A stretch of DNA of 64,000 nt from Acarospora socialis (lineage: Eukaryota; Ascomycota; Lecanoromycetes; Acarosporales; Acarosporaceae): contig JAMYGW020000006.1 of assembly GCA_025617375.2 (NCBI GenBank), positions 1,927,001 through 1,991,000 on the forward strand, given 5' to 3'. The position numbers and the translations under genes are program-made. The notes beneath the pieces were generated by a model that searched no databases, was not told where the DNA came from, and saw nothing but the letters and a program-made list of their open reading frames with translations. This document shows, in pieces, positions 1 to 64,000 of the stretch; the first letter of the stretch is position 1; each line of letters starts with the position of its first letter.

Positions 1-557
1 AACATGCATCGCTACGCTCAGACGTGGCCTCCTTTGTTCTCTGGACGCCTTGGGCGAACTCAAATTAGACTGGCCAATTTGTTCACTGGAACCTATGGCC
101 GCTACCTCCGTCCATTCGTCAGAGCTCGAACTCATAGCGGAAAATCCGAACCCGCGATCCATCAATAACAGACATAATAGTTCTTTGCGGCGCAAAGCAA
201 AGCATAAACGGAACATACAGAGGACCATAGATACTAGCAGGTGCGACTCAAGCCCTTCCTAAACCGAATCTTCTCCGCATTTGAGGTCTACATTCCAATA
301 TAGAGCGGAAATAGAGCAACGTTAATCTAACGATCTATCCCCACCACATCTGCAATGATACTCTATTCAGAGCCTTGCTAGCCAACACGTAGCTATGCAT
401 TACCCCATATCGACGTGGCTATCGCGAAGAGTCACTTTGCTCTTGCGAGAAGAATTTTGAGTTGATAATTCTGCTGTTCAATCACTAGGTCTATCGTCTA
501 TACACTTTATCATTATCTAGCGTCTAAATTCATATCCTCTAGATGCCTTAACCCCAT
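1..557. other. Left-edge intergenic sequence
   Basis: No convincing gene is visible on either strand. The stretch lies downstream of the flavin oxidoreductase, whose stop codon is at 558, so its proximal part probably holds that gene's 3' UTR and terminator. Base composition is mixed and CG dinucleotides are present, as in the rest of the gene-rich block. Confidence 0.5.
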
Positions 558-1959
558 CTAATATGCAACGCCATAAGGATTCGGCTTGATCGAGGCCAAA
601 TCAATATATCCAAAACTGTACATGCCGGTATCATGCGCCATCTTCTCCGACCAGTCACCCATATCGTGGAAAAACGCCTTCTCGTTCTCCTCTTTCGACA
701 GGTCGATCGGCTCCTGGTCCTTTCCGATCATGCGGATCTGACTGCCAGCCGCGACGCTGGTGAGACCGAAGTTGTTCTCGTCAATGCGCTGCTTGATAGC
801 GCCCTTGATCTTGCCGGCCAAGAAGTCGGCACAGAGCCGGGGCTCCTGGCAGACCGGGCGGGCCAGGCCGACGCCGTCGACCGTGTCCAGGGCCTTGACC
901 ATGGCGCCGACGGTCTTGAAGCCGCCGGTAATGTAGCTCTTCGTCTTCTTCAGAGCGGGGACGATGGCCTCCGCGAAATCGAGGAAGAACGCTTCCCGCT
1001 TCTTCGTCGACTCACGCTTGTGCTCGAACGCAAGCGACTCGTATGTCCCGCCCGAGAGCTCAACGAAGTCGAAGCGGTTCGCCTCGAGCTGCGCGCAGAG
1101 CTGCTTGCATTCCTCTGCGTTGAAGCCTTTGTCCTGGAACTCAACCGAGTTGATCTTGATGCCGAGAACGAAGTCGGATGGGACCCGCTTTCGGATCTCT
1201 TGTGCAACCTCCATGATTAGGCGGGCGCGGTTTTCCAGCGAGCCCCCGTACTTGTCCGTCCGCTTGTTCGTGGTAGGAGAGAGAAATTGTGCGAGTAGGT
1301 AGCCGTGGGCGCCGTGCAGTTCGATGCCGTCGTATCCGGCTTTGTACATGTATTCGGCGCTGTGTGCGAAGCCGTCGATGACGCGGGAGATTTCCTCGGT
1401 GGATGCTGGGTGCGGCTTTTCAAAGGTCATGCCCATAATGTTGCCCTAGTTATTCGATCAGACGCTTGAAATACTTATTGTATGTGAAGGGGCCAAAATC
1501 TACCTCGAGCTGAACGTCACTGGCGGACATAGGGTTCTTCTGAATCCTGCTCTCGACCTGTCTGCCAGGATGGCTGACTTGCCCAACGACCAAACTCCCA
1601 TGCGCTTTCGACGCAGCAGCCAGTTCTTTGAATGCCTCGAATCGCTCGCCATTGAACTCCGCCTCTCTAGGAATGATGGGGTTGCCGGCAGCCTCGAGCT
1701 GATCGTACTCGATCATGATGTTGCCCGTCAAGATAATACCCAACTGGCCCTCGCCCCATCGCTTGTAGACGTTGATGAAGTTCTTGGACGGAATCCCTCT
1801 GGCTTGGAAGTTCTTCGGGTCCCACGAGGAGATACGCTCCGTCATGGCGGCCTTGAGAAATCGGTTCGGCGCGGTTCGGCCGGAGAATTCGAAGTGGAGC
1901 GGCTTCCCCAAGGGCGAAGCGTCCACCTCATCTGATTCATATCGTTGCGCTGGTGCCAT
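558..1959 (-). CDS. Old Yellow Enzyme family NADH:flavin oxidoreductase
   Basis: FMN-dependent oxidoreductase of the OYE family, expected to reduce activated C=C bonds with NAD(P)H in the cytosol; the substrate cannot be told. The model has two exons, 1959-1504 and 1445-558, joined by a 58-nt intron (GTAGAT...CTAG), giving 447 residues. Visible family marks are HPGRQ (130-134), the substrate-binding pair H196/H199 in IELHGAHGYLLAQF, the FLSPTTNKR-DKYGGSLENR block (206-225), GGF (326-328) and the FMN-phosphate segment GVGLARP (343-349). The start is the first ATG (MAPAQRYESDE); the frame is open slightly further upstream but without an ATG. Residues G153-N-I-M restore the family alignment across the intron, which supports the splice. 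It is divergent from the small gene at 2514 and shares a 554-bp upstream region with it. No secondary-metabolite neighbours are visible, so a role in a cluster is not supported. Confidence 0.9.
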
Positions 1960-2513
1960 TATGGGACTGTGGATGTGCAAGGTATATGGAGGGGAAGGAG
2001 GGACTTCGATAAGGGCAAGATTGGAATTGAATATTGTTACTATTTACAACAAACTTGAATGGATGAAGTCTTTTTATAGTAGGAAATCTGCCGCCTGACC
2101 CTTCCCGAGGTTTCCCTTTGGGTTTTTGAAGATGATTTCCAATCGTAAGGTAGTGCGTTGACGTCAGCGGATCAAATCCAGACTTGAGAGACTTTTCAGG
2201 CACGCCATTTCTTACAAATCAAGATCAGGTAAGGTAAGGTAAGCCTGAAGATTGACCTTAGGTCAGGTAGGTAAGGTCGTAAAGTTTTAGTATGGAAAGG
2301 ACGGAATAATGGAAGGCTTGAGGAATACTCGTGGTTGCAGTCTTGGCATGGTAGGGTAGGGTGGGTACATGTACTGTAGGTAGATGGAATTCTTAATCTG
2401 TTATTTACATTTTAGTGTTCGCTTTCGACATCGTCTAATACCACAGCAACACTTCACTTCTGTTGTCAACACTCCCAAAACATCAACGAAACAACTTTTC
2501 AAGCGTTCCTATC
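1960..2513. promoter_or_regulatory. Shared divergent upstream region
   Basis: A 554-bp gap between two divergently transcribed genes, so it should hold both promoters. It contains a short direct repeat of AGGTA/GGTAA units at about 2228-2275 and a GTAGGGTAGGG run near 2350. No clear TATA box was recognised. Regulation by any named factor is not supported. Confidence 0.4.
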
Positions 2514-3048
2514 ATGAATCAAGCACCTCAACCTGACTTGGCACAGTTATCTCAGTGTGTAAATGGCGTTGCTCGCGAAGTTTCACGCCTAGAGAATGTT
2601 CCTGCATTCAACCAGGGTCAAATCATCATAGCACAACTACGAGCAATTACTCGAGCACTTGAAGGACTTGGAGCCCGATTAGATGCAAAGTAAGATTGAC
2701 TATACATTCCGAGGGCATTCTATCATCTAATCATAACTGTTTAGTGAGACCAACGGTGTTGCCCGGCTTCATAATTCCACACTCACTACTTTCAATATAC
2801 CTCTCTATCCGCTTCGTGATCGTCAGAATCAACCGGTCAATGGATTTCCAGATGATGGCACGGCGTTAATGCAGCTCTCCGGTAAGCTATATGTTTCTAT
2901 CCTTTTATGTGGTTGAATGCCCGCTTAATATATATCAGGTGTGGATCTCAACAATCTTCTTCGAGCCTATGATCAGCCAGACGGTGGTAATGTTGCTATG
3001 AGGCGGAAGCGATTCAGGCAGTTTATCGGGATTATGACGGATATATAG
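2514..3048 (+). CDS. Conserved-looking small protein of unknown function, three exons
   Basis: I do not recognise the family. Three exons, 2514-2689, 2745-2881 and 2939-3048, read as one 140-residue protein; both introns have canonical ends (GTAAGA...TTAG and GTAAGC...TCAG) and the phases fit. The start is ATG at 2514 (MNQAPQPDLAQ); the frame is open upstream but lacks an ATG. Residues 8-60 are Leu/Ala/Glu/Arg-rich and look helical, possibly a coiled coil (LSQCVNGVAREVSRLE, LRAITRALEGLGARL). The C-terminus is basic (AMRRKRFRQF). There is no signal peptide, membrane segment or metal-binding motif. Two well-formed phase-correct introns are the main argument that this is a real gene. It diverges from the flavin oxidoreductase. 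Confidence 0.65.
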
Positions 3049-3138
3049 TGTATTGGTACTGAGCAAGAATGACTAGAGGTCGTGGGTTGGGGAACCTTAT
3101 ATCTTCACAATTCAGAGACCCAAACACCACAAAATAGA

Positions 3139-3438
3139 TTAGGTACCAGACAGAGATGCTTTACTCTGCTTTCCACTCTGATCACGATCACACCCCGAAA
3201 AGCTCTCCGAACCTGCCCTTTCAGGCGGCTGCCCGTTGATGACCCGCATTAGCGCCGCCACCTTCCCCGCGTCACCATATGCTCTTCTTTCAATAACCTC
3301 AATCAACGGTCGCAAGTCCATAAGGTAATTGACTCGCTGAGATGGTATCACACTCGCTACCTGACTCCGCGCCCACTTAGCAAACTGGCTGCCGTCAAAT
3401 CGGGCCGATGATCGACGTGCAAGTCGAGGCTGTTGCAT
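3139..3438 (-). CDS. Hypothetical 99-residue protein (doubtful)
   Basis: A single uninterrupted frame from ATG at 3438 to a stop at 3139. The product is basic and Arg/Ser/Ala-rich, with a plausible folded middle (FDGSQFAKWARSQVASVIP, LRPLIEVIERRAYGDAGKV). I recognise no family. It lies between the small three-exon gene and the alpha-galactosidase promoter, on the opposite strand, and its start is only about 175 bp from the galactosidase start. It could be a real small gene, the last exon of a longer one, or a chance frame in GC-richer DNA; no intron or homologous motif decides between these. Confidence 0.3.
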   Translation of the reverse strand: MQQPRLARRSSARFDGSQFAKWARSQVASVIPSQRVNYLMDLRPLIEVIERRAYGDAGKVAALMRVINGQPPERAGSESFSGCDRDQSGKQSKASLSGT

Positions 3439-3514
3439 GAAACCACAGGACTTGGTACAGTACCTACCATCTCCTCACCCGCATGTCAAGCGATGAGGTT
3501 AAGGTGTCTTCGTA

Positions 3515-3558
3515 CCCCGCAGCTTGTGGGGAAATAAAGCGATGGAGCTCCACTATAA
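3515..3558 (+). promoter_or_regulatory. Alpha-galactosidase core promoter: two CreA-type sites and a TATA box
   Basis: Two matches to the fungal CreA/Mig1 consensus SYGGRG lie close together: GCGGGG on the minus strand at 3515-3520 and GTGGGG on the plus strand at 3526-3531. A TATAA box is at 3554-3558, 55 nt before the ATG at 3613. The layout suggests carbon catabolite repression of the alpha-galactosidase gene. The motifs are seen; the regulation is inferred from what is known of fungal glycoside hydrolase genes. Confidence 0.45.
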
Positions 3559-3612
3559 GTGAGAGTGATACCTTCGCAGCCAGCTTGCCTAGAAGCTGGA
3601 ACCACAGATAAG

Positions 3613-5211
3613 ATGATTGTTGCTACGCTCTCCGGTCTTGTCTTGACGGCAGCCTTGCTTGTCAAGCCAGCTGTTGCTGCGAGCTACAATGGGTTGGCTC
3701 TCACGCCGCAGATGGGTTGGGTAAGTCACTCCTCGTCGATCGGTAAGCTGTAGTCATCTGACTGCCAATATCAGGACAATTGGAACGCCTTTGGATGTGC
3801 TGTCAGCGAAGATCTCCTGCTTGGGACGGCGCAAAAGATCGTCGACTACGGCCTCCGAGACCTAGGCTATTACTATGTCGTCCTTGACGACTGCTGGTCT
3901 GCGGGTCGAAGCTCAAACGGAACGTTGATGGCCAACTCGACAAAGTTCCCGAATGGGATGGGTCATGTGGCGGATCAACTTCATAACATGGGGCTTGGGT
4001 TTGGGATGTACTCGAGTGCTGGTACTTATACCTGTGGCCAATATGGTAGGTCATTCGTTGCACGGACGTGTGTATACCGCCAATAGTAACCATGTACAGC
4101 TGCCTCTCTGGGCTACGAGAAACAGGACGCACAAACCTTTGCCAATTGGGGTGTTGACTATCTCAAATACGACAACTGCTACAATGAAGGACAGTCCGGC
4201 ACTCCGCTCATCACGTACAACCGGTACAAGAACATGTCAGATGCACTTAACTCGACCGGTCGTCCGATACTCTACTCAATGTGCAACTGGGGCGAAGACT
4301 ACCCCTGGAAGTGGGCGCAGACGATGGCGAACTCGTGGCGATTGTCAGGCGATATCTATGACTCTTTCGACCGCCCCGATGAGCGCTGTCCCTGTTCGGG
4401 CGATGAAGGCTACAACTGTGCTCTGCCAGGATTCCACTGCTCGATCATGAACATCCTGAACAAGATGGCCGCCATCCAGAGTAAGAGCCAGTCCGGCGCC
4501 TGGAACGACATGGACATGTTGGAGGTGGGAAACGGCGGCATGACTGACGAAGAGAACAAGCTCCACTTCTCGATGTGGGCGATGATGAGATCCCCCCTCA
4601 TCATGGGCACCGACATTCGCTCCTTGGACGCCCAGTCCCTCTCAATCTACTCCAATCCAGCGGTGATCGCCATCAACCAAGACCCTGCAGGCAACGCGGG
4701 CATCCGCAACTGGCGCTACTTCGTCAATGCAACCGACGAGTACGGACAGGGCGAGATATCCATGTGGACCAATAGCCTAGCGAACGGCGACTACGTCGTC
4801 GCGCTCGTCAACGCGGGCAACGAACCCATGACGATGAACGCCACCCTCACCGACATCTTCTTCGACCAGAGTTCCGGCGGCTCCAGCCGTCCATCCCCTC
4901 TCCTCAAGCAGACCTGGGATGTCTACGACCTGTGGGCTAACCGCATGGATAATGCGACGGCCAACGCTATCCTACATGGTAACGTTACCTCGAACATGGT
5001 CATGGATGCGAACTCGACGATGCGGTATAACGCCACGAAGACGTCGTATGCCGATGGCCTCGCGGCGAACAGTACGGCCTTGATGGGTAGTATGGTCACG
5101 TCCGTGGCGCCGATGGGTACGTTGACGGCGAACGTGCCGAGGCATGGCGTTGGCTTGTTCAGGCTGCGCTCGAGGGGCGCTCCCAGTATGAAGAGGAGGG
5201 ATGAGCTGTAG
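3613..5211 (+). CDS. aglB: Secreted alpha-galactosidase, glycoside hydrolase family 27
   Basis: Hydrolyses terminal alpha-1,6-galactose from melibiose, raffinose and galactomannan outside the cell. Exons 3613-3720, 3775-4045 and 4100-5211 give 496 residues; both introns are 54 nt (GTAAGT...TCAG, GTAGGT...ACAG). The start is the ATG that opens a classic signal peptide (MIVATLSGLVLTAALLVKPAVA, cut near residue 22). GH27 marks follow: LTPQMGWDNWNAFGC, VVLDDCWS, the nucleophile D151 in YLKYDNC, the acid/base D211 in WRLSGDI, WNDMDMLEVG, APLIMG-type RSPLIMGTD and IAINQDPAG. The C-terminal beta-domain is Ser/Asn-rich with many N-glycosylation sites. The insert PCSGDEGYNCALPGFHCSIM resembles the AglB group of Aspergillus, on which the symbol rests. 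It converges with the UBR7-like gene, leaving 268 bp for both 3' ends. Family certain, symbol less so. Confidence 0.93.
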
Positions 5212-5479
5212 GTACTGACCGTGAAAGCTCTGGAACTCATGAAGCATGTATCTATTTAAGCGATCAGAGCGCAGATTCTCTGTATTGATGCCGTGTTGTA
5301 TATCTTTGGTGTGCTGTGTCAATAAGAGCACGAATGAGATATGCCCATAAGGTAATCCTTCCTGAAAGCCCATAATGTCCATCTCCACCTCCCTGCTGGC
5401 ACCGGTAGATATGATTAAAACGAACGCTACAATCTAATGATAGCTCCGCAATCCGACTTATTATACAGCGGCCTTGGAC

Positions 5480-7271
5480 TCAATACCCTGCACCGGTTAG
5501 CACCGTAAACCTGTCAATGAGTGTCATACGACTTACCACTCTGCTCCCTCCGATTATCACCGCTCCCATCACCACCCTCATCACCAGCCGCCGCGCCACC
5601 AGCCGCCCTGATAGCCTCGGCATCGCCCCGGAGCTTCTCAAAGTACGCCTTGATATCCTCCGCGCCAACCGGCTGCCCACTCTCCGCGAATGGCTGCAGG
5701 AAGCTCTTGACCTTGTCCTTAAGATGGTTATACACCATGACGCCCTCTATTTCCATTCACCAGTACCCGTTAGCGCAACACAAAGATCTCGTTCCGCTCG
5801 ACGAGGACTGAGAAACTTACCGATAGCTCGTACGCGATCCATATTGCTGAGGGCGGCTTCACCGCGCTCCAGCAGGCTTCCGGTGCCGACACTTCCTCCT
5901 TCGGGCCCGTCGGCACCGCCGCTTTCGGATAGAGGTTGCTCATATACTTCTTCTTCTTCGAGAAGTTGGGGGTGTGCGGCGAGGGGTGGGAAGCAGGTTG
6001 GACAGTGGCAGAGGTGTTCGCGGAAGTCTTCTTTGAGGAAGAGGGAGAGTTGGCCGGTCGGTGGAGGGGGTAGGGTGGCGTATCGACAGTTTGGTGTTGC
6101 TGCAGGTGGGTGCTGGTCGTTTGTCGTCTCGTTCTTCGGCTTTTTGGCGACGAGAGATGGGTCTGGGTCGTCGGCTTCGGGCTCGGCTTTGCGCTTTCTT
6201 GAAGAGGTTTCTCCAGAACTTGCAGAAGACGGAGGACTTGCGGTTCCCTTCTCGGCTGAGCTCTCGACATATTCCACTTCGTTTGAACTTCGTTTATAGT
6301 AGACAGCCGGGAGAAACCCATCGGTGCCTGCGTAACGCTTTATCCAAGGGTTGGCCTCCACGCATTTGTAGCAGATGAATGCGTCAAAGTCATCCTCGTA
6401 CGGGAATTCTGGCGGTTGTGGAGCTTCTTCAGAATCCGCTCGACCTTCTTCGGGAGATTTGGCATCATTGTCGTTAGTCTCCCCTTCCGCTTTCCTTTTC
6501 ATGCCTTCCTTGTACCACTTCCGCGGCAGTCCCACTATGCACTCAGGATGCCACCAATCTTCTCCACATCCACCTTCTTCTACGCCACCGAGACCCAGAC
6601 ACTGGTACATGGTTCCCTTCTCTTTATGTGCGTCATACTCCTCCGAACATCCGCAGAAGCGATTCCCGAAATTCTGGTTATACCTGTTCCCCGCCGGCGG
6701 TGTTTTCGAATGCACGCCACCCTTCATCCCAGTCTCCTGATTGATACGTAGCGTACAATTTGACGTCGCCGGTAATCGCGAACTACCGCAGTCGCAGGTG
6801 AAGTTGCGTTTGTTGAATAGCTCGACCAGAGTATGCTCGCCATGGCAGGCTATGGAGCAGGAATAGCATACGCCCGCAGGGATGTATCGATCTGTTTCAG
6901 ATGGTGGTGGATGGTTGCAGGTGAGGCAGGAGAAGAGAATCTGTCGGAGGGCTCCGAGAGGTTGCGTACATGTATCGAAAGCCTGGATCGATTCGTCAGT
7001 GACAGCAGTCGTGCAATCAGTAGATATTGCAGACATAAGGGAGAGCTTCGCGTGCATCAGCTTCCAGCTGTAGTTGACTGTCAATGAATCTGCGTAACAG
7101 TCAGAAGGAGTCCCTTGTCGAAGTATAGCTTGATAGAATGCGCGGAACACGGAATGGACCTTCTTACTCAGAAACTGTTTGTGAGTCCGCCGAAGCTTGA
7201 GATACGCTTTGCCCTGGTGCAACATCACTCAACCCGTTGACATTGACAGCTGAAGGAGCTGAAGATTCCAT
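5480..7271 (-). CDS. UBR7-like protein with UBR box and PHD finger (mlo2/UBR7 family)
   Basis: UBR7-family protein; in other eukaryotes the UBR box binds N-degrons and the atypical PHD finger acts as a histone-directed ubiquitin ligase. The model has five exons: 7271-7168, 7089-7035, 6982-5821, 5746-5537 and 5487-5480, 512 residues. A UBR box covers about 58-123 (CTQPLG, CLTC, GVCYSCSIACHGEH, FTCDCG). A PHD finger covers about 163-260 (FCGC, DWWHPECIVGLPRKWY, FICYKCVEANPW). A Lys/Glu/Ser-rich, probably disordered nuclear stretch follows, with KRK and KKPK runs. The end carries the family C-terminal helix (VMVYNHLKDKVKSFL). The second intron has an unusual GTCTGC donor but restores the family sequence. 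The last intron (GTAAGT, GCTAACC branch, CAG) is near perfect yet leaves only two codons before the stop; without it the protein would end at 5514 instead. It diverges from MCM2. Confidence 0.88.
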
Positions 7272-7725
7272 GTTCTCCGGAAGACTGCTTGAAAGGTTAT
7301 TGAATATATAAGTGAACAGGCAACACAGACGGAGATAACTTGATATGATGCGGCAGTGGTTTAGACGATGAGGGTCGGGGTTACGCGTTTCGACCTTTCC
7401 TGATTGGGGGGTTAATTGATTCTCGAAATGCAAGCGCGTAACTCATCACGCGTTTCCCACTCTACCTTGACCTCCCACTTGCTTTACTTCAAAGTCTCTT
7501 CATGAATATCTCGAACGTCACATTGTGTCACAGCGTCACTCCCTATTCCAATCTCTGTGGCTCATTCGTAGACTCCAGACATTGAGTGCATTCAAATGAG
7601 GTACGTTTCTATAAAGTGGTCGCTGCGGCGCAACTTTTTGTGCGCACGAGATTATCATTGATCGCGCGCCTCCACGAACGAGCGAGGTTGATCTAAGTGA
7701 TGGCAGCTCTCCACTACGACCCAAC
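7272..7725. promoter_or_regulatory. Divergent UBR7-MCM2 promoter with two MCB boxes
   Basis: The 454-bp region between two divergent start codons contains two perfect MluI cell-cycle boxes (ACGCGT), at 7383-7388 and 7448-7453, both followed by TT, about 340 and 275 bp upstream of the MCM2 ATG. A related GCGCGT lies at 7434-7439 and an inverted CCAAT box (ATTGG) at 7403-7407. MCB boxes bind the MBF complex, which drives G1/S transcription of replication genes in yeasts, so the placement fits MCM2. The motifs are seen; binding is inferred. Confidence 0.55.
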
Positions 7726-10588
7726 ATGTCTGCCGCGAATCGTGGTCCGAGCAATGGCAATCGGCGCAAACGCTCTCGAGAGCCGGACGATGACATGCTC
7801 TCGTCCTCAGCTGCACCTCCTTCGAGTCGTAAGTTGCGTAAAATCTCTCAGAATTGAATGTAACCGCTAACATTAGCGGCACCCAGCACCTCCTTCCTCT
7901 CCACCAGTCCTCCCATTAGATGGCGACGACGATGATGGAATTGATCCTGAAAGCGATCTTATCGGCGATATTGAAGATGCAGACGAGATGGCAGAAGATG
8001 AGGACGGCATTGACCTGTTTGCGGATAACTTCGAGAGAGACTACAAACCACGCGAGAACGATGCCTATGCAGGCGCAGATATAGATGATGAAGGCGATTA
8101 CGAAGACCTGGACTTGTCAACTCGACGGCAACTCGAAGCTCGACTCAATAGGCGTGATCGAGAGCTCGCGCGAAGGCGTCAGATGCCGGCTGCTTTCCTA
8201 CAAGATGAAGACGACGACGGAAATATAGATCTCACACGGCAGCCTAGGAGAAGGAGGCATCACTATGACGAGGAACAGGACGATGACGATATGGCTGATG
8301 ACATTATGGACGAGGAGCTCTCCCTAGAGACATTGCAAGATATCAAGGCCTCGAGCTTAACTGAGTGGGTTGCTCTGCCATCTGTGTACCGGACCATTGC
8401 GCGGGAATTCAAGTCCTTCCTGACCGAGTACACTGACGAGCATGGAACTTCGGTGTACGGTACGTGCGTCAGGACGTTGGGTGAAGTCAATGCAGAGTCT
8501 CTGGAAGTCTCTTACGACCATCTCTCGGCATCAAAAGCCATCTTAGCCTACTTCCTCGCAAACGCACCTGCTGAAGTTCTCAAAATCTTCGACCAGGTCG
8601 CTATGGATGTTACCTTGCTGCACTATCCAGACTACGAACGAATACACAACGAGATCCACGTTAGAATTTCTGACCTGCCGGTTCATTACACGCTTCGGCA
8701 GCTTCGGCAGACACATCTAAACTGCCTGGTACGTGTCAGCGGCGTTGTCACTCGGCGTAGTGGTGTTTTCCCCCAGCTGAAATATGTTCGGTTTGACTGC
8801 GTCAAGTGTGGGATAACTCTCGGTCCGTTTCAACAAGAGTCAAACGTTGAGGTGCGGATATCGTACTGTCAGAACTGCCAGTCCCGCGGTCCTTTTACCC
8901 TCAATTCCGAGAAAACTATATATCGGAACTACCAAAAACTGACGCTGCAAGAATCGCCTGGAACTGTACCGGCAGGGCGTCTGCCCCGTCATCGTGAAGT
9001 CATTTTACTTTGGGACCTCATTGATTCTGCCAAGCCTGGGGAAGAGATTGAAGTGACTGGCATCTACCGAAACAACTACGACGCGCAACTGAACAACCGC
9101 AACGGCTTCCCCGTCTTTGCTACCATCCTCGAGGCGAACCATGTCGTCAAGTCTCACGATCAGCTTGCGGGGTTTCGACTGACAGAGGAAGATGAACGCG
9201 AAATCCGTGCGTTGTCGAGAGATCCACAAATTGTTGACAAGATTGTCCATTCAATCGCCCCCAGCATATACGGTCACACGGACATCAAGACGGCTGTGGC
9301 ACTGTCCCTCTTCGGTGGTGTCAGCAAGGAAGCTCAGGGCAAGCACAGCATTCGTGGCGATATCAATATCCTCCTTTTAGGTGACCCCGGAACAGCCAAA
9401 TCGCAGGTCCTCAAGTACATTGAGAAAACTGCCCACCGAGCCGTATTCGCAACTGGACAAGGTGCCAGTGCTGTTGGCCTCACCGCCAGCGTCCGGCGAG
9501 ACCCTCTGACGAGCGAGTGGACTCTGGAAGGCGGAGCACTCGTCTTGGCCGACCGTGGCACCTGCCTGATCGACGAGTTCGACAAGATGAACGACCAAGA
9601 CCGAACCTCCATCCACGAAGCCATGGAACAGCAGACCATCTCCATCTCCAAAGCGGGCATCGTCACCACCCTCCAAGCCCGCTGCGCCATCATCGCCGCC
9701 GCCAACCCGATCGGCGGCCGGTACAACAGCACCATCCCCTTCGCGCAAAACGTCGAACTGACGGAGCCGATCCTGTCGCGCTTTGACATCCTCTGCGTCG
9801 TCCGCGACACCGTCGACCCGGCCGAAGACGAACGACTCGCCAAATTTGTCGTCAATTCACACGGCCGCGCCCACCCGTCCGCCAACGCAACCGACGCTAA
9901 CCAGAACGCCATGGAGGTGGAGCACGACGCTGAGATTCGCGAACAGCAGGTCAACGGAGGCGAACCGAAGCAGGAAGGCGAGATCCCGCAGGAGCTGCTG
10001 AGGAAATATATCCTCTACGCGCGTGAGAGGTGTCGGCCAAAATTGTACCAGATCGACCAGGATAAAGTTGCCAGGTTATTTGCAGACATGCGGAGAGAGA
10101 GCTTGGCGACGGGCGCTTATCCCATTACCGTACGGACATCCCATCTCTCTTTCTCGACTTACCTACAGAACATCAGCTAATAATTACTATGCATGGCCAG
10201 GTCCGCCATCTCGAAGCCATCATGCGCATCAGCGAAGCCTTCTGCAAAATGCGCCTGTCTGAATACTGCACCTCGCAAGACATCGACCGCGCCATCGCCG
10301 TCACCGTTGACAGCTTCGTCGGCAGCCAGAAGGTCAGCTGCAAGAAGGCCCTCGCCAGGGCGTTTGCCAAGTACGTTGTCCCCTTCCTTCCCTCCTTCCT
10401 TCCTTTTCCCTCCTATCTTCCTCGTCTGTTCTTTTCAAGCTTCCATGAATGGAGTGGTGGTATGGGTGAAGGCGTTGACGGGTCTGGTTCTGCACAGGTA
10501 TACGCTCAAGAGACCGGGGCAGGGCAGGCAGAATGGCAGGAATGGATATCGAGGCACGGCGAGGTCGGGGACGACGGTGGCTGCTTAG
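7726..10588 (+). CDS. mcm2: DNA replication licensing factor MCM2
   Basis: Subunit of the MCM2-7 replicative helicase in the nucleus. Four exons, 7726-7828, 7887-10129, 10201-10370 and 10498-10588, give 868 residues, a normal length for fungal MCM2. The N-terminus is Ser/Asp/Glu-rich, as expected for the Dbf4-dependent kinase target region. A C4 zinc finger has CVKC at 339-342 and CQNC at 362-365. The AAA+ core shows Walker A GDPGTAKS (533-540), Walker B LIDEFD (595-600) and the arginine-finger motif SRFD (665-668). The C-terminal winged-helix part runs through ITVRHLEAIMRISEAF and ends in a short basic Gly-rich tail. The start ATG opens MSAANRGPSNGNRRKRSREP; the second exon uses the CCCAG acceptor at 7886, since the nearer TTAG would shift the frame. 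The third intron (127 nt) is longer than its neighbours and pyrimidine-rich. The MCB boxes upstream fit G1/S expression. Confidence 0.96.
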
Positions 10589-11023
10589 TTCGAAGTAAGA
10601 GTCGAAGCCCAGTTCTGTGTAGACGGTATGGTGGGTGTCCGGATTGTAATCATGCAAGCACTCAGGAGGTCTCAGTGACGGCGACGGCGGACGACGGTGA
10701 TGTAATGGAGTTTAGGGCTTTTGTTGATGCGTACATGAGCACTGTCAGTTACTTGATATGAGTACAAGATACTTGGCCCAGTCCCATTTACAAACGCATG
10801 ATGTGTAGTATCCATTCTTTCTGGCTCCTGTACCTCACTTGTGAATATCAGCCTGTAAATAATAATGAGTTTGCGTTAACCCTCAACTTATCTACATCAC
10901 CAAATGGTATGATCAATTGATACGGAAGATGTATCACTGTTCGTTTAATCGAAAAGGCATATGCTCGTCTTATACAGATATAGTCATTCCACAGCATAAA
11001 ACCGCCGCAGAGCCACTGCCCCC
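10589..11023. other. Convergent intergenic region between MCM2 and the hydrolase
   Basis: No gene is supported here. The 435 bp separate two convergent stop codons and should contain both 3' UTRs. An AT-rich patch at about 10,850-10,980 is the likeliest site of polyadenylation signals, but none was identified with confidence. Confidence 0.45.
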
Positions 11024-12351
11024 TCATAGCCGGGACGAGATCCACGACCTGACAGCCTTGTCCTGCTCGCTTGGCTCCGTGTGGCCAATCAAGCCATTGA
11101 TGAAAAGCGAGTTATGCGATTCCTTCGCGACGACGATGGTCGTGGTTTTCGGATGCACAGACTGGGTGCCCATCAACATTAGCCCTCCGTCACCAACACC
11201 TTCACAACAATCTCCAACAATAACAACGGCAGGACAGAGCTCACCTCAATCTTCCCCGCCAGCTCCTTCACCTGATCGATCAACACCTCATCCGCGCCCG
11301 CAACGACCAACACCTCCTCCACCTTCAACCCCTCCCACCAGCTCGCCGGCGCCTTCAAGGGCTGATTATAGTGATCCGGCGCCGCCCCACCCATGAACGC
11401 CCTTGACCACGGCCCCAGCGACGACGGTCCGATGCAGTCCTTGTACGCATTACGCCGGAACGAGTCCGCCGTCATCTTGAACGAAACCCACGGCGCGATC
11501 AACACTGCCGCCTTGAGCGGCGCGGACAGCTCAATTGGCGCGATCGACGGATGGGGGTGGGACAGATGAGAAAGGACGCCGAGGGCGAGGTTGCCGCCTG
11601 CGGAGTCGCCGCCAATGACGATGTCGGAGGGCTGCTTGCCGAGGTGCTGGAGCGTGTGTCGGAGGAGTTCGACCCCTTGCGTCAGTTGCCGTGGGTACGA
11701 GGCTGTGGGGGCGAGGGTGTAAGAGAGGACGAGGACGGCGGCGTCTTTGCCGGCGGCGTTGAGTTGGGAGACGATGTCTGAGAGGACGGGGATGTGCTGG
11801 AGGGTTGCGGGAAGACAATATCCTCCTCCTATTTGATTTTCAGTGTGCCAATGACCTCGTAGTGTGATCCGGTTATGCTGTTACCATGGTAGTAGATGAT
11901 GACATTCCGCGCCGTCGGTTTCCCCAGCCAGTGCGCCTTTGTCCCATCGGCGAGATTGATGCTCTCCGGAGCGAAGCCCTTCCGCTTCGCGAATGCCTCG
12001 TATGTCTCCGTCGTCGATGGATTCAGATACCTAGTCCCTCTCGTCAGCGCTCGCTCAACGTAGAACCCCACCGAACTTAGACACCACATACTGGCTCTGG
12101 GCTATAGAGGTCCGCCCGAGCATCGTCCGAAGCGCCGTAAGCGCGACATGCTGATAGTACGTTGGCGCTCCTGCCTCGCCGCGAAACGGACCCGTAACGG
12201 CGCCATAGATGGCACTGGCAACTTCAGTGACCTCAGCAGCTGGCAGGGGCTAGAAGTGGGAGGTGCAACGAAGCCCACAAGTTTGCAGCAACACTGGCAC
12301 GATGTCAGCTTTCTCTAGCAAGGTGATTGGTGCCGCATCGGGGGGCGCCAT
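11024..12351 (-). CDS. HSL-type alpha/beta hydrolase (esterase/lipase), possibly disabled
   Basis: Serine hydrolase of the alpha/beta-hydrolase-3 (hormone-sensitive lipase) fold; substrate unknown, no signal peptide. Exons 12351-12092, 12030-11885, 11828-11245 and 11161-11024 join in phase (375 codons before the stop). Visible marks are the oxyanion motif HGGGY (135-139), the nucleophile elbow GGDSAGG with S211, the acid motif ADEVL (D315) and the catalytic His at about 346 in KESHNS. The intron donors GTATGT, GTAACA and GTGAGC all restore family sequence. One oddity: the first exon has an in-frame TAG at 12252-12250, between MAPPDAAPITLLEKADI and the block AAEVTEVASAIYGAVTGPFRG. Removal of 12300-12250 as a 51-nt intron (GTGCCA...CTTCTAG) would skip it, but that intron has no good branch point. 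So the gene is either spliced unusually, started elsewhere, or inactivated. Confidence 0.8.
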
Positions 12352-13073
12352 TGTTGTGTCGTGCGGGAGATACAGATCGGTGGAAGCGACAGACGCCGTG
12401 GGTAGTTCTGCTTACCTTGCTCTGCTGTTACAGTGCGTTGGGTTGAGGGCGCGGTACTACGGGAAGGGCCCGAGGCCGAGGTGGGGCTCGGGTGGGGGAT
12501 CTGGTATAGCTACATTCTTACTCCTGGATCTGCATCCCTTACCTTGTATTCTCGCACCAGACCACGGTGAAATCTCCACCGGGTTTTAATTTGTTGTACC
12601 GAAACATATAGCTAATTCGGATAGGTTCAAGCAAGGTAAGAAGTTTGACCTTCACAACTCGACGCACAGCTTCATTTCCATGTTTGATGACGGTGTATTT
12701 GGTGTGAATAGCGAGCATGATCGACAGTACCTAGTACATCAGGACTTTGCTATTACTTCTTGCTAGCTGAGACCGCCAGTAACAAGACAAGGAAGCAATG
12801 GTAATGTCCAAAGTCATATAGTTCTAGGTCGTAAATGAATACCGATCATTTCATATGGAGCACTCCAACACAGCACAAGACAGGAATGTACTGGGGCATA
12901 AATTCTTTCGGAAAGCTTTCTGTGTTACATGGAGGTCTCCATATTATGCTGTATGTTATGAAGTATGAATATTTATGAACGTTTTTTGGTGAATCTGAGG
13001 AGCACTTCATAAGTACATCCATTAGGTTTTGGTGATGAGCCATACGGCATTCATTTACGACCTGAAACCATAC
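12352..13073. other. Intergenic region upstream of the hydrolase and downstream of the boron transporter
   Basis: About 720 bp without a supported gene. Both flanking genes run on the minus strand, so this holds the hydrolase promoter and the transporter 3' UTR. Short frames are present on both strands, but none has an intron, a recognisable domain or unusual length. Confidence 0.45.
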
Positions 13074-15262
13074 TCATCGGTGAAAACTACCACCACGCTG
13101 CCTGGGCACGCCTCTGCGGGTCTCAGAATACCGCCGCTCAAGGCCATATTCCTCTGCTGTCACGTTCTCTGGTAGCTTTGGCGCACCGCCCAGACCAGCG
13201 AGTACCACGGCACTGTTCGCTGTTAGATCATCCATGACCCCCAGTTCCTTCTGCGTAAACAACTTTGGGAGAAGAAGTGTCCGCAAGGGGATCAGGGCGA
13301 TGATGAGGACCGGAAAGCCTGGAGAATAATTAGTGACTCTGCACATGCCAAATCTATTTATTCAAAGAGATACCAATTGCTGCGATTGTTTGGGAAATCG
13401 CTACTGTTGCGGCCACGCCCAAGACTTGCCACCCGACATATTGCCAGATCTTACGCTTCTGGACTGTCAACAAAGGTTCATCGCGTTGGATAAAGCGATC
13501 TTTTTTACAAATGAAGATGAGTTTTTGGAGAATTCCGTTGGATTCGATCGAGCCCCACTGTTGAAGCCATGTCTATTAGCCTGTTCTGTACGAAAAACTA
13601 TGACCTCGAACCGAACCATTCAACTGAGGAATAAACTTACCCCAACGATAAAAAAACACCCCAGCAAAGACTGCAGACGGCATGGTGTGCAGAACGGCAA
13701 GGAGCGGTCCTGTCATGGTTCCAATAAGCGCAAGACCCATCAGGAAGTGACTGACGCGCTGCTCCACGACGGCTGTAGCTGTGACAATAGGCTGGCGAAG
13801 CTCAGCGTCCTCCCCTTCAGATGTTGGGATGATTTTGAGCTCTGTCTTGTAGTAGGTTAAGGAATCTGTATGCACTGGTGCCTGCACCACCAAATATGAG
13901 CATTCAAAAAGTGATGTCGACAAAGGCAATATCGTACTTGAGGAACCAACCCGTTGGGCAGTTGCAGGCCGAGTATCCCTGCGACGAAGGTGGTGCAGCC
14001 GAGGAGGAAAAAATCCCAGTGAAAGCCTCCTGGCTTTTTCAAAGGAAATTGTCGTGCTTGAGCAGTGAGGCTGCTGACATTCTATTTGGATCATCAGCGT
14101 CTAACGTTAAGAGAACCGGAAGTGTGCATTTCTTACATGGTCATAATAGAACAGGAGCATGACCAAAAACCCGAAAGGGGCAGCAACAAAAATCCACTTG
14201 ACATCAAGAAGCCAGAAATCGATCAGCCAGCTGCGCGGCTGTGTGGGATGAAAAGCTGTAGTAATAGGAACATGGCTGATGCGCGCTCCCGCTAGATTGC
14301 CGGGTATGTGTGAGAATCCCACCCACCAAAGGGTTCCTATCTGTATATTCATCAGCTTACATAGAATAGTAGGGGACTCGATCACTGAGCGACATACCGG
14401 ATAGGCATAATCTGCCAGAAAACCCCGGAACCCGGGTGCGAAGATTGTGCTGGACCCGAGTTTCTCCAGTCCATATATCGTCCCAAAGTACAGTATTGCA
14501 ATCATGGTGCTCAAATAGCCGGCTGTGTTGCCATACACGGAGAATTCAGTCACCAACTCTTCTACTCCCTTGACTGTTACAAATCAGTAGGAGAATCTAG
14601 CCACATGGTCGCAGTGAATGGCAGGCAACTTACTGATATAGATGACACCAACGTACATGCCAAAGGATTCGCTAGAAAAATCTGTGACATAACGCATATA
14701 ATCGCATCCATTCAGAAAAGCTACCAGCCAGTGGAAGACGGCTGCCCAGATCCCGGTCCAGCACATGAAGCGGGGATAGATGGAGACATCATAAAGACTG
14801 ATGATATCATAAATGGTGTAGTTGAACAACGATATCAGACCGGTGATGCCGACAATGGTCAACGGCTGAGCTGCAAGAATACTGAAAACCATGGCGGCAA
14901 GTGCAGAGGAGAAGAGAGCCTCATTCACACCGTAGAACTGGCCTGTTCGGCGGTACATATCAAGGGTGTAAGCCAACGCGGGCAGAAGGCTAGTAAGAGT
15001 CAGGATGTTTCATTCAAGATGCCTCAGGGGGATTCACAAACTTGACAAAGTACATGCGAATGGTACTAGCAACAGTTCGATAAGTCCATGCGTCGGTGAT
15101 GTCGCTCCAATAGTAAGGCAGTCGTCGTCTGATATCATGATACATGCCACGTCCAGGTCTTAGGACCCGCCAACGGCGCCATCCTGTAAGACCGTCAAAC
15201 TTGTAGTTGTCTTCGGAATTCGTCGCTGATGTTGCTGATGATGATTTCTCAGATGATGTCAT
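13074..15262 (-). CDS. Bor1-type boron/anion exporter (SLC4 family), apparent one-base frameshift
   Basis: Plasma-membrane borate exporter of the Bor1/SLC4 bicarbonate-transporter family. Eight exons are supported: 15262-15042, 14989-14634, 14573-14398, 14340-14137, 14081-13938, 13881-13641, 13557-13374 and 13318-13074, about 589 residues, close to yeast Bor1. Family blocks include GWRRWRVLRPGRGMYHDIRRRL, VNLLPALAYTLDMYRRTGQFYGVNE, AAQPLTIVGITGLISLFNYTIYDI, FSSESFGMYVGVIYI, PRSWLIDFWLLDVKWIFVAAPFG, KKPGGFHWDFFLLG and VVEQRVSHFLMGLALIG. About ten hydrophobic segments are visible. In exon 6 the coding strand has seven Ts at 13656-13650 after AVFAGV, where the family frame needs six; the exon sum is one base over a multiple of three. 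Everything downstream, including WGSIESNGI and the end GLERRYS, is in the other frame. This is either a homopolymer error or a recent inactivation. A TATATATATA run at about 15,365 lies about 100 bp upstream of the start. Confidence 0.9.
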
Positions 15263-16560
15263 GACAACTGTTTCCTGAAGGCAAAGGTGGATGATACAGT
15301 ATACGAAGTGTTTGGTAAGAGTTGCTGTGACCGTCTTCTTGACCACACATGAACATTAGATGTCTATATATATATTTTGAATGGGGCCCCGACTGGTTCT
15401 TAAAAGCAGTTCCCCCTCCAGCCAAGCGTTTTCATCTTGCTCTCTCCCTAATCCCGTTTAACTCAAGTCAATTCTGAGTTCAACGCCAAGAAATACAAGT
15501 GCCAATTTTCTTGGATTCGTCATCCATGTCCAAAGACGTCCATCCGGCAGTCTGCAGATGGCAGCTATTGGTCTGGAGAACTCTTCTCTTAAGGTATGAG
15601 GAGTCCAGCCTTTGTGATCGGCTGGCAATAAATAATAATAATACCTCAACGCTCAGCCGATCCACTACAGCTTTTGAAATTCTCGTTTAAGCTTATTGGG
15701 TGGACTGTTTCGAAGCACGGGTCAAAGCATTGCGGTAGAGAGCCCTGACATGTCGGAAACAGAATGCAGGATGGGCAGCATTAATATTATGATTAATGAA
15801 GTGTGCAGTCCATTGTGATGGACGGAAAAGCAACTCGGCAACCGCATGATGATTTGGAGAGGGTATCAACAGATCAAGAACGCAGCGGCTTAGCTTGCTC
15901 TTGTGTTCTTCGGCTCTGGCATTTTGTAGCCGGTGCAAGTGTCAAGTCGCCTTCGATATTGATCTCGTACAACAGAAATCGAGGCTACAAGTACCATTTG
16001 AGGTGGTGGCTGACATATTGCACCCTCGATGGAGACATATTCTGTTAACGGTCGGCATTGATTCGCCTCGTGTATACACGGGTCACCCTCATGACTGGGT
16101 AATCAATGCCAACAAGCCAGCTCTGCCATTGAGCCTAACTGACTACCAATGGGACCCAGGTTTCTCCTTCGAGCACCTCGGAAAAAAAACGTTCTCGATG
16201 ATGGTTGGGATGGTCAAGAATGACACAGACACAAACAAGTCCAGCTGTTACCCTTCCCTCTACACCGATCGTCCACACATTACAGCCCTAGCGCAGGCTG
16301 GAAGTTCTCCGCAGGGTAAGAACAACGGTCTTTCGCTCGATGTGCATTTGATCGAGGTGCGGCAGGTGGGGAAACTCTTGAGCCTCATCACCAAAGTTGC
16401 TTCAAGGCGTCGGTGTGATGATGGGTGGCCAAGGTGACAAGTCATACTAAATCTACCAAGGGCGCATGGGAAACTACACGAGATTCATCAGTCAATTATG
16501 TGCGCCAAATGCGCAACTCGTGAGGTTCAAATGATGTACATCAAGCGCATCCTAGTTGTG
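15263..16560. other. Transition region between the last host gene and the AT-rich block
   Basis: The first part is the transporter promoter, with a TATATATATA run near 15,365. Between about 15,800 and 16,437 a plus-strand frame of roughly 180 codons is open but has no ATG near its start, no intron and no recognisable domain. CG dinucleotides are still present up to about 16,545. I see no supported gene. Confidence 0.45.
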
Positions 16561-17049
16561 TCCAAGGAGATTGTATGGGCAACTGAGACTGACTTAACAA
16601 CAACCAAGAAAATTTTCTGAATTTTGTAACATACAACAAAATGATAGTTCAAGAACAGCATGTGCATGTTTCACATTATTATAAAATTTATACACAATAT
16701 TCTTAAATGATTCAACTGAGATTTGAACTCAGATTCTAGAAGATGTAGTACTACATGATTTATGTGTTATTGCTTACATCACTGAATCTGTTGATGTGAA
16801 TTGCATGATATATATTAATATATATAATTTTTATAAATGAATAACATTGTACAACAGAGTTCTGCTGAGCATATGTTAATAATGAATGTATGTCATATGA
16901 TGTAGAACTTTGAAAAATCTGAATCTGTAGTAAAAATTTTATATTTTATATAAAATCATCACTTATGAAACTGCACTAATATATGCACACACAAATTTAT
17001 ATTATCAACTATATTCAATAATCAAACATTGTTGTACAAAGACAGCAAA
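16561..17049. other. First CpG-free, AT-rich stretch
   Basis: AT-rich sequence with TATATA runs and no CG dinucleotide seen. Apart from a tRNA-like remnant (16,708-16,788) I recognise nothing. It probably is the edge of the element carrying the integrase-core relic that starts near 17,050, but no terminal repeat was identified. Confidence 0.35.
16708..16788 (-). other. tRNA-like remnant
   Basis: Read on the minus strand, the 81 nt begin GATTCAG and end TTGAATC plus A, which pair as a 7-bp acceptor stem with one G-T. A T-arm CTGAG-TTCAAAT-CTCAG is perfect in stem, loop length and TTCAAAT loop. A D-arm ATGT...ACAT is possible. The middle forms a 6-bp hairpin with a 2-nt loop instead of a normal anticodon arm, so this is a decayed tRNA or a tRNA-derived SINE head, not a working gene. 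Loss of CG pairs is expected here. Confidence 0.3.
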
Positions 17050-17847
17050 ATAAAAGACAATAGATGTTTTATTGATCTTGTTTCTTATAAAAACTGAATT
17101 ATTGCACTTTTTCAGAAAAATCACACTGTAAAGAAGATATCTCAGCTACTTGAAGAAGAGCACAAAGTTGTGTGTAATGCTTATATGATTCAATAATGTC
17201 TCAAAAACTAATAAATATTAAAAAGAATCAAGACAGATGACTCTTCTCAACTTATTCTTTGTGTGACTACTCTTTTTTTTATTTCTTGTGTTAATAACAA
17301 AACTATTCTACATATTGTGAGACAAGAAAAATATAGTCTAAAATCTGTAGATCTCATACAACTATGTAAAAGACTGAAACTTGTTTGAAGAGTCTTCATT
17401 TTTGATTGAATAAAGACAGATAAAAATCTTAAAAGAATAATTCTTGAAGAACTAAATACAGAAATTATTGATGACTATGAAAGAAGCATGCTATATACAT
17501 ACTTTTGTATAAAAGAACATCTTGTTGTCAGATACTATATTTAAGTCATACAATATATATATATTTGTTTTTAGTAATTAACATAGAAATAGAGATTGTC
17601 TTTTTGTCATAATTAAAGAGCTCAATTCAGAAGATCATCAATGTTATATGAATAATTTGCAATATTATCACAATAAATACATCATTTCAGACTTCAACTA
17701 TATCTAATCAATTGATGATCATAATAAGCTGAGTATGTAAGATTTTCAGATCTATGCTGAAATAAATGCATTTTCTCACTATATTTCATAAATCTATGTT
17801 GACATCTCAAATTATACAAAAGTCAGTGTTGCATGTTAGTATCTAAA

Positions 17848-18584
17848 TGTTACAGTTAAGTCAGAATGAACTTAAAATGAACTGATGCATATACATGAAG
17901 AATATATATTCAGAAGATATTTAGATAGCAGTTATGTGATATTTCAACATACTTGATGATGAATTTGATGAGTAAGCTTAACAAATGCATGAATGAGCTG
18001 TCTTAATGAACTTAACAGCAAGACTGACAAGCAGACTCAGTATATAGATGTTACAACCATATTTAAAAAGAAAGAAACTCATGAGTCTGTGATCAGAAAT
18101 TTGTTCAAAGTGTGTACAGAGAGAACTGCTGAGTAATAGTCACATAACAATGCAATAGCTCAATGACAAGCAGATGAGCTGAGAACTCAATCTCTTAACA
18201 TCAAGACATCAAAACACCAAGAATGCTCAACACAGAAGCATCAAGCTTGCTTTATATAGTAGAATTGATTTCTCTATGAAATTGATTATGTTCAACTTAA
18301 ATAATTATCTAAGAGTTAAAGACCAGAACCATTTCAGACCAGTCATTATATCAATAAGCACAAACTCTTAGTTCTACATACTCAAGAAAGCTCAGATTAG
18401 AATGTTACAATAGATACAGTTATTTCTTTTATGAAAAGAATCATGTTTAACTTCTAATTACAATTTAAGAGTTATTAGACAATCACTGTATGAAAGAATT
18501 CTTATATTAACAAGATCAAACTCTTAACTCTAATATATTCAAGAAATCTCAGATTGAACATCACACTTCAGTTAGAATGTAACA
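17848..18584 (+). repeat. Element E 5' LTR (371 bp, interrupted)
   Basis: Starts TGTTACAG and ends TGTAACA, an inverted terminal pair. Once the solo LTR and its duplicated ATAGA are set aside, its length equals that of the 3' LTR exactly (371 bp). It is followed by CTTTGAACATTCTTA, the same primer-site sequence seen after the A and B LTRs. Confidence 0.85.
18049..18409 (+). repeat. Solo LTR of the element B family
   Basis: A 361-bp LTR closely matching the LTRs of element B (TGTTACAACC...GAATGTTACA), inserted in the 5' LTR of element E and flanked by a perfect 5-bp duplication ATAGA (18,044-18,048 and 18,410-18,414). No internal sequence is left, as expected after LTR-LTR recombination. It is younger than element E. 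Confidence 0.88.
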
Positions 18585-21174
18585 CTTTGAACATTCTTAC
18601 AATATAAAAATGATCACTTTTACAGCACAGAAGTCAGCTTCAATAAGTTAAGTTAATTTTCAGAATTTATTGATGATGATTAATACATCAAAGATTTCAT
18701 CATTCAATGTGTTCACTGACAAGAGAGAAAAGCTGCAAGCATTCTTGATCAAGCTTAAGTTATACATTGAATTCAATCAGAACAAGTTCAAGTTCAAGAT
18801 GAACAAAAATTTATTCACTGTGTCATACATGAAGAATGCAGTCTTCAACTGAATTGATCTCAAACTGCATGAGTTTCTTGCAATAATAATGACTGAACAA
18901 CAGACAGACAGAAAATTTATATTTTTTAACTATAAAAGATTCAAGAAAGAGCTCAGAAGAGTCTTCAGAATAATTAATGAAAAGTAAGTGATAGAAAGAT
19001 GATTGTAAGTAATTTGCATGAAGAGATCAGCAATTAAATATGTGATGAAGTTTCAGAGAATTGCAGTCTTAACAGATTGAAATGACAATTTTCTTGCATC
19101 ACATTATTACTGAAGACTTTGCAAATCTATTAAAGATAAAATAGTTCAAATAAATCAATTCAAAACTTTACAAGAGATAATTGATGTATTCATCAGTATA
19201 AACAGTCAGCAGTGAGAATAACAGATAAAATGTATAAAACAATAAGTGTCATCTAGAATAGAATGAGAAAGAAAGCTTACTCAATCATGCTGAAAAAACA
19301 ATTCAATAAATCTCAACACAATTGAGAAGCATCATCAAAAATCATAAAAAACTAAATAAATGAAGTCTGAATGTCAGAAGAAATAATTTTATAAGTTTTA
19401 AACACTGCAAAGTAAGATGTGAACATGTTACAACTGTTGAAAATCTGAACATATAGCAATAAACTGCAAAAAGTCTTGAGCAGAGAGAAAAGATACAGCA
19501 GTGACAGTCAAGAAGAATACACATATAGTGCATAACATTCTCAGCTAAATAGTCTGTTACAATGATATGTGCTGAACACATATGAGTAATAAAGATGAAG
19601 TCAGATAATACTCAAAGAAACTGTGCAAAGATACAAAAGATAGATATAACACAACAGATCAATTAATTTATAAAAAAGAACTAGCTATTCTTACAAAAGA
19701 ACATATCAAGAAAGATGATCTTGATACTAAGAATGAAGACAGTGTTCTCAATGATGATATTAAAGAGATCAATGATCATGAATTTCAGATTGACAAATCA
19801 TGAATATTTCTCAATAGTGATATACTCACAGAAGAAAATTCAAACAATGCTGAGATCAGACTCTTGAAGAAATACTGAATTAAGATTAATGAGAATTTAA
19901 ATGTTCAAAGAAAAGCAATGCAGTACAGTAAAGCAATACTGAAAAAAAAGCTTAAAAAGCTACAAATTCAAGAACAGAAAGCAGAGACATGTAAGAAATT
20001 CAATGAATGAATGATTATCAGTGAAAAATCAATGTCAAAATTTCTTGTTTAAAGAACAAAGAGTCACAAGATTGAGATATGCTTATCTGAAGAATATACT
20101 GTACAGAATGAAAACAGATGAATCTTCAGTGAAGAATATATATTATTTGAATTTCTGCAAAGAGTAAAAGTCTTTAAAAGTCAGTTGCAGATGAAGTACA
20201 ATTAATATGAATTTTAACTTCATTCAGAAAAATGCATTGAGCAGTACAGTCTAAAGTATGTGAATCTTATAGCTGAAAGAAAACTTAAATGATTTCAAGA
20301 ACTTTGAAGATAAGCTGAATGATTGAGTAAGTTAAAAAACTATGAGCTTTCTTGACAAGACTAGAGAAAAAGAAGCTTTACACATTTCATAAAGTAGATG
20401 AAAGAGATAGACTTATGATTTGAATAAATGTTAATTAAAAAAATCAACTATTAAAAATTATTGATGTTCTGATAGATTCAGAAGTCACAAACAACTATAT
20501 TTTGAAAAAACTGATTTGAAAACTAAAACTCAAAGTTATATGAGCACTGTACTCAGTGAAGATACATATAATGAATGAAATTATCAAATACATTGATGAA
20601 GAGATGCATACAACAATGAATGTCAGTGAACAACATCAAGAAATAATATTAAATGTACTCAAGACAGATAAGCACAGCATAATACTTGAGATGTCATGCT
20701 TAAAAAATTAAAATTCACAAATTGACTGAAGTACAGAAAGAATATATGTTATAAAAAATGCATATAAGAATTTAAAGATATCAGAAATGTGCTTACTGAA
20801 ATATAAGTTATAAAATCATGAGATATCACTATTAAAAGAAGAACAATCTAAGTGAATACTGATATACTCAATGAGTAAAGATCAACTCAAAATAATCTAA
20901 GACTATCTTGATGAGAATCTGAAAAGAAAATTCATCAAATCATCAAAATCATCAGCAGAATACTCAGTTCTGTTTGTTTCAAAAAAAGATGACAGCAAAA
21001 AATTATGTGTTGATTACTAACAGCTGAATGATATAATCAGATCTTTACTGTTGATAAAAGAACTGCAAGACTGATTAAACAAGATTAAGTAATTCATGAA
21101 CTTAAATCTTAAAGATGTTTACTACTGAGTCAGAATGAAGAAAGATGAAGAATAAAAGATGACATTTTGAATGT

Positions 21175-24100
21175 TGTGAGACTGATCTTGACAGTTATGT
21201 GATAATGAACTTTAAGAGTTGAAATGCATAGATAGAATTGTTGCTAGTCTTTGCAAAAGAAGAAGTGTGCACTTTTATCTCTTTGTGAAGACTGACTTAC
21301 TAAGTATACTAATTATGCAAGATCTCACAAGAGAGCTCTAGTTCTTCACAAATCAAAGTGAACTTACAGTTATTTTTTCTTTTATGTGCTGCATTCTCAT
21401 CACACTTATCTTCAGCTGACTCTCTGTTGAAAAAATTTCTTAATGAGAAGAAAAACAGTGAGTAAGATTTCTTCAATATTCAAAACTCTGTAAAAAAAAA
21501 AAGTACTGAGACAGTTCTTCAGCTCATTTTAACTTGATTAATACTTCACAGTTTAATCTCAGTGTTTCACAAATTTGTGTCAATGCTTCACAAATTTGTC
21601 TCAATACTTCATGAACATTCTTCAATATTTTATGAGCATTATGTCTTGCAGATCTTCTTTGATCTTTTGTGAGCAGCTCTCAATGTTTTACAATTATCTA
21701 CAATGTCTTGCAGATCTTTTCTGATGCTCTGTGAACTTGCTTCAGTATTTTGCAGTTATTTACAATGTTTTACAGATTTTTTTCAGTGTCTTGCAGTCAA
21801 TTTTGATGTTTCACAAATCTTCTTCAATGTTTCATGATCATTTCTGATATTTCACAAATTTACTCAGCTATCACAAATATTTCTGACATTTCACAAGCTT
21901 ACTCAGCTATTCTGAATGTTTCTGATATCTTACAAGCTTATTCAGCTGTTATGAACATTTTTAACATTTTATAAGTTTATTTAACTGTCACAAATGTTTC
22001 TGACATCTCACAAGCTTACTCAGCTGTCACAAATATTTCTAATGTTTCACAAGCTTATCTGACTGTTCAGATAAGTAGATGATCTTTTTACAATAAAATG
22101 TTAAGATTTTTCACTCACAGTTGAGTAACTTCATCAGTATAATTGTGATGTAATTTTCATCAAATCTTTTCACTCACAATCAGATAAGAGTCTCTGAGCA
22201 GAATGCAAAAATGTATTAAAAGTGAATAATTTCAATTTTTTTGCATATAAAATGCATGTCTTTCTAAACTTTTTCTCACACTGCAATATTTATACACACA
22301 AAATCAGATCAAATATAGTCAGTGAGTAATTGTGAAGAGATTCTTCTCTGATTCATGCTTGAGATGTCATTACTGAGTATGTGTGAACAATTTGTTTTGA
22401 ACTTTGAATCATGAGCATGTTGATTAACACTGTGAGTGTCAAATAACTAAATAATGACTTTTCACTTTGTGAATATTCAGCAGTTCTCAAGTTTAATTGT
22501 TGATTTGAGTTTCTTCAACTGTATACTGATTGATTGCAAGACTGCTTTCAGTGTGCAGTCTTCATGAGCACAAACTTTGAAGAACAAGTACACATTGAAA
22601 AATCAATCTTAACAGTATCAGTGTCAAATCACTGACACTCTGCTGTGTTTCACACATTATGAGCATTATAGACAGATTATTTTAATCATTAAAACAGATG
22701 TTGTTTGTGTTTCAGAATGTGTTGCATATACTTTTAACAGTAAAAAGAAAAAGAAGTTCACAAAGTACTACAATAATATCTCAAACTGTATTCAGAAGTG
22801 TGCAGATTGTCTTTAAACTGATTGTTTTTGCATTCTTGATGTTGCATCATTTCTGTCTGCTTTTATGTTACTATCATTACTCATTTTTATGTTATCATCA
22901 TCATTATCTACTTCATCTGTCTTTACATTGTCTCTTACAGATAATACAAAAGAAGAAAGTACTTCTTCAGAATCTGATTTGTTTTCTTATTTGATGATGA
23001 TTATGTACATTAATTCTGATAATATTGCTGTCTCTTTTTTCTGAATTGTCACTTTCAAATTTAATATCATCATCTTCATTCTTCACATCACTGTTATCTG
23101 TTTCTGCAAAACTGCATATATTACAGATATTAAACTATTTTATGACAGTTTGTGATCAGAAAGAAACTTCACAAATAATGAAAAATATGAAAACACTTCA
23201 GCAGATCATGACTGAAAGAATAAAGATGTCTTTTATCATTATAATGATTTATTCTCTCTCTTTTTTCTGTAAATTTCTTTTATACTGATATGATTTAGAA
23301 TATTAATCTGAACAGCATCATCAATCAAAGAAAATAGATCAGCTCTATCTTCTTCAACAGAAAAAAATATATTAATTTTCTCTTTCTTCTGTAAATATTT
23401 TCTAATAAATATAATTCAGAATACTGATCTAAGTAATATCATCTGTAATTGAAGAGAATAAATCTTCTTCTTACTTTTCAATCAAATATGTGCTGACTTC
23501 TTCATCTAATAACATCATCTTTAAGTCATTCTTCTTAGTTTTTTGCAGATTTTCTGAGAAGCACAAACAGTGAAAGTATATTCATCAATACTGCTAAACT
23601 CTCATCACAGATCTATTCTGCTAAGCTTTGCTGAATTTTTTTAATCAGTATTTTGATTTCTTAAGAATTTCATAATGTCAGCACTCTGAGTAAAGAATAC
23701 TCACAAAAGTCTGCATTTCTATGCAGTATGAGTGACAAGTAATTTTTGTGAATGAGCACAAGAATAAAACTAAGTCAGACTTTAGTTCTCTTGAGCTTTG
23801 TGAGTGTTGACTTGAGCTTGTTAAGATTTTCTTTGTAAAACTTATTAATTAGTCTTCAGACATTCTTCACATTAACTTTTGATTTTTAGATTAGATCTGT
23901 GTATCTTTTTCATGCAATTTGATATTGCAATGTTGACTGTTCATCAAGAATTGTTATGATTTATAAATTCAAAATAATGATGATCTTGTACTTACAAAAA
24001 TCTGAGTCTATCACTAAACATAAAAATTCAGATTCTAAGAATTTGTCATTTTTACAGAATCTATGAGCTTGAAGTAAACTGATATAAAAGACATCATGAA

Positions 24101-27100
24101 TATTAAGAGTCTTTGACAGCTCTAACTTATAAATCTAATTTTTTACTCAATCAATAATTCTATAGAATCTGTAGTGTAATTAATTCAGTTTTTACAAGAA
24201 TCTCTTTATGAATATGTTCTTAACATATAGTTAGATCTTTTGTTCAAACTTAAACATGATGTTTCATTATCTCTTATCATAATACTTCTTCTGATACTCT
24301 TGAACTTTCATAAGAGATCTTTAAATTTTTTCACAATTGATGCAAAATCAATCTATAAGAATTTCAGCTTCTGTAGAGCTACTTTTTTTCACTGTATACT
24401 TGATCATTTTATGCATGAACAACAGATCAAATCTTAAGTGATATTTATAAATTATCTCAAAAGATGTCTTTTGAATTGCAGAATGTCTGCTTGCATTGTA
24501 TGCAAACTTCATTAAGAACAATAATACTGTTTAGTCATTTTGCTCATAATTAACATAATTTCACAGATATTATTCAAGAACACTATTCTGATGCTTTGTC
24601 TGTTCATCAGTTTGTGAATAAAAGATAGTGTTTAGTCATCACTTAATCTTTAAAATATACATCACATTGACTCAGAACTGCAAGATAAACAGTGATTTTT
24701 TATCTGACACTATGATAGTCAAGATTCTGTGCAAATGAACTATCTTTTATACAAAGATCTTCACAAGATCTTCTGCAGTCATGTTCTTTCAATATGAAAT
24801 ATAGTGACACATCTTCAAGAATTTGTCAATCACATTCAAAATCACATCATAAATATCTTCATAGACTCTGCTCTCTAACAGATCTGTAATGAAGTTCATT
24901 GTAATTATGTTTCAGAGTTATATAAAGTATTTTAAGAACTGTAATCATTTCACAAACTTTTCACAAATCACTCATGCTTCTAGACATACAAGACAGAATA
25001 AATAATAGTTTTTAATTTGTTTTTTCATCTCTGATCATCAGTACTTCTCATAAACTTGTGTATAGATTCAGTTTGTGATCAAATATTCTGTGAAAAGATC
25101 ATTGTGATGTTTTTGCAATATTTTATTGTGTAAAGCTTTCACATGCAGAATATACATCACATCATTGACATAAAAAAGATCTTTCATCTGTGTTCAGTTA
25201 AAGTATCAATTCTCTTTCTCTGATGTCTCAGCAGTCTTTAAATTCTGAGTCATCTTGTTTGCAAGAAAATTTATTCAAAAATACTTTGATAGACTCTTTA
25301 GAAGAGTTTTGCTCATATTTTCATATGTGATTTTCTCTGTGACAGCTTTGCAAGCTTGTTATTTATGATTTTTATTCTTTTAATTCATGCAATCTGCACT
25401 TAGCAGCTGTCTAACTTGCATACAAGCTCAAATGTACACTTCATAACTTACACTTGCATTCTGTTCATTCTCTGCAACAGTTATTGCTGTTGAAAACAGA
25501 ATTTCTTTTAGTGTTGAGCAATACTTTATGATAGTATTTTCTGTTTTGATCTCTCATCAGTAATTAACTCTCTGAGATGATTCATTCACAAAATTTATAA
25601 TTTTCTTACAATACATCATACAAAAATCATATGCTGATAGTTGCAGAACTTATTTTACATGTCTTTATAACAGCTTATGAAATGATTTCACTATTTAATG
25701 CAGATTGTCATAATCTGTAAGAATCTCAACTGTGTGTCTTGCTTCTTTAAGATAATGTCATCAGTGACAGACACTCTCAACTATAGCAAGCAGCTTTTCA
25801 TCATCAGTTTTATAGTTTTTCTTCACAAATATCATCTTTTGCAAGTAGTACACAACTGATCTTCAGTTGTTGTGTCTTTGCATTAAAATATTAAATATAA
25901 CAAATTCTGAAACATCTGTCTCTACTTAGATTTCTTTTTCTGAGTTAAAGTGTCTCAGAAAAGATGCTGTCATAAAAATCTTAATTAATTTGCAAAAAAA
26001 ATGTGCAGTCTCTGAGATCAGAAATTCTGATATCTGCAAGATCAGTTTTTTTTTAAAATATCTTCACTGTCTTTCAGCATGCTTATAAGTTCTGCAGCAA
26101 TGCAGAAAAATTCATTTATGAATTTTCTATAGAAGTTTATAAAGTCTATAAAGCTTTAAATTTTAAAAATACTTTCTGACTCTGATCAGTTGAAAATCAT
26201 GACAATACAATCTTCTTTTATCTTCACTTCTTTGTCTGTAATAATAAATTTCACAAATAATACTCTTTTCACAGAAAACTAACATTTGCTGAGCTTCACA
26301 TACAGTTCTGCTTCTAAGAGCACTTCTAAAATGATGTGAACATGTTGTTTATGTTTATTTTCATTCTTGAAATAAATCAGAATATTGTTCAGAAATACTA
26401 TCACAAAGATGTTTAGATATTTATAAAGTATCTTGTGAATGTATGACTGAAAGATTGTTGATGCATTGATTAACTTAAAGAACATCATCAAGTACTCATA
26501 CAGTCTGTATTAAATGCAGAAAACTGTTTTTCATTTGTCATCTTCACAGATGCAAATTCAGTAGTAAACATTCTTTATATCAATTTTTATGAAGATCTTA
26601 ATCTCATTTATGTGATTCATGATTTTCTCAATTAAGAATAAGAAGTAATGATTCTTTGTGATAACTGCATTGAGTTCACAGTAATTGACACATAATTGCA
26701 GCTTACTGTTGAGCTTGAGTGCAAATAGCACTGATATTCTCACAAAAGACTGTGAAAATCAGATGAAATCATTTTCTAAATTCTCATTCAGATATCTTTG
26801 AAGCTCTGTAAGCTTTTTTTCTGAGAGATTATAGATAGAATTGAAGAGTGAAGTTCATTTATTAATTAAATCAATGACATGATTCTGCTCACAGTGCAGA
26901 GACAAATTATTAACTTTTCTTTTCAAAAACATCTTCACAAAATTGCAGTACAACTTTAAAATTTTCACTTGAGCTGCATCATTCTGATTCTCTGTGTGCT
27001 CTATGCAGACTTAATATATTTAACTTGAATCTTCAAACTCTAACTTCTTCATGAAAACTTTAAGATTTAGTTCATCACTATTCTTCAACTTCATGAAGTC

Positions 27101-29101
27101 TTTCACATTCTCTCTTCAAATGAAAGTTCACTGAAAGTAACTTATTACTGAATCTCTTCAGATCAGTCAGATCATTCTAAATATTATATTAGATTTTATT
27201 TCTGTGATTGTAAGAGATTCATGATGCTTGCAAATCTCTTCATTGTCATTGTGAATGAAGATCTGTTCATGATACATATTATATATAATTATCAGTTGTT
27301 GATTAATATCAACAGCATCTTTCACAAAGAATAAAAATACTAAATTTAAAATTATAACTATGTTCAGATGCAGAAAGTTGATGTTATTTCTGCTGTTCAT
27401 CATTGTTCATAGTTTTCACTTCACAAGATATATCACAATTTATAGAGCTTTCTTCTTGAAAAGATTCAACTGAGAAAACTTATATATCTTGTGTACAGTC
27501 TCTTTCTTGAAAGACTCTGTCTTCATAAACTTTTTCTTTGTCTTTTCAGTGATACTATTCTTCTTTGAGAATTCATATGCTCTGTGAAAACTTCACAAAC
27601 TTTTTTTGTTTACAACATTTGCAGAAGATCTATTTTTCTTGATGCTTCAGCAGTTTCTTATAAGATGATTAATCTTATTGCAATTGAAGCACTTAATAAA
27701 TTGATCTCTATCACTCTGAGAAACTTTTTTCTCAGATCTTGTTGCAGATTTATTGTTAGTCTTTTGAAAAGACTCAAACTTCTTTTGATAGAGTGATGCT
27801 TTCTTTTGCTCATAAAAGAATAGATTGAGTCATAATTTTTTTGTGAAAACTATCATGTTCTCTTTAATATTAAACAGCTCTGATTGTTTACAAATCTTTT
27901 TGTACATGAGTTCATTCAGATTACAATAAAAGAGCATGACTTGAATCTTATTCATCTTGTTTACTTCACTCTCTATCTGAAATTAAAGTTCATTATAATG
28001 ACAGAGATATTTCTCATTCAACTTCTCATCTCTTTTATTTGCTCACAATCACTTCATTCAGATATTATGAGTTCAATTTGTTTTATTTTTCAACAAATTC
28101 TCTAAAAATTTCTTCAAAAGTTCTCATTCTTCTGCAAGCTTTTTCTCTTTACAGTATGTCTTTTATTGATTTATGACAAAGTAATGTAAATAATGAATCA
28201 TCTCTGAATACTGAGTCTTCTTTGACATATTCTCTGTATTAATATTTATCTGATGACAGAAATCACAATAGTGACTATAAATGCTGCTTTTATAGAGATT
28301 CATACTTGAGAGTATCTTTATGAGTTAAGTTCATTTAGCTTCACAATCTATCTCTAGATTTGCAGACTCAGAGTAATCATGTTTGATTTGTGCACAAAGT
28401 TGCAAATTTATATGCTCTTGCTCTGTGAGCTGAATTCTTAACTTTAGTTTATGAATCACAGCATTTTCTGAGAATTTCTCAAATTTCAATGTCTTCATGA
28501 GAGTGTTTACTATCTCACAAAGAAATTCTTTGTTCTTTCACAAAGTATATCTGATCTTGTGAACAACTTCTTTAGATTTGTGAATTTGCTCATTGATCTT
28601 GTGAAATATGATTTGCATCTCACAAACTTCAAATTTATTCTCTTTTTCTTCTTCTTCATCATCTGACATTCACAGTATGAAGTTCTCATCACTTTCAAGT
28701 TTGTCAGTAATTAATTCATGAACATCTTCAGTAAAATCATTCACAGAGACTTCAGACTTCTTTAGATGCTTAGATTTCTTTTACATCACAAAGTTCTTTA
28801 ATTTCACTTCTTTCACTCACATGATTCTTTCTGCTCTTCACAAGAATTGTTTTGATCTTGAAGTTATTGTTAAATAACTACTTTACAATAAATCAGAGCA
28901 ACAATATTGTGAGACTGATCTTGACAGTTACATGATAATGAACTTTAAGAGTTGAGATGCATAGATAGAATTGTTGCTAGTTTTTGCAAAAGAAAAAGTG
29001 TGCACTTTTATTTCTTTGTGAAGACTGACTTACTAAGCATACTAGCTATGCAAGATCTCACAAGAGAACTCTAGCTCTTCACAAATCAGAGTGAGCTTAC
29101 A
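21175..29101 (-). mobile_element. Element F: fossil Ty3/gypsy element inserted in E
   Basis: LTRs of 194 bp at 21,175-21,368 and 28,908-29,101 (TGTGAGACTG...CTTACA on the plus strand) are flanked by a perfect target duplication AATGT (21,170-21,174 and 29,102-29,106). Coding parts read on the minus strand: gag with a zinc knuckle (CFNCNKINHLIRNC, near 27,650-27,690) and reverse transcriptase at about 26,000-26,900 (FVIVFLNNILIYF). RNase H and integrase should follow toward 24,000 but are hard to recognise. The long region 21,370-23,800 between pol and the 3' LTR holds a minisatellite and plus-strand open stretches. At 7.9 kb it is longer than its neighbours and belongs to a different family. 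It is broken many times. Confidence 0.82.
21540..22075. repeat. Degenerate minisatellite inside element F
   Basis: Tandem units built on the motif TTTCACAA. The right part (about 21,845-22,065) has units near 39 bp, each containing TTTCTGACATTTCACAAGCT followed by TACTCAGCTGTCACAAAT, about five to six copies. The left part has shorter, more decayed units with TTGCAGATCTT and TTCACAAATTT. It lies between the pol region and the 3' LTR of F. Confidence 0.65.
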
Positions 29102-31299
29102 AATGTAATATAAACATTATAAGTACACTGTCATGTTATTTAAACTGAAAAATGCATCTGTTATCTTTCAAAAACTAATTAATGATACATTATGAAAGTA
29201 TCTTGATGACTTTGTAATCACATATTTTAACAATATTCTGATATATTCAGAAGATCTTAAAAAGCACAAAGAACATGTGCACAAGATACTGAAGAGACTC
29301 AAGAAAAGAACTCTATATATAAAAGAATTAAAAAGTAGATTCAAAATTCAGAAAGTCAGTTTTCTAGACTATGTGATTTGATCTGAATGTATTGAGAAGA
29401 ATTCAGAAAAGATAGTGACAGTCAGACACTAATCAACATTAATATGAGTCAAAAAAAGTACAGATCTTTCTAGAATTAATGAACTATTACTGAAAATTTG
29501 TATTACACTATGTGAAAATAATGAAATCTCTCATGTAACTGATGCAGAGAAGTAAGAGATGATGTTGAGATAAGAAGTAAGAAAATGTGTTTTATGCACT
29601 AAAGAGAAATCTTAGTGAAATAACTCATCTTGTAATATCTCAACCAACATGCAAGAAGATATCAAAAATCAACACTTTAGATTTCACAGTAAATGCATGT
29701 CTGTATTAAATTGAAGATAAACAAAGAAGATTCATAGTGTTTTGATCTAGAAAATTGTCAGAATTCAAGAAAAAATATGAGATTCATGATAAGAAACTTC
29801 TTACAATAGTGAAAGCACTGCAAGATTAAAAATCTTATCTTGCAGAAATAAGTAAGTTAATTCAGATCTTTATGAATCACAAGAATCTGAGAAACTTTGC
29901 AACAATAAAGCAACTCAATCAGTGACAGATTTGTTGAACAAAGCAGTTAGTCAATTTTGAATTTCAGATTCATTACAAGAAAAATAATAAAAATAATAAA
30001 GCAAATACTTTGAGCAGATAATCTGATCATGAAGAAGTAAAATGAGTTTATGCTGAAATTCTCAGTGAAGATAACAACAAAATTCTTATAAAAAGCTTAA
30101 CAACAACATACAAGATAGAACAGACTTTCTTGATGAATGAAAAACTCATTGAAATATATCATCATGACAAAATCAAAGAACATTTGAGAGTCAAATACAC
30201 AGAAGATCTAGTGCAAAGAAGATACAATATTAACAATTTTAGAAAATGAGTCATCAGAATGATCACTGTGTGTAATTCATGTTGAAGAAATAAGATTAAA
30301 CAAGATAAACAATATGATAAAGTAATACAACTAAATGCATTAAATGCATCATGAGAATCAGTTACTATAAACATCATTATGAAGTTATCATCATCAAAAG
30401 ATTCAGCATGAGAAGTGAGATTCAATAGTATATTAACTATAGTGAACAAATCAATCAAGTACACAATGTTCATTTCATTCAAAGAGATCATGACAGCATC
30501 AGTATTGATATATATCATACTGCAAGAATTAATTAATAATTACAGACTATTAAAAAAGTTTATTACTGACAAAGACAAGCTGTTTACAAGCAAATTTTAA
30601 GAAATGCTCACAGCAGAACTTGAGATAAAACACAAAATATTAATGATATATTATTCACAGATAAATGAGCAAAGTGAGTGAATGAATCAGACAGTAAAAA
30701 TATACTTAAAACACTATGTCAATGAAAATCAGAATGACTGAATATGACTGTTGTCAACAATACAGTTTGTGTACAACAACACAAAAAACAAGATCATGAG
30801 AAAAACATCTTTCTACATGAACTATAACTACAATTCAGAGATATAATGAGATCTCAGAAAATACAGATCACAGAGTTAAAAAGTAATTGTGAATATTGTA
30901 CAGATAAAGAAACTGTATCAAGATTTAATGAAATGAATTGAACAGCAAATGAAATGAGCAATAAAGACAAAATCATTTGAGAAAGAAAAGAAAATATATT
31001 TAAAAATAAACAACATAAAAACTAAAGAAAAAAGCAAGAAGCTGAAGAACAAAAGCATTGAATCATTCAGAATTATATGAGACATCAAGAAGTTAAGTTA
31101 TGAATTAAACTTATTCAAGAAAATGAGAATACACTCAATATTTCATGCATTCATGCTACAGCATTGCAATCAATTCATATTACTTTAAATCATTGAAACA
31201 TCTGTCAAACTCAATGAAGAATATGAAGTTAAGAATATTTTAAGAAAGAAAATGATTAGTAAAAAAGTTCACTATCTTATAAAATGAAAAGATCATAAT

Positions 31300-31850
31300 A
31301 TCTCAGAGAATATCTGAGAGTTCAAGAGAAATTTTAAGAACTGTGTGAAAACACTTCAATATTTTGAAAAAAGAAGTCAATATTAGTTCAGAAGAATGAA
31401 AACATTGAGTTGATAAGTTGCAACATTGTTTGAAAATTTTCATTCTCAGTTTCATTATTATTACTATTAAGCTCAACAGCAAGACAATCAGTCTTTTGCA
31501 AAGCACAATGATCTATTTGATTCAATATTCATTGAAAATGCATAACTTTCAAGAAAAGTGCAGCAAGCTCAGCATGCTTGATTGTCAATTTGCTGTTTGC
31601 TTTACTTATTTTCTTTTGAAGTGAAAGTCAAGTTCTATTGAGAGACTCTCACAATACATTGACACACAGATGATCATGACAAGTATATTTGTTATATTTT
31701 GATTAAGATTTCATTACAAAATAATTGATATCACAACTGACACAATAGTCACAAGAACACAAAGCAGACACATCATCAATCTGAATTTTCTTTGCAATTT
31801 TTAGACAATTGAAATTTTTAAAAAGCATTGTTGCTGATAACAGACAATGT
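31300..31850 (-). other. Element E antisense accessory frame (decayed)
   Basis: On the strand opposite to gag-pol, between the chromodomain segment and the 3' LTR, lies sequence related to the antisense frames of elements A, B, C and D. A cysteine-rich part lies near 31,690-31,800 and a Ser/Asp-rich part near 31,300-31,506. It is the most decayed of the five. Described as a fossil part of E. Confidence 0.5.
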
Positions 31851-31906
31851 GAATATTCTCACTTATATAAATTCTAAAAAATTAACATCTGAGAAGAGAA
31901 GAATAA

Positions 31907-32277
31907 TATTATAATCAAGTCAAAGTAAACTTAAAGTGAACTGATGTATATACATGAAGAATGTATATTCAGAAGATATTTAGACAGCAGTTATGTGATA
32001 TTTCAATATGCTTAATGACAAGCTTGATGAGCAAGTTCAATAAGTGCATAAATAAGTTGTCTTAACAGACTTAACAATGAGACTAATGAGTAAGCTCAGT
32101 ATATAGACACAGTTATTTTTTTTATGAAAAGAATTATGTTTAACTTCTAGTTACAATTTAGATGTTATCAGACAATCACTGTATGAAAGAATTCTTATAT
32201 TAACAAGATTAAATTCTTAGTTCTAATATATTTAAGAAATCTCAGATTGAACATTACACTTCAGTTAGAATGTAACA
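31907..32277 (+). repeat. Element E 3' LTR (371 bp)
   Basis: Pairs with the 5' LTR at 17,848. It is preceded by a purine-rich tract and followed by CTGAA, the right-hand target duplication. It ends TGTAACA. Confidence 0.85.
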
Positions 32278-32860
32278 CTGAAGACAGTCAAAACAGTTAG
32301 ATTTCTTCTGCAAATCTTATGATCTGATTGTGAAAAGAAAACAACATTGTGTGTTGAGATGCATACAGCACTGTGTCATACAACACAGTTAGATATTGAT
32401 TTGACTGACTGTTACTACTATGACACAAGCACTACAAATCAATACATTAAGACTTGATAATCTCAACTGACAAAAAGTCAGATCTTTTGCTGATGTATAA
32501 GTATTTTTTTATTTAATATTGCTTGTACAATGCTAATATATTTAAAATTACTTTCATCATCTCACAGAAGAGAAATTTTATGATTATTTATTTTTTGATG
32601 ATTGTATTATCATGCTGACTATATATATGTCAATTGTATGATGAAAGATTTATGAATTTGTGCAACTGTGAAATAATCACATCATACAATGACAATTCAA
32701 TTATTTCAATACTGTAACTGATCAGTTTCATGTGCTATATAATTATTCAGAAACAGTTGCAGCAAAGAATTATGACATGTCAGTGAACATGAATTTCATT
32801 GATCAATTACAGACATCATATGCAAGTTGAGATACATATTCTTAATTCACTAGTATTGTA

Positions 32861-33593
32861 TAATGCACTAATTTATAAATATTGATGAATATCTTTCATC
32901 TATTATTCTTAATTAATGTGCAAAACAGCTGCAGAATTTAAATAAAACTTTTAGATATTTATGCAGAGAATGCTTTTGCAGATAAATTATGATCTTATTG
33001 TGAGATTTATGTTCAGTTGTGCACAATTGTACAATGACATATTCAATTAAAATTAATGTCAATTCTAATCAAATCAGTTAAATCACATAGAAAAATGTTT
33101 TTGATCAAAATTGAACAGACTGCAGAAAATGAATTTAGTGCTCAGTTAATAGATCAGAAACAAGACTTAGAGATTGTATAAAATAATGATGAGATAAACA
33201 TTTTTAAGAAAGAATCAGATCTCAATATTAAAGTGACTGTTGAGTTAAGTTGACTTTGACTGACTTGATGTCAGAGTAAATAATGAAGTACAGTCACAGC
33301 ATTATGTCTTAGTAAGTATAGCTAAGTGAGAGTCTATAAGTATAAGACTTCTTCACACATAAAACTCTTTAAAGATTAGTTTTGACATCAATAGAGATAT
33401 ATTGTGTTGCTCTATCATTGAATAGCTTGTGTATCATTATATTTCACACTGTCATAAATTTACTCTAGTAATCTATCTGTGATAGATAGATATTGAGACT
33501 TACACTTAAACTGAGCTTTTGAGTTGAGCTGAGTCAAGTTGAGTTTTTGAGCTTGAAGATTTGAACTGAGTTTGATTTAAAAGTCTAACTCAG
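32861..33593. other. AT-rich gap left of element A, possible old LTR fragment
   Basis: No gene is supported. A stretch at about 33,238-33,504 starts TGTTGAGTTAAG and ends GACTTACA and has the feel of a solo LTR, but no target duplication was found. The last 90 bp are rich in TTGAG and CTGAG motifs. CTCAG at 33,589-33,593 is the left target duplication of element A. Confidence 0.35.
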
Positions 33594-34007
33594 TGTTACA
33601 GTCAAGTCAGAACAGACTTGAGACAGATCAGTGTGTATATGAAAAGAGTATACACTCAGAAAACTGCTAGACAGCAGTCATGTAACATCTCACTGTGCTC
33701 AATGTGCAGACAGTGAGCTGAGCAAGCTAGACAGCAATCACATGACATCTCATCATGCTCAACATGCAGAAGATGAGCTGAGTGAGCTGAAACTTAATGT
33801 GCTTGATGTGCTCAACAATGAGATCAACAAGAGATAACAAGCACAGTACCTATATAGTAGAATCATTTTTCTTATGAAAACAATCATGTTCAACTTAAGT
33901 AACAATCTAAGAGTTAAAGATCAGAATCATTTCAGATCAGTTGTTATATCAATAAGCACAAACTCTTAGTTCTACATACTCAAGAAATCTCAGGTTAGAA
34001 TGTTACA
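33594..34007 (+). repeat. Element A 5' LTR (414 bp)
   Basis: Starts TGTTACAG and ends ATGTTACA. It contains two tandem 60-bp units (33,666-33,725 and 33,726-33,785) and a CTATATAGTA TATA-like box near 33,850. CTTTGAACATTC follows directly, the likely primer-binding site. The last 170 bp are shared with the LTRs of B and E. Confidence 0.9.
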
Positions 34008-37000
34008 CTTTGAACATTCTTATGATATAATGAGTATGATGTTTAATATTCAGAAAAATGTCTCAATCTTGTTCTTGAAGCAAGCTCAAGCAAACTCATC
34101 TTTATCATCTATCTCAAGTAAAGTGACAGCACAATCAGCAATGTCAGCTCAGATAATACAACTATCTGCAAATGCACTAAAAATTCAGGTATCTGATGCT
34201 TTTGATGAAGAATGAGAAAAGTTGTGAGTCTTTGTGGTGAAGCTTGACCTGTACATTGAATTCAATCAACTGAAGTTTCATACTGATCAAGAAAAGACAT
34301 TGTTTGTGATGATTTATCTCATGAACACAGTCTTCAATTGAGTTAATCTCAAGCTGCATGAGTTCTTGAGAAAGAAATACAAAGAATGCAACACAGACAC
34401 AAAGTTTATGTTCAGTAACTATACATAATTCAAGAAAAAACTCAAGAAAGTCTTCAGAGTAATCAACAAAGAAAGAGCAGCAGAGAAATAAGTTTACATC
34501 TTGCAACAGAGTGAATCAGCAGCAGTATATGTCACAAAGTTTCAGTGATTAGTAGCACTTATCAGATAAAACAACAAAGCACTCATCTATCAGTACTATT
34601 GTAAGTTGAGAAAGTTCATCAAAGACAAGATAGTCTGAGCAAAACAATCAAACAATCTTCAGAGAATGATCAATTTGAGCATTAATATCAACAGTTGTCA
34701 ATAGAAACAACAGATGAAACAGAAAAAATATTGAATGTCATTTATGATAAAAGATCAAGAAGAAAGCTTCTGACTGTGAATCAAGCAATATATTTTATCA
34801 ATAAGACATAGAAGAACAGACTCTATGAATCTCAATATAATCAAGAAGTGTTGTCAGAAGTCATGAAAGACTAAATGAGTGAAGTATGAATGTCAGTCAG
34901 AGTGATTCACTAAGTCTTAGATGATATCACAAAACAAAATATGAACATGTTACAACTGCAGAAAACTCAAACATCTTGCTTGAGAATGCAACAGATCTTA
35001 AATGAAAAGAAAAAATGTTGCAGTGACAGTCAAGAAAAATATATGCATAGTGCATGACACTCTCAGCTGAACAATCTGTTACAATGACATGTGCAGAGTA
35101 CACATGAGTGCAAAAGATAAAGCTGAATGATATTCTCAGAGACTGTGCAAGAGTGTGAAGAACAGATATGATGTGATGAGTTAATCAATCTACAAGAAAG
35201 AATTAGCTATTCTTATCAAGAAAAAAGTTCTTGATGCTGAGAAAGAAGACAATGTTCTTGAAGATGACATCAAAGAGACTGATGATCATGAATTTCAGAT
35301 TGATGAATCTTAAATATTTTTTGACAGTGATACACTTACAGAAGAAAGTTCAGACAATACTGAGACAGAACTTTCAAGAAAGTACTGAACAAAGATTGAA
35401 GAGAATCTAAGTATTCAGAGAAAAATGACATCAGATTGCAATACAATGCAAAAGAAAAAGCAAGAAACTCAAGATCAGAAAGCAGAGATATGCAAAGAAT
35501 TTAATGATCTAATAAAAGACATATAAACAGTTACAGAAAAGCTGATGTCAGAATTTCTTGTGTGAAGAATCAAGAGTCACAAGATTAAGATATACTTATC
35601 TGAAGAGTATATCATGCAGAATGAAAACAGATGAATCTTCAGTGAAGAATATATATCATCTGAATTTCTGCAAAGAGTAAGAGTCTTTGAGAGTCAGTTG
35701 CAGATAAAGTACAATCAGTATGAACTCTGACTACACTTAGAAAGACACATTGAGCAGCACAGTCTAAAGTATGTGAATCTTATGATCAAAAGAAAACTCA
35801 GATGATTTCAAGAACTTTGAAGATGAGCTGAACAATCAAGTGAGTCAAAAAATGAAAAGCTTTCTTGACAAGACTAGAGAGTAAGAAGCTAGCAATGTCT
35901 CAAAGACAAGACAATGATCATTGAATATGAATCAAAATTATGATCAATGAACATCAAATCAATACATTGATGAATTTTGAAGCAAACAGTAACATTATAA
36001 ATCAAAAGACAGTCAATATGTTAGAATTAGAGACACAGTGAGCACACTGTTCATTCAACATACAAATGATGAACAGAGTCATTGAAAGAATCAATGAGAA
36101 AATCTGTGTGATGATCTTGATTCTTGAAAACTCACAAGAGATCATGTTTGATGTCATGAAGTTGATTAAATATGATGCAATGCTAAGAATGTCTTGATTA
36201 TGCAAAAAGAATCTGTGAATCAATTGAATCACAAAAGAAATATGTGCAGTCAAAGATGCATATGAGATTTCTAAACAATCAGAGATGAGCTTATCAGAAC
36301 ATAAGTCATGAAATCATGAAATACTGCTATTGAATGAAAAGCAATCTAAGTGAATATCATTATACTCAATGAGTAAGAATCAACTCAAGAAAGTTAGAAC
36401 TTATCTTGACAAGAATCTTAAAAGAAAATTCATAAAATCATTAAAATCATCAGCAGAATATCTGATTCTGTTTGTATCAAAGAAGAATGACAGAAAATGA
36501 TTATGTGTCAATTATAGACAACTCAATGAGATAACTCATCAAAACAGTTATTCTCTATCACTGATAGAAGAATTGCAGAATCAGTTAAGCAAAACTAAGT
36601 GATTCATGAGCTTAGATCTTAAGAACATCTATTATCAAGTTAGAATGAAAGAAGATAAAAAATGAAAGACAGTATTCTGAACAAGATATGAACACTATGA
36701 GTACATTATTATGTTATTTGGGCTGAAAAATGTTCCAGTCATCTTTTAAAGATTAATCAACAACACATTGAGAGAATATCTCAATGATTTTGTGATCACA
36801 TATCTCAATGATATTCTGATATACTCAGAAAATCTTGAAAAGCACTGTGAGCATGTGCACAAGATATTGACAAAGCTCAATGAGAGAGCTCTCTACATGA
36901 AAAAGTCAAAAAGCAGATTTGAGATCAAGAAAGTCAAGTTTTTAGACTATGTAATTCAATCTAAACAAATCAAAAAGAATTTAAAGAAGACAGAAGCAGT

Positions 37001-38965
37001 CAGAAACTGATTAATGCTGAAATGAATTAAGAAAGTACAAGTCTTTCTAGAACTGACAAACTATTATTGAAAGTTTGTATCAAACTATGCAAGAATTGCA
37101 GAATCACTGATGCATTTAACACACAAAAGTGAAGAATAGCATTGAGATCAAGAACAGAAGAATGCATTTCACATATTAAAGAAAAGTTTTAGTGAAACAG
37201 TACATCTGAGAATACTCAATTCAGCATGTGAGAAAACACTGAAAACTGATGCTTCAGATTTCACAGTAAAAGCATGTTTGTATCAGATTAAGAATGAGTG
37301 ACAGAAATTCATAGCATATCAATTTAGAAAGTTATCAGAACTCAAGAAAAGATATGAAGTTCATGATAAGAAACTTCTTGCAATAGTGAAAGCACTACAA
37401 GACTGAAGATCTTATCTCACAAAAATGAACAAGTCAATTCAGATCTATACAGATCACAAGAATTTAAGAAACTTCACAATGACAAAACAACTCAATCAAT
37501 GACAGATTTGTTGAGCAGAGCAGTTGGCAGATTATGAATTTCAGATTCATTACAAGAAAAATAATGAGAATGATGAAGCAGATGTCTTGAGTAGACAACT
37601 TGATCATGAAGATGTACAGACAGTACATGCTGAAATTTTAAGCAAAGACAACAACAAAATTCTCACAAAAGATTTAGCAGCAATGTACAAGATAGAGCAA
37701 GCTTTCTTGACAGACAAAGAACTCATAAAGATATATCACTACAGCAGAACTGAAGAACATCTAGAAGTTAAATGCACTGAAGATTTAATGCAAAGAAGAT
37801 GCAACATTAGTAATTTTAGAAATCAAATCATCAAGATGATTGCTGTGTGCAATTCATGCTGAAGAAACAAGATCAGTTGAAATAGATGATATGATGAAGT
37901 AATACAACTAAATGCACTAAATGCATCATGAAAGTCAGTTATCATGAACTTTATTATGAAGTTATCATCATTGAAGAATTCAGCATGAAGAGTGAGATTC
38001 AACAGTATATTGATCATAGTGAATAGATTAATCAAGTACACAATGTTCATTTCATTCAAAGAAACTGCAACAGCACTAGTATTGATGTACATCATACTGC
38101 AAGAATTGATTAGCAATCATGAGCTATTAAAAGAATTTATCATCAACAGAGACAAGCTGTTTACAAGCAGATTTTGAAAGATGCTCACAGCAGAACTTGA
38201 GATAAAACATAAGATGTCAATGACATATTATTCACAGACAGATAGACAAAGCAAAGAAATAAATTAGACAGTAAAAACATACTTAAAACACTATGTCAAC
38301 AGAAATCAAAATGACTAAGTATGACTGTTGTCAATGATACAGTTTGTGTACAACAACACAAAAAATGAAATCACAGAAGAAACATCTTTCTATGTGAATT
38401 ATGACTATAACTCAGAGATATGACAAGATTCTGAGAAACACAGATCACAAAGTCAGAAAGTGATTTTGAATATTGCTCAGATGAAGAAACTACATCAACA
38501 TTTAACAGAATGAATTGAACAGCAGATGAAACAAACAACAGAGATAAAATCATTTGAAGAAGAAGAAAAGATATACTTAAAAATAAACAACATACAAATC
38601 AAAGAAAAAAGCAAGAAGCTGAGAAACAAGAGCATTGAATCATTCAAGATCATATGAAACATCAAGAAGTTAAGCTATGAACTAAACTTACTCAAGAAAA
38701 TAAGAATACATTCAGTATTTCATGCATTCATGTTACAGCATTGCAATCAGTTCATATCACTTTAAATCACTGAAACATCTGTCAAACTCAATGAAGAATA
38801 TGAAGTTGAGAACATTTTAGAAAAGAGAATGATTAGTGAGAAAGTTCACTATCTCATAAAATGAAAAGATTATGATATCTCAGAGAATATCTGAAAACTC
38901 AGAAAGAATCTCAAGAACTATGTGAAAAAAACTTCAACATTTTGAGAAAGAAAGTCAATATTAGC

Positions 38966-39433
38966 TCAGAAGAATGATGATATGAAGTTGATAAGTTGCA
39001 ACATTGTTTGAGAATTTTCATTCTCAGTTTCATCATTATCACTATCAAGTTCAGCAGCAAGACAGTCAGTCTTTTGCACAGTATAATGATTCATTTGATT
39101 CAGAATTTTCTGAAGATGCATAACTTTTAAGAAGAGTGTGATAAGTTCAGTGTGCTTAGTTGTCAAGACATTGTTTGTCTTACTCACTTCTTTCATTGTC
39201 TTGAATATTTTCTTTTGAAGAGAAATATGAGTTTTATTGAGAGACTTTCATGATATATTGACACATGAGTGATCACAGTGAGTACATTTATCACATTTCA
39301 GTTGAGATTTCATTACAAAGCAATCAAGATCACAAGAGACACAATGATCACAGAAAAATGAAATTAAGATGTCATCAAGTTGAATTTTCTTTGTAATTTG
39401 TAGACAGTTGAAATTTTTAGAAAGCATCATCAC
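38966..39433 (-). other. Element A antisense accessory frames with Zn2Cys6 spacing
   Basis: Opposite to gag-pol and between the chromodomain and the 3' LTR. The open stretch 39,248-39,433 (61 residues) carries six cysteines spaced C-x2-C-x6-C-x8-C-x2-C-x6-C, the GAL4-type Zn2Cys6 pattern, with a core DLDCFVM. The open stretch 38,966-39,196 is probably helical with an acidic patch ELDSDNDETENEN. The same arrangement recurs in elements B, C and D. It may encode a DNA-binding or regulatory protein of the element; function is inference only. Confidence 0.6.
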
Positions 39434-39505
39434 TGATAATGAACAATGTGAATACTCTCACTTATATAGACTCTAGAAAACTAGTGTTTAAGAAGAGAAG
39501 AATGA

Positions 39506-39919
39506 TGTTATGATTAAGTTGAGATGAGCTTGAAACAGATCAGTGTGTATATGAGAAGAACATACACTCAGAGAACTGCTAGATAGCAGTCACATGACAT
39601 CTTACTGTACTCAATGTGCAGACAGCAAGCTGTGCAAGCTAGACAGCAGTCACATGACATCTCACTGTGCTCAATGTGCAAAAGATGAGCTGAGTGAGCT
39701 GAAGCTTGATGTGCTTGATGCACTCAATGATGAAATTAACAAGAGATGACAAGCACAGTATCTATATAGTAGAGTCATTTTTCTTATAAAAACAATCATG
39801 TTCAACTTAAGTAACAATCTAAGAGTTAAAGACCAGAATCATTTCAGATCAGCTGTTATATCAATAAGCACAAATTCTTAGTTCTACATACTCAAGAAAT
39901 CTCAAATTAGAACATTACA
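39506..39919 (+). repeat. Element A 3' LTR (414 bp)
   Basis: Same length as the 5' LTR. It is preceded by the purine tract AAGAAGAGAAGAATGA and followed by CTCAG, the right target duplication. Differences from the 5' LTR are almost all transitions. Confidence 0.9.
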
Positions 39920-39924
39920 CTCAG

Positions 39925-40500
39925 TCTGAACATTTAGTTCAGATTTTAATGATTATAATTATGATTAATAAGTGAACTCATGAACTAGGGTTCAAGAATT
40001 TAGATTGAAAAAGTGTAATACATGAGTGTTATAAGTGAGTGTTATATTGTGAACAAAAATATTGCTTTCATTCTAAGATTACTATTTATCACATCAAGAA
40101 GACAGTATTTCTGAAGTAACTCTAATTACTTTTACTTTAATTTACATCTTTTGATGCAATATTTCAGTTATGTATATATCTCTTGATGAGAATCATGTTC
40201 TTTTGCTGAATGATAATTCACTTTGTGTGAATTGCAGCAAGATTAACATCTAAACAAGTTAGTTTATAGTTTCTTAACAGTGTGTTCAACATACTTTCAA
40301 AGAAAACAACAACATATACTTCTGCAGCTTCTTGCAGATTCTTTATGACTGAGATTTGAAATTGAAAGTTCTTGTCATGATGTCAAATCTTTATTGAATA
40401 GTTCTGAGTGATTTTCTGACATAGTTGTTAAAAGAAAAGTTTTTTCATCAAGAAAATGATTGATCTCTGATAGCAATGTATTTCACAAAGAATGACAATT
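39925..40500. other. AT-rich gap between element A and the left minisatellite
   Basis: No gene or recognised element is visible. It is CpG-free AT-rich sequence. Together with 32,861-33,593 it was one continuous stretch before element A inserted. Confidence 0.35.
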
Positions 40501-41010
40501 ATTGAGTAAAATTGAGTGTTAGAATTGAGTATTAAAATTGAGTGTTGAAATTAAAAGTTAAAATTGAGCAATAGAATTGAGCAATATCATGAGCATCATC
40601 ATCAAACATCAAAACAAAGCATCAAGACAAAGCACTGAAACTGAGCATCAAAACTGAGCAATAGAATTGAGCAATAAAATTAATTAATATTATAAGCATC
40701 AAAACAAAGCACAAAACTGAGCTTCAAAATTAAGCACTGAAATATAGCATCAAAACTGAGCATCAAAACTGAGCATTAAAATTGAGCATCAAATCTGAGC
40801 ATTAAAACTGAGCATCAAAATGAAGCATCATCATGAAGCACTGAAACAAAGCATTAAAACTGAGCATCAAAATTGAGCAATAAAATAAAGCACTGAAACT
40901 GAGCATCAAGATTGAGCACTGAAATAAAGCATCAAAATAAAGCATCAAAATGAAGTACTGAAACAAAGCATCAAAACTGAACAATAAAATTGAGTAATAA
41001 AATTGAGCTT
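40501..41010 (+). repeat. Minisatellite, left arm (unit about 13 bp, AAAACTGAGCATC)
   Basis: Around 35-40 decayed units of 11-16 bp built on AAAACTGAGCATC and AAAATTGAGCAAT. The same unit occurs in reverse orientation at 60,290-60,870. Both arrays end against related sequence (CTTACTG), so they look like arms of an inverted repeat that was later split by element B. Confidence 0.7.
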
Positions 41011-41280
41011 ACTGTCTGACTTTCAGCAATGAGTTAATCTAGCTTTTGCAGTGACTGTCTGAGTTTTTTCATCTTTATCTGTATTTGTAGCAGTATTCAT
41101 CTCAATCTTCACTTATATCTCAGCAGTATTCTCTTTCATGTTTTCTTCACTCTTTTCTTTTTTCTTTTCTTCACTGTGAGTTTTTTCATTCTCATGTGTT
41201 TCTTCAGCAGTCAGTGTCTTCTCTTTACTCAGTATTATCTTTGTAGAACTATGTTTCATTGAAGATTTCTTGCTATATGT
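41011..41280 (-). pseudogene. Lys/Glu/Thr-rich coding-like relic
   Basis: On the minus strand this reads as low-complexity, charged sequence (for example EETHENEKTHSEEKKKEKSE) with few interruptions. No family is recognised. It is cut off at 41,280 by the insertion of element B, and a continuation beyond 59,866 was not identified. Confidence 0.3.
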
Positions 41281-41640
41281 TGTTACAACCATGTCTGAAG
41301 AGAAAAAAACCCATGAGTCTGAAATCAGAAGTTTGTCTGAAGTGTGTATGAAGAAACTGCTAAACAGCAGTCATATAACAGTACAACAGCTCAATGATGA
41401 GCAGACAAGCTGAAAGCTCAATCTCTCAACATCAAGACATCAAGATATCAAGAGAGTTCAATGCAGAGATGTTGAGCATGTTCTATATAGTAGAGTTGTT
41501 TTTCTTATAAAAACAATCATGTTCAACTTAAATAATCATCTAAGAGTTAAAGACCAGAACCATTTCAGACCAATTGTTATATTAACAAGCACAAACTCTT
41601 AGCTCTACATACTCAAGAAATCTCAGGTTAGAACATTACA
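41281..41640 (+). repeat. Element B 5' LTR (360 bp)
   Basis: Starts TGTTACAACC and ends AACATTACA, with a CTATATAGTA box near 41,490. It is followed by CTTTGAACACTC. The same LTR type occurs as the solo copy at 18,049-18,409. Confidence 0.88.
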
Positions 41641-43389
41641 CTTTGAACACTCTTATGATATAATGAGTATGATGTTTGACACACAGAAAAATGTCTCAAC
41701 TTTGTTCTTGAGACAAGCTCAGACAAATTCATCTTTACTATTTACTTCAGATAGAATGACAGCACAATCAGCAATGATGCTGACTTAGACTATACAACTA
41801 TTTCTGAGTGCATCTAAGATACAGATATCAAATATCTTTGATGAAGAGAGAGAGAAGCTGTGAGTCTTTGTGACTAAACTTAATCTATACATTGAATTTA
41901 ATCAGCTGAAGTTTCAAATCAATCAAGAAAAGACACTGTTTGCAACAACCTATCTTGTGAATGCAGCTTTTGATTGAGTTGATCTCAAACTGCATGAGTT
42001 TCTAGAAAAGAAATATGAAGAATGCAATGCAGACACAGAGTTTATGTTTAATGACTACATATGATTTAAGAAAGAATTAAGAAAAGTCTTTAAAGTAATT
42101 AATGAAGAAAGAACAGCAGAAAAATGAGTTTACATCTTACAACAAAGTGAATCAGCAGCAGTATATATCACAGAGTTTCAGTGATTAATGACACTTATCA
42201 GATAAAATAATGAAGCACTCATCTATTAGTACTATTATGAGTTGAGAAAATTCATCAAGAACAAAATAACTCAAGCAAAACAATCAGATAATCTTCAGAG
42301 AATGATTGATCTGAATATTAACATTAATAGTTGTCAATGAGAACAACAGATGAAACAAAAAGAATATTGAATATTATCTATGATAAAAGATCAAGAAGAA
42401 AGCTTCTGACTGTGAATGAAGCAATATATTTCATTAATAAGACATAGAGAAACAAATTCTATGAATCTCAATGTGATTAAAAAGTGTCATCAGAAATCAT
42501 GAAAGATTAAATGAACAGAGTATGAATGTCAGTCAGAGTGGTTCACTAAGTCTTAGATGACACTGTGAAATGAAATGTAAATGTGTTACAACTGCAGAAA
42601 ACTCAAACATCTTGTCTGAGAATGCAACAGATCTCAAATGAAAAGAAAGAATATTGCAGTGACAGTCAAGAAAAATACATGCATAGTGCATGACACTCTC
42701 AGCTAAACAGTCTGTTACAATGACATGTGCAGAGTACACATAAGTGCAAAAGATAAAGCTGAATAATATCTTCAGAGATTACACAAAGACATGAAGAACA
42801 GATATGATGCAAGAAGTTAATCAATTTACAAAAAAGAATTAGCTATTCTTATCAAGAAAAGAGTTCTTGATGCTGAGAAAGAAGACAATGCTCTTGAAGA
42901 TGACATTGAAGAGACTGATGATTATGAATTTCAGATTGATGAATCTTAAATATTTTCTGACAACAATACACTCACAAAAGAAAGTTTGAACAATGCTGAG
43001 ACAGAGTTCTCAAGAAAGTACTGAGCAAAGATCAAAAGAGATCTAAGTATCAAGAGAGAAACAGCATCAAATCACAATACAATGTAGAAAAAAAAGCAAA
43101 ATCAGAAAGCAGAGATATATTAAGAATTTGATGATTTAATAAGAGATATACAAACAGTCATGAGAAAACTGATATCAGAATCTCTTGTGTAAAAAATCAA
43201 GAGTCACAAGATCAAGATATGCTTATCTGAAGAGTATATCATGCAGAATGAAAACAAGTGAACTTTCAGCAAAGAATATATATCATCTGAATTTCTGCAA
43301 AGAGTAAAAGTCTGTGAGAGTCAATTGCAGATGAAATATAATCAGTATGAATTTCAACTACATCTGAAAAGATGCATTGAGTGACACAG

Positions 43390-43705
43390 TGTTATGTTTC
43401 AACTGAGATTTCTCAATTATAGGACTAGAGTTTGTGCTTCTTGATACAAAGGTTCAAAGGTTCTAGGTAAACAGTAGCTTTGTATTGCATAACTAGATGA
43501 GTTGAACATGATTGATTTCATAAGGGAATCAACCCTACTATATAGAAATAAACACACTGACACACTCAGCATTTCAGTGTTCTGATGTGTTCTTGGCACA
43601 TGCTTACAAGAAAATGTCTGACATTTTATCATTTCATGCTTAGAATTATGCCTGCTTCAGGTGTACCCTCTATCACACTACTCTTCTTGAAATATGATCA
43701 TAACA
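43390..43705 (-). repeat. Element C 3' LTR (316 bp)
   Basis: Left copy, which is the 3' LTR because the element points left. It equals the right copy in length. A pyrimidine run just to its right (CCATCTCTCTTTTT) is the polypurine tract on the coding strand. Confidence 0.9.
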
Positions 43706-43759
43706 CCATCTCTCTTTTTCAGATGCTAGTTCTCTAGAGTTTATTTAAGTGAGAGTATA

Positions 43760-44220
43760 TATCAGCACTTGTTCATCATCTCTTTTTGATGATGCATCTG
43801 AAATTCAAAAATCATCTTCACCTTGTCAATACTATCTTTCATAAAGAAAATCCTGCACTCATTTCTTGTGATCATTGTCTTGACATTGATCTCTCTTGTA
43901 TTGTAATGTCTTCTGATTCTTTGATGTTGTCTGACTTCTTGAAGTCTGTGAAGTGTACTGAATGTGTGCATCAAGATCATCTCTGCATCAGTCTCTCTCT
44001 TGACTTCTTAGAGTCTGTTTGTTTAAAGACTGAGAATGAGCTCTCTCTGACTCTTGATGAGCAACTTTCTGTGTTCTTAGCAAAAATTGCTAGATTGTGA
44101 AAAATCTTGAAACAGTTCAAAGCTCAAATTGACACAAGAGCAAAGTGTCTCACTGAAGAGCTGACAGATGATAATGATGGAATGAAGAACAAAAATTCTT
44201 GATCAATGTCACAACTTATG
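43760..44220 (+). other. Element C antisense accessory frame with Zn2Cys6 spacing
   Basis: Opposite in direction to the gag-pol of C. The 104-residue open frame 43,786-44,100 has six cysteines spaced C-x2-C-x6-C-x18-C-x2-C-x6-C (CDHC...C...CTEC...C), then a Leu/Glu-rich region, with further acidic sequence up to about 44,220. It is the best preserved of the antisense frames in this nest. Function unknown; a Zn2Cys6-like DNA-binding domain is inferred from spacing only. Confidence 0.6.
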
Positions 44221-47200
44221 AATACAATATCTTCATTCTTCTGGTCTAACCTCAACTCTCTTTCTCAAAATGTCAAAGCATTCTTACACAGTTCTTGAGG
44301 TTTTCTCCTGGCTCTCAGGTACTCTTTGAGATATTGTAATCTTTTTACTTGATGAGATAGTGAGCTTTCTCACTAATCATTCTCTTCTCTAGAATGTTCT
44401 CAACTTCATATTCTTCATTGAGTTCAACAGGTGTTTTGGTGGTTTGAAGTGGTATGAACTGATTGCAGTGCTGTAGCATGAATGCATGAAATACTGAGTG
44501 TATTCTCATTTTCTTGAGTAGATCTAGCTCATAGCTCAACTCCTTGATGTTTCATATGATCTTGAATAGTTCAATGCTCTTATTCTTCAGCTTCTTGCTT
44601 CTTTTCTTGATCTGTATGTTATTCATTTTTAAATATATCTTTTCTTCTTCTTCAAATGATTTTGCCTCTGTTGTTCATTCTGTTTGCTGTTTGATCTGTT
44701 TTGTCAGATCTTGATGCAGTTTCTTTAACTGTGTGATGTTCAAAATCACTCTCTGACTTCATGATTCATGTTCTTTGAAATCTTGTCAGACTTTCAGATT
44801 ATAGTCATAGTTCATGTAGAAAGATGTTTCTTTCATAGTCTTGTTTTTCACATTGTTGTACACAAACTGTGCCATTGACAACAGTTGTACTCAGTTGTTC
44901 TGACTTTCATTTACATAGTGTCTTAAGTACATTTCTACCATCTGATTCATTCATTTGCTTTGCTCATCTGTCTGTGAGTGATATGCTGTTGACATCTTGT
45001 GTTTTATTCTGAGTTCTGCTGTGAGTGTTTTTCAGAACTTGCTTGTAAATAGCTTGTCTCTGTTGGTGATAAACTTCTTTGATAGTCTGTGATTACTAAT
45101 CAATTCTCTTAGTATTGTATATGTCAACATTGGTGCTGTTGCAGTTTCCTTGAATGAAATGAACATTGTGTATTTTGTCAATCTGTTCACTATGATCAGT
45201 ATACTATTGAATTTCACTTCTCATGCTGAGTCCTTTGACAGTGATAGTTTTGTAATGAAGTTCATAGTAACTGATTTTCATGGTGCATTCAGTGCATCTA
45301 GTTGTGTTACTTTGTCATATTGTTTATCTCAGTTGATCTTATTTTTTTGACATGAATCACACACAGCAATCATCTTGGTGATTCAATTTCTAAGATCACT
45401 AATGTTGCATCTTCTTTGCACTAAATCTTCTGTGCATTTAACTTTCAGGTGTTCTCTGATTCTGCTGTGATGACATATCTTGATGAGTTCTTTGTTGATT
45501 AAAAAAGCTTGCTTCACCTTATACATTGCTGCTAAGTTCTTCATGAGAATTTTGTTGTCATCTTTGCTCAGAATTCTGATGTGTACCATCTGTATGTCTT
45601 CATGATTGAGTTGTCTGCTCAAGACATCTGCTTCATCATTCTCATTATTCTTCTTGTAATGAATCTGAAATTTGTAGTCTGCTAACTGCTTCACTCAATG
45701 AACTTGTTGTTGATTGAGTTGTTTTGTCATTGTGAAGTTTCTCAGATTCTTGTGATCTGTATAGATCTGAATTGACTTGCTTATTCTTGCAAGATAAGAT
45801 CTTCAATCTTGCAGTGCTTTCACTATTGCAAGAAGTTTCTTGTCATGAACCTTGTATCTTTTCTTGAGTTCTGATAATTTTCTAGATCAATATACTATGA
45901 GTCTTTGCTGTCTCTCTTCAATCTGATATAGATATGCTTCTACTGTGAAATCTGAAGTGTCAGTTTTCAGTATCTTCTCACATGCTAAATTGAGTATTCA
46001 CAGATGTGCTGTTTCACTAAGACTTTTCTTTAATATGTGAAATGCATCTTTCTGTTCTTTATCTCAATGTCATTTTTTGCTCTTGTGTGTCAAATGTGTC
46101 AGTGATTTCACAATTCTTGCATAGTTTGATACAAACTTTCAATAATAGTTTGTCAATTCTAGAAAGACCTGTACTTCCTTGATTCATCTTGGTGTTGGTC
46201 AGTTTCTGACTGCTTTCATTTTCTTTGAATTCTTCTCAATTTGTTCAGGTTAAATCACATAGTCTAGAAACTCAACTTTCTTGATCTCAAACCTGCTCTT
46301 TGACTTTTTCATGTACAAGACTCTCTTGTTAAGTTTTGTCAAGATCTTCTGCACATGCTTATGATGCTTTTCAAGGTTTTCTGAGTATATCAGAATATCA
46401 TTAAGATATGTGATCACAAAATCATCAAGGTATTCTCTCAACATGTCATTGATTAATCTCTGAAAGATGACTGGTGCATTCTTTAGTCTGAATGGCATAA
46501 TGGTATACTCATAATGTTTGTATCTTGTTTGAAATGCTGTTTTTCATTCTTTGTCTTTCTTCATTCTAACTTGATAGTAGGCATTCTTAAGGTCTAAGCT
46601 CATGAATCACTTAGCTTTGTCTAATTGGTTCTGCAACTCTTCTATCAATGGTAGAGAATAACTGTCTTGATGAGTTATCTTGTTGAGTTGTCTGTAATTG
46701 ACACATAGTCACTTTTTGTCATCTTTCTTTGATATGAACAGAATCAGATATTCTGCTGATGACTTTAATGGTTTGATGAATTCTCTCTTAAGATTCTTGT
46801 CAAGGTAAGTTCTAACTTTCTTGAGTTGTTCTTTGCTCATTGAGTATAATGGCATTCACTTAGGTTGCTTTTCATTCAATAGTGATATTTCATGATCTCA
46901 TAACTTATGCTCTGATAAGCTCATTTCTGGTTGTTCAGAAATCTTGTATGTGTCTTTAACTGTGTATATTTCTTTTGTAACTCAATTGATCTTTGAGTTT
47001 CTTCTGTGCAATCAAGGCATTTCTAGTACTGCATTGTAACTGATTGATTTCATGACATCAAACATGATCTCTTGTGAGTTTTCAAGAATCAAGACTTTCA
47101 CACAGGTTTTCTTGTCAATTCTTTTGATGACTTTGTTTGCTATTTGTATGTTGAATGAACAGTGCACTCACTGTGTAATTAATTCTAACATATTGACTAT

Positions 47201-49145
47201 CTGTTGACTCATGATGTTATCATTCACTTCAGAATTCACCAATGTGTTGATCTGGTGTTCATTAATCATGATCTTGATTCATATTCTATGATCATTATTC
47301 TGTCTTTGAGATGCCACTAGCTTCTTATTCTCTAGTCTTGTTGAGAAAGCTTTTCATTTTTTGACTCACTTGATCATTCAGCTTGTCTTCAAAGTTCTTA
47401 AAATCATCTGAGTTTTCTTCTGACCATAAGATTTGCATACTTTAGACTGTGCTGCTCAATGTATCTTTCTGAGTGTAGTTGAAGTTCATACTGATTGTAC
47501 TTCATCTGCAACTGACTCTCACAGACTCTTACTCTTTGCAGAAATTCAGATGATATATACTCTTCATTGAAGATTCATCTGTCTTCATTCTGCATGATAT
47601 ATTCTTCAGATAAGTGTATCTCAATCTTGTGACTCTTTGTTCTTCAAACAAGAAATTTTGACAATACTGTGTCATCACTGCTGAAACATTCATCTTTAAC
47701 AGCTGTCATCAGCTTCTCTAGCTGGTCATATGTCTCTTGTGTCTTTATATTCTTGTGTTGCACTTTCTGTTTCTGAGCTTGTGTCTCTTGCTCAAGCTCT
47801 TGCTTCTTGAATCAAAGTCTTTCTTCTTTCAACACTCATTGTTAATTCTCAGAGTGCTGATATGCTGTCTTCAGCTTCATATTGACTTCTTATTTGTCAA
47901 TTTCTTTCTGGTCTGCATTTAAATTCAGTACTTGTCAGATGCTATCACTGTAGTCTTCTTCTATCTGAGTTTCTCAAGTATTGATCTCTTTGATCTTGAC
48001 ATCAAGAACATCTTTCTTGATAAGAATAGTTAATTCTTTCTTATAGATTGATTGACTCATTGTGTCATATCTATTTCTCATGTCTTTGTGCAGTTTCTGT
48101 GGATACTATCTGACTTCATCTTTTGTACTCATATGTGTTCAGCACATATTGTCATAACAGGCTGTTCAACTCAGAACATCATGCACTATGCTGAGTTTCT
48201 TTGTTTTTGTTTCAACCATTATCACTGCAACATTCTTTCTCTCTATTCAAGGTCTATTGCACTTTTGAGTGAGGTGTTCAGGTTTTTCACAGTTGTAACA
48301 TGTTCACATTTCATCTCACAGTGTTATCTGAGACTTAATGAATCATTCTGTCTGACATTCAGACTCTGCTTATTTAGTTCTTTATAACTTCTGATGGTGC
48401 TTCTTGATCACATTGAGATTCATAGAGTTCAAGTATAATTGTCTCTAATTTTCTCTCTGAGATCTACTTGTTCATTTCTGTTGTCAGTAGTTCTTTCTTT
48501 TCATCTGATGTTCTCATTGATGACTGTCTATCATAATCATCTGATTGATTAATTCTTGCAAATTGTTGAGTTTCTTGTCTTGTGCAATCTCATCTTTGAT
48601 AGACTTCTTCAAGTCTCAATAGTATGTTGATGCTAACTGATTCATGTTTCATTGCATGAGTGTTGCAAGTCATTGAAACTCTGCCACATACTTGACTGCA
48701 AATTCTTCTTGTCATAACATGTGTATCTTTTGTTCTGCTGCACATTTCTCATTCATTACTCTGAAGATCACTTTAAGCTTCTTCTTGAACTGTTCTCAAT
48801 GACTGATGTATGAGATGTTTACTTCTTTCTCTCTCAGACTCATGGTCAGAAACTCTTTGAGCTTGAGTTTGACTCAGTTGAATGCTGTGTTCTTCAGGTA
48901 GGATATTGTGAACAAGACTCTGTTGATATTGCTTGAAAACTTCTTCACATTGAATTCAATGTACAGGTCTAGTTGAGCAAGAAATTGTCTCAGGTTTCAT
49001 TGATTGCCCATAAAGTTCTCTGGTGTCTTGACTTTGAGTATTTTTGAATTGACATTGACTGTCTTTGTTGATTTGATGCTCTGTGATGCACCATCTGAGG
49101 TTGATTCTTTGAATGACATTCTTTGTATTGTGAGAGTGTTCAAAG

Positions 49146-49461
49146 TGTTATGTTTCAACTGAGATTCCTTGATTATAGGGCTAGGGTTTGTGCTTCTTGA
49201 TACAAAGATTCAAAGATTCTAGATAAACAGTAGCTTTGTATTGCATAACTAGATGAGTTGAACATGATCAATTTCATAAGAAAATTGATCCTACTATATA
49301 GAAATAGACACACTGACACACTCAGTGTTTCAGCATTCTGATGTGCTCTTGACACATGCTCATGAGAAAACACCTGATGTTTCATCATTTCATGCTTAGA
49401 ATTATGTCTGCTTTAGGTGTACTCTCTATTATGTTATTCTTCTTGAAGTATGACTGTAACA
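49146..49461 (-). repeat. Element C 5' LTR (316 bp)
   Basis: Right copy, the 5' LTR of the left-pointing element. The internal sequence next to it reads CTTTGAACACTC on the coding strand, the same primer-site sequence as in A and B. Confidence 0.9.
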
Positions 49462-52400
49462 CACAGTTTAAAGTATGCAAATCTCATGATCAAAAGAGAA
49501 TCAAGATAATTTCAAGAACTTTGAAGACAAGCTGAATGAACAAGTAAGTTAAAAAATGAAGAGCTCTCTTGACAAAACTAGAGAAAAAGAAGCTAGCAGC
49601 ATCTCAAAGAAACAACAATAATCATTAAATATAAATCAGAGTTACAATCAACAAACATCAAATCAACACATTGATGAATTCTGAAGCAGACAGTAACATT
49701 ATAAGTCAAAAAATAGTTAATATGTTAGAATTAGAGACACAGTGAGTTCACTGTTCATTCAACATACATATGATGAATGAAGTCATCAAAAGAATTGATG
49801 AGAAAATCTGTGTGAAAGTCTCAATTCTTGAAAATTCACAGAAGATAACATTCAATGTTATGAAATCAATCAGATATGATGCAGTACTAAAGATGCTCTA
49901 GTTGTGTGAAAGAAATCTGAAGATTGACTGAATTACAAAAGAAATATGTACAGTTAAAGACACATACAAGATTTCTAAACAATCAAAGATGAGCTTATTA
50001 GAGTATAAGTCATGAAATCATGAAATACTGCTATTGAATGAGAAGCAATCTAAGTGAATATCATTATACTCAATGAGCAAAGATCAACTCAAGAAAGTAA
50101 GAACTTATCTTGACAAGAATCTCAAGAAAGAATTCATAAAATCATCAAAATCACTGGCAGAATACCTGATTCTGTTTGTATTAAAGAAAAATGAAAGAAA
50201 ACAACTATGTGTTGATTACAGACAACTCAATGAGATAACTCATCAAAATAGTTATTCTCTATCATTAATAGAAGAGTTGCAGAATCAATTAAACAAGACT
50301 AAGTGATTCATGAGCTTAGATCTTAAGAACATCTACTATCAAGTAAGAATGAAAGAAGATGAAGAATGAAAAACAGCATTTTGAACAAGATATGAACATT
50401 ATGAGTATATCATTATGTCATTTGAGCTGAAAAATGTTTCAGCAATCTTTCAGAAATTGATCAATGACATATTGAGAGAATATCTTAACAATTTTGTAAT
50501 TACATATCTTAACAATATTCTGATATATTCAGAAGATCTTAAGAAGTACTGTGAGCATGTGCACAAGATATTGACAAAGTTCAACAAAAGAGTCTTGTAT
50601 GTGAAAAAGTTAAAAAGCAGGTTCAAGATCAAGAAAGTTGAGTTTCTAAACTATGTGATTCAATCTGAACAGATCAAGAAGAATTCAAAGAAAATAAAAG
50701 CAGTCAGAAACTGATCAACATCAAAATGAATCAAGAAAGTACAAGTCTTTCTAGAGTTGACAAACTATTATTAAAAGTTTATATCAAATTATGCAAGAAT
50801 TACAGAATCACTGACACATTTAACACACAAAAGCAAAGAATAACATTGAAATCAGAAACAGAAGAATGCATTTAACATATTAAAAAGAAGTTTTAGTGAA
50901 ACAGCATATCTGAGAATATTCAATTTGACATATAAGAAAATACTGAAAACTGATGCTTCAGATTTCACAGTAAAAGCATATTTATATTAGATTGAGAAGA
51001 AACAACAAAAACTCATAGCATATCAATTTAGAAAGCTATCAGAACTCAAGAAAAAATATGAGATTCATGACAAGAAACTTCTTGCAATAGTAAAAGCACT
51101 ACAAGATTGAAGATCTTATCTCACAGAGACAAACAAGTCAATTCAGATATATACAGATCACAAGAACTTGAGAAACTTCATAATGACAAAACAACTCAAT
51201 CAATGACAGATTTGTTGAGCAGAGCAGTTGGCAGATTATGAATTTCAGATTCATTACAAGAAAAATAATGAGAATAATGAAGCAGATGTCTTGAGCAGGT
51301 GATCTGATCATGAAGATGTACAAATAATATATGTTGAAATTCTCAGCAAAGACAACAACAAAGTTCTCACAAAAGACTTAACAGCAATGTACAAGATGAA
51401 ACAAGCTTTCTTGACAGACAAAGAACTCATTGAGATGTGTTATTACAGCAAGATTGAAGAACATCTGAAAGTTAAATGCACTGAGAATCTAGTGCAAAGA
51501 AGACACAATGTTAACAATTTTTGAAATTAAATCATCAGAATGATTGCTGTGTGTGATTCATGCTGAAGAAATAAGATTAACTGAGATAAATGATATGATG
51601 AAGTAACACAACTAAACACATCAAATGCATCATGAGAGTCAGTTATTATGAACTTCATTATGAAGTTATCACTGTCTAAGAACTCAGCATGAGAAGTGAA
51701 ATTCAATAGTATATTGATCATAGTGAACAGATTAATCAAGTACACAATGTTCATTTCATTTAAAGAAATCACAACAGCATCAATATTGACATACACAATA
51801 CTAAGAGAATTGATTAGCAATTATGAGCTATTAAAGAAGTTTATCATCAACAGAGACAAACTGTTTACAAGTAAGTTTTGAGAAACACTCACAGCAGAAC
51901 TCAGAATAAAACATAAAATATTAATGACATATCATTTACAGATGAATGAACAAAGTAAATGAATGAATTAAACAGTAAAAACTTACTTAAAACACTATGT
52001 CAACAAGAATCAGAATAACTGAGTACAACTATTGTCAATGATACAGTTTGCATACAACAACACAAGAAATGAAATCACAGAAGAAACATCTTTCTACATG
52101 AACTATGACTATAATTCAGAGATATAATGAGATTTCAAAGAACACAGATCATGAAGTCAGAAAGTAATTCTGAATATCACTTAGATAAAGAAACTGCATT
52201 AAGATCTAACAAAACAGATTGAACAGCAGACAGAACAAACAACAGAGATAAAATCATTCAAGAAAGAAGAAAGAGTGTATTTAAAAACAGACAACATACA
52301 AATTAAAGAAAGAAGCAAGAAGCTGAAGAATAAAAGCATTGAATCATTTAAGATTATATGAAACATCAAAGAGTTAAGCTATGAGCTAGACTTACTCAAG

Positions 52401-52701
52401 AAAATGAGAATATACTCAGTATTTCATGCATTCATGTTACAGCATTGCAATCAGTTCATATCACTTCAGATCATCAAAACATCTGTTAAACTTAAAGAAG
52501 AATATGAAGTTGAGAACATTCTAGAAAAGAGAATGATTAGTGAAAAAGCTTATTATCTCATGAAATGAAAAGATTACAATATCTCAGAAAGTATCTGAGA
52601 ACTCAGAGAAAATTTTAAGAACTGTGTAAGAATACTTCAACATTTTAAGAAGAAAGATTAACATTGATATTAGCTCAGAAGAATGATGACATCAAATTAA
52701 C

Positions 52702-53115
52702 TGTAATGTTCTAATCTGAGATTTCTTGAGTATGTAGAACTAAGAGTTTGTGCTTATTGATATAACAACTGATCTGAAATGATTCTGGTCTTTAACTCTT
52801 AGATTGTTATTTAAGTTGAACATGATTGTTTTCATAAGAAAAATGACTCTACTATATAGATACTGTGCTTGTCATCTCTCATCAGTCTCATCATTGAGTG
52901 CATCAAGCACATTGAGCTTCAGCTTGCTTAGCTTGTCTTCTGCACATTGAGCATGATGAGATGTCATGTGACTGCTGTCTAGCTTGCTCAGCTTGCTGTC
53001 TACACATTGAGCATGACAAAATGTCATGTAACTGCTGTTTAGCAGTTCTCTGAGTGTATGTTCTTTTCATGTACACACTGATTCATTTCAAGTCTGTTCT
53101 GACTTGACTGTAACA
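52702..53115 (-). repeat. Element D 3' LTR (414 bp)
   Basis: Left copy. It reads TGTAATG...GACTGTAACA on the plus strand. The pyrimidine run to its right (TCATTCTTTTTTTCTC) is the polypurine tract on the coding strand. Confidence 0.9.
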
Positions 53116-53199
53116 TCATTCTTTTTTTCTCAGGTGCTAGTTCTCTAAAGTCTATATAAGTGAGAGTATTCACATTGTTTGTTGTCAGTGATGATGCTT

Positions 53200-53640
53200 T
53201 CTAAAAATTTCAACTGTCTATGAATTGCAAAGAAAATTCAACTTGATGACATCTTAATTTCATTTCTCTGTGATCATTGTGTCTCTTGTGGTCTTGATTG
53301 CTTTGTAATGAAATCTTGACTGAAATGCAATAAATGTACTCACTGTGATCACTCATGTGTCAGTGTATTGTGAGAGTCTCTCAATAGAACTTGTATTTCT
53401 CTTTGAAAGAAAATATTCAAGACAATGAAAGAAGTGAGTAAGACAAACAATGTCTTGACAACTAAGCACACTGAGCTTGTCACACTCTTCTTAAAAGTCA
53501 TGTATCTTCAGAAAACTCTGAATCAAATGAATCATCATGCTGCACAGAAGACTGACTGTCTTGCTGCTGAACTTGATAGTGATAATGATGAAACTGAGAA
53601 TGAAGATTCTCAAACAATATCATAATTTGTTAACTTCATA
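53200..53640 (+). other. Element D antisense accessory frame
   Basis: It has the same position and strand logic as in element A. A cysteine-rich stretch lies at about 53,255-53,370. The 66-residue open frame 53,425-53,625 carries the acidic patch ELDSDNDETENE also found in A, closely matching it residue for residue. Confidence 0.55.
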
Positions 53641-56600
53641 TTGTCATTCTTCTGAACTAATATTGACTTTCTTTCTTAAAATGTTGAAGTATTCTTGCAT
53701 AGTTCTTGAGATTCTCTCTGAGTTTTTAGATATTTTCTGAGATATCATAATCTTTTCATTTTATGAGATAATGAACTTTCTCACTAATCATTCTCTTTTC
53801 TAGAATGTTCTCAACTTCATATTCTTTGTTGAGTTTGACAGACATTTCAGTGATTTGAAGTAATATGAACTGATTGCAATGCTGTAACATGAATGCATGA
53901 AATACTGAATGTATTCTTATTTTCTTGAGTAAATCTAGTTCATAGTTTAATTTCTTGATGTTTCATATGATCTTAAATGATTCAATGCTCTTGTTTCTCA
54001 GCTTCTTTCTTCTCTTTTTAATTTGTATGTTGTTTGTTCTTAAGTATATCTTTTTTTCTTCTTCAAATGATTTTATCTCTGTTGTTTGTCTCATCTGCTG
54101 TCTAATTCATTTCATTAGATGTTGATGCAGTTTCTTCATCTGAACAATATTCAAAATCACTTTCTGACTCTGTGATCTGTGTTTCTCAGAATCTCATCAT
54201 ATCTTCAGATTATAGTCATAATTTACATAGAAAGATGTTTCTTTCATGATCTTGTTTTTTGTGTTGTTGTACACAAACTGTGTCATTGACAACAGTCATA
54301 CTCAGTCATTCTGATTTCTGTTGACATAGTGTCTTAAGTATGTTTTTACTGTTTAATTCATTCATTTGTTTTGTCTGTCTGTTTGTGAGTAATATGCTGT
54401 CAATATTTTATGTTTTATTTCAAGTTCTGCTGTGAGTGTCTTTCAAAATCTGCTCATAAACAGCTTGTCTCTGTCAGTGATAAATTCTTTTAATAGTTCA
54501 TGATTGTTAATCAATTCTTGCAGTATGGTGTACATCAATACTGATGCTGTTGCAGTTTCTTTGAATGAAATGAACATTGTGTACTTGATTAATCTATTTA
54601 CTATGATCAATATATTGTTGAATCTCACTTCTCATGCTGAATTCTTCAATGATGATAACTTTATAATAAAGTTCATGATAACTGACTTTCATGATGCATT
54701 TGATGCATCTAGTTGTGTTACTTCATCATACTGTCTATCTTGATTGATTTTGTTTCTTCAACATGAATCACACACAGTGATCATCTTAATGATTCAATTT
54801 CTAAAATTGTTAATGTTGTGTCTTCTTCACACTAAATCTTCAGTGCATTTAACTTCTAGATGTTCTTCAGTTCTGCTGTAGTGACATATTTTTATGAGTT
54901 CTTTGTTCATCAAGAGAGCTTGCTTTATCTTGTACATTGCTGCTAAGTCTTTTGTGAGAATTTTGTTGTTGTCTTCACTTAAAATTTCAACATGTATCAT
55001 CTGTACATCTTCATGATCAGGTTGTCTACTTAAGACATTTACTTTTTTATTTTCATTATCTTTCTTGTAATGAATCTGAAATTCATAATCTGTCAACTGC
55101 TTCACTCAATGAATCTGTCATTGATTGAGTTGTTTTGTCATTGCAAAGTTTCTCAGATTCTTGTGATCTGTATAGATCTGAATTGACTTGTATGTTTTTG
55201 TGAGATAAGATCTTCAGTTTTGTAGTGCTTTCACTATTGCAAGAAGTTTCTTATCATGAACTTCATATCTTTTCTTGAGTTCTGATAACTTTCTAAATTG
55301 ATATATTATGAATCTCTGTTGTTCATTCTCAATCTGATACAAACATGTTTTTATTGTGAAATTTGAAGCATCAGTTTTCAGTGTTTTCTCACATGCTGAA
55401 TTGAGTATTCTCAGATGTGCTGTTTCACTAAGACTTTTCTTTAATATGTGAAATGCATTCTTCTGTTCTTGATCTCAATGCTATTTTTTGCTTTTGTGTG
55501 TCAAATGCATCAGTGGTTTCACAATTCTTGCATAGTTTGATATGAACTTTCAATAATAGTTTGTCAGCTCTAGAAAAACTTGTACTTTCTTGATTCATTT
55601 TGACATTGATCAGTTTCTGACTACTTTTATCTTCTTTAAATTCTTCTTGATTTGTTCAGATTGAATTACATAGTTTAGAAACTTAACTTTCTTGATCTCA
55701 AATCTGCTTTTTGACTTTTTCATGTAGAGAGTTCTCTCATTGAGCTTTGTCAATATCTTTCACACATGCTCACAGTGCTTCTCAAGATCTTCTGAGTATA
55801 TCAGAATATTATTGAGGTATGTGATCACAAAATCATTGAGATATTCTCTCAATGTATCATTAATTAATCTTTGAAAGATGACTGAAGCATTCTTCAGCTC
55901 AAATAACATGACAGTGTACTCATAGTGTTTATATCTTGTTCAGAATGTCATCTTTCATTTTTTATCTTCTTTCATTCTAACTTGATAATAGATGTTCTTA
56001 AGATCTAAGCTCATGAATTACTTAGTCTTGCTCAATCAGTTCTGCAATTCTTCTATCAGTGATAGAGAATAACTGTCTTGATGAGTTATCTTATTGAGTT
56101 GTCTATAATCAACACATAGTCATTTTCTGTCATTCTTCTTTGATACAAACAGAATTGAATATTCTGCTGACAATTTTAATGATTTTATGAATTTTCTCTT
56201 AAGATTCTTGTCAAGGTAAGTTCTAACTTTCTTGAGTTGGTTCTCACTCATTGAGTATAATGACATTCACTTAGATTGCTTTTCATTCAATAGCAGTATT
56301 TCATGATCTCATAACTTATATTCTGATAAACTCATCTCTGATTGTTCAGAGATCTTATATGCATCTTTGACTGCACATATCTCTTTTGTGACTCAATTGA
56401 TTTGCAAATTCTTTTCACATAATCAAGACATCTTTAGCATTGCATCATATCTGATTAACTTCATGACATTAAATGTGATCTCTTGTGAGTTTTCAAGAAT
56501 CAAGACTTTCACACAGATTTTCTTGTTGATTCTTTCAATGACTTTGTTCATCATTTATATGTTGAATGAACAGTGCACTCACTGTGTCTCTAATTCTAAC

Positions 56601-58612
56601 ATATTGACTGTTTTTTGATTCATAATGTTATTGTTTGCTTCAGAATTCATCAATGCATTGATCTGGTGTTCATTGATCATAATTTTGATTTATATTTGAT
56701 GATCATTGTCTTGTCTTTGAGACACCACTAGCTTCTTACTCTCTAGTCTTGTTGAGAGAGCTTTTTGTTTTTTGACTCACTTAATCATTCAGCTTGTCTT
56801 CAAAGTTCTTGAAATCATCTGAGTTCTCTTTTGATCATAAGTTTCACATACTTTAAACTATATTACTCAATGCATCTTTCTGAGTGTAGTCAAAGTTCAT
56901 ACTGATTGTACTTCATCTGCAACTGACTTTCAAAGACTCTTACTCTTTGCAGAAATTTGAGTGATATGTATTCTCTGCTGAAGATTCATCTGTCTTTATT
57001 CTGTATAATATACTCTTCAGATAAGTGTATCTCAATCTTGTGACTCTTGATTCTTCATACAAGAAATTCTGATATCAGCTTTTCTGTGACTGTTTGTATG
57101 TTTTTTATTAGATCATTAAATTCTTTGCATATCTTCACTTTCTGATCTTGAGTCTCTTGCTCTTTCTTTTGCATTGTATTGCAATCTGATGTCATTTTTC
57201 TCTGAATACTTAGATTCTCTTCAATCTTTGCTCAGTACTTTCTTGAGAGTTCTGTCTCAATATTGTTTGAACTTTTTTCTGTGAGTGTATTGCTGTTGAA
57301 AAATATTCAAGATTCATCAATCTGAAATTCATGATCATCAGTCTCTTTGATGTCATCTTTAAGAGTATTGTCTTCTTTCTCAGCATCAAGAACTCTTTTC
57401 TTGATAAGAATAGCTAATTCTTTCTTGTAGATTGATCAACTCATTGTGTCATATCTGTTCTTCACACTCTTGTGCAATCTCTGAAAGTATTATCTGACTT
57501 TATCTTTTGTGTTCATGTGTACTCTGCACATATCATTGTAACAGACTGTTCAGCTGAGAGTGTTGTGCACTACACATATATTCTTCTTGATTATCACTGC
57601 AATGTTTTTTCTTTTTATCTGAGATCTGTTGCATTCTTGAACAAGATGTTTGAGTTTTTCACAGTTGTAACACATTCACATCTTGTTTTGCAGTGTCATC
57701 TAAGACTTAGTGAACCACTCTAACTGACATTTATACTTCATTTATTTAGTCTTTCATGACTTCTGATGATGCTTCTCAATTATATTGAGATTTATAGAGT
57801 TTGTTTTTCTATGTCTTATTGATGAAACATATTACTTGACTCACAGTCAGAAGCTTTCTTCTTGATCTTTTATCATAAATAACATTCAATATTCTTTTTG
57901 TTTCATCTGTTATTTCTATTGACAACTGTCAATATTAATGCTCAGATTGATTATTTTCTAAAGATTGTCTGATTGTTCTGCTCAGACTATCTTGTCTTTA
58001 ATGAACTTTTTCAACTCACAATAGTACTGATAGATGAGTGCTTCATTGTTTCATTTAATAAGTGCTGCTAACTGCTGAAACTCTGTGATGTATACTGTTG
58101 CTGATTCACTCTGTTGCAAGATATAAACTCATTTCTTTGTTGTTCTTTCTTCATTGATCACTCTGAAGACTTTCTTGAGTTTTTTCTTGAACTGTGTATA
58201 GTTGCTGAACATAGACTCTGTGTTTGTGTTGTATTCTTTGTACTTCTTTCTCAAGAACTCATGCAGCTTGAAGTTAACTCAATTGAAGACTGCATTCATG
58301 AGATAGATCATCACAAACAATGTCTTTTCTTGATTAATATAAAACTTCAGTTGATTGAATTCAATGTACAGATCAAGCTTCATCACAAAGACTTACAGCT
58401 TTTCTCATTCTTCATTAAAAACATCAAATACCTGAATTTTCAGTGCATTTACAGATAGCTGTATTATCTGAGCTGACATTGCTGATTGTGCTGCTGCTCT
58501 ACTCAAGATAGATAATAAAGATGAGTTCACTTGAACTTGCTTCAAGAATGAGATTGAGACATTTTTCTGAGTGTCAGACATCATACTCATTATATCATAA
58601 GAATGTTCAAAG

Positions 58613-59026
58613 TGTAACATTCTAACCTGAGATTTCTCAAGTATGTAGAGCTAAGAGTTTGTGCTTATTGATATAATGACTGATCTGAAATGATTCTGGT
58701 CTTTAACTCTTAGATTGTTATTTAAGTTGAACATGATTGTTTTCATAAGAAAAATGACTTTACTATATAGATACTGTGCTTGTCATCTCTCATTGATCTT
58801 GTTGTTGAGTGCATCAAGCACATTGAGTTTCAGCTTGCTCAGCTCATCTTCTGCATGTTGAGCATGATGAGATGTCACATAACTGCTGTTTAGCTTGCTC
58901 AGCTCACTGTCTGCACATTGAGCACAACAAGATGTCACATAACTGCTGTCTAGCAGTTTTCTGAGTGTATGCTCTTCTCATATACACACTGGTCTGTTTC
59001 AAGCTCATTTTGACTTGACTGTAACA
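58613..59026 (-). repeat. Element D 5' LTR (414 bp)
   Basis: Right copy, equal in length to the left one. The sequence just inside it reads CTTTGAACATTC on the coding strand. TCAAC follows at 59,027. Confidence 0.9.
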
Positions 59027-59031
59027 TCAAC

Positions 59032-59448
59032 AAGTTGCAACATTGTTTGAGAATCTTCATTCTCAGTCTCATCATTATCACTATCAAGTTCAGCAGCAAG
59101 ACAGTCAGTCTTCTGTGCAGCACAACAATTCATTTGATTTAAAGTTTTCTAAAAATGCATCATCTTGACAGTAAGAGCATCAAGAGTTGCATTTGCATCA
59201 CTTATTTTCTTTCAAAGAAAAAGACAAGTTCTGTTAAGAGACTCTCATGAAACTGCAATGCATGAATGACTGCAGTGAGTACACTTATTGCATTTTGATC
59301 TTTCATCAATCATGACAAAGCAATCAAGATTACAGACAGTACAGAATTCACAAGAAAATGTGATGAGACTATCACTGAGTTGAATTTTCTTTGCAATTCT
59401 TAAGCAATTGAAATTTTTAGAAAGCATCATTGCTGATGATGAAATCAT
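59032..59448 (-). other. Element B antisense accessory frame with Zn2Cys6 spacing
   Basis: The 67-residue open frame 59,245-59,448 has cysteines spaced C-x2-C-x6-C-x9-C-x2-C-x6-C, the same pattern as in element A with a core NLDCFVM. The acidic part follows toward 59,040 and is truncated by the insertion of element D. Confidence 0.55.
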
Positions 59449-59504
59449 TATATACTCTCACTTAAATAAACTCTAGAGAACTAGTGCCTGAAGAAAAAAA
59501 ATAA

Positions 59505-59865
59505 TGTTACAATTATGTCTGAAGAGAAAAGAACTCATGAGTCTAAAATCAAAAATTTGTCTGAAGCATGTACAGAGAGAACTGCTAAACAGCAGTCACA
59601 TAATAACATAACAACTCAACAGCAAGCAGACAAGCTGAAAGCTCAACTTCTCAACATCAAGACATCAAAACATCAAGAGAGCTCAACACAGAGACATCAA
59701 GCATATTCTATATAGTAGAGTCATTTTTCTTATGAAAACAATCATGTTCAACTTAAATAATCATCTAAGAGTTAAAGACCAGAACCATTTCAGACCAGCT
59801 GTTATATCAACAAGCACAAACTCTTAGCTCTACATACTTGAGAAATCTCAGATTAGAACATTACA
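59505..59865 (+). repeat. Element B 3' LTR (361 bp)
   Basis: Pairs with 41,281-41,640. It is preceded by a purine-rich tract (GAAGAAAAAAAATAA) and followed by TGTGT, the right side of the target duplication. Confidence 0.88.
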
Positions 59866-59870
59866 TGTGT

Positions 59871-60289
59871 CATGATATAAAATGACAATTTGATAAAGTT
59901 TTAAAATCAAGTTAATAGAAGTGTTATAAGAGATTAATATAAAGATAAAGATATCTTTGAGTGACTGTGAGTTCTAATGTATGTGAAAGACTAAGTTGAT
60001 GAGAAAATTGTAGTTTAAAGTTTGTTGTTGAAAGATGTTACTGAGATGTTAGAGAGACTGAGATGTTATGCTAGTAAATATTACATTCACTTATGATATG
60101 TGTGTCAATGTTATGATGCTAGTAAACATCATATTTACTCATGATATTTGCATCAATATTATGAGTAAATATATCAACACATCTATCTCTAACACTCAGT
60201 TCTTATCTTTACTTTCATTGCTCAGTCTCTACATTTAATTTTTATGCTTAGTTTTTATGTTCAGTTTCTATGCTCAGTATTTACATTCA
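59871..60289. other. AT-rich gap right of element B, with a two-copy tandem repeat
   Basis: No gene is supported. At about 60,070-60,165 two diverged copies of a unit of roughly 50 bp follow each other (ATGCTAGTAAATATTACAT... and GATGCTAGTAAACATCATAT...). The right end already contains loose units of the minisatellite that becomes regular at 60,290. Confidence 0.4.
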
Positions 60290-60870
60290 GTAAGTTTATT
60301 ATTTCACTTTGATGCTTCATTTTGTTGCTTTATTTTGATACTTTGTTTTGATACTTTATTCTGATGCTTAGTTTTGATGCTTTGTTTTGATGCTTAATTT
60401 ATCACTCATTTTTATCACTCAGTTTTGATATTTCATCTTGATGCTTCATTTTAATGTTGTATTTTAATACTCAATTTTGATGCTTTGTTCTGATTCTTAG
60501 TTTTGATGCTTTGTTTCAGCACTTAATATATTGCTCACTTCTATCACTTTATTTTGATGTTTTGTTTTCTTGCTCAGTTTTGATGCTCAGTTTTGATACT
60601 TTGTTTCAGTACTTTGTAATGATGCTTTATTTTAATACTCAGTTTTAGTGCTTCATGATGATGCTCAGTTTCAGTACTTCATTTTGATGCTTTATTTCAA
60701 TACTTAATTTTGATACTTCATTTTGATGTTTTGTTCTGATGCTTTGTTTTAATACTTTATTTTAATACTTTGTTTTGATGCTTTGTTTTGATACTCAATT
60801 TTGATGTTTTATTTTAATGTTTTGTGACAGTGCTCAGTTTTGATGCTTAATTTTGTTGCTCATTCTATCA
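60290..60870 (-). repeat. Minisatellite, right arm (unit about 13 bp, GATGCTCAGTTTT)
   Basis: About 40-45 decayed units such as TTTTGATGCTTTG and TTTTGATGCTCAG. They are the reverse complement of the array at 40,501-41,010. Before element B inserted, the two arrays would have been only about 0.7 kb apart and facing each other. Confidence 0.7.
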
Positions 60871-60999
60871 CTCAATAATAACACTCATTTATAGTTCTCA
60901 AAGCTAACTTTACATTCTAGACTCTCACAATGACAAAATTCTCAAACACTAAGCTTTTACTTCTCTCTATCAAATAACTTGTCTTTATTTTGTCAACAA

Positions 61000-62090
61000 A
61001 CTCAAAAAATATCTTAAATGTTGACTTTAATTGTTGTGATTGTTCTTATAAGTCATTATATGATTCAAAGAAGACATTTAACAAGTACTTAAACAACTTA
61101 AAAACTGTATAAACATAGAAGAAACATCAGAAACTTATGAAGAATGAAGACTTTAAACAAATTAAACATACAAAGATAACAGACTGCAGAGCTGTGAAAT
61201 GAAAGAGAGACATCATGAAGAAGTTAAAAGAATATAAAATTGTGAATTCTGCTGTACAGAATTTCATAAAAGAGAAAATGAAGAAAGAAGTCTTGAAGAA
61301 GTGATACAATTGTGAAATATCTGATAGATTTCAAGAATTATAATACTCTGTTATAATGCTTTTAACTATCTGTAGCTGTTTACTATGAAGATGAGCTTAA
61401 AGTTTGTTTGATGAAGCAGAAGAACTGAACTTAAATTGATGAGAAAACTGAGAAGAAGAAATTGTTTACTGATGCTTTAACTCTGAAAAAGAAGTATGAG
61501 TCTAAGAAATTACAGCAAGAGATATACTCTATATTAAAGTTTTATAGTTTCTCTGACTTTCTCTAGAATATTGACAAAAATATCATCATTAATAAAAAAC
61601 ACAGCAATATCAATCAGCAGATTGACAAATGTCTTGTTGTTATGATGAAACATTAAAAAAAAATCATTAATCTCACAGAAAAACAGAAGCTACATGATGC
61701 TGGAAATTCTGATTCTGCAAAGACAATGTGTTTTTTTTATAGTGATATTCTTGATTCTGAGCATATTGCTGATTATGATCATTTGTGAGTATTATATTGC
61801 TCAGTTATAATACTTTGTACTTTTAACAGTGACTAAATACATTTAAGAGTTCACAGTTGATCAAGAAGAAGAGAAGAAAAAAAATGTTGTTGAAAATGCT
61901 GATAAAGTTTGTGTGATGAAGTCTGAAGATGAGAAGTTCTTGAATGATGATTTAATTGATGAGTTTATTATTGATGCAGCAATTACTAATGTGAAAAATA
62001 ATGAGAAGAAGAAAGATGAAGCTAAAAATAATGAAAATGATGAGAGTATCATAGATGAGAACAGTAATGAGAAGAAAAGTGAGTAATAGA
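61000..62090 (+). pseudogene. Relic of an unrecognised gene with a spliced look
   Basis: Coding-like plus-strand sequence with interruptions; no family recognised. Blocks include KRDIMKKLKEYKIVNSAVQN near 61,215-61,270, ALTLKKKYESKKLQQEIYS near 61,480-61,540 and KTMCFFYSDILDSEHIADYD near 61,720-61,785. At about 61,787-61,831 an intron-like piece (GTGAGT...TTTTAACAG) lies between them and a charged, uninterrupted tail of some 70 codons ending at about 62,086 (NNEKKKDEAKNNENDES). Stops such as TGA and TAA sit where CGA and similar codons are expected, as for the hAT relic. It may belong to the same transposon as the hAT piece, or be a captured host gene. Confidence 0.35.
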
Positions 62091-62620
62091 GTAATACACA
62101 GTTTTGTGATGATTAAAGCTGTAAGATAGTAAGAGAATAATTAGAGATATTTGACAAATTGTTTATTTTTATATTCTTGATGATCAATTATCTGATTATG
62201 AATATGAATTATTAATAATAAGTTATTTCTGTTTAAAATATTGTGTTTGATATTATCACATAACATAGTATGAAGTTGTAGTATAGAATTTTACATTAAA
62301 TTATTTATTTCAATAATTAATTATTGTTAACTCAATAACATGTTATGCAGAGTAGCTTTCTCATTGATTAGATATGTATAAATCATATGAGTTCTATCTT
62401 TTACTTGTGTAAATTTTGTGATCACATAACTACATTTATATAAAGAAAAACTTACTAAGTCTCACAATACTCTTCATATCTTACTATTGTTATACTACAA
62501 CAAAGCATCATTTACTCAATCAACTTACTCTGAGAAATTATTATCATGTCTTTATACAGTTCTTTCTTCAGTCAGTTGACAAGTGACTCAGAAAGTTTTT
62601 TTATGAGTGCTTTTACTGAT
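62091..62620. other. AT-rich gap before the hAT relic
   Basis: Very AT-rich sequence with no gene recognised. It could contain the upstream region or terminal repeat of the hAT element, but no short inverted repeat could be confirmed because the other end is outside the window. Confidence 0.3.
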
Positions 62621-62625
62621 AGAGT

Positions 62626-64000
62626 TTGATTATCTCAATGAATACAATCACTCTCTTTGATTCTAACAAATGCACTCAACTCAGAGTATATTCTTTGAAT
62701 TTCTGTGATGAAGCAAGAATTTTAAGAGTGATGAAAGATAACTATATGAAGTCAAAACACAGTTGCAAAAGTCAAAAAGCATGTTTCAATGCTGTAAAAC
62801 AGTTCAAGTCACTCAGCAAAAGTCTAAAAGTCTTTTGCTGAAGTAGTCAGCAAATGTGATGAAAGATCTGATGTGATGTGTGTTAAATGTCACAATATTA
62901 TGAATCATTCAGCATCAGATGATGATGAAACAACAATTATAAAATGTCATTTAAAGAGCAACAGTTGTCAGAATGCAAGAAAATCATTAGAAAGACAGAT
63001 TTCAATCTTTGCAGCACTGAATATCACTGTATGCTATGTTTTTCAATCATAATACTTTAATATAACATTCATATCTGTGCAAACAATTTAAAAAATCATT
63101 GTCAAATCATTTAACTTTACTTCTGAAGTCTTTGATCAGCAAATTTTTCAATTTATTATAGCACTCAATCTGTTCTTTTATGCTGTTGAGCATTTAGAGT
63201 TTTGAAAGCTTATTTAAATATGTTGTGCTGAGATTAAGATCTCAGATTGAATAAAAGTTGCATAACTTCTTAAACATTGTATTGTAAAAGTTCAAAAAGA
63301 AATTCTTGCAGCACTTAAGCTGCAGATTAAAGTCTCTATTGTACTTGATGAATAAATCAGTTTTAATCATCTTGCATTTTTAAACATCACTGCATACTTC
63401 ATTAATACTGAGTAAAAGTATAAAGAGATTCTTTTAGCATTCAGAGAGTTAAAGAGTCAATATAGTGATGAAAATTTAGCTGAATATGTTCTTGAAATGT
63501 TGAAGAAGTGAAATCTGACATATTAATTGTTAGTGATTACAGCAGACAATGCTTTCAACAATTATACTTTAAGACATCATCTCAGTTAACTTTTAAGTGC
63601 AAAGAATATAATCTGAAGTGATGAAACTAAAATCATGAATTGCATAATACATGTTATTTAGCTTGCAGTCAATCAGATTTGAAAGTTGATGTCAAAAATG
63701 ATTATTTTACAACTACATTTGATGACAGTAAGCTACAAAAGTTCATATTTGAAAAGAACTACTTCTTTGATATTATACTGAAAAAGATCAGTAAATCTTT
63801 TGTAATACTTCATTATAATGCTCTATTTCAGTTCATTGTTATGTTAACAACATATTGATGAAGATTTATATGTTTGCTATTGCAATCATGACATCATCAC
63901 AGCAGTTTAAACTGTTCAAAGAATTGCAGAAGACAAATTCTTGAAGTATGATTGAGAATGTGAGAACTTAATGAAACTCATTTTATGATATACTGAATAA
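62626..64000 (+). mobile_element. hAT-family DNA transposon relic (partial, runs off the window)
   Basis: Plus-strand transposase remnant. A BED-type zinc-finger-like stretch lies at about 62,872-62,990 (CVKCHNIMNHSA, then KCHLKSNSC). After an intron-like gap near 63,020-63,115 the hAT core follows: FTSEVFDQQIFQFIIALNLF (63,110-63,170), KVSIVLDE (near 63,330), HLAFLNITAYFINTE (63,369-63,413), LLAFRELKSQYSDENLAEYV (63,436-63,495) and ITADNAFNNYTL (63,537-63,572), the motif around the second catalytic acid. Stops interrupt the frame repeatedly, mostly TGA/TAA where Trp or Arg codons (TGG, CGA) stand in relatives, for instance after KVSIVLDE and after ITAYFINTE. The 72-codon frame 62,626-62,841 just upstream may be its N-terminus. 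The 3' half is beyond 64,000. Not functional. Confidence 0.6.

What the first reader, a model, noticed from the sequence alone, without database searches (positions are those of the whole stretch)
38966..39433. Antisense Zn2Cys6-like frame carried by several fossil chromoviruses
Elements A, B and C each carry, on the strand opposite to gag-pol and between the chromodomain and the 3' LTR, an open frame whose six cysteines follow the GAL4-type spacing: C-x2-C-x6-C-x8-C-x2-C-x6-C in A (39,248-39,433), x9 in B (59,245-59,448) and x18 in C (43,786-44,100). D and E have the same region in more decayed form. A second acidic motif (ELDSDNDETENE) follows in A and D. The central loop varies while the cysteine frame is kept across three separate elements, which suggests past selection on the protein. 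A retroelement with its own antisense zinc-cluster protein could regulate its own transcription or choose its target sites.
Basis: partly seen in the sequence, partly recalled or inferred. Interest (0 to 1): 0.78.

Follow-up and report, generated by a model that had tools for sequence, protein, structure and literature searches.

The report
Antisense cysteine-cluster gene in fungal retrotransposons
Old, mutation-riddled jumping genes in this fungus carry a small extra gene on the opposite strand, once kept by selection, for a protein with six metal-site-like cysteines; extra antisense genes of this kind are known, but what this protein does is not.

Summary
All five related LTR elements in the window carry an antisense frame between pol and the 3' LTR, in three types. 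The open pieces are fragments of a gene of about 167 codons, cut by stops. The genome lists at least 150 relatives (capped); 137 of the 150 best-matching pol ends have one within 1 kb on the opposite strand. A relative in undecayed DNA (L109) is open throughout.

The six cysteines are real: 436 of 474 cells in 79 copies are Cys, 38 Tyr, none anything else. Several other 'cysteines' are Cys/His mixtures left by RIP at CpG and CpC. Transversions gather at third codon positions of the antisense frame in all three types, not in the flank: past selection on the protein.

'GAL4-type' is spacing only: nothing examined passes the Pfam Zn_clus cut-off, host Zn2Cys6 profiles do not recognise it, and simulated RIP does not explain that. 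The arrangement is in print (brtn of Boty elements). Most likely an accessory regulator of a known kind with its own cysteine cluster; its function is inference.

The parts
38918..39430 (-). antisense gene of element A, from the shared ATG to the last in-frame stop; stops also at 39250 and 38968
43789..44298 (+). antisense gene of element C; in-frame stops at 44098 and 44200 before the end at 44296
53191..53709 (+). antisense gene of element D; many in-frame stops
31334..31828 (-). antisense gene of element F; many in-frame stops
33594..39970 (+). element A, LTRs 33594-34048 and 39506-39970 (85.6% identical)
   Evidence: reverse transcriptase piece 36750-37010 over the Pfam cut-off
43379..49462 (-). 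element C, LTRs 43379-43706 and 49134-49462 (86.0%), inserted in E
   Evidence: reverse transcriptase piece 46250-46543 over the Pfam cut-off
52699..59029 (-). element D, LTRs 52699-53118 and 58610-59029 (88.3%), inserted in E
41281..59865 (+). element E, outer limits; own sequence 41281-43397, 49463-52698, 59030-59865; LTRs 41281-41640 and 59505-59865 (87.5%)
   Evidence: reverse transcriptase piece 50385-50714 over the Pfam cut-off
17846..32279 (+). element F, approximate outer limits, split by another insert at about 21170-29101; LTR match in pieces (92.1% over 177, 81.3% over 203)

Best explanation
It is an antisense accessory gene of fungal Ty3/Gypsy elements, lying tail-to-tail with pol, its shared ATG about 75 bases from the inner edge of the 3' LTR in A. 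It encodes a protein of about 167 residues: a short N-terminal part, a six-cysteine cluster (C-x2-C-x6-C-x8/9/10/18-C-x2-C-x6-C), an amphipathic stretch with a seventh conserved cysteine, and a stretch rich in Asp, Asn and Glu. SHOWN: presence beside most listed pol ends, conservation of the cysteines, past selection on this frame. INFERRED: the cluster binds two metal ions somewhat as Zn2Cys6 proteins do; the amphipathic stretch makes dimers; the gene is read from an antisense promoter in or near the 3' LTR; the protein is a nuclear regulator of the element's own transcription or integration, as HBZ is for HTLV-1. The window copies are dead, broken by RIP at CpG and CpC.
For: Antisense frame in 5 of 5 window elements and beside 137 of 150 listed pol ends, 3 on the same strand. 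Cys in 436 of 474 cells of the six columns, Tyr in 38. Third-position excess of transversions: A 15/10/27, B 23/20/45, C 5/3/22, p 0.0043, 0.00042, 8.8e-6; flank p 0.63, 0.58, 0.20. Between types p 0.0012, 0.0004, 0 of 5000. Undecayed open relative beside a chromodomain pol. Six of the 14 invariant columns over five sequences are the cluster cysteines. Amphipathic stretch: 58 of 2000 (L109) and 108 of 2000 (L112) shuffles reach its periodicity, on a coarser grid than the observed value, so slightly flattering.
Against: In the 30 cluster codons alone the third-position excess is not significant (p 0.24, 0.46, 0.29). In pol, used as positive control, the expected phase leads in B and C (p 0.043, 0.048) but not in A (p 0.85). 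Against A and B, L109 differs nearly as much at first as at third positions (48/25/50 and 45/27/51). L109 also has an open frame of 121 codons on the pol strand across the antisense gene (4394-4759), though phase 2, which that frame would free, is the slowest phase in all three types. Metal binding, transcription and function are untested; the structure prediction failed (pLDDT 49).
Confidence: 0.5

Rival explanations
1. An ordinary host Zn2Cys6 (GAL4-type) regulator fragment captured by an ancestral element, with the same DNA-binding function; RIP has only made it unrecognisable.
For: Cysteine spacing in A, B and L109; L109 reaches 10.8 bits to Pfam Zn_clus in the right register and an hhalign probability of 5.5, above 40 of 40 shuffles that keep the cysteines (best 4.1).
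Against: 10.8 bits is far below the cut-off of 21; no match for the window pieces. Host Zn2Cys6 profile: 0.2, 0.2, 0.9 for types A, B, C, against 95.8-98.0 for 12 host domains left out in turn. After simulated RIP 24 of 27 host domains stay over 50 and none falls under 5. The first loop of L109 has no Lys or Arg.
Confidence: 0.2
2. The protein is not a nucleic-acid binder but a small structural or packaging partner of Gag or integrase, with the cysteine cluster as a protein-protein fold.
For: No match to a DNA-binding family; amphipathic stretch and acidic end.
Against: No direct evidence; antisense reading would uncouple it from Gag-Pol dosage (inference).
Confidence: 0.18
3. What matters is the antisense RNA (silencing or self-limitation), and the coding potential is a relic.
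For: Double-stranded RNA from antisense transcripts is discussed for aORFs (PMC7264820, passages).
Against: Third-position excess of transversions and conserved cysteines mean that the protein was selected.
Confidence: 0.08
4. Artefact: RIP has made cysteines from arginine codons, and the spacing is chance.
For: CpG 0.00 and CC 0.00-0.17 in the elements; several Cys columns are Cys/His mixtures.
Against: The six columns never hold His; they are kept in L109, where CpG and CC are near normal (0.83, 1.02); spacing in 0 to 100 of 100000 shuffles.
Confidence: 0.02

Closest known systems
brtn, antisense gene of Boty-like elements of Botrytis cinerea (Zhao et al. 2011, not held; known here through passages of PMC8365987, PMC7264820, PMC4227169, PMC5987419)
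   Same: Fungal Ty3/Gypsy element with chromodomain; extra gene antisense to gag-pol between pol and the 3' LTR
   Different: BRTN sequence not available here, so homology is untested; no zinc or cysteine cluster is mentioned in the passages seen
Antisense aORFs of plant elements (Grande gene23, RIRE2, Retand; TRP28 domain)
   Same: Place, orientation and near-constant presence; Retand TRP28 ORFs are said probably to bind DNA (PMC11963269, passages)
   Different: Other protein domains; Retand is not a chromovirus and its pol-LTR region is far longer
Fungal Zn2Cys6 (Zn_clus, PF00172) regulators
   Same: Spacing of six cysteines; helical stretch behind the cluster
   Different: Fails Pfam cut-off and host profile; first loop of L109 without basic residues; spacing x18 in type C
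HBZ of HTLV-1
   Same: Antisense protein encoded at the 3' end of a retroelement, with a regulatory role (named in passages of PMC11963269; the antisense promoter in the HTLV 3' LTR in PMC7264820)
   Different: Comparison of how it might work only; no relation by sequence was tested

Membership tests
Antisense additional ORF between pol and 3' LTR | antisense to pol and on its 3' side | tested here: met
   5 of 5 window elements; 137 of 150 listed pol ends
Antisense additional ORF between pol and 3' LTR | coding frame under selection | tested here: met
   not significant in the cluster codons alone
Antisense additional ORF between pol and 3' LTR | transcribed from an antisense promoter | not testable with these tools
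   no RNA data
BRTN of Boty elements | sequence homology to BRTN | not tested
   sequence not held in any collection used
Fungal Zn2Cys6 (PF00172) | six cysteines with C-x2-C-x6-C-x5-12-C-x2-C-x6-8-C spacing (spacing rule recalled) | tested here: met
   A x8, B x9, L109 x10; type C has x18, outside the rule
Fungal Zn2Cys6 (PF00172) | Pfam gathering score of 21 bits | tested here: not met
   no match for the window pieces; L109 10.8 bits
Fungal Zn2Cys6 (PF00172) | recognised by a profile of the host's own Zn2Cys6 domains | tested here: not met
   RIP decay ruled out as the cause in 24 of 27 simulations
Fungal Zn2Cys6 (PF00172) | basic first loop | tested here: not met
   no Lys or Arg between the second and third cysteine in L109; cannot be judged in RIP-mutated copies
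Fungal Zn2Cys6 (PF00172) | binds two zinc ions and DNA | not testable with these tools
   structure prediction on window copies failed (pLDDT 49)
Chromovirus (Ty3/Gypsy) | pol with RT, RNase H, integrase and C-terminal chromodomain | tested here: met
   met in relative L109. In window pieces RVT_1 is over the cut-off in 3 of 8, Integrase_H2C2 and SH3_Tf2-1 are under it; chromodomain not tested in window copies

The most novel reading that the evidence does not exclude
The gene defines a separate, retroelement-borne family of six-cysteine cluster proteins with a helical dimer arm: a fungal counterpart of HBZ, kept as a fixed extra gene while several element families diverged, by which the element controls its own expression or where it inserts.
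Probability: 0.3. Interest if true: 0.72.

Novelty: new member of a known kind. Interest (0 to 1): 0.45.

Why it matters
Antisense extra genes of LTR elements are reported from plants and from Botrytis with no known function. Here such a gene is shown to sit beside most listed pol ends of a fungal genome, to have been under protein-level selection, and to carry a metal-site-like cysteine cluster. That turns an ORF of unknown role into a testable question: does a retroelement bring its own regulator? It also gives a warning for reading decayed elements: RIP at CpG and CpC makes false cysteines and histidines from arginine codons while true cysteine codons stay nearly intact.

Tried and rejected
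Pfam, NCBIfam, PHROGs and PDB sequence searches gave no usable match. Weak PDB hits of A to protein kinase C C1 domains (E 0.11) rest partly on a His column that is a Cys/His mixture in types B and C; rejected. A NCBIfam hit of L109 to a Legionella effector model (E 0.0044, 16 bits against a cut-off of 350) covers residues 91-137, mostly the amphipathic stretch; rejected. AlphaFold2 on the window pieces gave mean pLDDT 49, so no fold search was made. Viral contigs and plasmids gave no relative. No collection that I searched holds fungi other than the window's own genome, so spread beyond it is untested. Paper searches on the theme listed no fungal element with an antisense cysteine-cluster protein; subscription papers are not held. 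Dropped: filing it under Zn2Cys6 (failed tests); calling the window copies live (all five have in-frame stops).

Full report
WHAT IS THERE. The window is G000:C6:1927001-1991000 of a 31.1 Mb genome in 38 contigs; that genome has 68 Zn_clus matches over the cut-off, none of them in the window, so I take it to be a fungus. From about 17 kb on the window is AT-rich. Self-alignment resolves five related LTR elements: A (+, 33594-39970); E (+, outer limits 41281-59865), split by C (-, 43379-49462) and by D (-, 52699-59029); and F (+, about 17846-32279), split by a further insert. Much of the difference must be RIP, so I give no dates.

RIP SIGNATURE. In the elements CpG observed/expected is 0.00 and CC 0.00-0.17; in the first 16 kb they are 0.99 and 0.93. 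RIP of CpG and CpC is reported for Coccidioides (PMC9409882, one passage). A Coccidioides-like origin is an inference from this alone. The consequence for the finding: arginine codons of the CGY kind become Cys or His, whereas TGY codons are nearly untouched. So survival of cysteines in a decayed copy is no sign of selection by itself.

THE ANTISENSE GENE. tblastn of the open pieces finds the frame in all five elements: A 38966-39457 (-), D 53164-53652 (+), E/B 59026-59457 (-), F 31391-31858 (-), C 43753-44241 (+). All five have in-frame stops. Searches of the own genome with the B and C pieces each listed 150 places, the cap. I oriented 83 copies (41 type A, 22 B, 20 C) and aligned 79. The six cluster columns hold Cys in 436 of 474 cells and Tyr in the other 38. 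A seventh column further on holds Cys in 77 of 79. Other Cys-bearing columns are Cys/His mixtures, for example 83 and 100 in all types, 84, 147 and 148 in A and B, 86 in B and C: the mark of RIP on arginine codons, not conserved cysteines.

AN UNDECAYED RELATIVE. L109 (G000:C14:272000-281000) lies in normal DNA (GC 0.49, CpG 0.83, CC 1.02) and holds the antisense frame open over 192 codons at 4234-4812 (+). On the other strand lie pol pieces, in several frames, with RT, RNase H, integrase and chromodomain. The chromodomain frame and the antisense frame overlap tail-to-tail by 53 bases, stops included (4760-4812). Over L109, the C-type copy L112 and the three window pieces 14 columns are invariant, six of them the cluster cysteines. 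By hand, the chance that six given positions all fall among 14 of 72 is about 2 in 100000.

IS IT A GENE. RIP makes only transitions, so I counted sites with a transversion, by phase of the antisense frame (1/2/3): A 15/10/27 (p 0.0043), B 23/20/45 (p 0.00042), C 5/3/22 (p 8.8e-6). In the 5' flank and LTR: p 0.63, 0.58, 0.20. In pol the phase of pol's own third position leads in B and C (p 0.043, 0.048) but not in A (p 0.85). Between types the third position leads by 2.12 (A-B), 1.66 (A-C) and 1.86 (B-C), permutation p 0.0012, 0.0004 and none of 5000. In the 30 codons of the cluster alone it does not (1.30, 1.03, 1.21; p 0.24, 0.46, 0.29). L109 against A, B, C: p 0.011, 0.008 and none of 3000, with first positions nearly as variable as third. 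All three pol-strand frames carry stops across the region in the 11 copies listed, but RIP makes stops, and L109 has a pol-strand frame open over 121 codons there (4394-4759). If that frame were coding, phase 2 should be the fast one; it is the slowest in all three types. I conclude that the antisense frame was under selection at the protein level, by evidence that does not depend on the cysteines.

IS IT PART OF THE ELEMENT. A piece of E's integrase C-terminal region was searched in the own genome; 150 of 332 candidates were scored and listed. Of these 150, 137 have a listed antisense-gene place within 1 kb on the 3' side and opposite strand; 3 have one on the same strand. The 13 misses include E itself, whose 3' end is moved away by D; I did not examine the others one by one. 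The antisense lists are capped, so 137 is a lower bound; the query is from E, so the count is for its near families.

IS IT Zn2Cys6. Spacing says yes for A, B and L109. Profiles say no. Pfam finds nothing in the window cluster pieces and gives L109 10.8 bits against a cut-off of 21. Against 27 host Zn2Cys6 domains hhalign gives 0.2, 0.2 and 0.9 for types A, B and C. A and B lie inside the range of 20 shuffles that keep the cysteines (maxima 2.4, 0.6); C lies just above its own (maximum 0.7), but in a wrong register. Twelve host domains left out in turn give 95.8-98.0. Decay is not the reason: with 20 simulated RIP copies each, 24 of 27 host domains stay over 50 and none falls under 5. L109 alone reaches 5.5, above all 40 shuffles that keep the cysteines (best 4.1) and all 40 full shuffles (best 0.4): remote kinship is possible, membership is not shown. 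I say 'may work like', not 'is'.

HOW IT MOST LIKELY WORKS. Shown: a selected antisense gene beside most listed pol ends, six plus one conserved cysteines, and an amphipathic stretch behind the cluster (58 and 108 of 2000 shuffles reach its periodicity in L109 and L112). Inferred: a two-metal cluster, a dimer, a nuclear regulator read from the 3' LTR side. A captured ordinary host factor and a structural partner of Gag or integrase are the main rivals.

WHAT IS KNOWN. Antisense genes between pol and the 3' LTR are known in plants and, as brtn, in Boty elements of Botrytis; a BRTN match is reported in Monilinia (passages of PMC8365987, PMC7264820, PMC4227169, PMC5987419; the 2011 paper itself is not held). 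Plant Retand elements carry TRP28 antisense ORFs in 97% of clusters, said probably to bind DNA (PMC11963269, passages). For a survey of LTR elements in fungi (PMC3248453) and one of Coccidioides elements (PMC5872316) the term counts seen show no 'antisense' and no 'zinc'. Hence: a new member of a known kind, with a cysteine cluster that I found described in no paper listed by my searches.

Noticed in passing
window 17000-64000: CpG is absent and CC/GG nearly absent in the AT-rich part, so practically every C is followed by A or T: RIP aimed at CpG and CpC, as reported for Coccidioides (PMC9409882, passage).
   Followed up: partly
window 21170-29101: A further insert of about 7.9 kb with 93% direct repeats of 199 bases at its ends (21170-21368, 28903-29101) splits element F; a stretch at 25.6-26.9 kb matches pol of A at about 58% on the opposite strand. 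tblastn showed no antisense-gene match in it among the rows that I could see; part of that output was cut.
   Followed up: no
window 40507-41008 and 60219-60823: Two arrays of a 13-base unit that match each other in inverted orientation flank the nested element E.
   Followed up: no
G000:C14:525486-525809 (not fetched): Another relative of the antisense gene, 52% identical to L109 over residues 92-192 and without stops.
   Followed up: no
window 52921-53043 and 58827-58954: Two tandem copies of a 60-base unit lie within each LTR of D, perhaps promoter repeats.
   Followed up: no
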